Origin: Burkholderia seminalis DSM 23518
GTDB lineage: Bacteria > Pseudomonadota > Gammaproteobacteria > Burkholderiales > Burkholderiaceae
Assembly (NCBI RefSeq): GCF_902832885.1
Contig: NZ_CADFDK010000006.1
Location: 124,001-188,000, forward strand
DNA length: 64,000 bases
Direction: 5' to 3'
The position numbers and the translations under genes were made by a program. Below the pieces are notes generated by a model, which was given only the letters and a program-made list of their open reading frames with translations, searched no databases and was not told where the DNA came from. Below, piece by piece: positions 1 through 64,000 of the stretch (positions within the stretch are counted from its first letter, which is position 1; every line of letters begins with the position of its first letter).

Positions 1-1452
1 CAGCGCGTTGCGCAGACGAAAATCGATCGGATCGATGTTCAGCTGCGCGGCGATCTCGTCGACGGCCATCTCGGTCGCGGCCATGCTCTGCAGCGTGCCG
101 TAGCCGCGTGCGGAGCCGGCGTCGATCGCGCGCGACGCGATCGCGACGGCGGCGAGGTCGCTCTTCGGGAAGTAGTAGATCGATTGCGCGGCCGTGGCGC
201 CGACCATCGCGACCGACGGCGAGAAGTTCGAGCGCCCGCCGCCGTTCGCCTCGAAGTCGCCCTTGAACGACTGCAGCAGGCCCGTGTTGCGGTCGACCGC
301 GATCCGGTAGCGCATCTTGAACGCGTGACGCTTCAGCGACGTCTGGAACTGCTCGTAGCGATCGTTCGCGAAACGCACCGGACGCCCGTCCGCGTACAGC
401 GCGCAGACAAGGCCGTAGAACGGCACGTTGAAGTGATCCTTCGAGCCGTAGCCGACCGTGTAGCACGGATGCACGAACAGCTTCTTCACCGGGAAGCGGC
501 ATTTCGCGACCATCGCGGCCGCGTTCTCCGACACTTCGAGCGGCGACTGCGTCGGCACGACGAGGTGCAGCGCCTGCGTCGCGGCGTCGTACCAGCAGTT
601 CGCGTTGTCGGGTTCGAGCGCGGCCGTGTCGACCGACTGCGTGTTGTATTCGCGCTCGAACACGAGCCAGTCGGCCGACGGATGGTCGAGCTCGCCGGCG
701 ATCTGCCCGGCCAGGAACATGCCCTGCTCGTCGAGCTTGCCGTGCTCCTTGCCGTCCGGCCACACCGGCAGGTGCTTGCGCATCATGCTCGGGAAGATCG
801 GCGCGTCCTTCAGGCTCGAATAGACATCGTCGTCATAGGCCGTCTTGCCGCCCACGCGCACGTAGCGGAAGGTCCCCCACGGGTCGCGCTCGAGCGGGCC
901 CGTGACCGCGCCGTAGCGGATCACGTCGTCGCGGAACTTGAGCGCGTTCTTCGCGAAACGGAAGCGCGCGAAGTCGTGATAGATGAGGATCGCGACCGCA
1001 TGACCGAGGTACGCGGGCGTCTTGCCGGCCGGCAACAGCATGTCGTCGCCGTAGAACGCCGGGAACGCGACGCCGTCGCGCGCGAGATCGTCGGCCGTGA
1101 CCACGCGGTCCGGCTTCAGGTCGTCGCCGAGCAGCGACAGGTCGAAACCTTCGTACGTGCGGTCGGCCTGCGTGACGCGCAGGATCAGCGCATGCGACTG
1201 CTGCTGCGGCCAGTGCGGCATGTCGGCGGCGCGCACGTCGCGGGCGAACACTTTCGCGCCCGTGACCTTCGCGATGCCGTCGATGCGGAATTGGGGGATG
1301 CCGGTGACGCTATCCCATTTGACAGGGGTGAGGAGTTTTTCTTCGAAGAGCGCCGCGAATGCGCGGCTGCCGAGGGGCGCGACATACACCGCGACGCCCG
1401 CCAGCACGCTGGCTTTCAGAAAACCCCGCCGTGACAGGCCGTGGTTTTTCAT
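1..1452 (-). CDS. Molybdopterin-binding subunit of xanthine dehydrogenase-family oxidoreductase (partial, 3' end outside window)
   Basis: The minus-strand frame is open from an ATG at 1452 to the window edge, giving 484 codons without a stop. The first 33 residues look like a twin-arginine signal (SRRGFLK followed by a hydrophobic stretch ending AFA), so the enzyme is probably exported folded with its cofactor. The body has the features of the large Mo-cofactor subunit family (isoquinoline 1-oxidoreductase beta/aldehyde oxidase type), including a FRIDGIAKVTG-like start of the a/b hammerhead domain and an ARGYG-like cofactor segment (SARGYGTLQ) near the cut end. Family members are usually 700-950 residues, so roughly a third to a half is missing beyond base 1. 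The partner [2Fe-2S] subunit is not in view and the substrate cannot be assigned. Confidence 0.85.
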   Translation of the reverse strand, partial: MKNHGLSRRGFLKASVLAGVAVYVAPLGSRAFAALFEEKLLTPVKWDSVTGIPQFRIDGIAKVTGAKVFARDVRAADMPHWPQQQSHALILRVTQADRTYEGFDLSLLGDDLKPDRVVTADDLARDGVAFPAFYGDDMLLPAGKTPAYLGHAVAILIYHDFARFRFAKNALKFRDDVIRYGAVTGPLERDPWGTFRYVRVGGKTAYDDDVYSSLKDAPIFPSMMRKHLPVWPDGKEHGKLDEQGMFLAGQIAGELDHPSADWLVFEREYNTQSVDTAALEPDNANCWYDAATQALHLVVPTQSPLEVSENAAAMVAKCRFPVKKLFVHPCYTVGYGSKDHFNVPFYGLVCALYADGRPVRFANDRYEQFQTSLKRHAFKMRYRIAVDRNTGLLQSFKGDFEANGGGRSNFSPSVAMVGATAAQSIYYFPKSDLAAVAIASRAIDAGSARGYGTLQSMAATEMAVDEIAAQLNIDPIDFRLRNAL

Positions 1453-1922
1453 TGGGGGGAACCTCCTGATGCGGCTCGGACGGCGATCGGGTGTCGCGAC
1501 GTTCGGAGCGGCGCGCATTCTGGCATTGTTTTAGATATATCGCCTATAGTATTTCCCGCATGAAATACTTATTGAATTTCTTATAACGGGATTCAGCCGG
1601 GCTGTGGCGGGCGGTCGCGGCGCACATTCGTCCGCGTCGACCGCGGGTTCGCTCCGGCCCCGGCCATCCTGACGGCATGCGGCATGCATGCGCGATGCAT
1701 CGTTCCGCTCGCAGTGATGCGGCCCGCGCGCCGGCGAATGCGCAAGACTTTCGCAGGCAGCGCTGACGCCCCACCTCCGACGCGGTGCGCGGTGCTGCCG
1801 GCCGGCCCGCATCGCGCATTTTTCATGGTAATGTCGTGCGCATCCGGCACCGGCCGGTGCTTCCGCCACGTGCCGTGCGGGCACCGCCAGCCATCGCGAC
1901 ATCGTGTCGAGGTAAAAAGACC
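1453..1922. other. Divergent intergenic region, no gene seen
   Basis: This 470-base gap separates two divergent genes and should hold both promoters. It has an AT-rich core around 1530-1590, which stands out from the GC-rich surroundings, and a patch rich in GCATGC steps around 1675-1700. No convincing small gene or known operator was recognised. A Shine-Dalgarno-like GAGG lies about 10 bases before the ATG at 1923. Confidence 0.6.
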
Positions 1923-3470
1923 ATGGCAGTCAGGACATCCCTCCTGAACTCCGTTCTCGCCACTCCTCCCTCCGGCAACCACCGCGTGACGGCCGCGCTG
2001 CGCCCGTCGATGCTCGTGACGTTGTTCGAGGACGTGCGCCCGATGGCGCTGTCCGGGCTCGCGAGCAGCTTCGTCGCGGCCGTCGCCCTGCTTCGGCTGC
2101 AGCAGCTCTGGTGCGTCGCCTGGCTCGTCGCCGACTTCGGCCTGCTCATCGCGCGGCTCGCGATCGCACGCGCGTACGCCGTGCGGCGCGATGCCGGCGA
2201 CGACCGCGCCGAATACTGGGCGATGCGCTACGCGCCCGTCTCGCTCGTCGCGTGCTTCGTGCTCGGCCTCGGCGTGATGGGCTGCGTGCAGGCCGTCGAC
2301 GTCGAGCTCGGCACGCTGTCGGTGATGGTCGCCGGCGGCGTGTTCGGCGGGATCGCGTCGCGCAATTCGGCGCTGCCGCGGCTCGCGATGACGCAGGTCA
2401 CGCTCGGCGTGCTGCCGATCGGCGTCGGCGCCCTGCTCGCCCACCGGTCGGGCGCCTGGCTGCTGGTGCCGCCGCTCGTGATCTACCTCGCCGCGATGCG
2501 CACGGTCGTCCAGCGACACTACCGCGTGCTCGTCGCGCTGATCGCCGCACGCCAGCGCAACGCCGAACTCGTCGCGCGCTTCGACGCCGCGCTCACCTAT
2601 ATGCCGCACGGCCTGTGCATGATCGACGGCGACAGCCGCGTGATCGTCGCGAACCGGCGCACCGCGCAGCTGTTCGGATCGCCGCGCGAGATCATGCTCG
2701 ATGCGCCGTTGCCCGACGTCGTTGCCGCGCTCGGCGCGAACGCCGTGGCCGATTCCGGCGCCGGCCTCGCCGCGCAGTGCAACGCGTGGCTGCGCCGCGC
2801 CGAACCGGAGCCGTTCGACATCGCGCTGGCCGATGGCCGCCAGCTCGAACTGACGCGCCATCGCGTGCCGGACGGCAATGCGGTGATCATCGTGGAGGAT
2901 GTCACCGCGCGCCGCCGGACCGAACAACATATCCGCCACCTCGCGCGGCACGATGCGCTGACGGGTTTGCCGAACCGCCACGAACTGCATGCGGAGCTCA
3001 CGCGGCGGCTCGCACGCCGGCCGCGCCTGCCGGGCCCTGCCTTCGCCGTCATGTATCTCGATCTCGACGGCTTCAAGGCGATCAACGACCGCTTCGGCCA
3101 CCAGGCCGGCGACGAAGTGCTCACGCAGGTCGCCGAGCGGCTCGGCAAGACGCTGCCGCCCGGCGAGCTCGCGGCGCGCATCGGCGGCGACGAGTTCATC
3201 GTCGCGATCGACGACACGACGATGCAGGCGTGCTCGGTCCTCGCCGCGCGCATCATCCGGCAGGTCTCGGCGCCGTACGCGCTGTCGATCGGCGAGACCG
3301 TCTGCATCGGCATCAGCATCGGCATCGCGCTCGACGACGGGCACGGCTCGCCCGACGAACTGATCCGGCAGGCCGACAGCGCGCTGTACGACGCGAAGTC
3401 CGCCGGCAAGGGCATCTACTGCTTCTACTCGAGCGGCAGCCGCCGCGTGGTGCCGGCCGCCGCGAGCTGA
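1923..3470 (+). CDS. Membrane-bound PAS-GGDEF diguanylate cyclase
   Basis: This 515-residue protein is predicted to make cyclic di-GMP from two GTP and so help switch between motile and sessile states. Residues about 35-200 hold five or six hydrophobic segments forming a membrane sensor. Residues about 220-330 form a PAS-like fold (FDAALTYMPHGLCMID start). The C-terminal GGDEF domain runs from the typical DALTGLPNR motif to the end, with an intact GGDEF signature at residues 421-425 and the metal-binding YLDLDGFK upstream. The usual RxxD inhibitory site just before the signature is replaced by PPGE, so product inhibition may be lost. There is no EAL domain. The ATG at 1923 was chosen because it follows GAGGTAAAAAGACC; longer in-frame starts lack this and add an arginine/proline-rich tail. 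Confidence 0.9.
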   Translation: MAVRTSLLNSVLATPPSGNHRVTAALRPSMLVTLFEDVRPMALSGLASSFVAAVALLRLQQLWCVAWLVADFGLLIARLAIARAYAVRRDAGDDRAEYWAMRYAPVSLVACFVLGLGVMGCVQAVDVELGTLSVMVAGGVFGGIASRNSALPRLAMTQVTLGVLPIGVGALLAHRSGAWLLVPPLVIYLAAMRTVVQRHYRVLVALIAARQRNAELVARFDAALTYMPHGLCMIDGDSRVIVANRRTAQLFGSPREIMLDAPLPDVVAALGANAVADSGAGLAAQCNAWLRRAEPEPFDIALADGRQLELTRHRVPDGNAVIIVEDVTARRRTEQHIRHLARHDALTGLPNRHELHAELTRRLARRPRLPGPAFAVMYLDLDGFKAINDRFGHQAGDEVLTQVAERLGKTLPPGELAARIGGDEFIVAIDDTTMQACSVLAARIIRQVSAPYALSIGETVCIGISIGIALDDGHGSPDELIRQADSALYDAKSAGKGIYCFYSSGSRRVVPAAAS

Positions 3471-3570
3471 CCGGGCAGCGCCTCACCGTTCTTTCCCTGC
3501 CCGTCGTATCGTCCCGATGAGTCAATTCCGAAACGCATGACGGGTTCGCGCGTGACATCGCGCATTCGCG

Positions 3571-3595
3571 TGTCACGTGACATGTTCCGTAACAT
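3571..3595. promoter_or_regulatory. Paired inverted repeats upstream of the sigma-54 promoter
   Basis: A perfect 12-base palindrome TGTCACGTGACA (3571-3582) runs directly into a second inverted repeat, ATGTT-CCGT-AACAT (3582-3595). They lie about 70-95 bases upstream of the -24/-12 promoter at 3665, the distance expected for an activator (enhancer-binding protein) site. The activator is unknown. Confidence 0.5.
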
Positions 3596-3664
3596 CGCCG
3601 CTTGCCGCGCATCACGTTGACGGCAGAAGCCGGCACGTTCGACGCAGTGCAAGGCTTTTCATGG

Positions 3665-3681
3665 TTGGCACCCTTATTGCT
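3665..3681 (+). promoter_or_regulatory. Sigma-54 (RpoN) -24/-12 promoter
   Basis: The sequence TTGGCAC-N5-TTGCT matches the RpoN consensus (YTGGCAC-N5-TTGCW) at every conserved base and with exact spacing. Transcription would start near 3692, giving a leader of about 26 bases before the ATG at 3718. Confidence 0.8.
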
Positions 3682-3717
3682 CCCTGTCAGGGAAACAGGT
3701 TGTCAGGGAGACCCAAC

Positions 3718-3993
3718 ATGAATACCGTCGAAGTCCTCAGCCGCAGCGAAACCATCGACGAACTGGATGTGATCGACGGCGCATCGCTGATCCGCCGACT
3801 CGTGTCCGAGCGCCGCATGCCGGCCGCGCGCGAAGCCGCCTGCGTCGACAATCCGCCGCTGACGCTGTACGGCGCGTTTCGCCAGGGCATCGCCGATCAC
3901 GGCACGCGACGCGCGAATCCGTATCGCGCCGGCAGCCGTTTCTGGGCACTGTGGGAAGAAGGACGTCTCGAAGCTGAAACATCGGGCCGGTAA
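3718..3993 (+). CDS. Small CrpP/Rmf-like protein
   Basis: The product is 91 residues. Residues about 51-87 show the spacing typical of the ribosome modulation factor/CrpP family: an alanine-glycine helix start (AFRQGIADHG), an NPY at 67-69, then aromatic residues in FWALWEEG and a closing alanine. Members of this family are short; RMF binds ribosomes in stationary phase, and CrpP has been linked to ciprofloxacin modification. Which activity, if any, applies here is not known. The first 45 residues are acidic then basic and were not recognised. The gene stands alone, has a GGGAG-type ribosome site, and is preceded by a textbook sigma-54 promoter, which points to nitrogen- or stress-linked control. 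A G/C-rich hairpin follows the stop codon. Confidence 0.65.
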   Translation: MNTVEVLSRSETIDELDVIDGASLIRRLVSERRMPAAREAACVDNPPLTLYGAFRQGIADHGTRRANPYRAGSRFWALWEEGRLEAETSGR

Positions 3994-4005
3994 GCCGGTC
4001 GCCCG

Positions 4006-4036
4006 CGCCGGCCCCTGTCGCGACAAGGGACCGGCG
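4006..4036 (+). terminator. Hairpin after the CrpP/Rmf-like gene
   Basis: Outer arms CGCCGG and CCGGCG enclose a near-perfect inner stem (CCCTGTCG/CGACAAGGG). There is no clean run of T afterwards, so it may stabilise the 3' end rather than act as a true intrinsic terminator. Confidence 0.4.
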
Positions 4037-4201
4037 CGAAATTCGATGCCCGGATGCAGCCCGCCACGCGCCGCATGCGTTCAACGCTGCAACATCCGCG
4101 CGATCTCGCGTTGCCGTTCTCGTCGATCGAAATGAACCTGTCGCGGTTGACGAAGCAACGAGGTCGCTTCGCCCGCTCGAACGCCCGCGAGGCGTGCCGG
4201 C

Positions 4202-5257
4202 TTATTTCGACGCGACGCCCGTAAAAGGCCGCGGCACCCTGCCCGCGTCCTGACGATCGATCATCCAGCCCGGATAGGCGGGCGGCAACGCACTCACGGC
4301 GTCCAGGCCGGCCAGTTCATCCTCGGTCAGGACGACGTCGACCGCGCCGAGATTGTCTTCGAGCTGCTCGATCCGTTTGGCGCCGACGATGACGCTCGTG
4401 ACATGCGGCTTCGCCAGCAACCAGGCCAGCGCGATCCGCGCGACCGAGACCCCGTGCGCGTCGGCGATCGAGCGCATCGCGGCGACGCACGGCCACGCGC
4501 GCTCGAGGTCGACCGGCGGAAAGTCGAAATGACTGCGTCGCGAGCCGTCCTCGGCGGACGCACCGGGACCGAACTTCCCCGACAGCAATCCACCGGCAAG
4601 CGGCGACCAGACCAGCAACCCCATCTGCTCGTCGATCGCGAGCGGCACCAGTTCGCGCTCCACGTCGCGTCCGGCGATGGAATAGTAGGCCTGCAGCGTC
4701 TCGAAGCGCGTCGCATGGAGCCCCTGGCTCAGGCCGAGCGCCTTGCCGATTTTTCCCGCGCGCCAGTTGGAGACACCGACATGGCGAACCAGTCCCTGGC
4801 GCGTCAGATCGTCGAGCGCGCGCAACGTCTCCTCGACCGGCGTGACGGAATCGCTGGCGTGTATCTGGTAAAGATCGATGTGGTCGACCTGGAGGCGTTC
4901 CAGGCTGCGCTGCACGGCGTCCATGATGTGGCCGCGCGACGCGCCCTGGTCGTTGGGCTTCGGGCTCATCGCGCCGGCCGTCTTGGTCGCCAGCACGATC
5001 TCGTTGCGCGGGACGCCGATGTCCCGCAGCGCCTGTCCGACGAGGCGTTCGGACTGGCCGAACGAGTAGACGTCGGCGGTATCGATGAAGTTGATTCCCG
5101 CGTCCAGCCCGCGGGCAATCAGCCGGGTCGCGTCGCGTTGATCCAGTGCGCCGATCGCCGCCCACATGCCGGCATCCGCATTGCCGCCCAGCGTCATCGT
5201 GCCGAGACACAGCTCCGAGACATACAGGCCGGTGCGGCCCAGTCGCTTGTATTTCAT
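4202..5257 (-). CDS. Aldo/keto reductase
   Basis: This 351-residue (beta/alpha)8-barrel oxidoreductase should reduce aldehydes or ketones with NADPH in the cytosol. The catalytic tetrad is visible as D59, Y64 (in DTADVYSFGQSE), K92 (ATKTAG) and H133 (YQIHASD). The length and GRTGLYVSELCLGTM opening fit the YajO/Tas-like (AKR11/12-type) group. The substrate is not predictable. It lies 80 bases after a flavodoxin-like gene on the same strand, and a LysR-type gene is divergent from the pair, so all three may form one redox-stress unit. Confidence 0.9.
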   Translation of the reverse strand: MKYKRLGRTGLYVSELCLGTMTLGGNADAGMWAAIGALDQRDATRLIARGLDAGINFIDTADVYSFGQSERLVGQALRDIGVPRNEIVLATKTAGAMSPKPNDQGASRGHIMDAVQRSLERLQVDHIDLYQIHASDSVTPVEETLRALDDLTRQGLVRHVGVSNWRAGKIGKALGLSQGLHATRFETLQAYYSIAGRDVERELVPLAIDEQMGLLVWSPLAGGLLSGKFGPGASAEDGSRRSHFDFPPVDLERAWPCVAAMRSIADAHGVSVARIALAWLLAKPHVTSVIVGAKRIEQLEDNLGAVDVVLTEDELAGLDAVSALPPAYPGWMIDRQDAGRVPRPFTGVASK

Positions 5258-5337
5258 GGTTGTTTTCCTTCAGGATCGGCTGAAAAACGCGGTGGCGTCC
5301 TGCCGGACGCACCGCGCATGCAAGGACTTCGGATGAC

Positions 5338-5919
5338 TCAGCGCTGCCCGGTCCGAAACCGTCCGGCGATCGTCGCGACGCGCGCGCCGTAGCGGCGGGC
5401 GGTCTCGAGATCCCCCGGCGACATCTCGTCGGGCGACGCGTCGGCCGGCGTCTGCGCCATCGGCGCGATATAGGAGCCCATGCGGTTCAGGTCGTCACGT
5501 GCCGATGCCTTCAGGTTCGCCGGCTTGATGTCCATGCTCACCCAGATGCCGCCGTGCTGCCCGGCCAGCAGAACGAAGTATTCGAGCGTATTGAGCTTGT
5601 CGCCGTTGATGCTCGCGCTGTTGGTGAAGCCGCCGAAAATCTTGTCGCGCCACGCGCCGTCGAACCAGGCCTTCGACGACGCATCGGCGAACTTCTTGAA
5701 CTGCCAGCTGGGGCCGCCCATGTAGGTCGGCGAGCCGAACAGGATCGCGTCGGCACCGGCCAGCGTGTCCCACGCGTCCTCCGCGATGTTGCCGTCGGCG
5801 TCGATCGCGACGAGTACGGCGCCGGCGCCCTCGGCGACCGCCGCGGCCAGCCGTCGAGTATGGCCATAGCCGGAGTGGTAGACCACGGCCGTCCTGGCCG
5901 GAGAAACGTGTTGCGTCAT
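5338..5919 (-). CDS. Flavodoxin-like NAD(P)H-dependent FMN reductase/quinone oxidoreductase (WrbA-like)
   Basis: The 193-residue product has the flavodoxin fold: a phosphate-binding loop in YHSGYGHTRRLA, the FMN-binding SPTYMGGPSWQFKKF segment, and a third loop around GGFTNSASINGDKL. Such proteins reduce quinones or flavins by two electrons. The start at 5919 has a GGAAGGG ribosome site 6 bases upstream; a longer reading frame would run into the LysR gene and was rejected. It is probably transcribed with the aldo/keto reductase and controlled by the divergent LysR regulator. Confidence 0.85.
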   Translation of the reverse strand: MTQHVSPARTAVVYHSGYGHTRRLAAAVAEGAGAVLVAIDADGNIAEDAWDTLAGADAILFGSPTYMGGPSWQFKKFADASSKAWFDGAWRDKIFGGFTNSASINGDKLNTLEYFVLLAGQHGGIWVSMDIKPANLKASARDDLNRMGSYIAPMAQTPADASPDEMSPGDLETARRYGARVATIAGRFRTGQR

Positions 5920-5973
5920 GGTGGTGCCCTTCCATCGAGGTCGTCGTCGGGTGACGACGTCGGAAAGCACTCT

Positions 5974-6032
5974 ACTGAGTCGCAACTGAGTTATAAATGA
6001 TGGCCGATTGAACGTTCTGTTACTCCGTGAGT
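5974..6032. promoter_or_regulatory. Repeats in the flavodoxin/LysR divergent promoter
   Basis: The 118-base intergenic region contains two direct copies of ACTGAGT (5974-5980 and 5985-5991, 11 bases apart) and a short inverted repeat ACTC-CGT-GAGT (6022-6032) next to the LysR start. These are candidate binding sites for the LysR protein; none has the clear T-N11-A form of a classical LysR box. Confidence 0.35.
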
Positions 6033-6037
6033 GAACA

Positions 6038-6943
6038 ATGCAAAACCTCGATGCGCTGTTGATCTTTGCGCGTGTCGCCGAAATGACGAGCTTCACGCGG
6101 GCGGCCGAAAGTCTCGGCATCCAGAAAGGCCGTGTCTCGATGGTGATCCGTCAACTCGAGCGCGACGTCGGCGTGGCGCTGCTGCATCGAACCACGCGCA
6201 GCGTGCAGCTGACCGACGACGGCCGCGCGTTCTATTCGCGCGCACGGGACCTGCTGGCCGACGTCCAGGAGCTGCAATCGATGTTCGCCGCCGACGGCGC
6301 CCGCCTGCGGGGAAGGTTGCGCGTCGACATGCCGACCGAGCTGGCGCGCAGCGTCGTGGTTCCCGCGCTCCCGCAACTGATGGCGGCACACCCGGAGCTG
6401 GAACTGGAGCTGTCGAGCACCGATCGGCGCGTCGATCTCGTGCAGGAAGGATTCGATTGCGTGATCCGCCTGGGTCCGATCGTCGACGAAACGCTGATCG
6501 CCCGTCCGTTGGGCCGGCTGCGCATGATCAATGCGGCAAGTCCCGGTTATCTGGCGCGGTATGGCGTACCGCATACGCTCGACGACCTGCTCCGCGACGG
6601 CCACCGGATGGTCCAGTACTCGCTGACGCTCGGCGCCCGGCATGCCGGCTGGGAATATCCGAGCGGCGACGGTTATGCGACGCTTGCGCTGCCGAGCGCG
6701 ATGCAGGTCAACAACGTGCAGACCTATCATGCGGCCGGGCTTGCCGGCATCGGGTTGATCCAGGCCGGTTATTCAGGGGTCGCGACTCACGTCGCCAGCG
6801 GCGCGCTGGTGGAAGTGCTGCCCGACCTGCGGCCGGAACCGCTCGCCGCGTCGCTCGTCGTGGCCCATCGGCGCAATCTGTCGCCGCGCGTCCGGGCGTT
6901 CATGGATTGGATCGAACGGGTACTGGCGCCGTATTTCGATTGA
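6038..6943 (+). CDS. LysR-family transcriptional regulator
   Basis: A 301-residue LysR-type regulator. Residues 1-60 form the winged helix-turn-helix (LLIFARVAEMTSFTRAAESL to VALLHRTTRSVQLTDDG) and residues about 90-295 the periplasmic-binding-like effector domain. The sub-group resembles regulators that control nearby oxidoreductases (the effector half has the RVDMPTELAR and DCVIRLG motifs). It is transcribed away from the flavodoxin and aldo/keto reductase genes, the usual arrangement for a LysR protein and its targets. The effector is unknown. Confidence 0.9.
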   Translation: MQNLDALLIFARVAEMTSFTRAAESLGIQKGRVSMVIRQLERDVGVALLHRTTRSVQLTDDGRAFYSRARDLLADVQELQSMFAADGARLRGRLRVDMPTELARSVVVPALPQLMAAHPELELELSSTDRRVDLVQEGFDCVIRLGPIVDETLIARPLGRLRMINAASPGYLARYGVPHTLDDLLRDGHRMVQYSLTLGARHAGWEYPSGDGYATLALPSAMQVNNVQTYHAAGLAGIGLIQAGYSGVATHVASGALVEVLPDLRPEPLAASLVVAHRRNLSPRVRAFMDWIERVLAPYFD

Positions 6944-7020
6944 GGGCACGTGGAGGTTCGGCGCGGCACACCGCCGTTTCCCGATAAGATGGCAGATTCC
7001 GTTCATCGAACGAAGCTGCC

Positions 7021-8055
7021 ATGACCGCCTCCTCTTCACACCGCAATCCCATTCACTGCGAAATCGATCTCGACGCGCAAGGCAAGCACGCGGGCTACCT
7101 GCGGCTGCCGCATTCCGTGCACCGCTCGGCATACGGCTGGCTGCCGATCCCGATCGCGTCGATCCGCAACGGCGACGGCCCGGTCGCGCTCGTGATGGCC
7201 GGCAACCACGGCGATGAATACGAAGGCCAGATCATCGTGTCGCAACTGATGCGCGAGATCGAACCCGAGATGGTGAGCGGGCAACTGATCCTGCTGCCGA
7301 TGGCGAATTTCCCGGCGGCCGATGCCGGCCTGCGCGTGTCGCCGCTCGACGAAGGCAACCTGAACCGCAGCTTCCCCGGCGACCCGACCGGCACGCCGAC
7401 GCAGATGATCGCCCATTACATCGAGCATGCGCTGCTGTCGCGCGCGCAGTACCTGGTCGACCTGCATTCGGGCGGCAGCTCGCTGCTGTACCAGGGCGGC
7501 AACATGCTCGCGATCGATCCGCTCGACGCCGACGAGGCCGCGAAGCTCAACGGGCTGCTGGTCGCGTTCGGGTTGCAGAATGCGCTGCTGCATGCGCCGA
7601 ATCCCGTGCATTCGGCGTCGGCCGCGCGCCGGCAAGGCGCGATCTCGATCGTGACCGAACTCGGCGGCGCCGGCATGGCCGATCCGTCGCTGATCCGGCT
7701 CGGCCGCCACGGGCTGCTGCATTACCTCGGTTATATCGGCCTGCTGCACGGCGCGCTCGTGCCCGACGCGCCGCCGACCGTCACGCGCTTCATGCGTGTC
7801 GACGGCGATCGTCATTTCGTCTATGCGTACGAGCGCGGGCTGTATGAGCCGCTCGTCGAACTCGGCGACCAGGTGAAGGCCGGGCAGCCGGCGGCATGGG
7901 TGCATTTCCCCGATACGCCGTTGCGCGAACCCGTGCTGCACCGGTTCAAGGGCGATGGCGAGGTGGTGTGCAAGCGCGTGCCCGCGCAGGTGCAGCGGGG
8001 GGATTGCATGTTTCAGCTGGCGGAGTTGTCGACGCCGCCGCGTGTCGTCGAGTGA
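7021..8055 (+). CDS. Succinylglutamate desuccinylase/aspartoacylase-family (M14) deacylase, DoeB-like
   Basis: The 344-residue protein is a zinc-dependent amide hydrolase of the AstE/AspA family. Zinc ligands are seen as H63 and E66 in GNHGDEYEG and H149 in DLHSGG; the likely catalytic glutamate is E213 in TELGGAG. Length and these motifs are closest to the DoeB-type N-acetyl-diaminobutyrate deacetylases of ectoine breakdown, but no other ectoine genes are present, so the substrate is open. It might instead remove acyl groups from other N-acylated amino acids, including those made by GNAT enzymes elsewhere in the window. It stands alone, 77 bases after the LysR gene. Confidence 0.8.
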   Translation: MTASSSHRNPIHCEIDLDAQGKHAGYLRLPHSVHRSAYGWLPIPIASIRNGDGPVALVMAGNHGDEYEGQIIVSQLMREIEPEMVSGQLILLPMANFPAADAGLRVSPLDEGNLNRSFPGDPTGTPTQMIAHYIEHALLSRAQYLVDLHSGGSSLLYQGGNMLAIDPLDADEAAKLNGLLVAFGLQNALLHAPNPVHSASAARRQGAISIVTELGGAGMADPSLIRLGRHGLLHYLGYIGLLHGALVPDAPPTVTRFMRVDGDRHFVYAYERGLYEPLVELGDQVKAGQPAAWVHFPDTPLREPVLHRFKGDGEVVCKRVPAQVQRGDCMFQLAELSTPPRVVE

Positions 8056-8172
8056 TCGACGCGACGGGCGCACGGGGAAGTCGCGGATACCGGATGGCCT
8101 GCCCGCGACCCGCGCCGCGAATGCGGGCGGTTGCCGCCCGGTGCAAAACGATGCGGCGCCGATGCATGGCCG

Positions 8173-9111
8173 TCAGGCGAGCGTTTGCGCGAACGACTTC
8201 AGGTACTTCATGCCCGTGTCGCACATGATCGTCACGATCGTGGCGTCCGGGCCGAGCCGTTCGGCAACGCGCAATGCGCCGGTTACGTTGGCGCCGGTCG
8301 ACGTACCGCAGAACAGCCCCTCCTCGGCCGCCAGCCGGAACGCCATCGCTTTCGCGTCCTCCGTGGACACCCGCTCGAGTTCGTCGGCGATGCCGTCGCG
8401 CCAAAGCGGCACGACATAACCCGCGCCGATCCCGTCGATCTTGTGCGCCCCGGTCGCCCCGCCCGACAGCACCGCGGATTCGGCCGGCTCCACGCCGGCG
8501 ATCCGAATGCGTGCATCGTGTTCGCGCAAGCGCCGCGAAATCCCGCGCAGCGACGCAGCCGTACCGACACTCTGGACGAAGCCGTCGAGACGCCCGCCGG
8601 TCTGTTCCCAGATCTCGTCGGCCATCTTCGTATAGGCATTGAGCTGATCGGTATTTTCCATCTGCGCAGTGATGTATGCGCCCGTCTCGCCGGCAATTCG
8701 ATGCGCTTCGCGAATCATGTCCTTCGTCAACTTCTCGGTTTGCCTGCCGTTGTCGCTGGGAACGAGCGTCAGCTTCGCGCCGAGCAGACGCATGTGATCC
8801 AGTTTCTCCCTCGAGAACGCGTCCGATGACACCAGATGGAGCGGATGCCGCTTGACGGCGCACACCAGCGCAAGCGATACGCCCGTGCTGCCGCCGGTGT
8901 ATTCGACCACCGCACCGCCGGGCTTCAAGCGCCCATCGCGTTCGGGCGCTTCGATCATCTCGAGCGCGATCCGGTCCTTCATGCTGCCGGTCGGATTCTG
9001 ACTTTCCAGCTTGACGAAAAGGCGCGCGCCGTTCTTTGGAACAACGTTGCGCAACGGGACGAGTGACGTGTTGCCAATCGTGTCGAGGAGATTGCTCGGC
9101 GTCGATTTCAT
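8173..9111 (-). CDS. PLP-dependent cysteine synthase-family protein
   Basis: A 312-residue fold-type II PLP enzyme. The cofactor lysine is K45 (NPTGSMKDR), and the glycine-rich substrate/phosphate loops are GGSTG (73-77) and GTSTGANV near the C-terminus. This places it with O-acetylserine sulfhydrylase/cystathionine beta-synthase relatives. It is a divergent member rather than housekeeping CysK: the NP-TGSMKDR lysine loop is kept but the usual TSGNTG is EYTGGSTG. It could make cysteine or another beta-substituted alanine. The MAPEG gene starts upstream on the same strand, 47 bases apart, and they are probably co-transcribed. Confidence 0.85.
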   Translation of the reverse strand: MKSTPSNLLDTIGNTSLVPLRNVVPKNGARLFVKLESQNPTGSMKDRIALEMIEAPERDGRLKPGGAVVEYTGGSTGVSLALVCAVKRHPLHLVSSDAFSREKLDHMRLLGAKLTLVPSDNGRQTEKLTKDMIREAHRIAGETGAYITAQMENTDQLNAYTKMADEIWEQTGGRLDGFVQSVGTAASLRGISRRLREHDARIRIAGVEPAESAVLSGGATGAHKIDGIGAGYVVPLWRDGIADELERVSTEDAKAMAFRLAAEEGLFCGTSTGANVTGALRVAERLGPDATIVTIMCDTGMKYLKSFAQTLA

Positions 9112-9158
9112 GGTGACCTCTGAAAGAAGCGAACGGGTAAAACGCAAACAGGCGGCGG

Positions 9159-9566
9159 TTAGCTCGCGTGTCCGAGCAACACCACGGCGAACGTGAGCGT
9201 CGCCGCGAAGCCGGCAAGGAAAGCGATCGTGCGCACGACAGGAATGCCTGCGGCGTAGACAACGTAATGAATCAGCCGAGCGCCCAGATAGAGCCTGGCC
9301 GAGAACACCGTCGCCGGGCTGCTCGCCCCCGTCATCGCGCACATCAGCACGAGCGGGGCGAACACGGCGAGATTCTCGATCGCGTTCGCATGCGCGCGCC
9401 GTGCACGTTCTGCCCATAGCGGACCGGGCGGAGCGGACGGGTCGGGATTGTTCAAGGCCGCCATCAGGCCATGCGTCGTGATTCTGGCCAGCATGTAGGG
9501 GATCCACATCAGCAGCGTCGCGATCGCAGTAAGCGTCAGCAGGTGGAGTTCGGGCGAGTGTGTCAT
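9159..9566 (-). CDS. MAPEG-family membrane protein
   Basis: The 135-residue protein has four hydrophobic segments and the MAPEG pattern: ARRAHANAIENLAVFAPLVL in the middle and RLYLGARLIHYVVYAAG after it, with the conserved E-N and R-Y residues. MAPEG proteins are small membrane enzymes that often use glutathione. Here it precedes a cysteine synthase-like gene on the same strand, so a link to thiol metabolism is a reasonable inference only. Confidence 0.8.
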   Translation of the reverse strand: MTHSPELHLLTLTAIATLLMWIPYMLARITTHGLMAALNNPDPSAPPGPLWAERARRAHANAIENLAVFAPLVLMCAMTGASSPATVFSARLYLGARLIHYVVYAAGIPVVRTIAFLAGFAATLTFAVVLLGHAS

Positions 9567-9785
9567 CGGATGGGCCCTGTCGGACTGAAGGTGCAGGACA
9601 GATCTGCGGTTGCCGGAAATGCTTCGCAGTCTAGACGCGCGACGAGGCCCTCGCCATAGTCATAAATGACATTAATAGCGACAATCGCGACATCCCATCG
9701 ATATGGAATTCACCCGTCTTTTTGATCGGGACGATGCATCGGCGAAACGTCGCGCAAACGGCCACGCGTCGCCCATCGGATTCAT

Positions 9786-9893
9786 TCAGGCCGTACGCGA
9801 CACCAGCTTGCCCGGGACCGGGCCCAGTGCGACATGACCGCGCAGGATGTATTCAGGATTGCTTTCGAGATTGATCCAGCCTTCGTCGACGCC
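9786..9893 (-). pseudogene. C-terminal remnant of an unidentified protein
   Basis: Just past the stop codon of the GlxA-type regulator, in a different register, the minus strand encodes about 34 protein-like residues containing NLESNPEYILRGHVALG and PGKLVSRTA before a TGA at 9786-9788. A stop lies directly upstream in the same frame and there is no start codon, so this looks like the decayed tail of a gene whose front has been lost, perhaps where the regulator gene moved in. The family was not recognised. Confidence 0.35.
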
Positions 9894-9899
9894 TCACGG

Positions 9900-10871
9900 T
9901 CAACGACCCAGCCGGCTGTTGGCCCGGAGCTCCCGCACCCCACGGCCGAGCCTGCGGCGCAACAAAGCCCGCAACGTCGCCGCATCCGCATAGCCGACCT
10001 CGCTTGCGATCCTTTCCAGGTCGTACCCCATCGACACGAGATTCTGCGCCCGTTCGATCCGGAGATCCTGGAAAAACGCCAAGGGCGACTTCCCGAGTAC
10101 CGCCTCGGTACGGCGCTGCAACGTGCGCGGCCCGACGGCCAGGGCGGCGGCGGCCGTCTGAAGCGAAAAACCCACGGAAAGATTCTCGCGAGCCCATCGC
10201 TCGAATCGAGCGACCAGCGGATCCGCGTGCGCAAGGTAATCCGGAATGACGTATTCGGCCTGTGACGAACGCTTGTCGATCAGCATGAAACGCGCAACGA
10301 GCGTGGCCAGTTCGGGACTCGCTTGACGCAGCAACCAGAGCGCAAGGTCGAGATGCCCCATTGCCGATCCTGCCGTCACCAGACGATCCGCAGCGACGAC
10401 CATGCGCGAATCGTTCAGGTCCACGGCCGGATAACGTTGACGAAAGAACGGCGAGAGCGACCAGGTGGTCGTCGCCTCGCGATGATCCAGAAGCCCGGCT
10501 TCCGCCAGCACGAACGTACCGATGCAAGCGGCGGCGACGCCGACGCCATCGGCATGCCACGCCCGAAGGTGCGCCATTGCATCGCGCACATCCGGACGCT
10601 CCAGTGCCTCGATCAGGCGCTCCGGCTGTCTGATGCCAGGCGCGGGCACGACCACCCAGTCGACGTGGCGTACGCTGCTTGCCGGCTCCGCCAGCATGGA
10701 CAGTCCGTGCGCGGTCCGGACGCGTCTGCGTACGCCCACTACCCCGACGTCGAAGGGCGGCACGGCAAAGCCCCGCGCAGCAGCCAGTTCATTGGCCATC
10801 GCGAAGGTATCCAGCAGCACCGTAAGGCCGGTGTCGAATAGCCCTTCAAGGGCCAGAATGGATAATCTCAT
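9900..10871 (-). CDS. GlxA-family transcriptional regulator (DJ-1/PfpI plus AraC domains)
   Basis: The 323-residue protein has an N-terminal class I glutamine amidotransferase-like (DJ-1/PfpI) domain, residues about 1-190, with the nucleophile-elbow cysteine in AAACIGTFVLAEAGLL. A C-terminal AraC-type DNA-binding domain follows, residues about 215-320 (SLQTAAAALAVGPRTLQR and the second helix-turn-helix IASEVGYADAATLRALLRR). Such regulators often control catabolism of quaternary amines or oxidoreductases. It is divergent from the GNAT gene at 10984, with a 112-base shared promoter region, so it probably controls the GNAT-SDR pair. Confidence 0.88.
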   Translation of the reverse strand: MRLSILALEGLFDTGLTVLLDTFAMANELAAARGFAVPPFDVGVVGVRRRVRTAHGLSMLAEPASSVRHVDWVVVPAPGIRQPERLIEALERPDVRDAMAHLRAWHADGVGVAAACIGTFVLAEAGLLDHREATTTWSLSPFFRQRYPAVDLNDSRMVVAADRLVTAGSAMGHLDLALWLLRQASPELATLVARFMLIDKRSSQAEYVIPDYLAHADPLVARFERWARENLSVGFSLQTAAAALAVGPRTLQRRTEAVLGKSPLAFFQDLRIERAQNLVSMGYDLERIASEVGYADAATLRALLRRRLGRGVRELRANSRLGR

Positions 10872-10983
10872 GTCGTAAACACATCCATTAATGTCATTTA
10901 CGACTATAGCCCGCTTTCCGGGGAAAACCTAGACTGCACAGCATTGCAGCGAAGATTCCAGCTGCCTGGCAAAGGGGAAAAGC

Positions 10984-11700
10984 ATGAGCGGTTCGGAACC
11001 TGTCGGCCTCGACCATCCCGTCTGGTTGGCCCTCACGACGAAGCAGGCGCACCTCGGACAAGGTGACGCGCTCGCGCGTCGATACCATCCCGATGTGGCG
11101 CCTTTTGCCGCGCTGGCCGCCGAAACGCCCGCCGCATACCGGGCGCTCCAAGCCCTCTTACGGCCTCGCGAGCAACTCGCCTTGCTATCCGTCGAACCGA
11201 TTGGCCCGGTCGACGGACTTCAAACAGAGCATGCGGGCGTGATCCATCAAATGGTCGCCTCGCCTCTCGATGCGGGAATGAGCGATAACGAGGCAATCGT
11301 TCGGTTAGGCGCCGCCGACGCGAACGATATGCTCGAACTGGCCCGGAGAACCAAGCCGGGACCTTTCGGCAAGCGGACCGTCGCAACGGGCAATTACATC
11401 GGCATTCGCGAACGGGGACGTCTTGTTGCAATGGCCGGCGAACGCATGCGCATCGACGGATACGTCGAGATCAGCGCCGTTTGCGTGGATGACGCGCATC
11501 GCGGCAACGGACATGCCTGGCGGCTCGTGAACGTCTTGCGGCGGGAAATCGGGCAGCGCGGCGAAACACCGTTTCTGCACGTATTCAGCGACAACGTTTC
11601 CGCGATTCGGCTGTATGAGGGCCTGGGGTTCCAATTACGTCGCACGTTTCATCTCAACCGCATCGGACAGGCTCACGCCGATTCGGTTGCGGCTCTCTAA
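10984..11700 (+). CDS. GNAT-family N-acetyltransferase
   Basis: The 238-residue protein carries a GNAT fold in its second half. The acetyl-CoA loop is seen as VCVDDAHRGNGHAWRLVN (the R-x-x-G-x-G/A motif A) and the C-terminal beta-bulge as NVSAIRLYEGLGFQ. The first 100 residues fit the FR47-type arrangement. The substrate is unknown. The start has an AAAGGGGA ribosome site. It is followed after 25 bases by an SDR gene on the same strand and is divergent from a GlxA-type regulator. Confidence 0.85.
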   Translation: MSGSEPVGLDHPVWLALTTKQAHLGQGDALARRYHPDVAPFAALAAETPAAYRALQALLRPREQLALLSVEPIGPVDGLQTEHAGVIHQMVASPLDAGMSDNEAIVRLGAADANDMLELARRTKPGPFGKRTVATGNYIGIRERGRLVAMAGERMRIDGYVEISAVCVDDAHRGNGHAWRLVNVLRREIGQRGETPFLHVFSDNVSAIRLYEGLGFQLRRTFHLNRIGQAHADSVAAL

Positions 11701-11725
11701 CCTTGCTTGCTGGAAAACACTCGAC

Positions 11726-12604
11726 ATGTCCAAAACCATTCTGATCACCGGCGCCAGCAGCGGCTTCGGTCGCGATACGGCGGAGACGCTCTCGGCGGCC
11801 GGGCACCGCGTATTCGCGTCGATGCGCGACATCGCCGGCCGCAATCGGCCGCATGCCGACGCCCTTCGGGCAACAGGCGTGCACGTCGTCGAACTCGACG
11901 TGACGGACGACGCGTCCGTCGAGCGCGCCGTCGCTTCCGTGCTGGACGATGCCGGGCATCTCGACGTCCTGGTCAACAACGCCGGTATCGGATCGGCGGG
12001 TATTTCCGAGGCGTTCACGGCGAAGCAGGTACAGGCACTCTTCGACGTGAATGTATTCGGCATCCAGCGAACGTCGAGGGCAGTACTTCCGACTTTCAGG
12101 AAACAGGGCGAAGGCCTGATCGTGAACATCGGCTCGATACTCGGCCGCGTGACGTTTCCGTTCTTCGGTCTCTATGGCGCATCGAAGTTCGCGCTTGAAG
12201 CGCTGACCGACAGCTATCGCTACGAGTTGTCGACGTTGGGCATCGACGTCGTTCTCGTTCAACCCAGCAACTATCCGACGAATATCTTCGCGAGCGCGCA
12301 ACGGCCCTCCGACGCCGCGCGCGCCCCCGGCTACGGTGAAGTCGGTGCGATTCCGGACAAGATGGTGGAGACCCTGATGACGCTGTTCGCGAGCGACGAC
12401 GCGCCGAATCCGCACGACGTCGCCGAAGCGATCGTGCAGTTGGTCGAACAAGCAAACGGTACGCGCCCACCGCGTTGGGTCGTCGGACAGTCATTCGGTA
12501 CGGACGCCCTCAATGCCCAATCGGCCTCGATTCAGGCGCAGGTGCTCGACGGCCTCGGACTGGCGCACCTCGCCGAGCCGAAAAGACGATCCGCGGCGGC
12601 TTGA
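11726..12604 (+). CDS. Short-chain dehydrogenase/reductase
   Basis: A 292-residue classical SDR. The nucleotide-binding motif is TGASSGFG (residues 9-16 region), NNAG lies at 84-87, and the catalytic S137, Y150 and K154 are all present (YGASK). It should oxidise or reduce a hydroxyl/carbonyl group using NAD(P). It is probably translated with the GNAT gene 25 bases upstream. The C-terminal 60 residues are longer than in minimal SDRs, as in the group annotated as oxidoreductases acting on larger substrates. Confidence 0.9.
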   Translation: MSKTILITGASSGFGRDTAETLSAAGHRVFASMRDIAGRNRPHADALRATGVHVVELDVTDDASVERAVASVLDDAGHLDVLVNNAGIGSAGISEAFTAKQVQALFDVNVFGIQRTSRAVLPTFRKQGEGLIVNIGSILGRVTFPFFGLYGASKFALEALTDSYRYELSTLGIDVVLVQPSNYPTNIFASAQRPSDAARAPGYGEVGAIPDKMVETLMTLFASDDAPNPHDVAEAIVQLVEQANGTRPPRWVVGQSFGTDALNAQSASIQAQVLDGLGLAHLAEPKRRSAAA

Positions 12605-12760
12605 GGGTGCGGCCGACGCAGAAGCCCATATCGCCCAGCGGCACTGCCCCCGTCAGCTTCGCGCCGGCCGACGGCCGTCATTTCCGTCGAGGGCGATGAC
12701 GGCTACTCACTGCTGAAGCCGTCCCTGTCATATAGAATGACGCGCTTTGCCCGTACACCT

Positions 12761-13684
12761 ATGTGGTTCAAGAACCTTCAGCTTCATCGTCTTCCGGCGC
12801 CCTGGGCCGTTACCCCCGATCAGATGGAAAAATGGCTGGCGCCCCACGCGTTCCAGCCGGCCAACAGCCTCGAGATGCAGCGCCACGGCTGGGCGTCGCC
12901 GCGTGACGACGGCGCGCTCGTGTATTCGATCAACCGGCAGATGCTGCTGGTGTTTCGCGCCGAAAAGAAGCTGCTCCCGGCATCCGTCGTCAACCAGGTG
13001 ACCAAGGCGCGGGCGCTTGAAGTCGAGGAACAGCAGGGCTTCAAGGTCGGGCGAAAGCAGATGCGCGAACTCAAGGAGCAGGTCACCGACGAGCTGCTGC
13101 CGCGCGCGTTCACCATTCGCCGCGACACCCGCGTGTGGATCGATACGGCGAACGGCTGGCTCGTCATCGATGCGGCAGCACAGGCGCTCGCCGACGACGT
13201 GCTCGGCCTGCTCGTCAAATCGATCGATCAGTTGCCGCTCGCCGGCGTTCAGGTGGCGCTGTCGCCGGTCGCCGCGATGACGGATTGGCTGCTGTCGGGG
13301 GACGCGCCGGGCGGATTCACCGTGGACCAGGACGCCGAGCTGCGCTCGACCGGCGAAGGCGGCGCCACCGTGCGATACGTCGGCCACGCGCTGGAAACGA
13401 ACGACATGCGCCGGCACATCGAGGCCGGCAAGCAGTGCATGCGCCTCGCGATGACCTGGAACGACAGGATCTCGTTCGTGCTGACACCGTCGCTGACGAT
13501 CAAGCGTGTCACGCCGCTCGACGTGATCAAGGAAGCCGCGGATCCCACTGCCCAGAACGACGACGAACGCTTCGACTCGGACGTCGCGCTGATGACCGGT
13601 GAACTCGCGCGGATGTTGACCGATCTCGTCGATATCCTGGGTGGCGATCAGCAGGACGCGATTCAACGGGCGGCCGCGGCCTGA
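12761..13684 (+). CDS. rdgC: Recombination-associated protein RdgC
   Basis: The 307-residue product matches RdgC along its length: the [12 protein letters not shown] start, a [12 protein letters not shown] segment, [10 protein letters not shown], and the conserved internal [12 protein letters not shown]. RdgC forms a ring-shaped dimer on double-stranded DNA and limits RecA loading during recombination. The start at 12761 was chosen over an ATG 24 bases upstream because MWFKN is the conserved N-terminus. It is monocistronic, about 155 bases after the SDR gene. Confidence 0.95.
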
Positions 13685-13780
13685 ACGCCGTCGCGGGGCG
13701 ACGCTCGTCGGCCGCGCGCCGAAGCAGCCGCCGGCCGGCGTCGGCGCCGCTGCGATTGCGGGTTGCCCGCACGCCGGCCG

Positions 13781-14851
13781 TCAATCGGACGACGCCGGCG
13801 ACGTGTTTCCCTGCGGCGCACCGCACTGATGACAATGCGGGAAGAAATAGAAATTCCGGCCGCCGCATCCGCATACGTTGAAGAGCCGCAATCCGCAATG
13901 CACGCAGAACGTGACATCGTCGCCGCCGAGATTCCATTGCTTGTCGCATGACGGGCAGCGCTTTTTCTCGAGCGAGCGAACGGCCTTTTCGTATCCGATC
14001 GTCCGTGCACGTTCCCCCTGGTCCTGCTGCAGTTCGAGCCGCTTGCGTTCGGCATAACGCTGAAAGGCCTTCATCATGTAGAGACCGGCGAATACCGTGA
14101 GCACAATGCCGACCAGGACCCGGACGTAGCCACCGAAATTCGGCAGGTACGGGACCAGTTCGATGAAAAACGCGCTCAGCGCGAACAGGCCGAAACCATA
14201 GACGAAAGGCCAATAGCGCGCGTTGCGGTAGCGGATGAACAACCCGATCGCGATCAGCAGGATCGGCAGCGTCAGCGCCAGCCGCAGTCCGAACACCTGC
14301 AACTCGTAATGCCGGGTCGCCGCGTCGAAGCGCTTTTCGGCGGCGGCGTCCGCGTCGGCGATCTGCGTGTCGACTTCAGTCTGCCGCGATGCCAGTGCCC
14401 GTTGCTGGTCGCCGATCGCGTCGATCTGATGCTGCCAGTTGGTCACCACCGCCTGGAGCGTATCGAGCTTGCGGGTTCTCGCCAGAATGTCCGGGTCCCT
14501 CGCACTGTCTCCCGTCGCCGAGCGGGTTGCCAGCCAGTTGCGGAAGCTTTCCTTCTCGGCCGCGTACGCCTTCGCGGCGCGGCCGCGCGCCACTTCCATC
14601 GTGCTCGCCTGCTCGGCGAGCGCGTCGCGCCGGGCCTGCAGATCGCGCCGCGCCGCGTCCAGTCGCGCTTTCGTCGGCGCATCGGCGAATTGCTCGATGA
14701 CGGGCGGCCCGCCGCTCGGGGCGAACGCCATGTCGCGAATCACGAGACTGCCGAGCATGTTCAGAAAAACGGCGAAGACGATTGCAATCACCCATGAAGC
14801 GAGTCGCAGCAGCCGCGCTGGACGGGTCAGGCCATCGCTCGAAATCCTCAT
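13781..14851 (-). CDS. Coiled-coil membrane protein with C-terminal zinc ribbons
   Basis: The 356-residue protein was not assigned to a named family. Residues about 15-40 form one transmembrane segment. Residues about 55-190 are a long polar, alanine/glutamate/arginine-rich region of coiled-coil character, probably on one side of the membrane. Three further hydrophobic segments span about 190-265. The C-terminal 70 residues hold zinc-ribbon cysteine pairs (CPSC with CVHC, then CGCGG with CHQC). A serine-rich tail ends the protein. This combination suggests a membrane-anchored scaffold or sensor with a cytosolic metal-binding head. It lies convergent to rdgC, about 95 bases away. Confidence 0.7.
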   Translation of the reverse strand: MRISSDGLTRPARLLRLASWVIAIVFAVFLNMLGSLVIRDMAFAPSGGPPVIEQFADAPTKARLDAARRDLQARRDALAEQASTMEVARGRAAKAYAAEKESFRNWLATRSATGDSARDPDILARTRKLDTLQAVVTNWQHQIDAIGDQQRALASRQTEVDTQIADADAAAEKRFDAATRHYELQVFGLRLALTLPILLIAIGLFIRYRNARYWPFVYGFGLFALSAFFIELVPYLPNFGGYVRVLVGIVLTVFAGLYMMKAFQRYAERKRLELQQDQGERARTIGYEKAVRSLEKKRCPSCDKQWNLGGDDVTFCVHCGLRLFNVCGCGGRNFYFFPHCHQCGAPQGNTSPASSD

Positions 14852-15107
14852 TGTTTTGCCCTTGTTGGAATGGTCATGACCGGATTTGAGTCAGCCCTTT
14901 CGGCTGCGCCGGTATTGCCGCCACGTCTTGACAGGGACGGACGGCACGCGCGCTGGCCGATCATCCGCGCGCGACGGCCATTGAAGAATATCGCATGTTC
15001 AAGCGGCCCCTGAACGCCGTTCGGACCGGCACGGCAGCCAGGTACCCGTGTCGTCAGGTCGGCGCCGCTCCGCTCGACCGGGCAGGTTCGGCATGCCGGC
15101 GCGCAAG

Positions 15108-15509
15108 CTATCCGAAAACGCGCGCCCAAATCGCACGAAGGCGTCGCGCGCGGTCTTCGAGGAGATAGGAGGCTGCCAGCGCCAAGAGCCCTGAAATGAC
15201 GCCCGTCAGGATGTGCTCGACATAGGGGATGCGGTAGTGACTCGTGTGCGAATACGCGTCGCCCAGCGTCGTCAGGATGCCGACGACCAGCGCGTTGCCG
15301 AATCGGTGCGCGTAGAGTTTCGCCGCGGGCGTGAAAGTCAGGAGGACGGCCAGGAGTCCGGTAAGCAGGCCGGTATGAAAGGCAATGGTCCAGTGGGCAA
15401 CGCTCATGATATTGCCCCAGCTTCCCGGCATGCAGGTCATGCATGCGCTGGTCGGCTGCCAGAAACGCTGCGCAAACAGTCTGACGCGGTGCTTCCACTC
15501 GGATGCCAT
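15108..15509 (-). CDS. Small hypothetical membrane protein
   Basis: The 133-residue protein has a basic N-terminus with several cysteines (ACMTCMPGSWG) followed by three hydrophobic segments (WTIAFHTGLLTGLLAVLLTF, FGNALVVGILTTLGD, ILTGVISGLLALAASYLL). The organisation resembles small inner-membrane proteins of unknown role found in Burkholderia. It is about 255 bases from the zinc-ribbon gene on the same strand; that spacer contains nothing recognised. Confidence 0.6.
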   Translation of the reverse strand: MASEWKHRVRLFAQRFWQPTSACMTCMPGSWGNIMSVAHWTIAFHTGLLTGLLAVLLTFTPAAKLYAHRFGNALVVGILTTLGDAYSHTSHYRIPYVEHILTGVISGLLALAASYLLEDRARRLRAIWARVFG

Positions 15510-16030
15510 GATGCATTCCCGTCAATGCCGTTGTCCCGGCCCCCGCCGCCGCCCGTCTCGTCGAAACGGTTACCTGACCTCCAACGAGCCTGCCGCCGTC
15601 GTCCCGGATGGGTTGGCCGTGCGCCGTCGACGCCGGGCAATAACGGGGCATGGGGCAATACTACCGGCAAGATCGACGCCCGGATAGCCGGGCGCGGCGC
15701 CACGCCGCCTGCTTCTGTCGGCCAATCCCCCGCCTTCCTCTTCGTCGATCACCCGCCAAACGGACCCGGCTTCGCGCAGCACCCGGTTGCCCCACCCCAC
15801 GCCGGTTGCGAGCCTTCTGACGCCGCCTGCGAAATCCTTATCGAAATTGCTTCGTTCGCCTTTGCCCGTCCCGCCGCTAACGTGTTCGAAACGGCGGCGG
15901 CGCGCCCCCGGCATCGCAGGATGCGCAGCAACCGCCGCCATCACGACAACCGCGCCGCGATAACGGAACAGACCGGACGGGCCGCGTGCCCGCACCCCGC
16001 CAGGAACGTCCGCATCGCGCGCCCTTCGCG
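15510..16030. other. Divergent intergenic region, no gene seen
   Basis: A 520-base gap between divergent genes. Open frames here have arginine/proline-rich translations typical of noncoding GC-rich DNA. The only structure noted is a hairpin at 15677-15694 (CGCCCGG-ATAG-CCGGGCG). The promoter of the sulfur block probably lies here. Confidence 0.5.
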
Positions 16031-16597
16031 ATGCCCATGGCCACGAACGACCGCATCATCGACACGACGCCGCTCGACGTCCGCGCGCAACCGCTGATCG
16101 ACGCGCTGATCGACGAGTATTCGACCCGTTACGACGCATACCGCCCGGACAGCCGCGCGTCCGCGCGCGACGAACTCGCGCGCTACCCGGCCGACCTGTT
16201 CGCGCCGCCCGAAGGCGCATTCGTCCTGCTGCTGCGCGACGGCGAGACGATCGGCGGCGGCGCGTTCAAGCGCTACGACGCGCAGACCGCCGAACTCAAA
16301 CGCATCTGGACGCGCACCGACCTGCGCCGCCAAGGCCTCGCGCGACGCATCGTCGAAGCGCTCGAACTGCGCGCCTCGCGGCAGGGCTACCGCCGCCTCT
16401 ACCTGACCACCGGCTTTCGCCAGCCCGAAGCGTGGGCGCTGTACGACCGCACCGGCTATACGCGGCTGTTCGATGCGTCGTTCGACCCGGAAGCGTATTT
16501 CCACCTGCGCTTCGGCAAGGATCTCGTCGATCCGTCGCGCACCTCGACGCTCGCCGACCTGTGGGCGCCCGTGCCCGAACCGGTGCTGCCGCGCTGA
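16031..16597 (+). CDS. GNAT-family N-acetyltransferase of the organosulfur block
   Basis: The 188-residue GNAT protein has an acetyl-CoA binding loop in RTDLRRQGLARRIVEALE and a C-terminal WALYDRTGYTRL. By context it is the counterpart of the acetyltransferases YtmI/YxeL, which acetylate S-alkylated cysteines before oxidation in Bacillus; this role is inferred. It leads a block of six same-strand genes with short gaps (58, 52, 7, 59 and 36 bases). Two in-frame ATGs (16031 and 16037) are possible; neither has a strong ribosome site and the upstream one is reported. Confidence 0.8.
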   Translation: MPMATNDRIIDTTPLDVRAQPLIDALIDEYSTRYDAYRPDSRASARDELARYPADLFAPPEGAFVLLLRDGETIGGGAFKRYDAQTAELKRIWTRTDLRRQGLARRIVEALELRASRQGYRRLYLTTGFRQPEAWALYDRTGYTRLFDASFDPEAYFHLRFGKDLVDPSRTSTLADLWAPVPEPVLPR

Positions 16598-16655
16598 CGG
16601 CGCCGCGCCGGACACCTCATTTCTCGCCTTCCGCCTTCCACCACAGGACGTTTTC

Positions 16656-17603
16656 ATGCACCGAGCCGTACCGCTTTCTTCCCGCACCGTGCGCACGCTG
16701 GCCGCCGCGCTGATCGGCCTCACCGCCCTCGCTGCCGCGGCAGCCGCCGCGACGTTCGACCTGAGCCCCGAGCAGCGCGGCCGTCCGCGCGGCACGGCGG
16801 ACGCGGCGGTCGAGCGCGCGGTGCCCGCGTCGTTCAAGTTCGCGGAGCCCGGCACGCTGACGATCGGCATCGCGCCGAGCCTGCCGCCGATCAGCTCGTA
16901 TGCGACCGACGCGCGCACGGTGATCGGCTTCGACGCCGACATCGGCCAGCTCGTGTCCGACAGCCTCGGCCGCAAGCTGAAGATCGTCGCGCTCGCGTGG
17001 GCCGACTGGCCGCTCGCGCTCGAATCGGGGAAAGTCGACGCGGTGATCTCGAACGTGACCGTCACCGAGGAACGCAAGCAGAAGCTCGATTTCTCGACGT
17101 ATCGCAAGGATCAGGTCGGCTTCTACGTGCGCAACGACAGCAAGATCCAGGCGATCCGCGAGCCGAAGGACGTCGCCGGCCTGCGCATCGTGACCGACGC
17201 CGGCACCAACCAGGAAAAGATCCTGCTCGCCTGGGATCGCGAGAACGTCGCGCACGGGCTGAAACCGGTGCAGATCCAGTACTACGACGACCAGGCGATG
17301 CGCATCGTCGCCGTGCAGTCGGGCCGGGCCGATGCGGTGTTCAGCGTGAACTCGGTGCTCGCGTACCAGAGCGCGCAGCAAGGCAAGACGCGGCTCGTCG
17401 GCGCGATCAGCGGCGGCTGGCCGCGTACGGCCGACATCGCGATCGCGACGCGTCGCGGCAGCGGCCTCGCCGATCCGCTGACCGTCGCGCTGAACGGGCT
17501 GATCAAGAACGGCCGCTACCAGCAGGTGCTCGACCGCTGGAACCTCGCGTCCGAAGCGATCGACCAGTCACGCACGAATCCGCCGGGGCTGCCGAAGAGC
17601 TGA
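16656..17603 (+). CDS. ABC transporter substrate-binding protein, family 3 (amino-acid type), first paralogue
   Basis: The 315-residue protein has a signal peptide (about residues 1-30, ending AAAAA) and a family 3 solute-binding fold: LTIGIAPSLPPIS, FDADIGQLVSDSLGRKL, and SGKVDAVISNVTVTEERK. It would sit in the periplasm and deliver an amino acid or modified cysteine to the fused permease-ATPase encoded further on. It is clearly paralogous to the protein at 21958: both have the same odd segment before the domain and share the ATRRGSGLA and NPPGLP motifs near the C-terminus. Confidence 0.88.
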   Translation: MHRAVPLSSRTVRTLAAALIGLTALAAAAAAATFDLSPEQRGRPRGTADAAVERAVPASFKFAEPGTLTIGIAPSLPPISSYATDARTVIGFDADIGQLVSDSLGRKLKIVALAWADWPLALESGKVDAVISNVTVTEERKQKLDFSTYRKDQVGFYVRNDSKIQAIREPKDVAGLRIVTDAGTNQEKILLAWDRENVAHGLKPVQIQYYDDQAMRIVAVQSGRADAVFSVNSVLAYQSAQQGKTRLVGAISGGWPRTADIAIATRRGSGLADPLTVALNGLIKNGRYQQVLDRWNLASEAIDQSRTNPPGLPKS

Positions 17604-17655
17604 ACACCGCGCGCCACCACCGCCCATCCACGCTCACGCAGGAACGCCGCCCATC

Positions 17656-18705
17656 ATGTCTTATTCGCTTTCGCTGCTGGACAAGAGTCCGATCGCCGAC
17701 GGCGCGACCGCCGCCGACGCGCTGCGCTTCACCACCACACTCGCGCGGCGCGCCGAACAGCTCGGCTACGCGCGTTTCTGGGTCGCCGAGCATCACGGCA
17801 CACCGGGCTTCGCGAGTTCTGCGCCGGAAATCGTCGTCGCGCACCTGCTCGCGCATACGTCCCGGATCCGGATCGGCTCGGGCGGCGTGATGCTGCAGCA
17901 CTACAGCCCGTTCAAGGTCGCCGAGACGTTCAAGCTGCTGGCCGCGCTCGCGCCCGGCCGCGTCGATCTCGGCATCGGCAAGGCGCCTGGTGGCCTGCCG
18001 CTGACCACACGCGCGCTGCAGTGGTTTCACGACAAGGCGCGCAAGCCCGACTTCGCGGGCCAGCTCGCGGAGCTCGACGCGTTTCTCGGCTGGGGCGTCG
18101 CCGAAGATCATCCGCTCGCCGGCGCGGTCGCGATGCCGGTGGCGCCGCAACCGCCCGAGCGCATCCTGCTCGGCGGCTCGCCGGAAAGCGGTGCGCTCGC
18201 CGCGCGCAACGGCTGGCGCTTCTGCTACGCGGGCCATTTCAACGGCGACGATGCGAATCTCGAACGCTCGCTCGATGCATACCGCGGCGCGGGCGGCACG
18301 AAGCCGCTCGTCGCGCTGTATGCGGTCGCCGCGCCGACGCGCGACGAAGCCGAGCAATTGATCGGGCCGCTGAAGATCTTCAAGCTGCAGTTCGCGGGCG
18401 GGCAGAGCTTCAACCTCGCCAGCGCGCAGGCGGCCGCCGAATTCGCGCGGCAAAGCGGCGCGTCCGACTACCGGATCGACGAACTGCGCCCGACCGTGCT
18501 GGCCGATACGCCCGAGCGCATCCACCGCGCGCTCGACGCGTTGAGCCGGCGGCTCGACGTCGATGCATTCGTGATCGATTCGCCGGTGACCGACTACGCG
18601 GCGCGGCTCGCGTCGGCCGAATGGCTCGGCGGCGCGCTGTCGGCCACCCCGTTGCAGGCGGCCCTCGCGGCCGACCGCGCCCTCTCCCCTGACCAGAACG
18701 CGTGA
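17656..18705 (+). CDS. LLM-class flavin-dependent oxidoreductase (YtmO-like)
   Basis: The 349-residue protein has the luciferase-like monooxygenase barrel: LSLLDKSPIADG start, YARFWVAEHHGTPGFASS, then IRIGSGGVMLQHYSPFKVAETF and the RVDLGIGKAPGG segment typical of the LLM group named after alkanal monooxygenase relatives. It uses reduced FMN supplied by a partner reductase. In context it parallels YtmO of the Bacillus ytm operon. The next monooxygenase starts only 7 bases after its stop, so they are translated together. Confidence 0.88.
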   Translation: MSYSLSLLDKSPIADGATAADALRFTTTLARRAEQLGYARFWVAEHHGTPGFASSAPEIVVAHLLAHTSRIRIGSGGVMLQHYSPFKVAETFKLLAALAPGRVDLGIGKAPGGLPLTTRALQWFHDKARKPDFAGQLAELDAFLGWGVAEDHPLAGAVAMPVAPQPPERILLGGSPESGALAARNGWRFCYAGHFNGDDANLERSLDAYRGAGGTKPLVALYAVAAPTRDEAEQLIGPLKIFKLQFAGGQSFNLASAQAAAEFARQSGASDYRIDELRPTVLADTPERIHRALDALSRRLDVDAFVIDSPVTDYAARLASAEWLGGALSATPLQAALAADRALSPDQNA

Positions 18706-18712
18706 CGCTCCC

Positions 18713-20065
18713 ATGACGACCCGACGATCGATCCCCTTCGGCCTGATGCTGCAAGGCGCAGGCAGCCACATGAACGCATGGCGGCATCCGAGCAACCCGC
18801 CGGACGCGAGCATCAACCTCGACTTCGCGATCGGCGTCGCGCGCAAGGCGGAAGCCGCCGGCATCGCGTTCGCGTTCGTCGCGGACGGCCTCTACATCAA
18901 CGAGAAGTCGATCCCGCACTTCCTGAACCGCTTCGAGCCACTGACCGTGTTGTCGGCGCTGGCGGTCGCGACGAAGAAGATCGGGCTCGCGGGCACGATC
19001 TCGACGTCGTACAGCGAGCCGTTCACGGTCGCGCGCCAGCTCGCGTCGCTCGATGCGATCAGCGGCGGCCGCGCGGGCTGGAACGTCGTGACGACGCCGC
19101 TCGAAGGCACCGCGAGGAATTTCGGCAAGGCGCATCCCGATCACGAACTGCGCTACGAGATCGCCGACGAATACCTCGACGTCGTGCAAGGCCTGTGGGA
19201 CAGCTGGGACGACGACGCATTCGTGCGCGACCGCGCGACCGGCCGTTTCTTCGATCGCGACAAGCTCCACACGCTCAACCACCACGGCCGCTTCTTCCAG
19301 GTCGCGGGGCCGCTGAACATCCAGCGCTCGCCACAGGGGCAGCCGGTGATCTTCCAGGCCGGCTCGTCCGACACCGGGATCGGACTCGCGGGCAAGTATG
19401 CGGACGCGGTGTTCACGCATTCGCCGTCGATCGAGGAAACGGCCGCGTTCACGCGGCGCGTGAAGCAGAGCGCGATCGAGCACGGGCGGCAAGCCGGCGA
19501 CGTGAAGATCTTCCCCGGCGTCGGGCCGATCGTCGGCCGCACGGCCGCCGAGGCGGAAGACAAATACCAGGCGATCCGCGACCTGCTGACGATCGACGAG
19601 GCGCTCGCGTACCTCGGCCGCTATTTCGATCACCACGACTTCACGCAGTACGCGCTCGACGCGCCGTTCCCGGAACTCGGCGACCTCGGCCGCAACAGCT
19701 TCCGCTCGACCACCGACCGGATCAAGGCCGACGCGAAGCGGAAAGGCCTGTCGCTGCGCGAAACCGCGCTCGCGGTCGCCACGCCGCGCCCGAACTTCAT
19801 CGGCACGGCCGAGCATGTCGCCGACGAACTGATCCGCTGGCACGACGCAGGCGCCGGCGACGGCTTCATCCTCGGTTTTCCGGTGCAGGCGCAGGGCGTC
19901 GACGATTTCGTCGAACTCGTGATTCCGGTGCTCGAGGCGCGCGGCCGCTACAGCCGCGACCTGCCCGGCGCAACGCTGCGCGACCACCTCGGCCTGCCGC
20001 GCAAGGCAAGCCGCCATGCGGCGCCCGGCGCGCCGCACGAAACGGCGGCCGAAGCGCACGCCTGA
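18713..20065 (+). CDS. NtaA/SnaA/DszA-family FMN-dependent monooxygenase (YtnJ/YxeK-like)
   Basis: The 450-residue length and motifs (FGLMLQGAGSHMNAWRHP, then FAFVADGLYIN, STSYSEPFTVARQLASLD and GRAGWNVVTT) place it in the NtaA/SnaA/SoxA/DszA group, which oxidises C-S or C-N bonds with reduced FMN and oxygen. In Bacillus, YtnJ and YxeK of this group cleave the carbon-sulfur bond of N-acetylated S-alkylcysteines. The same role is inferred here from the neighbours, not shown by the sequence alone. It sits between the LLM enzyme and the transporter gene. Confidence 0.88.
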   Translation: MTTRRSIPFGLMLQGAGSHMNAWRHPSNPPDASINLDFAIGVARKAEAAGIAFAFVADGLYINEKSIPHFLNRFEPLTVLSALAVATKKIGLAGTISTSYSEPFTVARQLASLDAISGGRAGWNVVTTPLEGTARNFGKAHPDHELRYEIADEYLDVVQGLWDSWDDDAFVRDRATGRFFDRDKLHTLNHHGRFFQVAGPLNIQRSPQGQPVIFQAGSSDTGIGLAGKYADAVFTHSPSIEETAAFTRRVKQSAIEHGRQAGDVKIFPGVGPIVGRTAAEAEDKYQAIRDLLTIDEALAYLGRYFDHHDFTQYALDAPFPELGDLGRNSFRSTTDRIKADAKRKGLSLRETALAVATPRPNFIGTAEHVADELIRWHDAGAGDGFILGFPVQAQGVDDFVELVIPVLEARGRYSRDLPGATLRDHLGLPRKASRHAAPGAPHETAAEAHA

Positions 20066-20124
20066 CGCCGCCGCGCCGCCCGTGCGCGGCGCGCCTGCCC
20101 GACGACTCGAGGATTTCCAACGAC

Positions 20125-21921
20125 ATGAGCGACACGACCCATCTCGGCGGCGCACTGCCGCCGCTCTCTTCCCCCGGCGCGCGCGACGCCGGCACGCGTT
20201 TGCGGATCGTGCCCGCGCGCCACCGGTCGCGCACGGCCGGCACCGTGCTCGCGCTGGTGCTGATCGCGATCGCGCTGCATTCGATCCTCGGCAATCCGCA
20301 ATGGGGCTGGCCGGTGTTCGCCGAATGGTTCCTGTCGCCGCCGGTGCTGTCGGGGCTCGCGCGCACGCTGCTGCTGACGCTGCTGGGTGCGGTGTTCGGC
20401 TTCGCGCTCGGCGCGTTCGTCGCACTGGCCCGGCTGTCGCGTTCGCGCTTGCTGTCCGCCAGCGCCTGGACCTTCGTGTGGCTGTTCCGCTCGATTCCGC
20501 TGATCGTGCTGCTGCTGATCCTGAACAACCTCGGCTACCTGTACGAACACGTGCGGCTCGGCGTGCCGTTCACCGACATCGTGTGGTTCGAGGCGCCGAC
20601 CACCGACCTGATCAGCCCGTTCCTCGCGGCCGTGCTCGGCCTCACGCTGAACCACGCGGCCTTTTCCGCGGAAGTGATACGCGGCGGCATTCTCGCGGTC
20701 GACCAGGGGCAGCTCGAGGCAGCGGCCGCGCTCGGGCTGCCGCGCGGCCGCCAGACCACGCGGATCGTGCTGCCGCAGGCGATGCGCGCGATCCTGCCGA
20801 CCGCGTTCAACGACCTGATCTCGCTCGCGAAAGGCACGTCGATGGTGTACGTGCTCGCGATGCCCGAGCTGTTCTACACGGTGCAGGTGATCTACCGCCG
20901 CAATCTCGAAGTGATTCCGCTGCTGATGGTCGCGACCGTCTGGTACCTGATCATCCTGACCGTGCTGTCGGCGATCCAGGTGCAGGTCGAGCGGCACTAT
21001 GCGCGCGGTGCGCTGCGCAATCCGCCGCCGTCCGTGCTCACGTTCGCGCTCGCGCGCATCGGCGTGCTGTGGCGGCGTGCCGCGGCGCGCCGCGCGGCGG
21101 CGATCGCGCCGGCCGCAAGTGTTATCCGCGAAGATGTCGCTGCCGACGCCGCGCCGCGCACCGGCGGCGAAGTGGCCGTGCACGGTGTATCGAAGCAGTT
21201 CGGCATGCAGCGCGTGCTCGACAACGTGTCGTTCGTCGCGCCGCGCGGCAGCGTGACCGCGATCGTCGGGCCGTCGGGCTCCGGCAAGTCGACGCTGCTG
21301 CGCACGATCAACCATCTCGAACGCGTCGACGACGGCTACATCGACATCGACGGCGAACTGATCGGCTATCGCCGCGACGGCGACGTGCTCCACGAGCTGA
21401 AGGAGCGCGACGTGCTGAAGCGGCGCACGGCCGTCGGCATGGTGTTCCAGAACTTCAACCTGTTCCCGCACCTGACGGTGCTCGAGAACCTGATCGAAGC
21501 GCCGGTTGCCGTCGGCGGCGTCACGCGCGACGATGCCGAACGCACCGCGCGCACGCTGCTCGCGCGCGTCGGCCTCGCCGACAAGGCCGATGCGTACCCG
21601 CGCCAGTTGTCGGGCGGCCAGCAGCAGCGCGTCGCGATCGCGCGGGCGCTCGCGTTGCGTCCGAAGGTGCTGCTGTTCGACGAACCGACGTCGGCGCTCG
21701 ATCCCGAACTCGTCAACGAAGTGCTCGACGTGATCAAGGAACTCGCACGCTCGGGCACGACGCTCGTGATCGTCACGCACGAGATCGGCTTCGCGCGCGA
21801 AGTCGCCGACAACGTGCTGTTCATGGAGCGCGGGCGCATCGTCGAGGCCGGACCGCCGGCCGCCGTGCTCGATGCGCCGGCCCATCCGCGCACACGCGCG
21901 TTCCTGTCGCGGGTGCTGTGA
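20125..21921 (+). CDS. Fused amino-acid ABC transporter permease/ATP-binding protein
   Basis: This 598-residue protein joins two normally separate subunits. Residues about 35-310 form a HisM-type permease with five or six membrane segments and the EAA-loop (EAAAALGLPRGRQTTRIVLPQ). After a linker, residues about 350-598 are the ATPase: Walker A GPSGSGKST, Q-loop FQNFNLFPHLTV, signature LSGGQQQRVAIARAL, Walker B VLLFDEPTSALDP and the H-loop VTHE. Two such proteins would make a complete importer. The start at 20125 follows a GAGG site; an apparent longer frame upstream overlaps the monooxygenase gene and was rejected. Two family 3 binding proteins flank the block and probably share this transporter. 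Confidence 0.93.
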   Translation: MSDTTHLGGALPPLSSPGARDAGTRLRIVPARHRSRTAGTVLALVLIAIALHSILGNPQWGWPVFAEWFLSPPVLSGLARTLLLTLLGAVFGFALGAFVALARLSRSRLLSASAWTFVWLFRSIPLIVLLLILNNLGYLYEHVRLGVPFTDIVWFEAPTTDLISPFLAAVLGLTLNHAAFSAEVIRGGILAVDQGQLEAAAALGLPRGRQTTRIVLPQAMRAILPTAFNDLISLAKGTSMVYVLAMPELFYTVQVIYRRNLEVIPLLMVATVWYLIILTVLSAIQVQVERHYARGALRNPPPSVLTFALARIGVLWRRAAARRAAAIAPAASVIREDVAADAAPRTGGEVAVHGVSKQFGMQRVLDNVSFVAPRGSVTAIVGPSGSGKSTLLRTINHLERVDDGYIDIDGELIGYRRDGDVLHELKERDVLKRRTAVGMVFQNFNLFPHLTVLENLIEAPVAVGGVTRDDAERTARTLLARVGLADKADAYPRQLSGGQQQRVAIARALALRPKVLLFDEPTSALDPELVNEVLDVIKELARSGTTLVIVTHEIGFAREVADNVLFMERGRIVEAGPPAAVLDAPAHPRTRAFLSRVL

Positions 21922-21957
21922 TGCGCGCCGCGCCCCCCCCCTGCAAGGAGCCGCACG

Positions 21958-22890
21958 ATGACCGACCGGCGCCAGTTCATCACCGCCGCGCTGGCCGCGG
22001 CGACCGTCCTGCCGTGGCAGGCCGCGCACGCGGCGGCGGCCACCGCCGATCTCGACCCGCGCCAGGCCGGCCGCCTGCGCGCGGACCGCGACGACGCGGC
22101 GATCCGCGCGGCGGCCGCCTACCGCTGGGTGCGCGACAGCGCATTCACGGTCGCGATTTCGCCGCACGCGCCGCCCGTGTCGACCTACGCGACCGACGCG
22201 CGCACCGTGGTCGGCGCCGATCCCGATTACGCGCAGCTCGTCGCCGACGCGCTCGGCCGCACGCTCGTGCTGGTGCCGATCGCCTGGGCCGACTGGCCGC
22301 TCGGGCTGACGTCCGGCAAGTACGACGCGGTGATCTCGAACGTGGGCGTGACCGAGAAGCGCAAGGAGAAATACGACTTCACGACCTACCGGCTCGGGCT
22401 GCACGGCTTCTACGTGCGCACCGGCAGCCCGATCGCGAAGATCGCCGAGCCGAAGGACGTCGCGGGCCTGCGGATCATCACCGGCGCCGGCACGAGCCAG
22501 GAGCGCATCCTGCTCGAATGGAGCAAGCGCAACGTCGCGCAGGGGCTGAAGCCGGCCGAACTGCTCTACTTCGACGACGATGCGACGGCGCGCATCGCGC
22601 TGCTGTCGGGCCGTGCCGATGCGGAGCTGAACCCGAACGCGTCGCTCGCGTACGAGGCCGCGCGCAGCGGCAAGATCCGCCGCGTCGGCGTCGTCAATGC
22701 GGGCTGGCCGGCCAATGCCGATGTCGCGATCGCGACGCGTCGCGGCAGCGGGCTCGCACCGGCGCTGACGCTCGCGACGAATGCGCTGATCGGCAGCGGT
22801 CGTTACGGGCAGGCGCTCGCGCGTTGGGGGTTGCAGAGCGAGGCGATCGCGCGCGCGGAAACCAATCCGCCGGGGTTGCCGTCGTTCTGA
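21958..22890 (+). CDS. ABC transporter substrate-binding protein, family 3, second paralogue
   Basis: The 310-residue protein has a TAT-like or Sec signal (MTDRRQFITAALAAATV, cleavage after AHA) and the family 3 binding fold (SAFTVAISPHAPPVSTYATD, SGKYDAVISNVGVTEKRKEKYDF). It is a paralogue of the protein at 16656 and ends with the same NPPGLP motif. Having two related receptors for one fused transporter suggests two related ligands, for example different S-substituted cysteines. A C-rich tract and a GGAG ribosome site separate it by 36 bases from the transporter gene. Confidence 0.88.
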   Translation: MTDRRQFITAALAAATVLPWQAAHAAAATADLDPRQAGRLRADRDDAAIRAAAAYRWVRDSAFTVAISPHAPPVSTYATDARTVVGADPDYAQLVADALGRTLVLVPIAWADWPLGLTSGKYDAVISNVGVTEKRKEKYDFTTYRLGLHGFYVRTGSPIAKIAEPKDVAGLRIITGAGTSQERILLEWSKRNVAQGLKPAELLYFDDDATARIALLSGRADAELNPNASLAYEAARSGKIRRVGVVNAGWPANADVAIATRRGSGLAPALTLATNALIGSGRYGQALARWGLQSEAIARAETNPPGLPSF

Positions 22891-22960
22891 ACCGCCCATG
22901 CAATCGCCCCGGCATGCCGCGAGGGACCTGCCGGGGCGATTCGACGTGCGGGCTGTTCGT

Positions 22961-24055
22961 CTATGCCGGCACGGCTGCCTGATGCCGGTCGAGTTCCGCA
23001 ACATGCGCGTGAATCGCCGGGATCAGGTCGCGCCCGTAGGCCAGCGCATCGTCGAGCGGATCGAACCCGCGAATCAGGAACGTCGACACGCCGAGCCGGT
23101 AATACGCGCCCAGCGCCCGCGCGACCTGTTCCGGCGTGCCGACCAGCGCGGTCGAATTCCAGCGCGCGCCGGTCAGGTTCGCGACCCCCATCCACAACCG
23201 CTCGTCGAGCACGTCGCCCTGTGCGGCCGCTGCCATCAGCCGCTGCGAGCCCGCATTCTGCGGCGCATGCCCGGCAATCGGCTGGCCGTTCGCGACCCGC
23301 GCCGCGCGCACGCGCGCGCGGATCGCCTCGGCCTTCTCCCAGGCGGCCGCCTCGGTATCGGCAACGATCGGCCGGAACGACACGCTGATACGCGGCGCAC
23401 GCCCGAACGGCGCGGCGGCGGCCCGCACGCGCGCGATCTGCTCGCGCACCGCTTCGAGCGGCTCGCCCCAGGTCATGTAGACGTCCGCATGCTCGCCCGC
23501 GACCGCCAGCGCGGCCGGCGACGACCCACCGAAATAGATCGGCACATGCGGCCGCTGCGTGCCCTTCACGAGCGGCGACGCGCCGCGCAGCCGGTAGAAC
23601 GTGCCGTCGTGATCGACCGGCGCGTCGGCCAGCCAGATCCGCTTCAGCACGTCGAGATATTCGCCGGTGCGGCGGTAGCGCGCATCGTGCGGCACGAAAT
23701 CGCCGTCGCGCTGCAGGTCCGCGTCGTCGCCGCCCGACACGACATTCAGCGCGAGCCGGCCGCCGCTGAACACGTCGAGCGTCGCGATCTGCCGCGCGGC
23801 GGCCGACGGCACGATCACGCCCGGCCGATGCGCGAGCAGGATGCGGATGCGCTCGGTCGCGGCGGCCGCGAACGACGCGACGATGAAGCCGTCCGCCGCG
23901 TTGCTGAAATGGCCGACCAGGATCTGGTCGAAGCCGGCCGCCTCGTGCGCCTGCGCGAAGCGGCGCACGTAATCGGGCTGGACGGCCGCGCCGCCCGGTA
24001 CGTCGACCTCCGCGCCGGGCGTCGCGGTGATCATGCCGATGATGTCGACTGGCAT
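22961..24055 (-). CDS. LLM-class FMN-dependent monooxygenase, SsuD-like
   Basis: The 364-residue protein resembles alkanesulfonate monooxygenases: DYVRRFAQAHEAAGFDQILVGH, RPGVIVPSAAARQIATLDVFSGGRL with the family NVVSGGD motif, and YFGGSSPAAL. Such enzymes use reduced FMN to release sulfite from organosulfonates or open related C-S bonds. The gene is convergent with the sulfur block, with 70 bases between stops, and lies 61 bases after an SsuA-like gene on its own strand. The start at 24055 was chosen for the conserved MPVDIIGMI opening. Confidence 0.85.
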   Translation of the reverse strand: MPVDIIGMITATPGAEVDVPGGAAVQPDYVRRFAQAHEAAGFDQILVGHFSNAADGFIVASFAAAATERIRILLAHRPGVIVPSAAARQIATLDVFSGGRLALNVVSGGDDADLQRDGDFVPHDARYRRTGEYLDVLKRIWLADAPVDHDGTFYRLRGASPLVKGTQRPHVPIYFGGSSPAALAVAGEHADVYMTWGEPLEAVREQIARVRAAAAPFGRAPRISVSFRPIVADTEAAAWEKAEAIRARVRAARVANGQPIAGHAPQNAGSQRLMAAAAQGDVLDERLWMGVANLTGARWNSTALVGTPEQVARALGAYYRLGVSTFLIRGFDPLDDALAYGRDLIPAIHAHVAELDRHQAAVPA

Positions 24056-24116
24056 GTCGGAATGTCCTTGGGTGGATCGATCGGGAATCGGGAAAATCGC
24101 CGGAATGGCCGGACGG

Positions 24117-25082
24117 TCACTGCGCGGCGGCCGTCTTCTGCGCGGGCACCGCGAATGCGCCCGCATACGAGCGGTCGAGCAGTTTCGACGTGTCGTATGC
24201 GACCGGAATCACGCCGGCCTTGTGCAGGAAGTCGGCGGTATTCTGCGCGTCCTTCGCGGCCGTTTCGTCGACCGGGCCGACGCGCTGCTTCGCGTTGTTC
24301 AGCCAGCGGTACGCGACGTCCGGTTCGAGCTTCGCGCGCTTCGCCCATAGGTCCGCGTACTCGCGCGGATGGCTGTCGACCCACTGACGCGCGGCCACCA
24401 CGCGCCGCAGGAAGTCGGTGATCTCGGCGCGCTTGCCCGATGCGGCCTGCTCGTTCGCGGCGACGAAACTCAGCGCGGGCATCAACCCCTGCGCGGTCGT
24501 CACCGTCCGCGCGCCTTGCCGCAGCGCGAGGGTGCTGACGAACGGCTCCCACAGCGACACGGCGTCGACCGAGCCGTTCGCGAGCGCGTTGGTCGCATCG
24601 ATCGGCATCAGGTACGCGTACTTGACCGAATCGGCGCGCAGGCCCGCGTGTTCGAGCGCGCGCAGCACGAGCTGCTGGCTCCACGCGCCGCGCCAGACGG
24701 CGATGGTCTTGCCCTGCAGGTCGGCCACGGTGCGCACGGGCGAATCCTTCGGCACGAGGATCGCGACGCCGTCGAGGCTTTGCCGCGATACCGCGACGAC
24801 CTTGACCGGCGCGCCGCGCGCGGCCAGCGTCAGCAGCGCGGAATCGCCGAGGAAGCCGACGTCGATCGCATTGCCGTTCAGGCTTTCGGCGACGGGAGCG
24901 GCGGCCTGGAAGTGCTTCCACTCGATCGTGTAAGGCAGGTCCTTCAGCGCGCCGGACGCCTCCATCGACGCCTGGATGTTGAAGTAGTTCTGTTCACCGA
25001 CGCGCAGCGTGACGGTGTCCTTGGCAAAGCCCGGCTGGGCGGCAAGCGCCAGCAAGAGCGCCATGACGATTCGGCTCGACAA
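24117..25082 (-). CDS. Aliphatic sulfonate/nitrate-type ABC substrate-binding protein, SsuA-like
   Basis: The 321-residue periplasmic protein has a short signal peptide (cleavage near AQPGFA) and the SsuA/TauA/NMT1-type fold: EWKHFQAAAPVAESLNGNAIDVGFLGDSALL, VPKDSPVRTVADLQGKTIAV and DAVSLWEPFVSTL. It should bind an organosulfur or aromatic sulfonate ligand. No permease or ATPase of the SsuBC type follows in the window; it may work with an importer encoded elsewhere. It is transcribed with the SsuD-like gene. Confidence 0.88.
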   Translation of the reverse strand: MSSRIVMALLLALAAQPGFAKDTVTLRVGEQNYFNIQASMEASGALKDLPYTIEWKHFQAAAPVAESLNGNAIDVGFLGDSALLTLAARGAPVKVVAVSRQSLDGVAILVPKDSPVRTVADLQGKTIAVWRGAWSQQLVLRALEHAGLRADSVKYAYLMPIDATNALANGSVDAVSLWEPFVSTLALRQGARTVTTAQGLMPALSFVAANEQAASGKRAEITDFLRRVVAARQWVDSHPREYADLWAKRAKLEPDVAYRWLNNAKQRVGPVDETAAKDAQNTADFLHKAGVIPVAYDTSKLLDRSYAGAFAVPAQKTAAAQ

Positions 25083-25281
25083 CGTGATCTCCCGGAAGGT
25101 TGGCAGGCGGCCCCGCGAAGGCGGCGCCGCGTCGTCCGCCGAGTGCTACGAAAGGCGGACCGGATGAAACCGGTGACGATACGTCGATCTGCTTTATGAG
25201 ACAAACGCAATATTCTTCTTTGTAAAGATGCAAATATTTTATGAAGCGAGTGCAATCGCACCGGACTCGCCCCGGACCGCC

Positions 25282-25330
25282 GCCGTTCGCCGTTCGCCGT
25301 TCGCCGTTCGCCGTTCGCCGTTCGCCGTTC
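25282..25330. repeat. Seven perfect tandem copies of a heptanucleotide (GCCGTTC)
   Basis: The 49 bases are exactly seven copies of GCCGTTC in the 336-base gap between the divergent SsuA-like gene and the hydrolase gene. The tract lies about 90 bases upstream of the hydrolase start and just outside the MarR-type operators. Heptanucleotide tracts of this kind can change copy number by slippage and shift promoter spacing. Confidence 0.95.
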
Positions 25331-25348
25331 GAATGATTACTCGATAGA

Positions 25349-25394
25349 TATTTCGTGCGCGAAATAAATCCGGGACTATATTTCGTATGCGAAA
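25349..25394 (+). promoter_or_regulatory. Twin MarR-type operators
   Basis: Two related palindromes are present: TATTTCG-TGCG-CGAAATA (25349-25366) and TTTCG-TATG-CGAAA (25381-25394). Their centres are 30 bases apart, close to three helical turns, so two dimers could bind the same face. They lie immediately before the hydrolase-MarR operon, fitting autoregulation by the downstream MarR protein. Confidence 0.7.
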
Positions 25395-25418
25395 CAACTA
25401 CCCGGAACGAGCACGGCC

Positions 25419-26336
25419 ATGACCTCCCAACCCATCGAGTTTTCCGCCGCCGACGGCTACACGCTGCGCGGCACGCTGTGGTCGCCGGACGCCGCGCCGC
25501 GCGCGCTGGTGCTGATCCATCCGGCAACGGCCGTGCCCGAACGGCTGTATGCGGGCTTCGCGCGCTTCCTGACCGAACGCGGCTTCGCGGCGCTGACCTA
25601 CAACTACCGCGGCATCGGCGCGTCGCGGCCCGCGCTCCTGGCCGCGCTGCGCTCGCGCATGCGCGACTGGATGGAGCTCGACGTCGGCGCCGCGACCGCA
25701 TGGGCGCGGCAGGCGTACGAAGGTCTGCCGCTGCTGGCGGTCGGCCACAGTGTCGGCGGGCATGCGATCGGACTGTCCGCCGCGACGCCGCACCTGCGCG
25801 CGGCGGTGCTCGTCGCCGCGCATGCGGGCAGCACGCGGCTGATCGCGCGGGCGGCCGAACGCGTGAAGGTGCGGCTGATCCTGCGCGTGCTCGGCCCGCT
25901 GACGTCCATGTTGCTCGGCTACGTACCCGGCAAGCGGCTCGGGCTCGGCGAGGATCTGCCGGCCGGCGTGTTCCGCGAATGGAGCCGCTGGACGACGCTG
26001 CCGCATTATTTCTTCGACGATCCGACGCTCGGCGCGGCCGAGCGCTTCGCGAAGCAACGGTTGCCGATTCTCGCGCTCGGCTTCGACGACGATCCGTGGG
26101 CGAACCCGGCCGCGATCGGCCTGCTGGTAAGCTATCTGACCCGCGCACAGGTCGAACGCCGCCAGATCGATCCGCACGCGGCGGGCAGCGGCCCGGTCGG
26201 GCACATGGGCTTCTTTCGCAGCCGGCCCGGCACCGTGCTGTGGCCCGACGTGGCCGACTGGCTCGCGCGGGCACTCGACACGCCGCGCACCGCGGGCCGT
26301 CCCTCCCTTTCCATTGCAGCCGGGAACCCAGCTTGA
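25419..26336 (+). CDS. Alpha/beta hydrolase
   Basis: The 305-residue protein has a serine-hydrolase fold with the nucleophile elbow GHSVGGHA and an oxyanion region around LIHPATAVPERLYAGFARFL. The acid and the histidine are probably in FDDDPWANP and GPVGHMGFFR. It lacks a signal peptide and is expected to be cytosolic. The ester or amide substrate is unknown. It is translationally coupled to the MarR gene and preceded by two MarR-type operators, so a small toxic or aromatic compound is a likely inducer. Confidence 0.82.
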   Translation: MTSQPIEFSAADGYTLRGTLWSPDAAPRALVLIHPATAVPERLYAGFARFLTERGFAALTYNYRGIGASRPALLAALRSRMRDWMELDVGAATAWARQAYEGLPLLAVGHSVGGHAIGLSAATPHLRAAVLVAAHAGSTRLIARAAERVKVRLILRVLGPLTSMLLGYVPGKRLGLGEDLPAGVFREWSRWTTLPHYFFDDPTLGAAERFAKQRLPILALGFDDDPWANPAAIGLLVSYLTRAQVERRQIDPHAAGSGPVGHMGFFRSRPGTVLWPDVADWLARALDTPRTAGRPSLSIAAGNPA

Positions 26337-26764
26337 GCGAAGACCGACGACTCTTTTTCATGTTGAACATCGGCCAGCGGCGCGTGCAGCGCTGGATCGA
26401 CCGCAAGGCCGAAACCGAGACGCGCGCGAGCGCCGCGCAGGCCGGCGCGCTGTTCTGTCTCGCGAAGCAGGACGGCGCGCTGATCGGCGAAGTCGGCGCC
26501 GCGCTGCAACTCGCGCCGTCCGCGATGACGGGCCTCGCCGACCGCATGGCGAAGGCCGGCCTCATCGCGCGTCACGCCGATTCGGACGACGGCCGCGCAA
26601 CGCGGCTGTACCTGACCGACGACGGCCACGCGGCGCTCAAGCGCGCGCGCGTGCTGCTGCGCGAACTGAACGGCAAGCTGTGCGACGGGTTTTCCGACGA
26701 CGAACTCGATGTCGTCGCCCGCTGGCTGCACGCGTTGCAGGACCGGTTTCCGGCCGAGCGCTGA
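26333..26764 (+). CDS. MarR-family transcriptional regulator
   Basis: The 143-residue protein has the MarR winged helix (AGALFCLAKQDGALIGEVGAALQLAPSAMTGLADRM and the wing HADSDDGRATRLYLTDDG). The start is assigned to a TTG at 26333 that overlaps the hydrolase stop in a TTGA arrangement; an in-frame ATG at 26360 is the alternative and would remove nine residues. The coupling and the twin palindromes upstream of the operon support it acting as the operon's repressor. Confidence 0.88.
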   Translation: MSEDRRLFFMLNIGQRRVQRWIDRKAETETRASAAQAGALFCLAKQDGALIGEVGAALQLAPSAMTGLADRMAKAGLIARHADSDDGRATRLYLTDDGHAALKRARVLLRELNGKLCDGFSDDELDVVARWLHALQDRFPAER

Positions 26765-27219
26765 ACGGCGCGCTCCCCGTCCGTCACCGGGCCGCACCGG
26801 CATCAATCGAAGCAATTGCGATTCGCGTTATCGATTCGATTTCCATGCCGTCGCGACGGCAAATTTTGCGTGGCCGGCACACACCGCCGGCAACGCTTTC
26901 CGGCTACTTACTGTTACAAAAAACTGCCTGTCGGGCAGCATTCGAATCACCTACATTGCAATCCACCTCGACACATTCGTCGCATGCCCGGACCGGCCTT
27001 CCCGCCGAGTCGACCTCCCAGGCACACCCGACAAGCAATGAAAATGAAGAGGAGTCTTAACCGATGTGCTGGCGGATTCCAGCGCACGCGGATCGCGATG
27101 ACTGAAGCGGCATCCTGAACGGCACGCAGCGGCGGGCGCGGCACGATTCGCCGCGCCCCGGCTCGCGTGGCCGTGCGCGCGCCATCTCGTCGCCACCGCC
27201 CGTCAACGAGGAGCAGTCC
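26765..27219. other. Intergenic region with a possible leader peptide and hairpin
   Basis: This 455-base gap before the BNR-repeat gene holds a 13-residue open frame (MCWRIPAHADRDD, 27064-27105) with a good AGAGGAG ribosome site, followed by a G/C hairpin (GGGCGCGGC at 27134-27142, GCCGCGCCC at 27150-27158). This could be a leader peptide with an attenuator, or chance. No larger gene was seen. Confidence 0.3.
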
Positions 27220-28665
27220 ATGCGACGCACGATCGTGTCCCCTTCGCTTGTCACCCGCCTGTCCGCCGCGATGGCGATGGCCGCCGCTGCCGCGGCGCAC
27301 GCCGAGCCTGTCGTCGTGTCCGGCCCGAGCCCGTTCGTCGCGTGCACCATCGGCGGCCCCGGCACCAACTACGTGAATGCCGAAGTCGAGCCGTGGCTCG
27401 CGGTCAACCCCGCGAACCCGACGAACATGATCGGCGTGTGGCAGCAGGACCGCTGGTCGAACGGCGGCGCCCACGGGCTCGTCGCCGGCTACACGTTCGA
27501 CGCGGGCGCGACCTGGGCCCGCACGCCGCAGCCGTTCAGCGCATGCGCGCCGGGCGGGCTGAAGTACGAGCGCGCGTCCGATCCGTGGGTATCGTTCGGG
27601 CCGGACGGCACCGCGTATTCGGTATCGATCTCGTTCAACCAGTCGAACAACGCCAACGCGGTGGCCGCGTCGGTATCGACCGACGGCGGACAGACGTGGA
27701 GCAGCCCGGCCGTGCTGATCGCGAACGACGAGCCGACGACGCAGTTCTTCAACGACAAGGAATCGGTGACGGCGAACCCCGTGAAGGCCGGCACCGCCTA
27801 TGCGGTATGGGACCGCCTCGAGCTGCCGAACGGCAACCCGTACGCGAACCTGCATACGCAGGCGTTCCGCGGACCGACGCTGTTCTCGAAGACGACCGAC
27901 GGCGGCAAGACATGGAGCGCCGCGAAAGTCATCGTCAACGTGCCGTCGCGTCAGCAGACGATCGGCAACCAGATCGTCGTCGATCCGAAGAGCGGCACGC
28001 TCTACGACTTCTTCGACCTGATCCAGCCGCCGTTCAGCAAGGCCGCCGGCAAGGTCGCGTTCATCCAGTCGAGCGACGACGGCGCGACGTGGACGAAGCC
28101 ACGGGTGATCGCGGGGCTGCAGACGGTCGGCGTCACCGACCCGAACACCGGCGAGCCCGTGCGCACCGGCGACATCATTCCGGAACCCGCGATCGATCCG
28201 GCCTCGGGGCAGCTCTACGTGGTGTGGCAGGACAGCCGCTTCAACGGCGGCAAGTACGACGAGATCGCCGTCTCGACGTCGAAGGACGGCGGCGCGACGT
28301 GGAGCACGCCGCAGCAGTTGAACACGCCGACCGGGCGCCCCGCGTTCAATCCGTCGGTGCGCGTCGACAACACGGGCGCCGTGATGGTCACCTACTACGA
28401 CTTCCGCGATCTGCAGGCCGGCAACACGACGACGCTGCCGACCGGCTTCTGGCGCAAGATCTCGCATGACGGCGGCACGACGTTCGCCGACGAGCGGCGC
28501 GTCGGCGGCCCGTTCGACATGAAGCTCGCCCCCAACGCCGAAGGATTCTTCATCGGCGACTACCAGGGGCTCGACGTGCTCCCGTCATCGTCGTTCCACC
28601 CGTTCTTCGTGCAGACCAACGCGGGCAACCTGACGAACCGCACCGACGTGTTCTTCGCACCGTGA
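27220..28665 (+). CDS. Secreted BNR/Asp-box repeat protein (sialidase-like fold)
   Basis: The 481-residue protein has a signal peptide ending near AHAEP and at least five Asp-box motifs: STDGGQTWSS, TTDGGKTWSA, SSDDGATWTK, SKDGGATWST and a weaker SHDGGTTFAD. These define a six-bladed beta-propeller of the sialidase/exo-alpha-sialidase superfamily. The arginine triad and aspartate of true sialidases cannot be placed with confidence, so a sugar hydrolase is possible but a binding or other hydrolytic role is equally open. It is a single gene with a GAGGAG ribosome site. Confidence 0.8.
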   Translation: MRRTIVSPSLVTRLSAAMAMAAAAAAHAEPVVVSGPSPFVACTIGGPGTNYVNAEVEPWLAVNPANPTNMIGVWQQDRWSNGGAHGLVAGYTFDAGATWARTPQPFSACAPGGLKYERASDPWVSFGPDGTAYSVSISFNQSNNANAVAASVSTDGGQTWSSPAVLIANDEPTTQFFNDKESVTANPVKAGTAYAVWDRLELPNGNPYANLHTQAFRGPTLFSKTTDGGKTWSAAKVIVNVPSRQQTIGNQIVVDPKSGTLYDFFDLIQPPFSKAAGKVAFIQSSDDGATWTKPRVIAGLQTVGVTDPNTGEPVRTGDIIPEPAIDPASGQLYVVWQDSRFNGGKYDEIAVSTSKDGGATWSTPQQLNTPTGRPAFNPSVRVDNTGAVMVTYYDFRDLQAGNTTTLPTGFWRKISHDGGTTFADERRVGGPFDMKLAPNAEGFFIGDYQGLDVLPSSSFHPFFVQTNAGNLTNRTDVFFAP

Positions 28666-28734
28666 TGCGAGGCTGACCGCCGCGCCGCCGCACGATGCCG
28701 GTCGGCGCGCGGCGGCACGCGCAGGGTCACGGCC

Positions 28735-29763
28735 TCACTGCATGTCGGTCAGCACGATGCGTCCGTCGACCTTTCCTTCCCGCAGCTTCGCGAATACGTC
28801 GTTGATGTTGGCGAGCCGGTCGCGGTGGATGTGCGCGCGCACCAGGCCGTCCGCCGCGAAATCGAGCGACTCCTGCAGATCGCGCCGCGTGCCGACGATC
28901 GACCCGCGCACGGTGATGCCGTTCAGCACGGTCGAGAAGATCGGCAACGGGAAATCGCCCGGCGGCAACCCGTTGAGCGCCACCGTGCCGCCGCGCCGGA
29001 CCATCCCGAGCGCCTGCGCGAACGCGCTGCGCGACACGGCCGTGACGAGCACGCCGTGCGCGCCGCCGATTTCCTTCTGGATCACTTTCGCGGGGTCGTC
29101 GACCGACGCATCGATCGTCAGCTGCGCGCCCAGTTGCCGTGCCAGCGCGAGCTTGTCGGGCGAGATGTCGACGGCCGCGACGTGCAGGCCCATCGCACGC
29201 GCGTATTGCACGGCCACGTGCCCGAGACCGCCGATGCCGGAGATCGCCAGCCACTGGCCCGGGCGCGTATCGGTGACGCGAATGCCCTTGTAGACCGTGA
29301 CGCCTGCACACAGGATCGGCGCGATCTCGTCGAATGCCACCTGCGCGGGCAACTGGCCGACGTAATCGGGATCGGCCAGCACGTATTCCGCGTAGCTGCC
29401 GTTCACCGAATAACCGGTGTTCTGCTGGCCGTGGCACAGCGTTTCCCAGCCCGTGCAGCAGTACTCGCAATGGCCGCATGCCGTGTAGAGCCACGGTACG
29501 CCGACGCGGTCGCCCTCGCGCACGTGCGTGACGCCCGCGCCGACCGCGGCAACGATGCCCACGCCTTCATGGCCCGGAATGAACGGCAGCGACGGCTTGA
29601 CCGGCCAGTCGCCGTCCGCCGCGTGCAGATCGGTATGGCAGACACCCGACGCCTTGATGTTGACGAGAATCCGGCCGGGCCCCGGCGCAGGGATCGGGAC
29701 TTCCTCGATGCGCAACGGCTCGCCGAACGCGTGTACCACGGCCGCTTTCATGGTCTGGGTCAT
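28735..29763 (-). CDS. adhP: Zinc-dependent alcohol dehydrogenase AdhP
   Basis: The 342-residue medium-chain dehydrogenase oxidises ethanol and similar alcohols with NAD. Catalytic zinc ligands are C42 and H65-E66 ([22 protein letters not shown]) and the structural zinc cysteines are C96, C99, C102 and C110 in [17 protein letters not shown]. The nucleotide-binding loop is [15 protein letters not shown]. The sequence organisation and length fit bacterial propanol-preferring AdhP. It is divergent from the ZnuD-like receptor, and the Zur site in the gap (29983-30005) lies 220 bases before the adhP start, so zinc control of adhP cannot be excluded. Confidence 0.9.
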
Positions 29764-29982
29764 GCGTTGCTCCTGTCTGGTCGATGAGCGACCCAGTATC
29801 CGGTTTCGGCGTCGGAGCACGTTGATACGGGTCAACGCATCGGGACGGATGCGTCGACCGGCGCGGATTCGCCACGGTCGCAGCGGGGACGAAGCTCGCA
29901 GCGGCGGACACCGCCCGCTCGCCGCCGCCCTCCCGGCGATCGGGCTGAAGCCCCGCGCCGACAGCCGTTCAGCTTGGATTTT

Positions 29983-30005
29983 GTAATGATATAACATATC
30001 ATTTC
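29983..30005 (+). promoter_or_regulatory. Zur box (zinc uptake regulator operator)
   Basis: A 19-base perfect palindrome, AATGATAT-AAC-ATATCATT (29985-30003), lies inside a 23-base element that agrees with 19 of the 23 positions of the gamma-proteobacterial Zur consensus (GAAATG-TTATA-N-TATAA-CATTTC). It precedes a ZnuD-like receptor, which makes a Zur identity more likely than a chance AT-rich palindrome. The rest of the 401-base adhP-receptor gap shows no gene. Confidence 0.72.
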
Positions 30006-30164
30006 GCGAACTCGTCCGCCCGACGCCATCCCGCGTTGAGCGACCGGGCCTCGTCGAGCCATGTTTCAACGGGTCACTGCGCGTCATTGACGCAACAATA
30101 TATCGTATCCAGCCGTGATCCGCATCGCTCGTTATCCGATCCGATTCCAACCGATTCACCGACC

Positions 30165-32243
30165 ATGCGCGACCTCCCTCGCTTACCGCTTCGCCCGCTC
30201 TCGTCCCTGTCGCTGATGGTGTTCGCCGCCGTCGCCCACGCGCAGACCGATGCGCCCGCCTCGTCCGGCACGCCCGCCGCCGCCCCGCTCGCGCCGATCT
30301 TCGTGACCGCGAACCCGCTCGGCGACACCGAGCTGATCGCGCCCACCGTCCAGCTTTCCGGCGATGCTCTGACGCGCCGCCAGGCCGATTCGCTCGGCGA
30401 AACGCTCAACGGGCTGCCCGGCGTGTCGACCACGACTTACGGCCCGATGGTCGGCCGCCCGATCATCCGCGGGATGGACGGCGACCGGATCCGGCTGCTG
30501 CAGAACGGCGTCGCGGCCTACGATGCGTCGTCGCTGTCGTACGACCATGCGGTGCCGCAGGATCCGCTGTCGATCGAACGCGTCGAGATCGTGCGCGGCC
30601 CGGCCGCGCTCCTGTACGGCGGCAACGCGGTGGGCGGCGTCGTCAACACGATCGACAACCGCATTCCGCGCGAAGCGATCCAGGGCGTGGCGGGTGCGCT
30701 CGACGCGCGCTACGGCGGCGCGAATTCCGTGCGCGCGGGCGCCGCGCAAGTCGAAGGCGGCAACGGCCGCTTCGCGTTCCACGTCGACGCGTTCGACCGA
30801 GAAACCAGCAAGCTGCGGATTCCCGGCTACGCGCGCAGCAGCCAGCAACGCGCGATCGACGGCCCCGACACGCCGCAACCGGAAGGCAGCGTGCCGAACA
30901 GCGACGGACGCGTGCACGGCGGCGCGGTCGGCGCGTCGTACACGTGGGCCGACGGCTTCGCGGGCCTGTCCTATAGCGGCTACGAATCGAACTACGGTTC
31001 CGTCGCGGAAAGCGACGTGCGGCTGCGCATGCGCCAGGAACGCCTGGCGCTCGCATCCGAGGTGCGCAACCTGAGCGGGCCGTTTACGAAGCTGAAGTTC
31101 GATTTCGCGTACACCGACTATCGCCACAAGGAAGTCGACAACGGCGAGACGGCGACCACCTTCCGCAATCGCGGCTACGAGGCGCGCATCGAGGCGCGGC
31201 ATCGCAAGATCGGCCCGTTCGAAGGCGCGATCGGCGTGCAGTTCGGCCAGAACACGTTCTCCGCGCTCGGCGACGAAATGCTCGTGCCGTCCACGCGCAC
31301 CAACAGCGTCGCGCTGTTCGGCCTCGAGGAATGGCAGGTCGTCCCCGCGCTGAAGCTGAGCCTCGGCGGGCGCTTCGAGCACGTGAAGGTCGATCCCGAT
31401 CCGGCCGGCGTCGAGAAATTCGCGGGCGCGCAACCGCGCGACTTCAACGCGGGCAGCCTGTCCGCCGGCGCGCTGTTCTCGCTGACGCCGGTATGGTCGG
31501 TCGCGGCCAACGTCGCGTACACCGAACGCGCGCCGACCTTCTACGAGCTGTATTCGAACGGCCCGCACGATGCGACCGGCCAGTTCCTGATCGGCAACCC
31601 GAATGCGTCGAAGGAAAAAGCCGTGTCGACCGACCTGTCGCTGCGCTACGCGAGCGGCCCGAACCGCGGCAGTGTCGGCGTGTTCTACAACCGCTTCTCG
31701 AACTACCTGACCGAGTACAACACCGGCCGCGTCGTGGACGACGACGGCGACCCCGTCGCGCCCGGCACCGACGGCTCGCTCAACGAGGCGATCTATCGCG
31801 GCGTGCGCGCCGAGTTCTACGGCGTCGAACTGGACGGCAAGTGGCGCGCGTTCTCGCGGCGCGGCCACACGGTCGACCTCGAACTGACGGCCGACTACAC
31901 CCACGCGCGCAACGTCGACACGGGCCGGCCGCTGCCGCGCATCGCGCCGCTGCGCGCGACGCTCGCGGCCGACTACGGCTACGGGCCGTTCGGCGCGCGC
32001 GCGCAGGTCACGCACGCGTGGTCGCAGCATCGCGTGCCGGACAACGATTTTTCGACGGACGGCTATACCTCGCTCGGCGTGATGCTGACCTACAAGTTCC
32101 GCGTCGGCCCGACGCACTGGCTCGCGTACCTGCGCGGCGACAACCTGACGAACCAGGACATCCGCTATTCGACGTCGGTCGTGCGCGGCTTCGCGCCCGA
32201 AGGCGGGCGCAGCGTGATGGCCGGATTGCGCACCACGTTCTGA
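30165..32243 (+). CDS. ZnuD-like TonB-dependent outer-membrane receptor
   Basis: The 692-residue protein has a signal peptide (about 26 residues, cleaved after AHA), a plug domain ([64 protein letters not shown]) and a 22-strand barrel ending in the terminal phenylalanine (GLRTTF). The plug, with the unusual [10 protein letters not shown] segment, resembles ZnuD, the zinc receptor of Neisseria. The Zur box upstream supports zinc transport. It is a single gene; the ATG at 30165 was chosen because it begins the signal peptide, whereas longer frames lack a signal. Confidence 0.88.
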
Positions 32244-32281
32244 CCCTCCCAAGGCTCGCGGCGTCCGCCGCGGGCCGCTCC

Positions 32282-32302
32282 GGCGCGCCTGCAGGGCGCG
32301 CC
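32282..32302 (+). terminator. Hairpin after the ZnuD-like gene
   Basis: Two copies of GGCGCGCC (32282-32289 and 32295-32302) pair around TGCAG to form a strong stem about 40 bases after the stop codon. It is followed by CCGTTTCC rather than a long T run, so termination may be partial. Confidence 0.5.
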
Positions 32303-32590
32303 CGTTTCCGTTCACCCGCCCATTGCGCCAATCAAGCGACGCACACCCGGACCGGCGCTCTCCCCGATTTTCCGAAAACGAAATTCCGTTATTCACCCGT
32401 AAATCGAATCAAAATCGTCAGACGATTGCAAATAAAATAGAAGTTTCTTGTTTCACCAATAAAACCGGTTTCAAATTCCATGTATAAACCCTTGAATCAA
32501 GGGCGATCCGCGTTTTTTGATCTGGATCAAGAATCCCCTCCGGACAACGCTTCCAGCGCTAAAAAAACGAATATCAGGGTTTTCGAAGGG

Positions 32591-32617
32591 TAAAGAATCA
32601 TCCGGTATACCCGTTAA
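32591..32617 (+). promoter_or_regulatory. Sigma-28 (FliA) promoter of the chemoreceptor gene
   Basis: TAAAGAAT-N11-CCCGTTAA matches the flagellar sigma-28 consensus TAAAGTTT-N11-GCCGATAA with exact spacing. It would give a leader of about 60 bases before the ATG at 32687. The remaining part of the 443-base gap is AT-rich and shows no gene. Confidence 0.65.
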
Positions 32618-32686
32618 TGCCGGCACGAGCCCGTATCTGGTCGAACAATAAATTCCATTTGCCAACTACTCACGCAGGGGCACAAC

Positions 32687-34321
32687 GTGAAAATCGCCAG
32701 AATGAGCATCAAGACAAAACTCCTTGGCGGCTTCGGCCTGCTCGCCGCGGTCGTCGTGATCGTGTCCGGCATGGCCCTCAAGGCACTGTCCGATACGAAC
32801 GCCGAGTTCTCCCGCTACATGAACGGCATCAGCGCGCGGGCGAACCTGTCCGCGCAAATCCGCACCGCGGTCGACCGTCGCGCGATCGCCGCGCGCAACC
32901 TCGTGCTCGTGACCAAGCCGTCCGACGTCGAAGCCGAACTCGCCGAAGTGAACCAGGCGCACAAGGACGTCCAGGAACGTCTCGCGAAGCTCAAGGACAT
33001 GATGGCGAACGCAACCGATACCTCCGATCGCGCACGCGAACTGGTGGGCGACATCGTGCGCATCGAGGGCAATTACGGGCCCGTCGCGCTGCGCATCGTC
33101 GGGCTCGCGCAGGCCGGCAAGAAGGACGAGGCGACCGCCGACATCGACGACAACTGCCGCCCGCTGCTCGCGCAGCTGGTGCGCGCGACCGATGCGTATG
33201 CAACCTATACGCATGAACGCGAACTCGCGCTCGCGCAGCAGTTCGCGGACCGCTACGCGATGGAGCGCAACCTGCTGGCCGGCATCTGCCTGATCGCGGT
33301 TGCGGTCGCCGTGGCCGGCGGTCTGTGGCTTACGCGCAAGATCACGGTGCCGATCGGCTCGGCGGTGGACGTCGCACGCACGGTCGCGAACGGCGATCTC
33401 GGCAGCCGCATCGAGGTCAGCGGCAACGACGAAACGCGCGACCTGCTCGACGCGCTGCGAACGATGAACGAGCGGCTGATCGGCATCGTCGGGCGCGTGC
33501 GCGATTCGTCGAACAGCATCGCGCACGCGGTGAGCGAGATCGCGTCGGGCAACCTCGACCTGAGCCAGCGCACCGAGGAACAGGCCGCGTCGCTGCAGGA
33601 AACCGCCGCGACGATGGAGGAATTCACGTCGACGGTGCGGCTGAACGCGGAGAATGCGCAACAGGCAAGCACGCTCGCCGCGAATGCATCGGACGTCGCG
33701 CAGCGCGGCAGTTCGGTGGTCGGCCGCGTGGTCGACACGATGACGGAAATCGGCCAAAGCTCGTCGAAGATCGCCGACATCACGGGCATCATCGAGGGCA
33801 TCGCCTTCCAGACCAACATCCTTGCGCTGAACGCGGCTGTCGAAGCCGCACGCGCGGGCGAACAGGGTCGCGGCTTCGCGGTCGTCGCGAGCGAGGTGCG
33901 CAGTCTCGCGCAACGCTCGTCGACGGCAGCGAAGGAAATCAAGGAGCTGATCTCCGCGTCGGTGCAGACGATCCAGGACGGCTCGGCGCTCGCGGGGGAA
34001 GCCGGCAAGACGATGTCCGACGTCACGCAGGCCGTCGCGCGCGTGACGGACATCATGGGCGAGATCGCGGCCGCCTCGGCCGAGCAGAGCCGCGGCATCG
34101 ACCAGGTGAACCTGACGATCACGCAAATGGACGAGACGACGCAGCAGAACGCGGCGCTCGTCGAGCAGGCCGCGGCCGCATCGAAGTCGCTCGAGGCGCA
34201 GGGCCGCGAACTGTCCGAAACGGTCGCCGCATTCCGGATGCCGTCCGGTGCGCATGTGACGTCGCACGGCGTACATGCGCACGAGGCCGACATGCGTCAC
34301 TGGCAACCGGCCGCCGTGTAA
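32687..34321 (+). CDS. Methyl-accepting chemotaxis protein
   Basis: A 544-residue chemoreceptor. Residues about 10-32 and 198-220 are the two membrane segments that bracket a four-helix periplasmic ligand-binding domain (Tar/Tsr type, about 33-195). A HAMP domain follows ([22 protein letters not shown]), then the signalling domain with methylation helices ([20 protein letters not shown]) and the conserved tip [42 protein letters not shown]. The C-terminus ends RHWQPAAV and lacks the NWETF-type CheR/CheB tether, so it probably depends on other receptors for adaptation. A sigma-28 promoter ties it to the flagellar regulon. The ligand is unknown. Confidence 0.95.
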
Positions 34322-34741
34322 CCCGCCGTATAGCCGATACGTCCGGGAGACGACGACGCGCACGCCGTTTCGCGCGTCGTCGGTCCGCGCCGCGCGTTCA
34401 CGGCACGCATGCGGACGGACGCTCCGCATGGCATGACGCGCGCCGCATGGGCCGTGTCGCGCAAGTTTCGATCCCGCCCGCCTGGTGCGCATGGCCATTC
34501 CGCCATCATGGAAATCGCGCTGCATTGCCTCCCGCGCCGCTCGTCGATGGAGACTTTTAAAACGAGCGAATGACGAGTATCCTAAAAAAAGCACCCTCGA
34601 CCGGACGGCGAATCGCATGCCCTGACTCCCGCCCGATCGCACTGCGGCCCCATCGCATCGCGCACGGCGCGTCGATGGCGGCGTCAGCTTCTCGCGCCTC
34701 GGCCGCACGAACCTTTCCCCCAACAATCGTCAGGAGAGCTG
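34322..34741. other. Intergenic region with a hairpin
   Basis: A 420-base gap between the chemoreceptor and otsA. The hairpin CGACGACGCG (34351-34360) with CGCGTCGTCG (34373-34382) may end the chemoreceptor transcript. An AT-rich patch around 34550-34590 could hold the otsA promoter. No gene was seen. Confidence 0.5.
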
Positions 34742-36148
34742 GTGAGCCGACTCGTCGTCGTATCCAATCGCATCGCAGATCCCCGTAAAGCCGCGGCCGG
34801 CGGCCTCGCCGTCGCCGTGAAAGACAGCCTGCAGGAAACCGGCGGCGTATGGTTCGGCTGGAGCGGCAGGCTACGCGGCGACGAGGATCAGCCGGCGCAC
34901 GGCGACGACGTGCAGATCCAGAACGTCGGCGGCATCCAGCTCGCGACGATCGATCTCGATCCGCAGGATTACGACGCTTACTACCTCGGCTACTCGAACA
35001 ACGTGCTGTGGCCGGTGTTTCACTACCGGCTCGATCTCGCGCAGTTCGACCGGCGCTTCGCCGACGGTTACCGGCGCGTGAACCAGTTGTTCGCGCGCAA
35101 GCTGCGCACGCTGCTGCGGCCCGACGACACCATCTGGGTCCACGACTACCAGCTGATTCCGCTCGCGGCCGAGCTGCGCGCGATGGGCTGCACGAACCCG
35201 ATCGGCTTCTTCCTGCACATCCCGATGCCGCCGCCGCCGATCATGGCCGCGATCCCGGAACACGAATGGCTGATGCGCTCGCTGTTCGCGTACGACCTCG
35301 TCGGCTTCCAGACCGAATCGGATCTGCTGCACTTCGAGCATTACGTCGAAGCGGAAGCCGGTGCCGCGCGACTGCCGGACGGCCGCCTGCGCGCGTTCGG
35401 CCGCACGTTGTCGGCCGGGGCATTCCCGATCGGCATCAACGTCGACGAATTCGAATCGCTCGCACGCGATCGCGACGGCCTCGACATGTTCGACCGGATG
35501 CGCGACGAATATTCGCGCCGCCAGTTGCTCGTCGGCGTCGACCGGCTCGATTACACGAAGGGATTGCCGCAGCGCGTGCATGCGTTCCGCCAGTTGCTCG
35601 AACGATATCCGGAGAACCGCGATCGCGCGACGCTGATCCAGATCGCCGCGCCGAGCCGCGAGAATCTCGGCGCCTACGACGACCTGCGGCGCGAAATGGA
35701 CAGCCTGTGCGGCGCGATCAACGGCGACTACGGCGAACTCGAATGGATGCCGATGCGCTACATTCACCGCACGGTTGCGCGCAAGCGCCTGCCGGGCCTC
35801 TATCGCGCGAGCCGCGTCGCGCTCGTCACGCCGCTGCGCGACGGCATGAACCTCGTCGCGAAGGAGTTCCTCGCCGCACAGGACGCAACCGATCCGGGCG
35901 TGCTCGTGCTGTCGCGCTTCGCCGGCGCGGCCGAGCAGCTGAAGCCGGCGCTGCTCGTCAATCCGTACGACACGCAAGGCACCGCGCAGGCGATCCAGCG
36001 CGCGCTCACGATGCCGCTCGAAGAGCGCCGCCAGCGTCACTCGGCGCTGATGGCGATCGTGCGCCAGACCGACGTGCACTGGTGGCGCACCCGCTTTCTC
36101 GACGCGCTCGCCGAAGCGGCCGAAGTCGCGGCCGCGACCGAATCGTGA
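34742..36148 (+). CDS. otsA: Alpha,alpha-trehalose-phosphate synthase (UDP-forming)
   Basis: The 468-residue GT20 enzyme joins UDP-glucose and glucose 6-phosphate to give trehalose 6-phosphate, an osmoprotectant precursor. Family motifs are all visible: SNRIADPRKAAAGGLAVAV (nucleotide loop), HDYQLIPLAAELR, VDRLDYTKGLPQRVHAF and RDGMNLVAKEF near the active site. The start is GTG at 34742 behind CAGGAGAG. The phosphatase partner otsB is not in the window. The gene is convergent with the broken OsmC gene, with only 15 bases between the two ends. Confidence 0.95.
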   Translation: MSRLVVVSNRIADPRKAAAGGLAVAVKDSLQETGGVWFGWSGRLRGDEDQPAHGDDVQIQNVGGIQLATIDLDPQDYDAYYLGYSNNVLWPVFHYRLDLAQFDRRFADGYRRVNQLFARKLRTLLRPDDTIWVHDYQLIPLAAELRAMGCTNPIGFFLHIPMPPPPIMAAIPEHEWLMRSLFAYDLVGFQTESDLLHFEHYVEAEAGAARLPDGRLRAFGRTLSAGAFPIGINVDEFESLARDRDGLDMFDRMRDEYSRRQLLVGVDRLDYTKGLPQRVHAFRQLLERYPENRDRATLIQIAAPSRENLGAYDDLRREMDSLCGAINGDYGELEWMPMRYIHRTVARKRLPGLYRASRVALVTPLRDGMNLVAKEFLAAQDATDPGVLVLSRFAGAAEQLKPALLVNPYDTQGTAQAIQRALTMPLEERRQRHSALMAIVRQTDVHWWRTRFLDALAEAAEVAAATES

Positions 36149-36163
36149 CGCACTGACACACCG

Positions 36164-36630
36164 TCACGCCTTGGTCGCCGCGCATTCCAGCGTCGTACCG
36201 TTCGCGTCGCACACGTCGACCGAAATCGGAATGCCCGCGCGCATGCGCTCGGTCACCACGCAATACGCATCGAACTGATCGAGCTCGCGCGTCGCCGCCC
36301 GAGATCGGCCCATGTCCTGCCGATCGACAACCGCACGTTCATCGCGCCTACGCGCACGCGCCCTGCTTCGTTCCGCACCATGGCGACGTCGATATGCGCG
36401 GCAATCGGCTGCGGATCGACGTGCTGCTTGTTCAGCGCGAACAGCAGGCTCGCCGCGAGACAGCTCGCGACCGCCGTGGCCAGCAGCCGGACCGGGTTCG
36501 GCCCGCGCCCGTCGCCGAGCGGGGGCCGCTCGTCGGTGAGCACCGGCGACAGCGTCGTGCCGGCAAACCTGACTTCGAAGCAAAAGCGCGCCTGCTGCGC
36601 GACATCGACGGATACGTGCGCCTCGCTCAT
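36164..36630 (-). pseudogene. OsmC-family protein gene with a frameshift
   Basis: From an ATG at 36630 the minus strand encodes an OsmC-like protein (PNPVRLLATAVASCLAASLL holds the conserved cysteine) up to about DLGR. The expected remainder (ELDQFDAYCVVTERMRAGIP and an end at 36164-36166) continues in another frame. The change lies near 36296-36302, in GCCGCCCGAG, and is best explained by one missing base. The intact protein would be about 154 residues. OsmC proteins reduce organic hydroperoxides using paired cysteines; the first is in the SCLAASL segment and the second in DAYCVV, so the break separates them. A sequencing error is the alternative to a real mutation. Confidence 0.8.
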
Positions 36631-36715
36631 GGCGGCTCCGTGTCTGGAAAGGGGAACAGGAAGGCCGGCGCATCGCCGCAGCGGCATGCACCGTTCGCGG
36701 GCCCGCGACGCGCAT

Positions 36716-38689
36716 TCAGCGTTCGGGTTCGCGCGGCGGCCCGCACGCGACGAAATCGCGCTCGACCGCCGACGCCTGCTCCGGCGCGAGCGCATCGCCG
36801 CGCGGTCCGGCGGTGCCGTCGGGCGCCGCTGCCGGCGGCGGCGGTTCGCTGCGCCCGTCGATCAGTGCCTGCAGCGCCTCGCGCTCGAGCACCTCGCATT
36901 GCAGCAGCCGTCGCGCGATACGCTCGAGCGCGTCGCGGCGCTCGCCGAGCGTCGCGACCACCCGCGCATGTGCGTCGGCCAGCAACATGCGCACCTCGTC
37001 GTCGATCATCCGTGCCGTATGCTCGCTGCAGCGACCCGCGCCTGTCTGCCACGCACCGGGCATGCCCTGGCGCGCCTCGCCGTCGTCGAACGTCGCGAGC
37101 CCGATCTTCTCGCTCATCCCGTACTGCATGACCATGTGGCGTGCCATCGCGGTCGCGCGTTCGAGATCGTTCTGCGCGCCGGTCGAGACATCGCCGAACA
37201 CGAGCTCTTCCGCGACACGCCCGCCGAGCAGCGCGTCGATCCGGTCGAGCAGCTCGCTCCGACGCAGCACGTAGCGATCCTCGGTCGGCACTTGCTGCGT
37301 GTAGCCCAGCGCGGCGACACCGCGCGGAATGATCGACACCTTCTTCACCGGGTCGCAATGCGCGCGGCTTTCCGCGACGAGCGCATGACCGGCTTCGTGA
37401 TACGCGATGGTCAGCTTCTCCTGCGCGTTCATCACGCGGCTCTTGCGCTCGAGTCCGGTCAGCGCGCGGTCGATCGCCTCGTCGAAATCGGCCATGCCGA
37501 TCGCCGGCTTGCCGAGTTCGGCCGCGTGCAGCGCGGCCTCGTTGACGACGTTCGCGAGATCGGCGCCGACGAAGCCCGGCGTGCGCGACGCGAGTTCGCC
37601 GAGGTCGACGTCGGCCGCGAGCTTCACGCGCTTCACGTGCACGCCGAGAATCTGCCGGCGGCCGTTCACGTCGGGCCGGTCGATCGCGATGTGGCGATCG
37701 AAGCGGCCCGGCCGCAGCAGCGCGGGATCGAGGATCTCGGGGCGGTTCGTCGCGGCCATGATGATCACGCCCGAGCCTGCCTGGAAGCCGTCCATCTCGA
37801 CGAGCAGCTGGTTGAGCGTCTGCTCGCGCTCGTCGTTGCCCGACATCGGGCCGACGCCGCGCACCTTGCCGAGCGCATCGAGCTCGTCGACGAATACGAT
37901 GCACGGCGCCTTCTGCTGCGCCTGCTCGAACAGGTCTCGCACGCGCGCCGCGCCCACGCCGACGAACATCTCGACGAATGCCGACCCGCTGATCGAGAAG
38001 AACGGCACGGCCGCCTCGCCGGCCACCGCGCGCGCAAGCAGCGTCTTGCCCGTGCCCGGCGCGCCGACGATCAGCACGCCCTTCGGGATCTTGCCGCCGA
38101 GCCGCTGGTAGCGATCGGGATTGCGCAGGAACGCGACGAGCTGCTGCAGCTCGGCCTTCGCCTCGTCGATGCCCGCGATATCGTCGAACGTGATGCCGGT
38201 TTCCTGCTGCACGTACGCGCGCGCGCGGCTCTTGCCCATCCCCGTGAAGTCCTGCAGCCCGCCGCGTCTGCGCAACATCATGTTCCACGCGAACACGAGC
38301 AGCACGAGCGGCAGCAGCCAAGACGCGAGCGCGGCGATCCAGCCCGTGTCGGGCGTGCCGTGATAGCGGATGCCGGCGGCGGTCAGCGTGTCGGTCAGGT
38401 GCTCGTCGGTCACGCGGTTGGTCGTGAAGCGCCACGGCGCGCCGGCCTGCTGCACGGCCGCGGCTTCGGATGCCGGCAGCATCGTGCCGGCCCGCGGCAT
38501 CTTCAGCGTGCCCGAGATCGACGCGGGGCCGACCTCGAGATCGTCGACAAGCCGCGCGGCGACGAGCTTGTGGAAATCGCTGTATGCAATCGGCGCCGAC
38601 GCCGGATGCAGCATCAGCAACTGCGCAGCGAACAGCACGAAGAAGCCCGCCGCGATCAGCAATCCCGGATAGTCGAATTTCCTGTCCAT
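36716..38689 (-). CDS. ftsH: ATP-dependent membrane zinc protease FtsH (accessory copy)
   Basis: The 657-residue protein degrades membrane and some soluble proteins, with its catalytic part in the cytosol. Two membrane segments (about 9-27 and 118-137) bracket a periplasmic domain. The AAA module has Walker A GAPGTGKT (209-216), pore motif FVGVG (242-246), Walker [11 protein letters not shown], and the second region of homology [18 protein letters not shown]. The zinc protease motif is HEAGH (431-435). The C-terminus is proline/alanine-rich and diverges from housekeeping FtsH, and the gene is not next to ftsJ or folP, so this is probably a second, specialised copy. Confidence 0.92.
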
Positions 38690-39025
38690 GACATCGGGCC
38701 GGCCTCGTGCGTTGCGCGGCGTGCGCTCACGCGGACACGCGCGCGCAACCGGCACGCGGCATCGGCAGCCGTGCGAACACGACGGCCATTCGCACCATCA
38801 TCGCCTCGCTGGGTCGCCTCGCTGCATCGGATCGACGACGCCGCGACGACGCCGTCGGCCGGCGCCGCCGGGCGATCGTCACCCGGGCGGCACGCCGCGC
38901 CACGACGCGCCGCCCCTGAATCCAGTCTAGCTCGCGCGCGGGCGTCCCGCATCGCCTGCCGCGCGCGTCGACGCGTCCGACAAACGGCTTTCATTCGCGG
39001 CACTCGGCGCGGTATAGTCGCATTC

Positions 39026-39043
39026 GTGACATTTTTATGACAA
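39026..39043 (-). promoter_or_regulatory. Pho box (PhoB operator) between ftsH and acid phosphatase
   Basis: On the minus strand the 18 bases read TTGTCAT-AAAA-ATGTCAC, two seven-base repeats four bases apart, agreeing closely with the PhoB consensus CTGTCAT-AWAW-CTGTCAY. A possible -10 element (TATACC) follows on the minus strand. The orientation points towards ftsH, 340 bases away, yet the acid phosphatase gene 126 bases to the other side is the more natural phosphate-starvation target. The other 460 bases of this gap show no gene. Confidence 0.6.
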
Positions 39044-39168
39044 TTCGGTCACCTGCGCTTTCCGCGCCACGACCGGCAATTGCCTCCCGTCACGCATCGC
39101 GGCAGCCCGAGCGACGCCGCCGCGCATAGAACGACACCGCCCACCCGCCCAATCGAGGAGCCCACGAC

Positions 39169-40833
39169 GTGACCGATACCCCCGATCGCCCCGACGACCT
39201 TCCCGCCGACCCCGACCGCCGCCGCTTGCTCGGCGGCCTCGCCGCGCTCGGCGCCGGTGTCGCGCTCGGCGGCTGCGAAACCACCGCGGGCACCGCGCCG
39301 CGTTCGGCCGCCGACCTGCGCATCGACGAGGTGTTGCGTCAGCGCGTGCGCCACATCGTCGTGATCTACGCGGAAAACCGCAGCTTCGCGAACCTGTACG
39401 GCGATTTCCCCGGCGTCCAGTACCCGCTCGGCGACGTGCGGCCCGAACACGCGCAGCAGCTCGATCGCGACGGCAAGACGCCGCTGCCGGTGCTGCCGAA
39501 GATCTGGGGCGGGCTCGTGCCGCAGGCGCAGGAAGTGGACGGCAAGCGCTATGCGATCGCCGAGCGCGACATCGACCGGCTGCCGAACGCGCCGTTCCGG
39601 ATCGCCGACGCGCAGGGCCGGCCGCTGCCGAACGGCGTGATCACGCGCGACCTGTGGCACCGTTTCTACCAGAACCAGATGCAGATCGCGGCCGGCCGCA
39701 ACAACCAGTTCGCCGCGTGGGCCGATTCGGGCGGCCTCGTGATGGGTCATTACCGCAACTCGGCCGATTCGTTGCGGCTGTGGAATCTGGCGCGGCAATA
39801 CACGCTGTGCGACAACTTCTTCATGGCGGCCTTCGGCGGTTCGTGGATGAACCACATGTTCCTGATCTCCGCGCAGCCGCCGCTGTATCCGGACGCGCAC
39901 AAGCACCCGCATGCGGCAAAACTGCTGTCGAAGGTCGAAGGCGACGATCCGGCCGGCACGCGCCTGAAGCTCGCCGACGATTCGCCCGCGTCCGCGCTCG
40001 ACGGCCCGCCGAAGTTCGCGGCCGACGGCCCGCTGACGCCGGACGGCTACGGCGTGAACACGATGGCGCCGCCGTACCAGCCGAGCTACGTGCCGCCGCC
40101 CGACCCGGGCAACGCCGCGTATGCGGACCCGGCCGACCATCGCGTGATGCCGCCGCAGGGCTATGCGACGATCGGCGACCGCCTGTCGGAGAAGAACGTC
40201 GACTGGGCGTGGTACAGCGGCGCGTGGCAGTACGCGCTCGAGCATCGCGACACGGGCACCGTGCCCGATTTCCAGTACCACCACCAGCCGTTCAACTACT
40301 TCGCGAACTATGCGCCGGGCACCGAAGCCCGCCGCCGGCATCTGCGCGACGCGGGGCTCGGCGACGATCCGTCGACCAATCACTTCATCGCCGACATCGA
40401 CGCGGGCCGCCTGCCGGCCGTCACGTTCTACAAGCCGCAAGGCAACCTGAACATGCATGCGGGTTACGCGGACATCGAATCGGGCGACCGTCACATCGCG
40501 ACCGTGATCGACCATATCCGGCGCGGTCCGCAATGGGAAAACACGGTGATCGTGATGACGCACGACGAGAACGGCGGCTGGTGGGATCACGTCGCGCCGC
40601 CGGTCGGCGACCGCTGGGGCCCCGGTTCGCGGATTCCGGCGCTCGTGATCTCGCCGTTCGCGAAGCAGGGCTTCGTCGATCACACGCTGTACGACACGAA
40701 CTCGATCCTGCGTTTCATCAGCCGCGTGCACGGGCTCGCACCGCTCGACGGCGTGGTCCTGCGCAACAACGCGTTCGCCGCACGCGGCGCGACGCCGCCG
40801 GGCGACCTGACGAACGCGCTCGATCTCGGCTGA
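39169..40833 (+). CDS. acpA: Acid phosphatase AcpA-like phosphoesterase
   Basis: The 554-residue protein belongs to the phosphoesterase (phospholipase C/AcpA) family, which releases phosphate from monoesters outside the cytoplasm. The N-terminus has a twin-arginine-like RRRLLGGLAALGAG and a lipobox-like LGGC, so it may be exported folded and perhaps lipidated. Metal/active-site motifs are IYAENRSFANLYG at the front, FGGSWMNHMFLI in the middle and VMTHDENGGWWDHV near the end. A Pho box lies in the upstream gap. It is related to the shorter signal-less protein at 60446. Confidence 0.88.
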   Translation: MTDTPDRPDDLPADPDRRRLLGGLAALGAGVALGGCETTAGTAPRSAADLRIDEVLRQRVRHIVVIYAENRSFANLYGDFPGVQYPLGDVRPEHAQQLDRDGKTPLPVLPKIWGGLVPQAQEVDGKRYAIAERDIDRLPNAPFRIADAQGRPLPNGVITRDLWHRFYQNQMQIAAGRNNQFAAWADSGGLVMGHYRNSADSLRLWNLARQYTLCDNFFMAAFGGSWMNHMFLISAQPPLYPDAHKHPHAAKLLSKVEGDDPAGTRLKLADDSPASALDGPPKFAADGPLTPDGYGVNTMAPPYQPSYVPPPDPGNAAYADPADHRVMPPQGYATIGDRLSEKNVDWAWYSGAWQYALEHRDTGTVPDFQYHHQPFNYFANYAPGTEARRRHLRDAGLGDDPSTNHFIADIDAGRLPAVTFYKPQGNLNMHAGYADIESGDRHIATVIDHIRRGPQWENTVIVMTHDENGGWWDHVAPPVGDRWGPGSRIPALVISPFAKQGFVDHTLYDTNSILRFISRVHGLAPLDGVVLRNNAFAARGATPPGDLTNALDLG

Positions 40834-41040
40834 AGGCTGGCGATAGTCTGCGACGAGAACGTGGGCGTCGCCGACTGTTTCGCGGCGATCGCTCACAGAG
40901 CCGGCAACCCGCGGGACGTACCCCGCTCGACCGCGAGCATCCGCGGTTGCCCGATGTCGCGATCTACACGGGGCGCGGCGACGTGCAACGCGCGGTCGAC
41001 GAAGTCGTCGCGCATTGCAGCGCGCAGCAAGCGAGGCGGA
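40834..41040 (+). other. Intergenic stretch with possible coding debris
   Basis: After the acid phosphatase stop, two short protein-like segments occur on the plus strand in different frames: CDENVGVADCFAAIAHRAG at about 40850-40910 and PDVAIYTGRGDVQRAVDEVV at about 40953-41015. They read like pieces of a decayed gene but no family was recognised. The evidence is weak. Confidence 0.25.
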
Positions 41041-41086
41041 TGCAAAAACGTCCCGCCGCCGGCGAGGCATGCCGGCGGCGGGACGT
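41041..41086 (-). terminator. Intrinsic terminator of pckG
   Basis: A perfect 16-base stem (ACGTCCCGCCGCCGGC at 41048-41063 and its complement at 41071-41086) with a 7-base loop is followed on the minus strand by TTTTTGCA. It lies 35 bases past the pckG stop. Confidence 0.9.
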
Positions 41087-41120
41087 CAGCGCTGGTACGT
41101 CGATACGACGATCCGGATCG

Positions 41121-42986
41121 TTACACGCCGAGGCGCGCCTCGATCTTCTTCATCGTGTCGGTCATTTCAGCGGGCAAACGCAGCTTCAGCGTGTCGAACA
41201 GCGCCGCATGCAGCTTCAGTTCCTCGCGCCATTCGTCCGCGTTCATCGACGTCACCGCGTCGAACTGTTCGCGCGTGAAATCGAGGCCGTCCCAATGCAG
41301 GTCTTCATACGCCGGCGAGACGCCGAACGCGTGCTCGCCGCCGCCGCCCGTGCCTTCGAGACGATCGAGCATCCACTTCAGCACGCGCATGTTTTCGCCG
41401 AAGCCCGGCCACACGAACTTGCCGTTCGCGTCCTTGCGGAACCAGTTCACGCAGTAGATCTTCGGCAACGTGGCGCCCGCGGCTTCGAGCTGCTTGCCGA
41501 GCTTGAGCCAGTGCGCGAAATAATCGCTGACGTTGTAGCCGCAGAACGGCAGCATCGCGAACGGATCGCGACGCACGATGCCCTGCTGGCCGACCGCGGC
41601 GGCGGTCGTCTCCGAGCCCATCGTCGCGGCCATGTACACGCCTTCGATCCAGTCGCGCGCCTCGGTCACGAGGGGCACCGTGGTCGAGCGTCGACCACCG
41701 AAGATGAACGCGTCGATCGGTACGCCGGCCGGGTTCTCCCAGTCGTCGTCGATCGACGGGCACTGCGCGGCCGGCGCCGTGAAGCGCGAATTCGGATGCG
41801 CGGCCTTGCGGCCCGTCTCCTTGCCGATCTCCGGCGTCCACGGATTGCCCTGCCAGTCGGTCAGCTTCGCGGGCGGCGTATCGGTCAGCCCTTCCCACCA
41901 CACATCGCCGTCCTCCGTCAGCGCGACGTTCGTGAAGATCACGTTCTTCGTCAGCGTCGCGATCGCGTTCGGGTTCGCCTTCACGCCGGTGCCCGGCGCG
42001 ACGCCGAAGAAGCCGGCTTCCGGATTGATCGCATACAGGCGGCCGTCGCGGCCGGGCTTCAGCCACGCGATGTCGTCGCCGATCGTCGTGACCTTCCAGC
42101 CGTTGAAGCCCTGCGGCGGAATCAGCATCGCGAAGTTGGTCTTGCCGCACGCGGACGGGAATGCGGCCGCGACGTGATACTTCCTGCCGGCCGGCGACGT
42201 CACGCCGAGGATCAGCATGTGTTCCGCGAGCCAGCCCTGGTCGCGGCCCATCGTCGACGCGATGCGCAGTGCGAAGCATTTCTTGCCGAGCAGCGCGTTG
42301 CCGCCGTAGCCCGAGCCGAAGCTCCAGATTTCGCGCGTTTCCGGGAAATGCACGATGTACTTGACCGGGTTGCACGGCCACGGCACATCCTGCTGGCCCG
42401 CTTCGAGCGGATGACCGACGCTGTGCACGCACGGCACGAATTCGCCGTCCTCGCCGAGCACGTCGTATACGTCGCGGCCCATGCGCGTCATGATCCGCAT
42501 GTTCACCGCCACGTACGGGCTGTCGGACAGTTCGACGCCGACGTGCGCGATCGGCGAGCCGAGCGGGCCCATCGAGAACGGCACGACGTACAGCGTGCGG
42601 CCGCGCATCGAGCCGCGGAACAGCCCGTTGAGCGTCTCGCGCATTTCGGCCGGCTCGATCCAGTTGTTGGTCGGGCCGACGTCGTCGCGCGAGGCCGCGC
42701 AGATGAACGTGCGATCCTCGACGCGCGCAACGTCCGACGGATCCGACTGCGCGAGATACGAGTTCGGGCGCTTCGCCGGGTTCAGGCGCGTGAGCGTGCC
42801 CTGGTCGACCATCGCCTGGCACAGCGCGTCGTATTCTTCCTGCGAACCGTCACACCACACGACGCGTTCGGGCTCCGTGAGCGCCGCGATGCGCGACACC
42901 CAGTCGATCAGCTTGCGATGTTTGACGAAAGCCGGTGGAGCGATCAGCGGGCCGTGCGTCGCTTCGGCCATGGTGTTTTGCGACAT
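41121..42986 (-). CDS. pckG: Phosphoenolpyruvate carboxykinase (GTP)
   Basis: The 621-residue enzyme converts oxaloacetate plus GTP to phosphoenolpyruvate and CO2, the entry step of gluconeogenesis. The kinase-1a P-loop is [13 protein letters not shown], the kinase-2 region [32 protein letters not shown] is intact, and the PEP-binding [11 protein letters not shown] and specific [12 protein letters not shown] motif are present. Length fits the GTP-dependent family. It lies next to isocitrate lyase on the same strand, although with a 940-base gap containing a pseudogene, so both are probably used on acetate or fatty acids but are transcribed separately. Confidence 0.97.
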
Positions 42987-43512
42987 GGAAATGTCTCCGG
43001 ATTATTGGGCGAGGATGGGGGATGCGGGCGAGCCCGCGAGATGGGGGATGCGATCGGCGCGCAGGTCGCAGCAACGCGCGACGCGGAGCACGCGCGCGGG
43101 GCGCGTGTCGATGCCGCGAGGCGGGCGAGAGGATGTGATGTCTCGTTAGAAGATGCGAACGCGAGTTTCGCCATGCATGCAACCTGCCTTACAACTTCCA
43201 TGCCGGTCAGCATACCATCGCCGATATTGGGCGGGCGTTGCGTTGCAACAAGAAACAATTGTGACGATGCGCGGGTACATGCGTTGCCGGCAGGTCATGC
43301 CGGCTGCGCCGGTCCGAGCGCGGCCGGGGACGAATCGCACGAAACGTCCGTCGGGCAAGGGTTTGGTGAAAACGGAACAAATGGCCCGCTGGCCGCGCAC
43401 ATGAAAAACGCGCATGCAGGCCCGGCGAATTCGCGTTTTCGCTACTCAGGCAAACCCTGAATTAGGTTGCGCACACAAACATCCCGGTCGAATGCCCGGC
43501 GCACGCCCCTGC
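42987..43512. other. Upstream region of pckG, no gene seen
   Basis: A 526-base gap. The part near the ATG at 42986 has an AGGAGACAT-like ribosome site on the minus strand. Other frames are short and unlike proteins. The AT-richer patch around 43240-43275 (AAGAAACAATTG) could hold the pckG promoter. No operator was recognised. Confidence 0.45.
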
Positions 43513-43690
43513 TCAAAACGGCGCGCCCGGCAATCCGGGGTAATACGCGCCCGCCGCCATCCCGTCGTCGACGGCCAGTCCGGCGCCGTTGCGATACGAC
43601 ACGTCATCACGCGCGAGGAACAGCGTCGCGCGCGATTTCGTCCGGCAGGCCGACACGCTGCAGCGGCACGTTCGCGACGTGTGGCACGGT
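43513..43690 (-). pseudogene. Decayed short-chain dehydrogenase/reductase gene (C-terminal part)
   Basis: In one minus-strand frame, ending at the TGA 43513-43515, the translation includes LFLARDDVSYRNGAGLAVDD and ends YYPGLPGAPF, the typical end of a classical SDR. The preceding piece, PHVANVPLQRVGLPDEIARD, is the expected upstream SDR sequence but in another frame, and the catalytic region is absent. At least one frameshift and loss of the N-terminal half are needed to explain this. Confidence 0.65.
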
Positions 43691-43880
43691 CATCACGCGC
43701 GCGTCGCGATCGATACGCCGGACAATTTCCGCTACGTGCGGAACGTCGCCGTTCCAGCGCAACGTGGCTGACATGATGGACAGCTGCGGACGCTTCGTCG
43801 ATTTCGACCAGATCGATGTAGTGGACGAGCCAGTACGTCTTGAAGGCCGTGCGCGGCCAAGGCGCGGGAATCGAGCGAAT

Positions 43881-43908
43881 AAAAAAAAGCCAGCCCCGAA
43901 GGGCTGGC
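43881..43908 (-). terminator. Intrinsic terminator of aceA
   Basis: A stem GCCAGCCC-CGAA-GGGCTGGC (43889-43908) is followed on the minus strand by eight T residues, 21 bases past the aceA stop codon. Confidence 0.95.
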
Positions 43909-43929
43909 GTCGTGCTGCGGGACCGGCGA

Positions 43930-45516
43930 TTACGAGAACTGGTTCATCGTGTTGTCCTTGCCTGCCGCCTTCAGCGCCGCTTCGCCGCTGAAGTATTCCT
44001 TGTGGTCGTCGCCGATGTCCGAACCGGACATGTTCTGATGCTTCACGCAGGCGATGCCCTGGCGGATTTCCTTGCGCTGCACGCCCGCCACGTAGCCGAG
44101 CATGCCCTGGTCGCCGAAGTATTCCTTGGCCAGGTTGTCGGTCGACAGTGCGGCCGTGTGGTATGTCGGCAGCGTGATCAGGTGATGGAAGATGCCGGCT
44201 TCACGCGACGCGTCGGCCTGGAACGTGCGGATCTTCTCGTCGGCGAGCTTGGCCAGTTCGGTCTCGTCGTACTCGACGCTCATCAGCTGCGCACGGTCGT
44301 AGGCCGACACGTCCTTGCCTTCGGCCTTCATCGCGTCGTACGCCTGCTGACGGAAGTTCAGCGTCCAGTTGAACGACGGGCTGTTGTTGTACACCAGCTT
44401 CGCGTTCGGGATCACCTTGCGGATCTCGCTGACCATGCCGCCGATCTGCGCGATATGCGGTTTTTCGGTTTCGATCCACAGCAGGTCGGCGCCGTTCTGC
44501 AGCGACGTGATGCAATCGAGCACGCAACGCGCTTCGCCCGTGCCGGCGCGGAACTGGAACAGGTTGCTCGGCAGGCGCTTCGGACGCAGCAGCTTGCCGT
44601 CGCGCTTGATGACGACGTCGCCGTTACCCAGCTGATCCGCCGACAGCTCTTCGCAATCGAGGAACGCATTGTATTGGTCGCCCAGGTCGCCCGGCGTGGT
44701 CGTCACGGCGATCTGCTTGGTCAGGCCGGCGCCCAGCGAGTCGGTACGCGCGACGATGACGCCGTCGTCCACGCCCAGTTCCAGGAACGCGTAGCGGATC
44801 GCGCGGATCTTCGCGAGGAAATCCTCGTGCGGCACCGTGACCTTGCCGTCCTGGTGGCCGCACTGCTTCTCGTCGGACACCTGGTTTTCGATCTGGATGC
44901 AGCAGGCGCCGGCTTCGATGAACTGCTTGGCCAGCAGGTAGGTCGCTTCCGCGTTGCCGAAGCCCGCGTCGATGTCGGCGATGATCGGCACGACGTGCGT
45001 CACGTGGTTGTCGATCTTTTCCTGGATCGCGGCCTTGGCAGTCGCGTCCTTCGCCGCATCCAGCTCGCGGAACAGGCCGCCCAGCTCACGGGCGTCGGCC
45101 TGGCGCAGGAACGTGTACAGCTCGCGGATCAGCGCGCTGACCGAGGTCTTTTCGTGCATCGACTGGTCCGGCAGCGGGCCGAACTCCGAGCGCAGCGCGG
45201 CGACCATCCAGCCCGACAGATACAGGTAGCGGCGTTCGGTGCTGTTGAAGTGCTTCTTGATGGAGATCATCTTCTGCTGGCCGATGAAACCGTGCCAGCA
45301 GCCCAGCGACTGCGTGTACTTGGCCGGGTCGGCATCGTACGCGGCCATGTCGGCGCGCATGATCTTCGCGGTGTACTTCGCGATGTCCAGGCCGGTCTTG
45401 AACTTGTTCTGGGCACGCATGCGGGCGGCATACTCGGGACTGATGGCGTTCCACGCGCTGCCGTGGTTCTCCTTCAAGCCAGCCACTGCCTTGATGTCGT
45501 CTTGATATTGGGACAT
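43930..45516 (-). CDS. aceA: Isocitrate lyase
   Basis: The 528-residue enzyme splits isocitrate into glyoxylate and succinate, the first step of the glyoxylate bypass. The active-site signature is KQCGHQDGKVTVPHEDF, the KQCGH variant seen in the longer ICL type of Pseudomonas, rather than KKCGH. WNWTLNF-like substrate residues (SPSFNWTLNF) and the metal-binding DIDAGFGN are present. It is monocistronic with a clear terminator. The 404-base region before it holds a palindrome and a pair of related operators shared with the divergent YbaK-like operon. Confidence 0.97.
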   Translation of the reverse strand: MSQYQDDIKAVAGLKENHGSAWNAISPEYAARMRAQNKFKTGLDIAKYTAKIMRADMAAYDADPAKYTQSLGCWHGFIGQQKMISIKKHFNSTERRYLYLSGWMVAALRSEFGPLPDQSMHEKTSVSALIRELYTFLRQADARELGGLFRELDAAKDATAKAAIQEKIDNHVTHVVPIIADIDAGFGNAEATYLLAKQFIEAGACCIQIENQVSDEKQCGHQDGKVTVPHEDFLAKIRAIRYAFLELGVDDGVIVARTDSLGAGLTKQIAVTTTPGDLGDQYNAFLDCEELSADQLGNGDVVIKRDGKLLRPKRLPSNLFQFRAGTGEARCVLDCITSLQNGADLLWIETEKPHIAQIGGMVSEIRKVIPNAKLVYNNSPSFNWTLNFRQQAYDAMKAEGKDVSAYDRAQLMSVEYDETELAKLADEKIRTFQADASREAGIFHHLITLPTYHTAALSTDNLAKEYFGDQGMLGYVAGVQRKEIRQGIACVKHQNMSGSDIGDDHKEYFSGEAALKAAGKDNTMNQFS

Positions 45517-45632
45517 GTCTATCTCCTGGGAACGAAGCGCATTTGAGTAAAGGGTTCAGCGTGCCCGCTTCGTGTGACGAAGCGAACTGCATGGACTCAA
45601 TATTAATCCTGTCCGGCGCGCTTTCGACCAAC

Positions 45633-45644
45633 TCTTATATAAGA
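45633..45644. promoter_or_regulatory. Palindrome in the aceA promoter
   Basis: The perfect 12-base palindrome TCTTATATAAGA lies about 120 bases upstream of the aceA start in an AT-rich stretch. It may be an operator for an aceA regulator. It is followed by a half-related CATAAGATATAA. Confidence 0.4.
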
Positions 45645-45689
45645 CATAAGATATAAATTTTCCTTGTTTTTCAATGAGATAGCAGATCG

Positions 45690-45769
45690 ATTTTGCGATG
45701 CAAAACAAGTTTTCAAGCGGCGGAAAGGCGGCGCGACGGGAACTTCGCGGAGATTTCGCAATACGAAAC
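45690..45769. promoter_or_regulatory. Pair of related 15-base operators between aceA and the YbaK-like operon
   Basis: TTTTGC-GAT-GCAAAA (45691-45705) and TTTCG-CAATA-CGAAA (45754-45768) are both palindromic and share the pattern ATTTYGCRATRCRAAAC. Their centres are 63 bases apart, six helical turns. This looks like a cooperative operator pair, perhaps of an IclR-type regulator, for one or both divergent transcripts. Confidence 0.5.
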
Positions 45770-45920
45770 GGCCTTTCGCAGTTGGAGAAAGACCCCGCAC
45801 GGGCGCACCCGCTGTTGCCCTATCTCATGACAAAACGTCTATACTTGGACAATCCATCGATAGCGAGCGGCACGCTCGCTCCCCGCGCGCCGCGATGCGC
45901 GCCTTCCCGCCCGGAGCGAC

Positions 45921-46442
45921 ATGAACGACTCTCCCGTTTTCGACACGCTGTGCGATCTGCTGAATACGTCCGGTGCACGTTTCCGCGTGCTCGAACATCC
46001 GGCGGAAGGTAAATCCGACGTGATCGCCGCGATCCGCGGCACGCGCCCCGAACAGGGGGCGAAGGCCATGCTCTGCACGTTCAAGGACGGCGGCGACGCG
46101 ACCGCGCTCGCCGTGATCCCAGGCCACCTGAAGATCGACTTCCGCAAGGTTGCCGAGGCAGTTGGCCGCCGCAAGGCGACGCTCGCGTCGCCCGATGTCG
46201 CGGCCGCCGTCACGCGCTGCGTGATGGGCGCCGTGCCGCCGTTCGTATTCGACGCGAACGTCACGCTCGTCGTCGATCCCGCGCTGGTCGAACGCAACGC
46301 GGAGATCGCCTTCAACGCGGGCCGCCTCGACCGCTCGGTCGTGCTCGACTCGGCCGACTACGTGCGCATCGCCCGGCCGCTGCTGGCCGACATCACGCGG
46401 CCGGAAACGGCCGACGCCCCGTCGCCCCGGGAAAACGCATGA
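45921..46442 (+). CDS. YbaK/EbsC-family aminoacyl-tRNA deacylase-like protein
   Basis: The 173-residue protein has the YbaK/ProX fold that hydrolyses wrongly charged tRNAs in trans. The conserved lysine region is GAKAMLCTFKDGG, followed by IPGHLKIDFRKVAEAVGRRKATLASP and the glycine-rich MGAVPPFVF. It overlaps the next gene by four bases (ATGA) and forms an operon with a DauR-like regulator and a PLP-dependent dehydratase. It may clear tRNA charged with an unusual amino acid handled by the operon. Confidence 0.85.
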   Translation: MNDSPVFDTLCDLLNTSGARFRVLEHPAEGKSDVIAAIRGTRPEQGAKAMLCTFKDGGDATALAVIPGHLKIDFRKVAEAVGRRKATLASPDVAAAVTRCVMGAVPPFVFDANVTLVVDPALVERNAEIAFNAGRLDRSVVLDSADYVRIARPLLADITRPETADAPSPRENA

Positions 46443-47077
46443 GCACGCGCCGCACGCCACCGTCGTCCGAACAGGCGTCGCTGATCGAACAGGTGCAGCG
46501 CATCGCCGAAGGGCTCGGCGAGATGTTCGCGCCGTTCACCGAGGTCGTCGTGCACGACCTGCGCACGCCGGAACACGCGATCCTCGCGATCCACAACAAC
46601 CTGTCCGGGCGCGCGGTCGGCGATCCGGCGACCGAACTCGGCCTCGCCCGCATCGCCGACGACGATTTCCCGCAGGTGCTCGCGAACTACCCGAACCGCT
46701 TCGCGGACGGCCGCACCGCGAAAAGCACGTCGATCGGCATCAAGGATTCAACCGGGCGCTACGTGGCCGCGCTGTGCCTGAATGCGGACGTCACGCTGTT
46801 CCGCGGCTTCCAGGGCATGCTGAACCAGTTCTGCCGCACGGACGGCGAGGCCGTCGTCGACACGCTCGATCCGGCCGGGGCGGACGCGATCCGGCAGCGC
46901 ATCGACGCGTTCGCGACGCGCCTCGCGACGACGCCCCGCGAGTTGAAGACCGACCAGCGCCGCGAGCTGCTGCAGACGCTGAAGGCCGACGGCTTCCTCG
47001 AGGTGCGCCGCGCGATGGAGATCGTGTCGCAGCATCTCGGCGTCTCGCGCGCGACCGTCTACAACGACGCGAAGTGA
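46439..47077 (+). CDS. YheO/DauR-family transcriptional regulator (PAS-like plus HTH)
   Basis: The 212-residue protein has an N-terminal YheO-like PAS domain (TEVVVHDLRTPEHAILAIHNNLSGR, SIGIKDSTGRYVAALCLN) and a C-terminal helix-turn-helix (VRRAMEIVSQHLGVSRATVYNDAK). DauR of Pseudomonas controls D-arginine use, so an amino-acid effector is plausible. Its start overlaps the YbaK-like stop by four bases, and the dehydratase gene begins 50 bases after its stop. Confidence 0.87.
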   Translation: MSTRRTPPSSEQASLIEQVQRIAEGLGEMFAPFTEVVVHDLRTPEHAILAIHNNLSGRAVGDPATELGLARIADDDFPQVLANYPNRFADGRTAKSTSIGIKDSTGRYVAALCLNADVTLFRGFQGMLNQFCRTDGEAVVDTLDPAGADAIRQRIDAFATRLATTPRELKTDQRRELLQTLKADGFLEVRRAMEIVSQHLGVSRATVYNDAK

Positions 47078-47127
47078 CGCGGGGCCCTGCTTTCCAGTTG
47101 ACTGACCTTTCCGACTCTCGAGCAACC

Positions 47128-48102
47128 ATGAACTCTCCGACCCTCCCCACGTACGACGACGTCGCCGCGGCCGCGGCCCGGCTCGAAGGCCATGCGCACC
47201 GCACGCCGGTGATGACGTCGCGAACGATCGACGAAGCGCTCGGCGCGCAGGTGTTCTTCAAGTGCGAGAACCTGCAGCGCATGGGCGCCTTCAAGTTCCG
47301 CGGCGCGTTCAATGCGTTGTCGCGTTTCAACGCCGAACAGCGCCGCCACGGCGTCGTCGCGTTCTCGTCCGGCAACCATGCCCAGGCGATCGCGCTGTCG
47401 GCGCGCATCCTCGGTATTCCCGCGACGATCGTGATGCCGCAGGATGCGCCGGCCGCGAAGATGGCCGCGACGCGCGGCTATGGCGGCAACGTCGTGACCT
47501 ACGATCGCTACACCGAGGACCGCGAGCAGATCGGGCGCGATCTTGCCGAACGGCACGGGCTCACGCTGGTGCCGCCCTACGACCATCCGGACGTGATCGC
47601 CGGCCAGGGCACGGCGGCCAAGGAACTGTTCGACGAAGTCGGCCCGCTCGACGCGGTGTTCGCGCCGCTCGGCGGCGGCGGGCTGCTGTCGGGCACCGCG
47701 CTGTCGACCCGCGCGCTGTCGCCGCACGCGAAGTTGTACGGTGTGGAACCCGAAGCCGGCAACGACGGCCAGCAATCGTTCCGGTCCGGCGCGATCGTGC
47801 GGATCGACACGCCGCGCACGATCGCCGACGGCGCGCAGACGCAATACCTCGGCAACCTGACGTTCCCGATCCTCCGCCGCGACGTCGACGACATCCTGAC
47901 CGCGACCGACGCGGAGCTGATCGACTGCATGCGCTTCTTCGCCACCCGTATGAAGATTGTCGTCGAGCCGACCGGCTGCCTGGCGTTCGCCGCCGCGCGA
48001 CGGATGAAGGACGCGCTGCAGGGCAAACGCGTGGGTGTCGTGATCAGCGGCGGCAACGTCGATCTCGAGAACTTCTGCGCACTGGTGTCGACGCCGGCCT
48101 GA
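47128..48102 (+). CDS. PLP-dependent threonine/serine (hydroxyaspartate-type) dehydratase
   Basis: A 324-residue fold-type II PLP enzyme. The cofactor lysine is in GAFKFRGA, the phosphate-binding SSGNHAQA and GGGGLLSG loops are intact, and it lacks the ACT regulatory domain of biosynthetic threonine deaminase. Size and sequence fit the serine racemase/threo-3-hydroxyaspartate ammonia-lyase group, which releases ammonia from beta-hydroxy amino acids. Which substrate it uses cannot be decided. It ends the YbaK-DauR operon, and together they look like a system for using and guarding against an unusual hydroxy amino acid. Confidence 0.85.
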   Translation: MNSPTLPTYDDVAAAAARLEGHAHRTPVMTSRTIDEALGAQVFFKCENLQRMGAFKFRGAFNALSRFNAEQRRHGVVAFSSGNHAQAIALSARILGIPATIVMPQDAPAAKMAATRGYGGNVVTYDRYTEDREQIGRDLAERHGLTLVPPYDHPDVIAGQGTAAKELFDEVGPLDAVFAPLGGGGLLSGTALSTRALSPHAKLYGVEPEAGNDGQQSFRSGAIVRIDTPRTIADGAQTQYLGNLTFPILRRDVDDILTATDAELIDCMRFFATRMKIVVEPTGCLAFAAARRMKDALQGKRVGVVISGGNVDLENFCALVSTPA

Positions 48103-48230
48103 GCGTCGCGGCGCACATGAACATCCTGTCATCCGTGCGCCATGGCACCTTCACGACGCGTTAAGTTTCGCGCCCTAGACTGATGACGTTGCCCGCAGTC
48201 AGTCGCGCAGTCAGTCGTGAAGGAGCCACC

Positions 48231-48479
48231 ATGAACACGCACGCGATCGTCGCCGCCGCCCTGGCGGTCGCCTCCCTTCCGGCGTTCGCCCAACCGGGCG
48301 CGACGTCATCCGGTTTCCCCGCCGCATCGCCGCACGACGTCGTCGAGCAGGCGATGCACCGCTCGCCCGGCGCGTTGCCGCACGCCGGCTTCGTGCTCGC
48401 GAAGATCGATCAGAACAATACGCCGCCCGATCGGGGCGGCGACCCGGGCGGCCGCGCGCACGCCGGCACGCACATGTAA
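48231..48479 (+). CDS. Small secreted hypothetical protein
   Basis: The 82-residue product begins with a clear signal peptide (MNTHAIVAAALAVASLPAFA) and continues as a short hydrophilic chain containing glycine, proline and histidine, ending GRAHAGTHM. The start has a GGAG ribosome site 8 bases upstream. No family was recognised. The histidine/methionine-containing tail might bind metal, but this is only a guess. Confidence 0.65.
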   Translation: MNTHAIVAAALAVASLPAFAQPGATSSGFPAASPHDVVEQAMHRSPGALPHAGFVLAKIDQNNTPPDRGGDPGGRAHAGTHM

Positions 48480-48894
48480 CGGCGCGCGCCGGGCGCCGCT
48501 GCCGCGCCCGGCCCCGCCGGCAATCAGAACGCCGGCAGCGACGGATCGCGTGCGGCGAGGATGTCGTCGGTGCGGGCTGTTCCGCGATCTGCAGCTGTTC
48601 GGCTGGCCGATCGTGCAACCGCGGCGACCGACCGGCATGCGGCTCGGCGATCCGCGCCGCGACAACGCTGTGCCGCTGCCCGGGCTGCTCAACGCGCCGG
48701 CTGACGTCGACCGGACAACCTACGGTTTCGCGTTCGATACGACGCGGCTCGCATGCCGCTTGCTCCTCCCGATTCATCAGACGAGAAACGCGACACCAAC
48801 ACACAAGCGAAAGGATTCGGAAAGCGCTTGCCGGAGAATGACGTTTTTTCGCACCCTCGCGCGGCGCGGCAATTGACGTGCGGGAGCGCACGCC
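48480..48894. other. Intergenic region before the cobalamin riboswitch
   Basis: A 415-base gap. No intact gene is visible. On the minus strand a short stretch ending at about 48528 reads RTDDILAARDPSLPAF before a stop, which may be the tail of a lost gene. The promoter for the riboswitch transcript should lie in the last 80 bases. Confidence 0.35.
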
Positions 48895-49075
48895 ATTACC
48901 CTTGCGCGCTGATGGTTCCCAGCGATGGGATCAAAAGGGAACGCAGGACGGGCAACGACTCGAATCTGCGGCTGCCCCCGCAACTGTGAGCGGCGAATCC
49001 GTGCCACTGCGCGCCACTGGGAAACCGGGAAGGTCCGCACGGATGACGACCCGCGAGCCAGGAGACCTGCCATCG
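48895..49075 (+). promoter_or_regulatory. Cobalamin (B12) riboswitch
   Basis: The canonical elements occur in order: GATGGTTCCC near 48912, the core GGCTGCCCCCGCAACTGT at 48970-48987, GCCACTGG then CCGGGAAGG near 49012-49033, and the B12 box AGCCAGGAGACCTGCC at 49056-49071. It binds adenosylcobalamin or a relative and reduces downstream expression. About 230 bases separate the box from the btuB start; an expression-platform hairpin is likely but was not pinned down. Confidence 0.95.
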
Positions 49076-49303
49076 ACCCGAGGTCCAGCAGCCGCACCGG
49101 GCGGGGTGTCCCGATGCGCAAGCGCCGCCGTTGGCGGTCGCCCGTTGCATGGACGACCCGACCTCAGGATCCGTCAGATGTCCTTCGTTCCCGAATCCGC
49201 TTCCCTGCCGGAAGCGTCGCGCCGACACGCCGTCGGCATGCGCAACCTGCCCGCCCTTCGCTCGCGACCGCCCTACGCGCCACACGCTTTCTCTCGCTGT
49301 CTG

Positions 49304-51232
49304 ATGAACCTTCGTTACCTGCTCGCCACATCCGCCGCCACCGCGCTGCTCACCCCGCTCGCCCATGCCGCCGGCGATACCGCGCTCCAGCCGCCCGCCC
49401 AGCCCGCCGAAGGCGCCGATCTGCCGACGATCAGCGTGACCGACACGCGGCACCTGCCCGAATCGTTCGACCGGCGCTATGCGTCGACGCAGGTGCTTAC
49501 GCGAGAAGATCTCGACCGGCTGTCGTCGACCGACCCGAGCATCACGCAGGCGCTCGCGACGCTGCCGGGCGTGACCGTCTCGCAGAGCGGCGGCCCCGGC
49601 TCGTCCGCGTCGGTCAGCATCCGCGGCTCGTCGGCCAGCCAGGTCGCCGTGTTCATCGACGGGATCCGGATCGGCTCGCCGACCACCGGCATCGCGCCGT
49701 GGGCCGACCTGCCGGCCGACGCGTTCGAACGCGTGGAAGTGATTTCGGGCCCGGCCGCCGCATCGTTCGGCAGCAACGCGATGGGCGGCGTCGTGCAGCT
49801 CTTCACGCGCCGCGCCGCCAACCGGCCGAACCAGACCACCGTGTCGTTCGGCGGCGGATCGAACAAGACGTTCGACACGCAGTTCCGCACGTCGGGCACC
49901 CTGCCGTCGACAGGGCCGCTGGCCGCGCTCGGCGGTGTCACCTACTCGCTGGGGCTGCACGACTACAACACGGCCGGCATCGATGCGACGCGGCCCTTCT
50001 TCTACGGTCACGAAGCCGGCCGCAATCCGTATCACGCGCAGGATCTCGATGCGCGGCTCGGCTATGCGCGCGACAACTGGTCGATCTCGACGTTCGCGCT
50101 GTATCACCGCTCCGACCTGTCCTACGACAACAGCGGCTATGCGAATCGCGAGCTCGATCACCAGCTGACGACCGGCATCGCATTTCATCTCGACATCACG
50201 CCCGATACGCAGTTCGACCAGTCGTTCGGTTATGCGAACGACCGCCAGTTCATCTACGCGGACAATCCGGCCCTCGCAACCGACCAGATCAATTCGCAGC
50301 GCATCAGCACGTCGACGTCGCTGACCCATCAGGCGCACGGGTTCCGCCTGTTCGGCCTGCCGCTGTCGGGCGAAACGAAGCTCGCCTACGATTTCACGCG
50401 CGAACAGGCATTCCTGCCGATCGACGCGCCCGGCGGCATACCGACGCGCAACGACTCGGCGTTTTCGCTGCATCAGTCGGCCACGCTCGGCAGCGTGACG
50501 CTGTTCCTCGCGGGGCGTCGCGAGATCATCGCCGGGCAAGGCGTGAACACCGGCAACGCCGCGCTGTCGTGGGCGATCACGCCGGTCTACACCGCGCGCG
50601 TGTCGTACGGCAACGCATTCCGCCTGCCGAGTTTCAACGACCTGTACTACCCCGGCTACGGCAATCCGAACCTCAGCCCGGAACGCAGCACGTCGGTCGA
50701 GGCCGCGCTCGACGCGAACACGTCGTACGGCACGTTCTCGGCGGCGGTCTACGACACGCACGTCAACAACCTGATCGCGTACAACCCGGCAACGTTCTCG
50801 CCGATGAACATCGGCCGTTCGCACATTCGCGGCATCGACCTGTCGTACAAGGGGACGATCGGCCGCTCGACGCCGGTGAGTCTGGCCGTCGGCCTCCTGA
50901 ATCCGCAGGACGAGACCAACCAGACCTGGCTCAACCGCCGGCCGCGCCAGACGGTCAGCCTCAGCGTCGACCACACGTGGGACGAACTGAAGCTCCACGC
51001 GCTGAGCACGGGCGCATCGCTGCTCTACGGCGGCACGACGTTCGACGATCCGGCCAACACGACGTATCTGCCGTCGTACCTGACGGTGAGCCTGCGCGCG
51101 TCGTACCGGATCAATTCGCACCTGACGGTGTCGGCGTCGCTGTCGAACCTGTTCGACCGGCAATACATGACCGCGTACGGCTACAACACGCTCGGCCGCA
51201 CCGCGTTCGGCAAGATCACCTACACGTTCTGA
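49304..51232 (+). CDS. btuB: TonB-dependent vitamin B12 receptor BtuB
   Basis: The 642-residue outer-membrane receptor imports cobalamin with energy from TonB. It has a signal peptide (MNLRYLLATSAATALLTPLAHA), a TonB-box-like LPTISVTDTRH, a plug with VSIRGSSASQVAVFIDGIRIG and VEVISGPAAASFGSNAMGGVVQL, and a barrel ending in the terminal phenylalanine (FGKITYTF). The ATG at 49304 was chosen because it starts the signal peptide; the upstream in-frame ATG at 49179 would add 42 residues that block it. The riboswitch upstream confirms the substrate class. Confidence 0.95.
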   Translation: MNLRYLLATSAATALLTPLAHAAGDTALQPPAQPAEGADLPTISVTDTRHLPESFDRRYASTQVLTREDLDRLSSTDPSITQALATLPGVTVSQSGGPGSSASVSIRGSSASQVAVFIDGIRIGSPTTGIAPWADLPADAFERVEVISGPAAASFGSNAMGGVVQLFTRRAANRPNQTTVSFGGGSNKTFDTQFRTSGTLPSTGPLAALGGVTYSLGLHDYNTAGIDATRPFFYGHEAGRNPYHAQDLDARLGYARDNWSISTFALYHRSDLSYDNSGYANRELDHQLTTGIAFHLDITPDTQFDQSFGYANDRQFIYADNPALATDQINSQRISTSTSLTHQAHGFRLFGLPLSGETKLAYDFTREQAFLPIDAPGGIPTRNDSAFSLHQSATLGSVTLFLAGRREIIAGQGVNTGNAALSWAITPVYTARVSYGNAFRLPSFNDLYYPGYGNPNLSPERSTSVEAALDANTSYGTFSAAVYDTHVNNLIAYNPATFSPMNIGRSHIRGIDLSYKGTIGRSTPVSLAVGLLNPQDETNQTWLNRRPRQTVSLSVDHTWDELKLHALSTGASLLYGGTTFDDPANTTYLPSYLTVSLRASYRINSHLTVSASLSNLFDRQYMTAYGYNTLGRTAFGKITYTF

Positions 51233-51316
51233 CGGCCGGTCGCCCCGGCGCCTGCGTCGCGGGCGCCGGGGCGGATCGGCATGGCCGGCACCGTACGGGA
51301 AATTGACTTCGCGGCA

Positions 51317-51347
51317 AAAACTAATAGAATTAGTTTTTTGACTAATT
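51317..51347. promoter_or_regulatory. Operator of the TetR-type regulator
   Basis: A perfect inverted repeat AAAACTAA-TAGAA-TTAGTTTT (51317-51337) and a further half-site ACTAATT (51341-51347) lie directly upstream of the TetR-type gene. Three ACTAA half-sites in 31 bases suggest binding of two dimers and autoregulation. Confidence 0.65.
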
Positions 51348-51362
51348 CACATAGTATTCGTC

Positions 51363-51935
51363 ATGGCGCGTGCCGGCATTACCGTAGACAGACTCGTCGA
51401 AGCCGGCGCGCGGCTCGCCGACGAAACCGGCTTCGAGCCGCTCACCGGCGCGGCGCTCGCGCGGCATTTCGGCGTCAAGCTGGCCAGCCTGTATTCCCAT
51501 GTCCCGAGTTTCGACGATCTCAAGAGCCGGATCGCGCTGTTCGCGCTGCAGGAGCTGGCCGATCGCGCCGCCGATGCGCTGGCCGGCCGCACCGGCAAGG
51601 ATGCGCTGACCGCGCTCGCGAACGTCTATCGCGACTATGCGCGCGCGCACCCCGGCCGCTTTGCGGCCGCGCGCCATCCGGTGAGTCCCGAGCGCGCCGC
51701 CGAAAGCGCGGGCGGGCGGCTCGTCAGGATGACCTCGGCCGTGCTGCGCAGCTACGACCTGCCGGAAGCCGAGCAGGCCCATGCGATCCGCCTGCTCGGC
51801 GGCTTCTTCATGGGCTACGTGACGCTCGAAGGCGCCGGCGGTTTCTCGCACGGCACACCGGATTCCGACGCATCGTGGTCGCGCAGCCTCGATGCGCTCG
51901 ACGTGATGCTGCGCCACTGGCCTTCGGCCGCATGA
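51363..51935 (+). CDS. TetR/AcrR-family transcriptional regulator with WHG domain
   Basis: The 190-residue protein has an N-terminal helix-turn-helix (LTGAALARHFGVKLASLYSHVPSFDDLKSR) and an all-alpha effector domain with the RLLGGFFMGYVTLEGAGGF stretch typical of the WHG subfamily. It is followed 22 bases later by an esterase-like hydrolase gene, and the ACTAA inverted repeat sits in its promoter, so it probably represses itself and the hydrolase until a ligand binds. Confidence 0.88.
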   Translation: MARAGITVDRLVEAGARLADETGFEPLTGAALARHFGVKLASLYSHVPSFDDLKSRIALFALQELADRAADALAGRTGKDALTALANVYRDYARAHPGRFAAARHPVSPERAAESAGGRLVRMTSAVLRSYDLPEAEQAHAIRLLGGFFMGYVTLEGAGGFSHGTPDSDASWSRSLDALDVMLRHWPSAA

Positions 51936-51957
51936 CGGGCCTGATGGAATTCAAGCG

Positions 51958-52953
51958 ATGAACGACAAACCCGATGGCGTCGTGCTGCCGAGCCGCGTCG
52001 TGCCCTTCCCCACCTCGATCAGCGACGAAGCGCGAGCCGCGTTGCAACGCCTGGTCGGCGACGACGGCGTGCCGCTGAATGCGCTGCACGTGATGCCCGC
52101 GCCGGACGATGTCGACGCGTGGATGCGCGTGAAGGCGGCCGCCGACGCGTATTACACGGCCGCGGTCGGGCAACTGGCCGGCCATCTGCGTTCGAGCGTC
52201 GAGACGATCCGGGCCGGCGATGTGGACCTCCACGTCGCGACGCCCGAAGCGGCCGCTTCCGACGAATGCGCGTACATCGACCTGCATGGCGGCGCGCTGA
52301 TCGTCGGCGGCGGCGCCGCATGCCGCGCCGGCGCGCAGATGCATGCCGACCGCCTGGGCGTTCGCTGCTACGGCGTCGATTACCGCATGCCGCCCGAACA
52401 TCCGTATCCGGCCGCGCTCGACGATTGCATCGCGGCCTATGCGTTCGTGCTGGCGCGCCACGCGCCGGAAAACATCGTCATCGGCGGCCGCTCGGCCGGC
52501 GGCAATCTCGCGGCCGCGATGGTGCTGCGTGCCCGCGACGAAGGCTTGCCGCTGCCGGCCGCGCTCGTCCTGCTGTCGCCGGAAGCCGATCTGACCGAAT
52601 CCGGCGACAGCTTCGAGACCAACCGGCTCGTCGACGTCGTGCTGCCGGCGTCGCTGATGCCGAACAACCTGCTCTACGCCAACGGCGCCGATCTCGCGCA
52701 TCCGTATCTGTCGCCGCTGTTCGGCGATTTCTCGGCCGGCTTCCCGCCGACGTTCATCCAGAGCGGTACGCGCGACCTGTTCCTGTCGAACGCGGTTCGC
52801 CTGCACCGCGCGTTGCGGCGCGCGCAAGTGCCGACCGAACTGCATGTGTTCGAAGGCATGCCGCACGGCGGGTTCATGGGCGCGCCGGAGGATATCGAAC
52901 TCACCCGGGAGATCGCACGCTTCATGCATGCCCATTTCCGGGCCCTGAATTGA
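51958..52953 (+). CDS. Hormone-sensitive-lipase-type alpha/beta hydrolase
   Basis: The 331-residue esterase carries the HSL hallmark HGG oxyanion motif (DLHGGALIVGGG), the nucleophile elbow GGRSAGGNLAAA, an aspartate in SGTRDLFLSN and a histidine in PHGGFMGAPE. These enzymes hydrolyse esters or lactones with small acyl groups. It is co-transcribed with a TetR-type repressor. The next gene begins 7 bases after its stop. Confidence 0.88.
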   Translation: MNDKPDGVVLPSRVVPFPTSISDEARAALQRLVGDDGVPLNALHVMPAPDDVDAWMRVKAAADAYYTAAVGQLAGHLRSSVETIRAGDVDLHVATPEAAASDECAYIDLHGGALIVGGGAACRAGAQMHADRLGVRCYGVDYRMPPEHPYPAALDDCIAAYAFVLARHAPENIVIGGRSAGGNLAAAMVLRARDEGLPLPAALVLLSPEADLTESGDSFETNRLVDVVLPASLMPNNLLYANGADLAHPYLSPLFGDFSAGFPPTFIQSGTRDLFLSNAVRLHRALRRAQVPTELHVFEGMPHGGFMGAPEDIELTREIARFMHAHFRALN

Positions 52954-52960
52954 GCCGGCG

Positions 52961-53368
52961 ATGAACGGAAAACCGCACAAGGACGACATCAGCATCGGCA
53001 AGGATCGCTGGATCGAAGTCGGCGATCTGGCGGGCGGCCAGGGGCGCGCGGTCGAAATCGACCCGCATCTGACCGCGGTCATGCCGTTGCTCGATGCGCT
53101 GGAGACGAACTGCGTCGCCGGATGCTGCGGCATCGACGCGTTCGGTTTCTGGCCGGACGAAATCGCCACGGCGCTCGACCGGTGGCCGCCCGATGCGCCG
53201 GCTCGGCTCGCCGACGATCTGTTGTCGGTCCAGCGTGCGATCGACGCGTTGCCGGCCGATGTCGCCGTCAGCACGCGCATGAACCAGTACTTTCGGAAAA
53301 CGGTGATGCTCGAACTGCTCGCCCATATCCGGACGACGATCGACGCCATCCGGTCGAACGACGCCTAG
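52961..53368 (+). CDS. Hypothetical protein (DUF6331-like)
   Basis: The 135-residue cytosolic protein was tentatively matched to DUF6331 from DPHLTAVMPLLDALETNCVAGCCGIDAFGFWPDEI and the AVSTRMNQYFRK segment. The NCVAGCCGIDAF run has three closely spaced cysteines that may bind a metal or form a disulfide. Function is unknown. It is the third gene of the TetR-hydrolase operon, and its end overlaps the convergent LysE gene by four bases. Confidence 0.6.
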   Translation: MNGKPHKDDISIGKDRWIEVGDLAGGQGRAVEIDPHLTAVMPLLDALETNCVAGCCGIDAFGFWPDEIATALDRWPPDAPARLADDLLSVQRAIDALPADVAVSTRMNQYFRKTVMLELLAHIRTTIDAIRSNDA

Positions 53369-53997
53369 ATCATCGCACGCGCGCCTGCGACCAGTTGGAC
53401 CGCGCCGAATACCGCGATGACGGCCGCCGATACGCGCGACAGCCCGTGCATGAACGCGAGCGACAGCTTCGTGCGCAGCGCGGCGGTCGCGCTGCTCAGG
53501 CACAGCCACCACGCGGCGGAGCCGACGAACACACCGGCGACCATCCACGCCACGGCAGGCCCGACCGAGCTGCCGGGCGTGCCCGACAGCGGGCCGAGCG
53601 CCGCGAAAATCCCGACGAACGACAGGATCGTCATCGGGTTCGACAGCGTGAGGCCGAACGTCGTCAGGAAATCCCGCAGCACGGTCGTGCGCGGCAGGTC
53701 GCGCTGCAGCGCCGCCTCGGCCGGCGGCTGACGCAAGATGGTCCACGCGAGCCAGACGAGAAATGCGCCGCCGCCGATTTTCAGGCCGACGGTCAGCATC
53801 GGGAACGCGGTAACGATGCCTGCAATGCCCAGCGCGCCGAGCAGGCCGTAGATCGCATCGGCGCACGCGGCGCCGATGCCCGTCGCGAACCCCGCCCGAA
53901 AACCCCGGCTCAGGCTGCGCTGAATGCACAGCATGCCGATCGGGCCGACCGGCACCGCGATCGACAGCCCCATCACGACGGACTTGATGAACAGCAT
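53365..53997 (-). CDS. LysE-family amino-acid exporter
   Basis: The 210-residue membrane protein has six hydrophobic segments and the LysE/RhtB motif set (FIKSVVMGLSIAVPVGPIGMLC, GFRAGFATGIGAACADAIYG, TTFGLTLSNPMTILSF). It would export amino acids or related metabolites. It is divergent from the Lrp-type gene at 54112, with an inverted repeat between them, the standard arrangement for a LysE exporter and its regulator. Confidence 0.88.
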   Translation of the reverse strand: MLFIKSVVMGLSIAVPVGPIGMLCIQRSLSRGFRAGFATGIGAACADAIYGLLGALGIAGIVTAFPMLTVGLKIGGGAFLVWLAWTILRQPPAEAALQRDLPRTTVLRDFLTTFGLTLSNPMTILSFVGIFAALGPLSGTPGSSVGPAVAWMVAGVFVGSAAWWLCLSSATAALRTKLSLAFMHGLSRVSAAVIAVFGAVQLVAGARAMI

Positions 53998-54066
53998 CGC
54001 CTGCTCCTTGTGGCATCCACGGGTTGAACAGGCATCGTAGGGAAAGTCCGGTCACCGCTGAATGCG

Positions 54067-54102
54067 GTTTTTAAGGAAAAATGGCGACTCTACCTTAAAA
54101 AC
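54067..54102. promoter_or_regulatory. Lrp-type operator between lysE-like and lrp-like genes
   Basis: A perfect 10-base inverted repeat, GTTTTTAAGG (54067-54076) and CCTTAAAAAC (54093-54102), separated by 16 bases, sits in the 114-base divergent promoter region. Wide spacing suits the octameric Lrp/AsnC proteins. Confidence 0.6.
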
Positions 54103-54111
54103 TCCGCCGCA

Positions 54112-54573
54112 ATGGACGATCTGGACTGGAAGGTACTGTCGCTGCTGCAGGCCAACGGCCGCATCAGCTATACGGAACTGGCGCGCCAGGTACACCTGTC
54201 GGTGCCGGCGGTGACGGAGCGCGTGAAGCGCCTCGAATCGGCCGGCGTCATCGAGGGTTATACGGCGCGGATCAATCCGGCCGCGGCCGGCTATCCGGTG
54301 AGCGCGCTGATCGGCATCACGGTGCCGCAGCCGGCGAAAGCGAAGTTCCTCAAGCTGCTGGAGACGATTCCCGAAGTCGTCGAGTGCCATCACGTGACGG
54401 GCGCGGATTCGTATGTGATGCGGCTCGTCGCGATCGGCATGACCCATCTCGAACAATTGATCGAACGCATCAACCTGTACGGCGAAACGCGCACGTCGAT
54501 CATGATGTCGACGCCGCTGCCTGCGCGCGGGCTCGCACGACCGCCATCGAAGCTCGGCGACACGCGCGGATGA
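54112..54573 (+). CDS. Lrp/AsnC-family transcriptional regulator
   Basis: The 153-residue protein has the N-terminal helix-turn-helix (DDLDWKVLSLLQANGRISYTELARQVHLSVPAVTERVKRLE) and the C-terminal RAM ligand-binding domain (VVECHHVTGADSYVMRLVAIG). An amino acid is the expected effector. It is divergent from the LysE-type exporter and probably activates it when the amino acid accumulates. Confidence 0.9.
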   Translation: MDDLDWKVLSLLQANGRISYTELARQVHLSVPAVTERVKRLESAGVIEGYTARINPAAAGYPVSALIGITVPQPAKAKFLKLLETIPEVVECHHVTGADSYVMRLVAIGMTHLEQLIERINLYGETRTSIMMSTPLPARGLARPPSKLGDTRG

Positions 54574-54693
54574 TGCGTCGATCAGGGCCAGACGACCGGC
54601 CGCGCGTCGAACGCCATCGACCGGTCACGCGTGGCGCCAGCCGGCCCTTCAATGACAGGCCGGCTGTCCGCCGCCGCGATCGACGCACACCGG

Positions 54694-55992
54694 CTACTTG
54701 CCGGCCAGGCCGCCGAGCAGGCCTCCGACCAGCGACGTCACCGGCGCAAGCGGATTGGCGAGACCACCCGCCGGTGTGCCGGTCGCGGGACCATCGTGCA
54801 CGGTCGCCGGGATGCCGCCGACCACGCTCGTCACCAGCCCGGAGATCGGCACCGCACCGTTCGCGCCGCCCGGATTCACGAGGCCGCCCACGTTGGTAAC
54901 CGTGTTGCCGACCGCCCGGACAAGGGTGCCGACGCCGCCGACGAGCGGCTGAGGCGACGCGGCGCTCACCTTCCATCCGGCCGACGTGACCGCCGCGCCG
55001 ACCTGCCCGAGCAGGCCGGCCACCGGCTGCCCGAGGCCGGTGGCGGTGCCGACCTGCTGCGTGAGCTGGCCCGCCGTCGTCACGAGCGGCGTGATCGCCG
55101 TGCTGATCGCCTGCGTCGCCTGCTGGACCGGGCCCGACGACAACGCCGCGCCGAGCGTCGTGCCGCCCGTTCTCAAACCGCTGGACACCGTGTCGAGCAG
55201 CCCGCTGATCGGTGTCGTAAGCGGTGAAAGCGGCGAGAGCGGGCCGGTACCGAGCGCCTTGACGGTTTCGCTGAGGCCGCTGACGGGGTTGCTGGTCGAC
55301 GCAACGATGTTGCCGAGGCCGGCGACCGTCGTGCCGACCGGGTTCGGTACGATGCCGATCTGGCCGAGACCGGCACTCACGACGTTCGACGTCTGGCTGA
55401 TGATCGTGCCGACACCGGTCACCGTGTCGGCAGGCCCGACGGTGACGCCCCTGCTGACGCCGGGGAGGGTCACGCCGGCAAGCGTGGTGCCCACGTCCAT
55501 CACGATCCCGCCGACGGAGCTGATGATGCCGTTCGTGCCTGGCGCGCCGCTCGTGCCGCTACTGCTCGTGCCGCTACTGCTCGTGCCGCTGCTGCTCGTG
55601 CCGCTGCTGCTCGTGCCGCTGCTGCTCGTACCACTGCTGCTCGTGCCACTGCTGCTCGTACCACTGCTGCTCGTACCACTGCTGCTCGTACCACTGCTGC
55701 TCGTACCACTGCTGCTCGTGCCACTGCTGCTCGTGCCACTGCTGCTTGTGCCACTGCTGCTCGTGCCGCTGCTGCTCGTACCACTGCTGCTCGTGCCGCT
55801 CGACCCGCTGGTACCGCCGCTGCTCGAACCGCTCGACCCACTGGTACCGCTGGTCGTCCCGCTGGTACTCGTCCCGATGGTGTTGCCGGCCAGCGGCGGT
55901 GCCGTGATGTCTCCGCCACCACACGCAGCCAGCGTGCATGCCGCGGCAATGGCGGCGAACGCGACATTCGCCTTGATGAATGGATGTTGCAT
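54694..55992 (-). CDS. Lipoprotein with pentapeptide (GTSSS) tandem repeats
   Basis: The 432-residue protein begins with a lipoprotein signal (VAFAAIAAACTLAAC, lipobox LAAC) and a glycine/serine/threonine-rich region that contains 16 tandem copies of a five-residue unit encoded by a 15-base repeat (55561-55800). The C-terminal 280 residues are regular, rich in glycine, valine, threonine and proline, and contain repeated VxGxGTIxSQ-like and LLGQVGAA-like segments. It resembles surface lipoproteins of Burkholderia described as collagen-like or repeat-rich, but the GTSSS unit is not the G-X-Y triplet of collagen. An adhesin or surface spacer is a plausible role; the repeat number may vary. Confidence 0.75.
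   Translation of the reverse strand: MQHPFIKANVAFAAIAAACTLAACGGGDITAPPLAGNTIGTSTSGTTSGTSGSSGSSSGGTSGSSGTSSSGTSSSGTSSSGTSSSGTSSSGTSSSGTSSSGTSSSGTSSSGTSSSGTSSSGTSSSGTSSSGTSSSGTSSSGTSSSGTSGAPGTNGIISSVGGIVMDVGTTLAGVTLPGVSRGVTVGPADTVTGVGTIISQTSNVVSAGLGQIGIVPNPVGTTVAGLGNIVASTSNPVSGLSETVKALGTGPLSPLSPLTTPISGLLDTVSSGLRTGGTTLGAALSSGPVQQATQAISTAITPLVTTAGQLTQQVGTATGLGQPVAGLLGQVGAAVTSAGWKVSAASPQPLVGGVGTLVRAVGNTVTNVGGLVNPGGANGAVPISGLVTSVVGGIPATVHDGPATGTPAGGLANPLAPVTSLVGGLLGGLAGK
55561..55800 (-). repeat. Coding 15-base tandem repeat, 16 units
   Basis: Sixteen in-frame units encode GTSSS within the lipoprotein gene. The units differ by silent changes only (for example ACG or ACA-type variants within one codon position), so they are old enough to have drifted yet keep the reading frame. 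The 240-base tract can expand or shrink without frameshift. Confidence 0.95.
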
Positions 55993-56267
55993 GGAAGCCC
56001 CCGTCTGCTATTCAGCGCGATCCTTCCATCAAGCATCTACCGTGCCATTTCCGTCGGCCCCGTTAACAGTCTTTCGATCGGGACGCGATGACCTGCCGGC
56101 GGCGCGTTCGGGTACGGCGCATCGCTTCGGCGCCGGCTCGACCTTGCCGATCCGCACCTGCGTCCCGGCAACGCGGACGTAACATCGGCCTTGCGTTACG
56201 TAGCATGAATGGCGAAAGCATGCCGGGCATCGTCGGCCCGCGGCGAACCTGTCCGCACCGCCCGTCG

Positions 56268-56615
56268 TCACGGACCCTTCACCAGCTTCACGATCGTGAG
56301 CACGCCGTCCACACGCTCGATCCGGACCCTGACCTTGTCGCCGGTGCGCAGCGCCCCGATCGTCACCGCATCGCCGGCCTTGAACGCCATCGTCATCGCC
56401 GGCATCCCGACGTTGTCGAGCGCGCCGTGCCGAAGCGTGACCATCCCGTGCCCGGTGTCGACCTTCTTCACCTCGGCATCGGTCAGCGCGGCGTCCGGTG
56501 CCGCCATCTTCCTGCCGCCCATGTCCATGCCGGCCATGTCGCCGGCGGCCAATACCGGCATCGCAACAGTTGCCACCGCACACAAGACGGCAGCGGCATG
56601 AAAGCGGATCTTCAT
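56268..56615 (-). CDS. Periplasmic copper-binding CusF-like protein
   Basis: The 115-residue protein has a signal peptide (cleavage near VLAAG), a methionine-rich start (GDMAGMDMGGRKM) and a CusF-like beta-barrel (VDTGHGMVTLRHGALDNVG then MPAMTMAF). CusF binds Cu(I)/Ag(I) with one histidine, two methionines and a stacking tryptophan. Histidine (LRHGAL) and the methionines (MPAMTM) remain, but the tryptophan position is occupied by glycine, as in several CusF homologues of this group. It lies 83 bases from the DUF2182 gene on the same strand and probably shares its transcript. Confidence 0.83.
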   Translation of the reverse strand: MKIRFHAAAVLCAVATVAMPVLAAGDMAGMDMGGRKMAAPDAALTDAEVKKVDTGHGMVTLRHGALDNVGMPAMTMAFKAGDAVTIGALRTGDKVRVRIERVDGVLTIVKLVKGP

Positions 56616-56698
56616 CGATCGTCTCCCGTTGACGACTGCGTTGCCGGTGCGAGCACCATCACGGCCGGTGCACGGCCGCTGGCGCCAGCCGCGGACGA

Positions 56699-57490
56699 TC
56701 AGACCAGCAACGTCGCGCCGGCCCACACGATCAGCACGACGCCGAGCGCGCGGCCGACACGTTCTCCGCCTGGCAGGATCTTTTCCGCAAACACGAACAG
56801 CGACAACGCGGCAATCCACACGACGTTCATCACGCCGCCGACGAACAGCAGCGCCATCAGGAGCCAGCAGCAGCCCACGCAGTACGCCCCATGGCGCGCA
56901 CCGAGCAGGAAACTGCCGGCGACGCCCGGACGCCAGTGCGCGACCAGGAACGCGGCCGGCGCGCGGCATTGCCGCAGACACGCGCGCTTGAGCGGCGAGA
57001 ACTGATAGAGCCCGGCCAGCGCCAGCACGAACGCGGAAAGGGCCGCGCTCTTCGACCACAGCATCATCGCGGAGATCAACCCCGCCGGCTGCAGCAGTGC
57101 CTGAAGCCACGCCGCGCCGATCGAAAACGCGAGCCAGGCCGTCAGATAACCGGCCAGCAGCGACACCGACGTGAACGCCGAACCCGCTTCCCCGTTGCCG
57201 CGATGCCGCAACACGCGCCGGTACAGCATCACAAGCGGCGCCGCACCGGGCGTCATCATCGCGATCATCATCACCCACCACATCACGATCACGGTCGGCA
57301 GCGACGGCTCCATGCTGCCCGGGTCGTCCGCGAGCCGATGCGGAAAGAGCGCGACCGTCGTCATCTCCAGCGCCGACATGCCGGTACCCGCGCCCGTCCA
57401 CAGGTAGAACCAGCACACGGCGACGAGCGCGGCCATGCCGAGCAGCGTGATGACGCGCTCGCGCCCGAGCCAGATGCCGAGCGGAGTCAT
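56699..57490 (-). CDS. DUF2182 integral membrane metal-binding protein
   Basis: The 263-residue protein has seven or eight hydrophobic segments and the DUF2182 signature IVMWWVMMIAMMTPGAAPLVMLYRRV (methionine-rich), with cysteines in KRACLRQCRAP and HGAYCVGCCWLLM that may bind metal. Its start overlaps the end of the DUF1326 gene by four bases (57487-57490). DUF2182 and DUF1326 genes often occur together; transfer or sensing of copper is likely by association with the CusF-like gene, but the reaction is unknown. Confidence 0.85.
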   Translation of the reverse strand: MTPLGIWLGRERVITLLGMAALVAVCWFYLWTGAGTGMSALEMTTVALFPHRLADDPGSMEPSLPTVIVMWWVMMIAMMTPGAAPLVMLYRRVLRHRGNGEAGSAFTSVSLLAGYLTAWLAFSIGAAWLQALLQPAGLISAMMLWSKSAALSAFVLALAGLYQFSPLKRACLRQCRAPAAFLVAHWRPGVAGSFLLGARHGAYCVGCCWLLMALLFVGGVMNVVWIAALSLFVFAEKILPGGERVGRALGVVLIVWAGATLLV

Positions 57491-58131
57491 GCCGCGACGC
57501 GATGCCGGATCAGTCCGTGATTGTTCAGGTGCAGCCGCGCGAACTGCGCATAGGTGCCGTCGAGATTCAACGCGAGGTTGCCGTGCGAGCGCCCCGTGCC
57601 CGAACCGATCTCGGCCAGTTCGTATTCGAAACCGTGCGGCAGGTCGATTCGCACGCGATGCGCGTCGCCCGTCACCGGATTGCGGATCGGGTCGCCCGCG
57701 AGGTCGAACACGCCATCGACGTGAATCCGGCCGCGCCGGGCATCGACATCCACGTCGAAATCGATCTTCGCGAAGATCGGATCGAACGCGTGCTCCAGCG
57801 TCGACGCGTACACCGAGAACATCGTCGCGAACGGATCGGTATCCTGACCGGTCATGATCTTCAGCACGGCATCGCGCTGCGCCAGGCTGGCGCGTTCGTC
57901 GACGATCGGCTGGCACTTTCCGTGACCTTCGTGGACAGCGCCCGGCCAATGGAACACGACCGCGATCCGGACGCCGTCGAGCACCACGTCGCCGTAGTGA
58001 CCGCTGTCGATCGAAATCGCGCCCATCGCCTCGCAGTTGCCGTTGGTCGGCAGCGCATTGAACTGGCATGGGCAACCGTATGAGCAATTGCAGCTGATCA
58101 TTTCGGTGCCCTGAATCTCCCACGGCGTCAT
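57487..58131 (-). CDS. DUF1326 protein
   Basis: The 214-residue cytosolic protein begins with a cysteine-rich motif (SCNCSYGCPCQFN), the hallmark of DUF1326, which may hold a metal or iron-sulfur centre, and continues with the GNCEAMGAISIDSGHYGDVVLDG segment. It is the first gene of the DUF1326-DUF2182-CusF set and is coupled to DUF2182 by overlapping start and stop. Its function is unknown beyond the metal association. Confidence 0.85.
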   Translation of the reverse strand: MTPWEIQGTEMISCNCSYGCPCQFNALPTNGNCEAMGAISIDSGHYGDVVLDGVRIAVVFHWPGAVHEGHGKCQPIVDERASLAQRDAVLKIMTGQDTDPFATMFSVYASTLEHAFDPIFAKIDFDVDVDARRGRIHVDGVFDLAGDPIRNPVTGDAHRVRIDLPHGFEYELAEIGSGTGRSHGNLALNLDGTYAQFARLHLNNHGLIRHRVAA

Positions 58132-58298
58132 GGCTCCACCTCGCGCTCTGTGACACATGAACGCTTCGAATCTAGTGCACGCTATCGGGGAAATCAAAGC
58201 AGGAATGCCCGCGTTAGAACGGTGTTTCCGCGCCTCATATATGACTTATTGAACCGCGTGCGCATCGGCATTCCGGTCGCTGTCTCCGCCCCGTCGCG

Positions 58299-58598
58299 TC
58301 ACACGAGCAACGACGCGACGATCGCACACCACACCGCGCTCGCGCCGCCCAGAAACGCGCGCCGTGCGACGAGCATCCGAGATTCGTCACCGGGGGTCTT
58401 CATCGGCGAGGTGGCGAGAAACGGCACGCACGCGAGACAGGCGAAGCCCGCCAGCGCGAGCACCACGACGACATAGTCGCCGAACCGCCAGGGCAGCGGT
58501 TCGTGCAATCCCCAGTAACCGAGAAACAGCATGCCCATCGAGAACATCGTCGCGGAGGCCGAGCTGAGCGCGACCACCGATCCCGTCGGAAACTGCAT
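58299..58598 (-). CDS. Small hypothetical membrane protein
   Basis: The 99-residue protein has three hydrophobic segments (SASATMFSMGMLFLGYWGLH, FGDYVVVVLALAGFACLACV, AFLGGASAVWCAIVASLLV). A GGGAGG ribosome site precedes the ATG. No family was recognised. It lies about 170 bases upstream of the DUF1326 operon on the same strand and may be its extension or a separate unit. Confidence 0.55.
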   Translation of the reverse strand: MQFPTGSVVALSSASATMFSMGMLFLGYWGLHEPLPWRFGDYVVVVLALAGFACLACVPFLATSPMKTPGDESRMLVARRAFLGGASAVWCAIVASLLV

Positions 58599-58814
58599 GG
58601 GAACCTCCCTTCGCGCAGCGCGCGATGCAACGCTTCTCGCCAGGGATCACCACGATCGCGCCGGCTATCGACCGGTCACGGATTCATGACCCGCTCGAAA
58701 GGACGAAGCGCGCCCCCGCTGCCGCTCGACGAATACGCGTTGTCACGGATTGACAGATTCAGCCAGACAAGCCGACATTTCGTACCGATCCAATCGGGCA
58801 CGTACGTCACGCCG

Positions 58815-59063
58815 CTACTCCGGCTTCTTCGCGACCTGCGCGACGGAAATCCAGCCCACCACCGCCGCGGCGACCCAGCAGCACGTGACCAGCAAGTCGA
58901 GATTCATCCAGCCTTCGAAATTCGCACTGTTTTCGAAACTGCAGCGCTGACGGCCCCTGACCCACATGCAGCCGCTGATCAGCTGGTCGATGTGCATGTA
59001 GACGCTGTATACCGCAACAGCCGAGGCGATGACGGCGACCCGCAGGCTCATGCTTTTTTTCAT
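58815..59063 (-). CDS. Small hypothetical membrane protein with cysteines
   Basis: The 82-residue protein has two hydrophobic segments (LRVAVIASAVAVYSVYMH and LLVTCCWVAAAVVGWISVA) joined by a loop containing GCMWVRGRQRCSF. A double cysteine lies in the second segment. No family was recognised. Upstream bases at 59064-59199 form the divergent promoter shared with the next gene. Confidence 0.5.
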   Translation of the reverse strand: MKKSMSLRVAVIASAVAVYSVYMHIDQLISGCMWVRGRQRCSFENSANFEGWMNLDLLVTCCWVAAAVVGWISVAQVAKKPE

Positions 59064-59199
59064 TGGTGCTGGACGCGTGTGGTGAACTCCCGTCGATCTT
59101 AAGCCAATGGCGATGCGTGACGCAATCGCCCGGGTATCGTCCCGATTGACCGGTACGCGTGAAACAGTGTCGACCGGGTAACCACAACGGGGAACGCTC

Positions 59200-59601
59200 A
59201 TGACGAAACAGAACACGATCGCGCTGATCGTCGATCCCGGAAGCGGCGAGCGGATTCGCGACGTCGCCGCGCACGCCCGGCATACGTGGGTCGTCACGAG
59301 CGACATCAACGATACCGTCGTCAAACGGATCTGGAATACATCAGCGGCGTTGCCCGGGCAAGCCGCCGAAGGTGGCGTCACCACGTTCCTGCGCCATGGC
59401 GACGACCGCGAAAGCTGGTGCGCCGGCATCCTGGATACGCTGGACGACCATCACAACGGCGCAACGCACGGCTATGCGATGCTGGCGGTTTTCGGCACGA
59501 CGCTCTCCGAGCGGCTCCGGCTGGCGTTGATGGCACTCGGATTCTCGGGTTTTGCGTCGACCGACGACGGGTTTAGCGCGGTCAAGCCTGACACGGCATG
59601 A
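59200..59601 (+). CDS. Hypothetical cytosolic protein
   Basis: The 133-residue protein is predicted soluble, with alternating beta-alpha pattern (IALIVDPGSGERIRDVAAHARHTWVV, GYAMLAVFGTTLSERLRLALMALGFSGF). It has a GGGAACG ribosome region. No convincing family match was found; a resemblance to nucleotide-binding or methylglyoxal synthase-like folds is too weak to use. It is a single gene followed directly by an aldolase pseudogene. Confidence 0.55.
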   Translation: MTKQNTIALIVDPGSGERIRDVAAHARHTWVVTSDINDTVVKRIWNTSAALPGQAAEGGVTTFLRHGDDRESWCAGILDTLDDHHNGATHGYAMLAVFGTTLSERLRLALMALGFSGFASTDDGFSAVKPDTA

Positions 59602-59724
59602 ACGATAGATGGGCTGCGGGCATCGCCCTCTCCCCCTTGATCGGCCTGATCGCCCTCAGGCAGTCCACTGCCAGTTGCTGATAGATCCGTACCGTTCGCC
59701 TTCGCTTCGATCTCCGCGTCGCGC

Positions 59725-60088
59725 AACCGCTGCACGACGCGCCTCGGCATGCCCGCGAGCAACACGCCGACGGAAGTGTTCGTCGCCGTGTGCTGCCGGA
59801 TGGGGATCGAGACGGGTGTCGCCCTGTTCGCGATCTTGCGTCGCCAACGATCTCGTCGTGCCGATCGTGGACGCGCCGTTCCACCGCGACCGCGATGCGC
59901 TGACGCTCAGCTACGCGGGCGTCCACTCGTCGCTCCTGCTGTTCGCGAAGCGCGCGGAGGCGAAGTACGGGATTCCTGCGCGCGAAATCCTCGTCGAACT
60001 CGGCCGGCAGCGGCTCGTCGGTGGCCGAGAGGACATGATCGAGGATGCCGCGCTGGCGATAGTGCGGGCGCGGGAGGTGGCGGCGTAA
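59725..60088 (+). pseudogene. Decayed 4-hydroxy-2-oxovalerate aldolase (MhpE/BphI-type) C-terminal part
   Basis: One frame gives [20 protein letters not shown] and LFAIL, another continues [19 protein letters not shown], then [20 protein letters not shown] and [20 protein letters not shown] to a stop at 60088. These are consecutive pieces of the C-terminal half of 4-hydroxy-2-oxovalerate aldolase, joined across a frameshift near 59830. The N-terminal barrel is missing. The enzyme normally ends meta-cleavage of aromatics; this copy cannot work. Confidence 0.75.
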
Positions 60089-60197
60089 GCCCGCACGCGG
60101 CTTCCTCGTGCCAATGTCAACGACGCGCAAGACGTACAGGCATGCGGTTTGCCCAATTGTCGGCCACCGTCAACTGACACCAAGCTGTCGCCCCCGC

Positions 60198-60449
60198 TCA
60201 ACGATGCTTCCCGCCATGCTTGCGCGCCCGATGCTCGGCACGCTTGTGCAGCAGCACCGGCATCAGTTCCTCGATGTACCGCCGCGCCTGCCCGCGCGTG
60301 ACGATCTCGCTGAAGCGTTGATGCGCCTGCTCCTGTCCGACGAGCGCCGCATGCGCTTTCCTCAGGATGTGCAGATATGCGATCAGGCTCGTGCCGTCGC
60401 GCACGGGTAGCGCATCGCGCGGGTCCGGAGTCGGGGCGGCGGTACTCAT
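60198..60449 (-). CDS. Hypothetical small protein coupled to the phosphoesterase
   Basis: The 83-residue product is hydrophilic, with a helical middle (TSLIAYLHILRKAHAALVGQEQAHQRFSEIV) and a basic, histidine-rich C-terminus (HKRAEHRARKHGGKHR). Its start overlaps the phosphoesterase stop by four bases, so translation is coupled. The function is unknown; such a partner might be a chaperone or subunit. Confidence 0.6.
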   Translation of the reverse strand: MSTAAPTPDPRDALPVRDGTSLIAYLHILRKAHAALVGQEQAHQRFSEIVTRGQARRYIEELMPVLLHKRAEHRARKHGGKHR

Positions 60450-61693
60450 GTTCCGATCCTTTGCGGACAATCCGTCCGGCACGTAGGCGTCACGAGCGCC
60501 AGCAGGTCGTTGGCGAGGCGGTCGCGATCGGTCAGCGGCGCGAGGCCGAACAGCCGCTCGAGCGTCGCGGCGACCGATGCATGGTCATACGGCGTGTGAT
60601 CGACGTGCCCGGCCGCGACCCACGGCGAAATCACGATCGCCGGCACGCGCACGCCGTACACGTCGAAGCCGAAGCCGCTCGCGTTCAGCGTCGCGGGCGC
60701 GCCGTCGTTCGGCGGCGGCGCGGCGCCCGGCCCGACCGAATCGTAGAAGCCGCCGTGCTCGTCGTAGACGATCACGAACAGGCTGCTGTTCCACACCGGC
60801 GAATTGCGGATCGCGTTGTACACGCGCGCGGCGAGCCGGTCGCCGCCGGCGAGACCGTCCATCGGATGCTGCGAGCTGCCGTTCTGATAGGTACCGTGCA
60901 CGATGTCGCCGTAACCGGGCTCGATGAACGTATAGCGCGCCGTGTAGCCGGCCGCGAGATCGGCGTCGAAATGCGCGAGATCGTCGATGTCGAAGAAGCT
61001 GATGCCCTTCAACGACGCGACCTGCGGCACGTGGCCGAGCGGGTCGCCCGTCTGGTCCTGGTAGATGCGCCAGTTGTCGTCGCCGAGCGCGCCGAAGATC
61101 GAACCCTTCGGATACGGAAAACCGTCGAACCCGTCCCATCCCAGCATTTCCTGCTTGGTCGGCGAATGGTCGAGCCCGGCCGACGACGCGCCATGCAGGA
61201 AGAAGCGGTTCGGCCAGGTCGGCCCCGGCATCGATGCATGCCACGCATCACACAGCACGAACGCGTTCGCGAGCGCGTAAAGCGACGGCGCCTGCGTCAC
61301 GACGTCGACACCCTGCATGATCTTGCCCGCATCGACCGGCCGCGGCGGCGTGCCTTCGGAATGCGACGTCGCGTAGTTCGACACGAAACCCGAATTGGTG
61401 ATGGACGGATAGGCCTGCCCTTTCACGAACGGTACGCCCGCGCCGCACAGCTGTTCGAGCACGTCGGTGAATTCGTGGCACGGATCGGTCGGCATCCGGT
61501 CGGGCGCGCCGCCGCCGAACGGATAGACCGCGCCGCCGTACGCGTTGCTGTTGCCCGGCGACGCGGCGACGATGCCGGCAATGCCCGACAGTGCAAACAG
61601 GTGATCGAAGGAACGGTTCTCGAGCATCAGCACGAACACGTGCCGGATGCGGTCCTGAACGGACGGGGATGCGGGGGCTGCGTCTGCACTCAT
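60446..61693 (-). CDS. Phosphoesterase-family (phospholipase C/acid phosphatase-like) protein without a signal peptide
   Basis: The 415-residue protein shares the phosphoesterase family motifs: HVFVLMLENRSFDHLFALSG at the front, MPGPTWPNRFFLHGAS in the middle and FVIVYDEHGGFYDSVGPG near the end. It is related to the AcpA-like protein at 39169 but is shorter and has no signal peptide or lipobox, so it may stay in the cytosol or use another export route. The ATG at 61693 was chosen because the longer frame adds arginine-rich residues typical of noncoding DNA. It heads a two-gene operon. Confidence 0.85.
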   Translation of the reverse strand: MSADAAPASPSVQDRIRHVFVLMLENRSFDHLFALSGIAGIVAASPGNSNAYGGAVYPFGGGAPDRMPTDPCHEFTDVLEQLCGAGVPFVKGQAYPSITNSGFVSNYATSHSEGTPPRPVDAGKIMQGVDVVTQAPSLYALANAFVLCDAWHASMPGPTWPNRFFLHGASSAGLDHSPTKQEMLGWDGFDGFPYPKGSIFGALGDDNWRIYQDQTGDPLGHVPQVASLKGISFFDIDDLAHFDADLAAGYTARYTFIEPGYGDIVHGTYQNGSSQHPMDGLAGGDRLAARVYNAIRNSPVWNSSLFVIVYDEHGGFYDSVGPGAAPPPNDGAPATLNASGFGFDVYGVRVPAIVISPWVAAGHVDHTPYDHASVAATLERLFGLAPLTDRDRLANDLLALVTPTCRTDCPQRIGT

Positions 61694-61983
61694 GGCGCCT
61701 CCTGGCGTCGCGCGACGAATGTCCGGCTGGCGCGATCGTCGGCCCGCTGAAAGCCACCGAAGGAATGGCAAGCCACGCGCGCGGGCCGCGAATTGCCGAC
61801 GAGTGTACGGCCGCGCCGCCCCGCGCGTAAAGCATCGTGCGCACCGCGTCGCGGCATGGACGGCCCCCGGCCGCATAGGCGAGCCCGACGATATCGGTCA
61901 GTGATCGCGTCCTGCCGTCGGACGACAACCGCCGGGCCGATGCGCAGCGCATCGAGGTGTCGGGCGGAAAGGCACGTCGGGCG

Positions 61984-62065
61984 TTGACTTTCGCCGATCG
62001 GCCCGATACGATCGATGCACTTTCAAGACGCCCTCCCGGTCCGCCGGGAGGGCGTTTCGTTTTGG
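61984..62065 (+). promoter_or_regulatory. Promoter with an immediate leader terminator
   Basis: TTGACT (61984-61989) and TACGAT (62007-62012) are 17 bases apart, a good sigma-70 promoter. Just downstream lies a perfect 12-base stem, ACGCCCTCCCGG-TCCG-CCGGGAGGGCGT (62028-62055), then TTCGTTTTGG. The transcript would meet a terminator-like hairpin after about 10-35 bases, either making a short RNA or attenuating the hydrolase gene at 62094. The remainder of the 400-base gap to 61693 holds no recognised gene. Confidence 0.6.
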
Positions 62066-62093
62066 TTCCCCAACCAGACGGAAACGACTTGAA

Positions 62094-62900
62094 ATGAACC
62101 CCATCGACACCTCCTCCGCCCGCCCGACCGGCAACCACGACGGGCTCGGCTACCTGCGGCATGGCGCCGGCCCCGAATGCGTGATGGTCCTGCACGACTG
62201 GCTCGGCGACCACACGAACTACACGGCAACGCTGCCGTATCTCGACGAAACAGCCTTCACGTACGTGTTCGTCGACCTGCGCGGCTACGGCGCGTCCCGC
62301 CACCTGACCGGCGCATGCACCGTCGACGAGATTTCCGCCGATTGCCTCGCGCTCGCGGATCGTCTCGGCTGGCAGCGCTTTCACGTGATCGGCCATTCGA
62401 TGACCGGCATGGCGACGCAGCGGCTCGCAGCCGATGCGCCGTCACGCATCAAGAGCGCGATCGCCGTGTGTCCGGTATCGGCGGCCGGCAACCGCCTGGG
62501 CGCCGACGCGCGCGCATTCTTCGCGAGCACGACGGTCGACGACGATGCGTTTCGGCGGCTCGTGCGATTCGTGACGGGTGGATTGTCGGCGCGCTGGGCC
62601 GACCTGAAGTTGCGGCAGAACCGCGAACGCGTGGCGCCGGGTTGCCGACTCGCGTATCTCGACATGCTGACGGGCGCGGATTTCGTCGACGACATCCGCG
62701 GGCTCGACACGCGCTTTCTGGTAATCGTCGGCGACAAGGATCCGGGAATCGACGCAGCGGCGATGCAGGCGACCTTTCTCGCGTGGCACCCGGGCGCGCG
62801 GCTCGTGACGATACCGAATTGCGGGCATTACCCGATGCAGGAATGTCCGCCGCACTTCGCGATGATCGTCGAGGATTTCCTGCGGGACGCGGCCGCCTGA
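62094..62900 (+). CDS. Alpha/beta hydrolase
   Basis: The 268-residue protein has the alpha/beta hydrolase pattern: an oxyanion HDWLGDHTNY, the nucleophile elbow GHSMTGMA, the acid in IVGDKDPGID and the histidine in GHYPMQECP. These three residues form a catalytic triad. No signal peptide is present. The substrate is unknown. The ribosome site is weak (GGAAACGACTTGAA), and the promoter-terminator leader upstream suggests controlled expression. Confidence 0.82.
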   Translation: MNPIDTSSARPTGNHDGLGYLRHGAGPECVMVLHDWLGDHTNYTATLPYLDETAFTYVFVDLRGYGASRHLTGACTVDEISADCLALADRLGWQRFHVIGHSMTGMATQRLAADAPSRIKSAIAVCPVSAAGNRLGADARAFFASTTVDDDAFRRLVRFVTGGLSARWADLKLRQNRERVAPGCRLAYLDMLTGADFVDDIRGLDTRFLVIVGDKDPGIDAAAMQATFLAWHPGARLVTIPNCGHYPMQECPPHFAMIVEDFLRDAAA

Positions 62901-63071
62901 GCGTTGCGCACGCGCGGCGGCCGGTGAAGGCGGTGGGGGCCGCCGCGGCATGACGGCGCCGCCGGCGACCGACGAACGGCATGCAACGCGTCGTTCATCC
63001 GGTGCGTCCGGCCGCGTGGCCGGACGGGTTTCGACCCGGTGCGCGAGTGGCCGCGCACCGGTCGAGGCCGC

Positions 63072-63335
63072 TTAACGACGCGGCTGGCCGCTTCGCGGCG
63101 GACGCGGGGAATTCGCGTCCTTGTGACGGAAGTTGATGCGGCCCTTCGTGAGGTCGTAGACCGACAGTTCCAGCGTCACGCGGTCGCCCGCGAGAATCCG
63201 GATGTGGTTCTTGCGCATGCGGCCCGACGCGTACGCGCCAACCACGACGCCGTTTTCCAGCGTCACACGGTATTTGCTGTCCGGCAGCACTTCGTCGACG
63301 ATTCCGTCGAGTTCCAGCAGTTCTTCTTTTGCCAA
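63072..63335 (-). CDS. infA: Translation initiation factor IF-1
   Basis: The 87-residue OB-fold protein has the IF-1 sequence ([45 protein letters not shown]) and a basic, proline-rich tail ([18 protein letters not shown]) longer than the usual 72 residues. IF-1 binds the ribosomal A site during initiation. The start is taken as TTG at 63333-63335 because the family begins MAKE and a perfect GGAGG lies 7 bases upstream; no ATG fits. This tail-bearing form is a second infA found in Burkholderia and relatives. Confidence 0.92.
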
Positions 63336-63802
63336 ACCAATTCCTCCAGACAAGGTGATAGACCGCGGCCGCGGCGATCTGCCCGGCGCGGCATCCCGTA
63401 ACGGGACGGCCGCCGGCAGGCTGCCGGGGATCGGTTCGTTCAGACGGGCCACAGGCCTGTCTTGCGATCGGAGCCCGGCGCGTTGCGGCGTTCGGGCGGT
63501 CGGTGGCGGCGGCGGGATGAGCGCCGCGCAAGTCGGGACCGCGCCGGCTACGACATGGCGGCGGTCTGCTCAGGTTGATGCGTTGAAGCGGTGATGCGCT
63601 CGCGAAGCGGCGAGCGCTTTGCGAGGGCGTTACGTCGCACGCCGTTCAGGCATGCGAGGAGGGAGGCGTCACGACCGATGCATCGTGAATGTCGCGATGC
63701 ATCGGTCGTGCGCATCGGAACGCGCCGGCGCCGCCAGGGCGGCGCCTCGCGCGAAACTCCATCCGGCAACGGCCACCGACTGGCGGCCGCTGCCGTTGCG
63801 GC
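63336..63802. other. Intergenic region with hairpins between cspA-like gene and infA
   Basis: No gene is seen in this 467-base gap. A smaller stem, GGCGCCGC-CAGG-GCGGCGCC (63727-63746), about 55 bases past the cold-shock stop, may terminate that transcript without a T run. A larger hairpin is listed separately. The infA promoter should be in the first half. Confidence 0.5.
63670..63710. repeat. Long perfect inverted repeat
   Basis: Sixteen bases CACGACCGATGCATCG (63670-63685) are exactly complementary to 63695-63710 around a 9-base loop. The stem has no T run on either side, so it is not a standard terminator. It may be an RNA processing or regulatory structure in the cold-shock 3' region, or a repeated element. 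Confidence 0.85.
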
Positions 63803-64000
63803 TTACTGCGGCGTGATGTTCGACGCTTGCAGACCCTTCGGGCCGCGCTTCACTTCGAAGCTGACCTTCTGGCCTTCGGCCAGGGTCTTGAAACCCGTGC
63901 CGCGAATTTCCGAGAAATGGGCGAACAGATCGTCGCCGCCGTTGTCCGGGGAGATGAAACCAAAGCCCTTGGTTTCGTTGAACCACTTGACGGTACCGGT
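63803..64000 (-). CDS. cspA: Cold-shock protein (CspA family), N-terminus cut by window end
   Basis: The frame encodes 65 residues to a TAA at 63803-63805: [19 protein letters not shown] contains the RNA-binding RNP1 (KGFGFI) and [10 protein letters not shown] the RNP2-like motif. Family members begin MATGTVKWF, so only about two codons lie beyond base 64000. It is an OB-fold RNA chaperone that unfolds structured messages at low temperature. The gene is upstream of infA on the same strand but 470 bases away. Confidence 0.95.

Follow-up and report, generated by a model that had tools for sequence, protein, structure and literature searches.

Six genes arranged in tandem on the + strand (16031–22890) of the window, i.e., the whole 64-kb stretch of DNA that was analysed, probably form, together with an upstream deacylase gene (7021–8055, + strand), the Burkholderiaceae version of the Cmo (ytm-type) pathway of S-alkylcysteine salvage. 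As judged from sequence comparisons, the deacylase would stand in this pathway in place of the M20 enzyme (YtnL type), to which it is not homologous. The identities of the genes, their order, conservation and linkage, as well as the complementarity of M20 and M14 enzymes, are established by sequence.

A gene block related to the Bacillus ytm/cmo operon

ORF and Pfam/TIGRFAM profile searches identified, all on the + strand, a GNAT N-acetyltransferase (16031–16597; PF00583, 1e-15), a family 3 solute-binding protein (SBP1, 16656–17603; SBP_bac_3 PF00497, 5e-26), a CmoO/YtmO-like LLM monooxygenase (17656–18705; TIGR03558), a CmoJ/YtnJ-like LLM monooxygenase (18713–20065; TIGR03860), a fused ABC permease-ATPase importer (20125–21921; PF00528 and PF00005), and a second family 3 solute-binding protein (SBP2, 21958–22890; PF00497, 6e-20). 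These profile matches agree with the six adjacent gene types of the original prediction. It had also described the two binding proteins as paralogues, as borne out by SBP2 and the SBP1 orthologue of a relative (L151), which are 58% identical across 281 aa, and the permease as fused to its ATPase. Indeed, both importer domains lie in one frame of 598 aa (BPD_transp_1, residues 92–291; ABC_tran, residues 365–523), and since gene order and importer fusion recur in genomes of the same genus, neither can be attributed to chance or to an assembly artefact. The fusion is not a novelty, as the NCBI name "amino acid ABC transporter permease/ATP-binding protein" is carried by five annotated relatives examined.

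The two monooxygenases link the block to the ytm/cmo system. The CmoJ homologue scored 522 bits against TIGR03860 (cut-off 280) and is 55% identical to B. subtilis YtnJ over ~440 aa. When compared with B. inaquosorum, it showed 57% identity to the ytm enzyme and 45% to the yxe-locus paralogue, and in the tree it clustered with YtnJ, with the YxeK-type row outside (forks 99/95 and 96/97). Its score against YtnJ was 539 bits, followed by DszA (259 bits), EDTA monooxygenase (210 bits) and alkane monooxygenase (201 bits), and in a comparison whose tree was built without a characterised NtaA it was nearer to YtnJ than to YxeK, DszA, EmoA or LadA. Structure 3SDO scored higher than YtnJ (626 bits) and fell in the same tree group; its label, nitrilotriacetate monooxygenase, is the depositor's name. 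The CmoO homologue scored 336 bits against TIGR03558 (cut-off 167), is 41% identical to YtmO over 331 aa and is separated from CmoJ by only 7 bp, so that profile, YtmO match and adjacency all place it with CmoO. The grouping of the CmoJ homologue with YtnJ and the presence of a CmoO homologue make the block ytm-like and not yxe-like. Accordingly, the predicted YtmO and YtnJ types hold, whereas the YxeK (2-succinocysteine) assignment is rejected on the basis of identity and tree. We propose the CmoJ homologue as a candidate N-acetyl-S-alkylcysteine sulfoxide monooxygenase.

The remaining genes resemble their Bacillus counterparts to different degrees. The GNAT is 44–61% identical to the GNATs of 19 M20-type clusters in other Pseudomonadota; a comparison with YtmI gave no significant match (E 0.18), and the yxe-locus GNAT (YxeL-like) was not matched at E 0.01. 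With no detectable homology to YtmI or YxeL, its identification as YtmI is unsupported. The importer ATPase is 47% identical to TcyN, and SBP1 is 22.6% identical to TcyK (1e-12). No significant match to YtnM was found among the six genes. Hence, the claim that the gene set equals the Bacillus operons has to be dropped, as the GNAT is not detectably YtmI/YxeL-like, the six genes include no M20 enzyme and YtnM was not matched; the underlying assignment to S-substituted-cysteine salvage is retained for the core, where CmoJ groups with YtnJ and CmoO is present, and would still be the best description of the block.

Compared with the Bacillus ytm/cmo operon (YtmI, TcyJKLMN, YtmO, YtnJ, YtnL), the block shares the CmoJ and CmoO homologues, a GNAT, and an ABC importer for amino acids that has a pair of receptors, TcyJ and TcyK in the Bacillus system, but differs in its fused permease-ATPase, in a GNAT that is not detectably YtmI-like, and in having an AstE/AspA-family enzyme and no M20 in the block. 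The Bacillus yxe/scm operon for S-(2-succino)cysteine likewise has a GNAT, an NtaA/DmoA-family monooxygenase and an amino-acid ABC importer; however, its monooxygenase is only 45% identical (against 57% for YtnJ), and the yxe region that was fetched yielded no counterpart of the CmoO homologue present here. Related systems also include proteobacterial clusters such as those of Comamonas odontotermitis (L243) and Phyllobacterium (L246), with homologous CmoO, CmoJ and GNAT genes and a similar fused importer and receptors, but these encode an M20 aminoacylase directly after CmoJ, and an AstE/AspA enzyme is not annotated in the stretch.

In B. subtilis, the accessible part of one report describes sulfoxidation by CmoO, cleavage by CmoJ and a final deacetylation (PMC10863075). 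In the scheme that we propose, SBP1, SBP2 and the fused permease-ATPase would take up S-substituted cysteines, the GNAT would acetylate their amino group as a putative first step, the CmoO homologue would convert the N-acetyl-S-alkylcysteine to its sulfoxide, and the CmoJ homologue would cleave the C–S bond of the latter. The resulting N-acetylcysteine sulfenate would be reduced, and the deacylase, a candidate N-acetyl-L-cysteine deacetylase whose gene is here separated from the others by an 8-kb insert, would carry out the last deacetylation to yield cysteine. In this scheme the substrates and reactions, the specificity of import, the descent of the genes from one ancestral operon and their co-expression despite the insert are inferred. 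Alternatively, the block could serve another organosulfur substrate (a mercapturate, a cysteine S-oxide or a plant thioether) instead of free S-alkylcysteine, through similar chemistry. The two paralogous receptors, the TonB receptor found in sister clusters, the dissimilarity of the GNAT to YtmI and the adjoining SsuD/SsuA genes would suit such a role, but CmoO, CmoJ, GNAT and a deacetylase gene co-occur in clusters of several families, a recurrence that fits the acetylation–cleavage–deacetylation scheme, and we regard a different substrate as rather unlikely.

Linkage of the deacylase to the block and distribution of M20 enzymes

To assess linkage we used a sample of 200 genomes of the family, 30 of them with CmoJ and 35 with the deacylase; these genomes share ancestry, and the counts are therefore not phylogenetically independent. 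The deacylase was present in all 30 CmoJ-positive genomes and in all 23 same-genus genomes of the sample, and in 28/30 it lay on the CmoJ contig, on the same strand, upstream and within ~14 kb. In the other two (G134 and G181) the genes are on separate contigs, at least ~90 kb apart in G134 given the contig ends, and both genomes were left out of the distance list. The distance from deacylase to CmoJ is 10.7 kb in the window and 0.8–14.2 kb in the 27 fetched relatives, 18 of which have the deacylase less than 1.3 kb before the GNAT. In three other genera, the deacylase precedes the acetyltransferase by 172–580 bp (8/8 loci). In the plasmid-collection records with both genes, the deacylase also precedes CmoJ on the same strand (2.8–7.3 kb upstream, 8/8), and all seven genes are contiguous on Paraburkholderia terrae pPT365. 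The P. terrae deacylase has the accession WP_229518001.1. As a control, none of 13 distant deacylase paralogues (35–45%) was located within 15 kb of CmoJ, as counted by hand. Outside these counts, the fetched stretches of three loci (L177, L187, L189) have CmoJ without the deacylase and those of two (L186, L188) the reverse.

The distribution of M20 enzymes is complementary to that of the deacylase. The B. subtilis deacetylases ScmP, YhaA and YtnL belong to M20. An M20 gene was found in the cluster at 19/25 CmoJ loci from 23 other Pseudomonadota genomes; the AstE/AspA-type deacylase occurred at none of these 25 loci, and close relatives of it (>45%) in none of the 23 genomes. Conversely, none of 32 Burkholderiaceae CmoJ loci (the 64-kb window, L049 and 30 others) contained an M20 gene within the fetched stretches (YtnL tblastn, E 1e-5), in line with the predicted lack of an M20 deacetylase in the block, as YtnL had no match in the window. 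This distribution and the conserved linkage lend support to the idea, also put forward originally, that the M14 enzyme at 7021 is a putative replacement deacetylase.

It could still be that the pathway is of the Cmo type but that a general M20 amidohydrolase encoded elsewhere deacetylates, with the deacylase being a passenger neighbour that acts on another N-acyl amino acid. The suggested genome-wide search returned 18 M20_dimer matches, none of them inside the window or near the block. Eight are 37–41% identical to YtnL, comparable to some cluster M20s (40–48%), and five of the eight are sister in the tree to the cluster M20s of three other families (f15, f206, f219). The accessible text of a B. 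subtilis study describes three redundant N-acetylcysteine deacetylases, ScmP, YhaA and YtnL (PMC12757645). Moreover, 23/80 Bacillota CmoJ loci lack M20 in the flank, which shows that a cluster without M20 does not necessarily have a substitute for it; at the second CmoJ cluster of the same genome (contig C14), the stretch that was fetched contains neither type of deacetylase; and the deacylase occurs without CmoJ in 5/35 genomes (G155, G006, G138, G184, G190), and is therefore not exclusive to the Cmo pathway. Against a passenger role, however, the linkage is kept in 28/30 genomes despite changing neighbours, the deacylase–GNAT–CmoJ trio persists in G112 and G189, and M20 is missing from the 32 family loci as fetched. 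We consider deacetylation by an M20 enzyme from elsewhere unlikely, and favour the linked deacylase as the predicted last enzyme of the pathway.

The deacylase as a member of the AstE/AspA family

The deacylase (AstE_AspA_cat PF24827, 1e-34) is a DoeB-like enzyme of the M14 type, a family annotated only as "succinylglutamate desuccinylase/aspartoacylase". Both its profile and the motifs HxxE, NR, H and E assign it to AstE/AspA (M14): H63, E66, N115, R116, H149 and E213, which we take to be the metal and catalytic residues, are invariant in a 15-row alignment. The AlphaFold model is confident, with a pLDDT of 91.6 and a pTM of 0.90. DoeB (6TWL, PDB molecule name N-acetyl-diaminobutyrate deacetylase) and aminoacylase-3 are members of the same family that deacetylate N-acetyl amino acids. 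The former is the best characterised structure in a phmmer search (3e-57), but the deacylase stands in a sulfur-gene context and scored below the DoeB cut-off (TIGR02994, 235 versus 402.7 bits), failing as a DoeB equivalog. In the tree (length filter 250–330 aa, which removed L161 and L163, as these show only parts of L166 and L167; L055, which covers the window's edge a second time, was excluded by name), DoeB paired with another same-genus paralogue, L201 (100/99), apart from the deacylase. It is thus very improbable that the enzyme is a DoeB-type ectoine-pathway deacetylase with no sulfur role: DoeB is its best named family, the importer ATPase half has its top score with EhuA of the ectoine importer (305 bits, cut-off 345; next L-cystine TcyN, 305 bits, cut-off 406) and SBP1 matches EhuB weakly (26 bits), but no ectoine enzyme scored above cut-off among ten window proteins searched.

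Mammalian Acy3 (aminoacylase-3), of the M14 family, removes the acetyl group from mercapturic acids, according to the accessible part of PMC11511702. Neither a mammalian aspartoacylase nor an Acy3 chain is among the seven phmmer hits of the deacylase, so that it is related to Acy3 only at the family level. We tentatively suggest that the enzyme represents a bacterial AstE/AspA branch deacetylating N-acetyl-cysteine and its S-conjugates, a counterpart of aminoacylase-3 that ends Cmo salvage in Burkholderia/Paraburkholderia. Genomes of the Cupriavidus type would use it, along with an importer, a cystathionine beta-lyase and a rhodanese protein, as the first enzyme of a different route, by which imported mercapturates are consumed and which needs neither acetylation nor monooxygenases. 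We view this broader proposal as possible rather than probable. At all four loci of the Cupriavidus-type group, the deacylase lies beside a rhodanese-repeat protein, an ABC importer and a cystathionine beta-lyase-type enzyme. Among the matches listed, we found no report in the open-licence literature of such a mercapturate route, of an aspartoacylase-type N-acetylcysteine deacetylase or of this Burkholderia block. If the deacylase does complete the Cmo pathway, two unrelated enzyme families have come to carry out the deacetylation in cysteine salvage, M20 genes alone are insufficient to find or exclude the pathway, and a specific function can be given to the family. The B. subtilis scmP yhaA ytnL triple mutant, described in the accessible text of PMC12757645, where growth with N-acetylcysteine as the source of nitrogen was scored, offers a ready genetic assay.

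Insert and flanking genes

The stretch that separates the deacylase from the other genes (8056–16030; Pfam) is a variable insert, which measures ~8 kb in the window and 0.2–11.3 kb at the same place in 27 relatives. On the − strand, it encodes a cysteine-synthase-like PALP protein, a MAPEG protein, a GlxA/AraC-type regulator and a membrane protein with a weak DUF4407 match (below cut-off); GNAT, SDR and RdgC genes are also present. Since unrelated genes can separate deacylase and GNAT, even at ~1 kb spacing in same-genus loci, a single transcript is unlikely in the window. The LysR gene at 6038, a possible dedicated regulator, also lies beside the deacylase in L181 and was not recognised next to it in the other fetched loci, where upstream flanks are mostly ~1–5 kb.

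Downstream, as originally described, a convergent pair faces the block, outside the cysteine pathway proper: an SsuD-like LLM monooxygenase (22964–24055, − strand; TIGR03565, 252 bits against an SsuD cut-off of 518) and an SsuA-family sulfonate-binding protein (24120–25082, − strand; TIGR01728, 221 bits, above the cut-off of 163.5). Among same-genus loci, 16 have one or both of these genes (>80% identity) next to the block, although many of the stretches end near here, and in G155 the deacylase itself abuts SsuD–SsuA, the block being absent.

A probable ytm-type block for salvage of S-substituted cysteines

All six adjacent genes of the original prediction were found, with the types it assigned, on the plus strand at 16031–22890: a GNAT acetyltransferase (16031–16597), the binding protein SBP1 (16656–17603), a TIGR03558 monooxygenase (CmoO, 17656–18705), a TIGR03860 monooxygenase (CmoJ, 18713–20065), a permease fused to its ATPase in a single 598-aa frame (20125–21921), and SBP2 (21958–22890). 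The predicted pair of SsuD-like and SsuA-like genes indeed faces the block. The window, with a GC content of 67.2%, corresponds to G000:C6:124001–188000 within an 8-Mb genome, and its nearest named match in the plasmid collection was Burkholderia arboris (CmoJ 98%, deacylase 99.4%).

Over almost its full length, CmoJ aligned with YtnJ of B. subtilis (539 bits, 55% identity); it scored 259 bits against DszA and 210 bits against EDTA monooxygenase. YtnJ was outscored by 3SDO (626 bits), a chain labelled nitrilotriacetate monooxygenase; this label is the depositor's name, and in our tree 3SDO falls within the proteobacterial group of the window CmoJ itself. In Bacillus inaquosorum, the ytm-operon enzyme is 57% identical to the window CmoJ, whereas the yxe-locus paralogue reaches only 45%, and the YxeK-type row lies outside the group formed by YtnJ and the window CmoJ (forks 99/95 and 96/97). 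Resemblance to the Bacillus ytm system extends to CmoO, which is 41% identical to YtmO, to the importer, whose ATPase half is 47% identical to TcyN and whose permease half is 28–37% identical to TcyL/TcyM, and to SBP1 (22.6% to TcyK). In contrast, the block GNAT showed no significant similarity to YtmI (E 0.18), nor did it match its yxe-locus counterpart at an E limit of 0.01. Its second-best match among solved structures was YsnE (E 2.6e-6), a B. subtilis protein.

A Cmo-type pathway requires a flavin reductase and a sulfenate reductase. As outlined in PMC10863075, B. subtilis CmoO converts the N-acetylated S-alkylcysteine into its sulfoxide, CmoJ then cleaves it, and deacetylation comes last. 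Given this scheme and the enzyme identities, the predicted pathway for S-substituted cysteines is sound for its core, namely CmoJ, CmoO, and the Tcy-like importer; the likeness of the GNAT to YtmI did not hold. Judged by sequence comparison, the block is a Gram-negative form of a known pathway type, with a different, proposed deacetylase family.

An AstE/AspA-family enzyme as candidate deacetylase

The N-acetylcysteine deacetylases listed for B. subtilis in PMC12757645 are ScmP, YhaA, and YtnL. As predicted, the block lacks an M20 deacetylase: no M20 gene was found anywhere in the window, nor in L049, a stretch of contig C14 of the same genome. Across the 32 Burkholderiaceae CmoJ loci, which come from 30 genomes and comprise L049, the window, and 30 fetched loci, none had an M20 within the stretch covered. 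We compared these with all 25 CmoJ places from 23 Pseudomonadota genomes outside the family, where an M20 lay within the fetched cluster at 19. Six loci had no M20: four of them belong to family f162 and have a different, SsuA-linked layout, and the other two are second copies (L216 and L217). In Comamonas odontotermitis (Burkholderiales), Haematobacter massiliensis, and Phyllobacterium, the order was LLM-LLM-M20-GNAT-permease/ATPase-SBP (LLM, luciferase-like monooxygenase). None of the 25 loci carried the AstE/AspA deacylase of the window, and its relatives above 45% identity were found in none of the 23 genomes, with distant ones (36–43%) in five. For Bacillota, among the matches listed (at least 80 CmoJ loci), an M20 was present in the fetched flank of 57 and absent from 23, and the AstE/AspA enzyme was not found at any of 80 loci among those listed. 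Since the cluster M20s form two separate M20 lineages, their sequences suggest that the deacetylase slot has been refilled before.

The candidate for this slot is the deacylase at 7021–8055 (+), an M14-type enzyme that we detected in 35 family-sample genomes (E ≤ 1e-90), including all 30 with CmoJ. Counted over these related genomes, it lies upstream of CmoJ on the same contig and strand in 28 of 30 (27 fetched loci and the window), ending 0.8–14.2 kb before CmoJ in the fetched loci and less than 1.3 kb before the GNAT in 18 of the 27. Two genomes speak against the linkage: G134 and G181 carry deacylase and CmoJ on separate contigs, at least about 90 kb apart in G134. The deacylase–GNAT gap is 172–580 bp in all eight loci of three other genera, and 0.8–11.3 kb, sometimes containing genes, within the same genus. 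In G112 and G189, deacylase-GNAT-CmoJ is a set of three genes, which is faced by another CmoJ and by importer genes that are not fused. In the plasmid collection, CmoJ occurred in 234 records and the deacylase in 9; all eight records with both have the deacylase 2.8–7.3 kb upstream on the same strand, and P. terrae pPT365 shows the order deacylase, GNAT, SBP, LLM, LLM, permease/ATPase, SBP. By hand count, none of 13 distant deacylase paralogues lay within 15 kb of a CmoJ.

In the window, 8 kb (8056–16030) separate the deacylase from the GNAT, which would explain why the original prediction took the deacetylase as missing. This insert encodes a cysteine-synthase-like PALP protein (8173–9075), a MAPEG protein, a GlxA/AraC-type regulator, a GNAT, an SDR, RdgC, and a membrane protein, and its content varies among relatives; the interval is an insertion hot spot with variable cargo. 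At L179, the 1.1-kb gap contains an MqsA-type antitoxin (L179:9008–9304). A cysteine synthase family gene also follows the M20-type cluster of Haematobacter (L244:16164–17186).

The nearest characterised relative of the deacylase is DoeB (6TWL, 3e-57), yet the deacylase scored below the DoeB cut-off (235 vs 403) and the two sit on separate branches. Residues H63, E66, N115, R116, H149, and E213 are unchanged across 15 aligned rows, and the predicted structure model is confident. Mammalian aminoacylase-3, like the deacylase an M14 enzyme, is described in PMC11511702 as deacetylating mercapturic acids. Among the open-licence papers listed, no report of an aspartoacylase-type N-acetylcysteine deacetylase turned up. 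Alternatively, any M20 of the same genome could perform the deacetylation, as it holds 18 M20_dimer matches, eight of them 37–41% identical to YtnL.

Deacylase genes without CmoJ

The proposed deacetylase is not confined to the Cmo pathway, as five family-sample genomes carry the deacylase without CmoJ, three of them clearly in sulfur-amino-acid surroundings. In G138, G184, and G190 (one genus), as well as in Cupriavidus necator C39, it adjoins a rhodanese-repeat protein, an SBP, an amino-acid ABC importer, and a PLP enzyme. This conserved cluster spans L224:6610–13639, where the PLP enzyme exceeds the cystathionine beta-lyase cut-off (TIGR01324, 397 vs 366 bits), and L223, L225, and L247 have the same genes at 81–96%. 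G002, of the same genus, lacks the deacylase. In G006 an SBP gene precedes the deacylase, with a related PLP enzyme (41%) about 6 kb off, a weak association, and in G155 the deacylase, here called it adjoins an SsuD-SsuA pair, the block being absent.

Distribution of CmoJ and further copies of the block

CmoJ was found in 30 of 200 family-sample genomes and 22 of 23 same-genus genomes (E ≤ 1e-150), and in 2 of 369 class-sample (own genome counted) and 26 of 398 phylum-sample genomes (E ≤ 1e-140). The genome of the window has nine TIGR03860 members over cut-off. On C14, L049:1952–10532 is a second, paralogous copy of the block, with values of 58% for the GNAT, 64% for the SBP, 72% for CmoO, 77% for CmoJ, and 69% for the fused permease-ATPase; behind it come an LLM, an ExbB-type gene, and one more CmoJ-type enzyme (59%). 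This copy includes an 825-aa TonB-dependent receptor between SBP and CmoO. Receptors 70–94% identical to it occupy the position between SBP1 and CmoO in six other Burkholderiaceae loci (L168, L169, L171, L172, L173, and L177), which suggests substrate uptake across the outer membrane. More clusters of luciferase-like monooxygenases and importers lie at C14:66–98 kb and C3:4–27 kb. A B. cenocepacia plasmid typed as conjugative (NZ_CP091015.1) carries GNAT-SBP-CmoO-CmoJ-permease/ATPase, with neither a second SBP nor a deacylase annotated within the stretch (L245). At L176 (G193) and L151, CmoO is missing between SBP1 and CmoJ and the rest of the block is retained. Finally, the second CmoJ copies L216 and L217, from two family f192 genomes, have a nearby YtmI-like GNAT (37–44%), unlike the main clusters.
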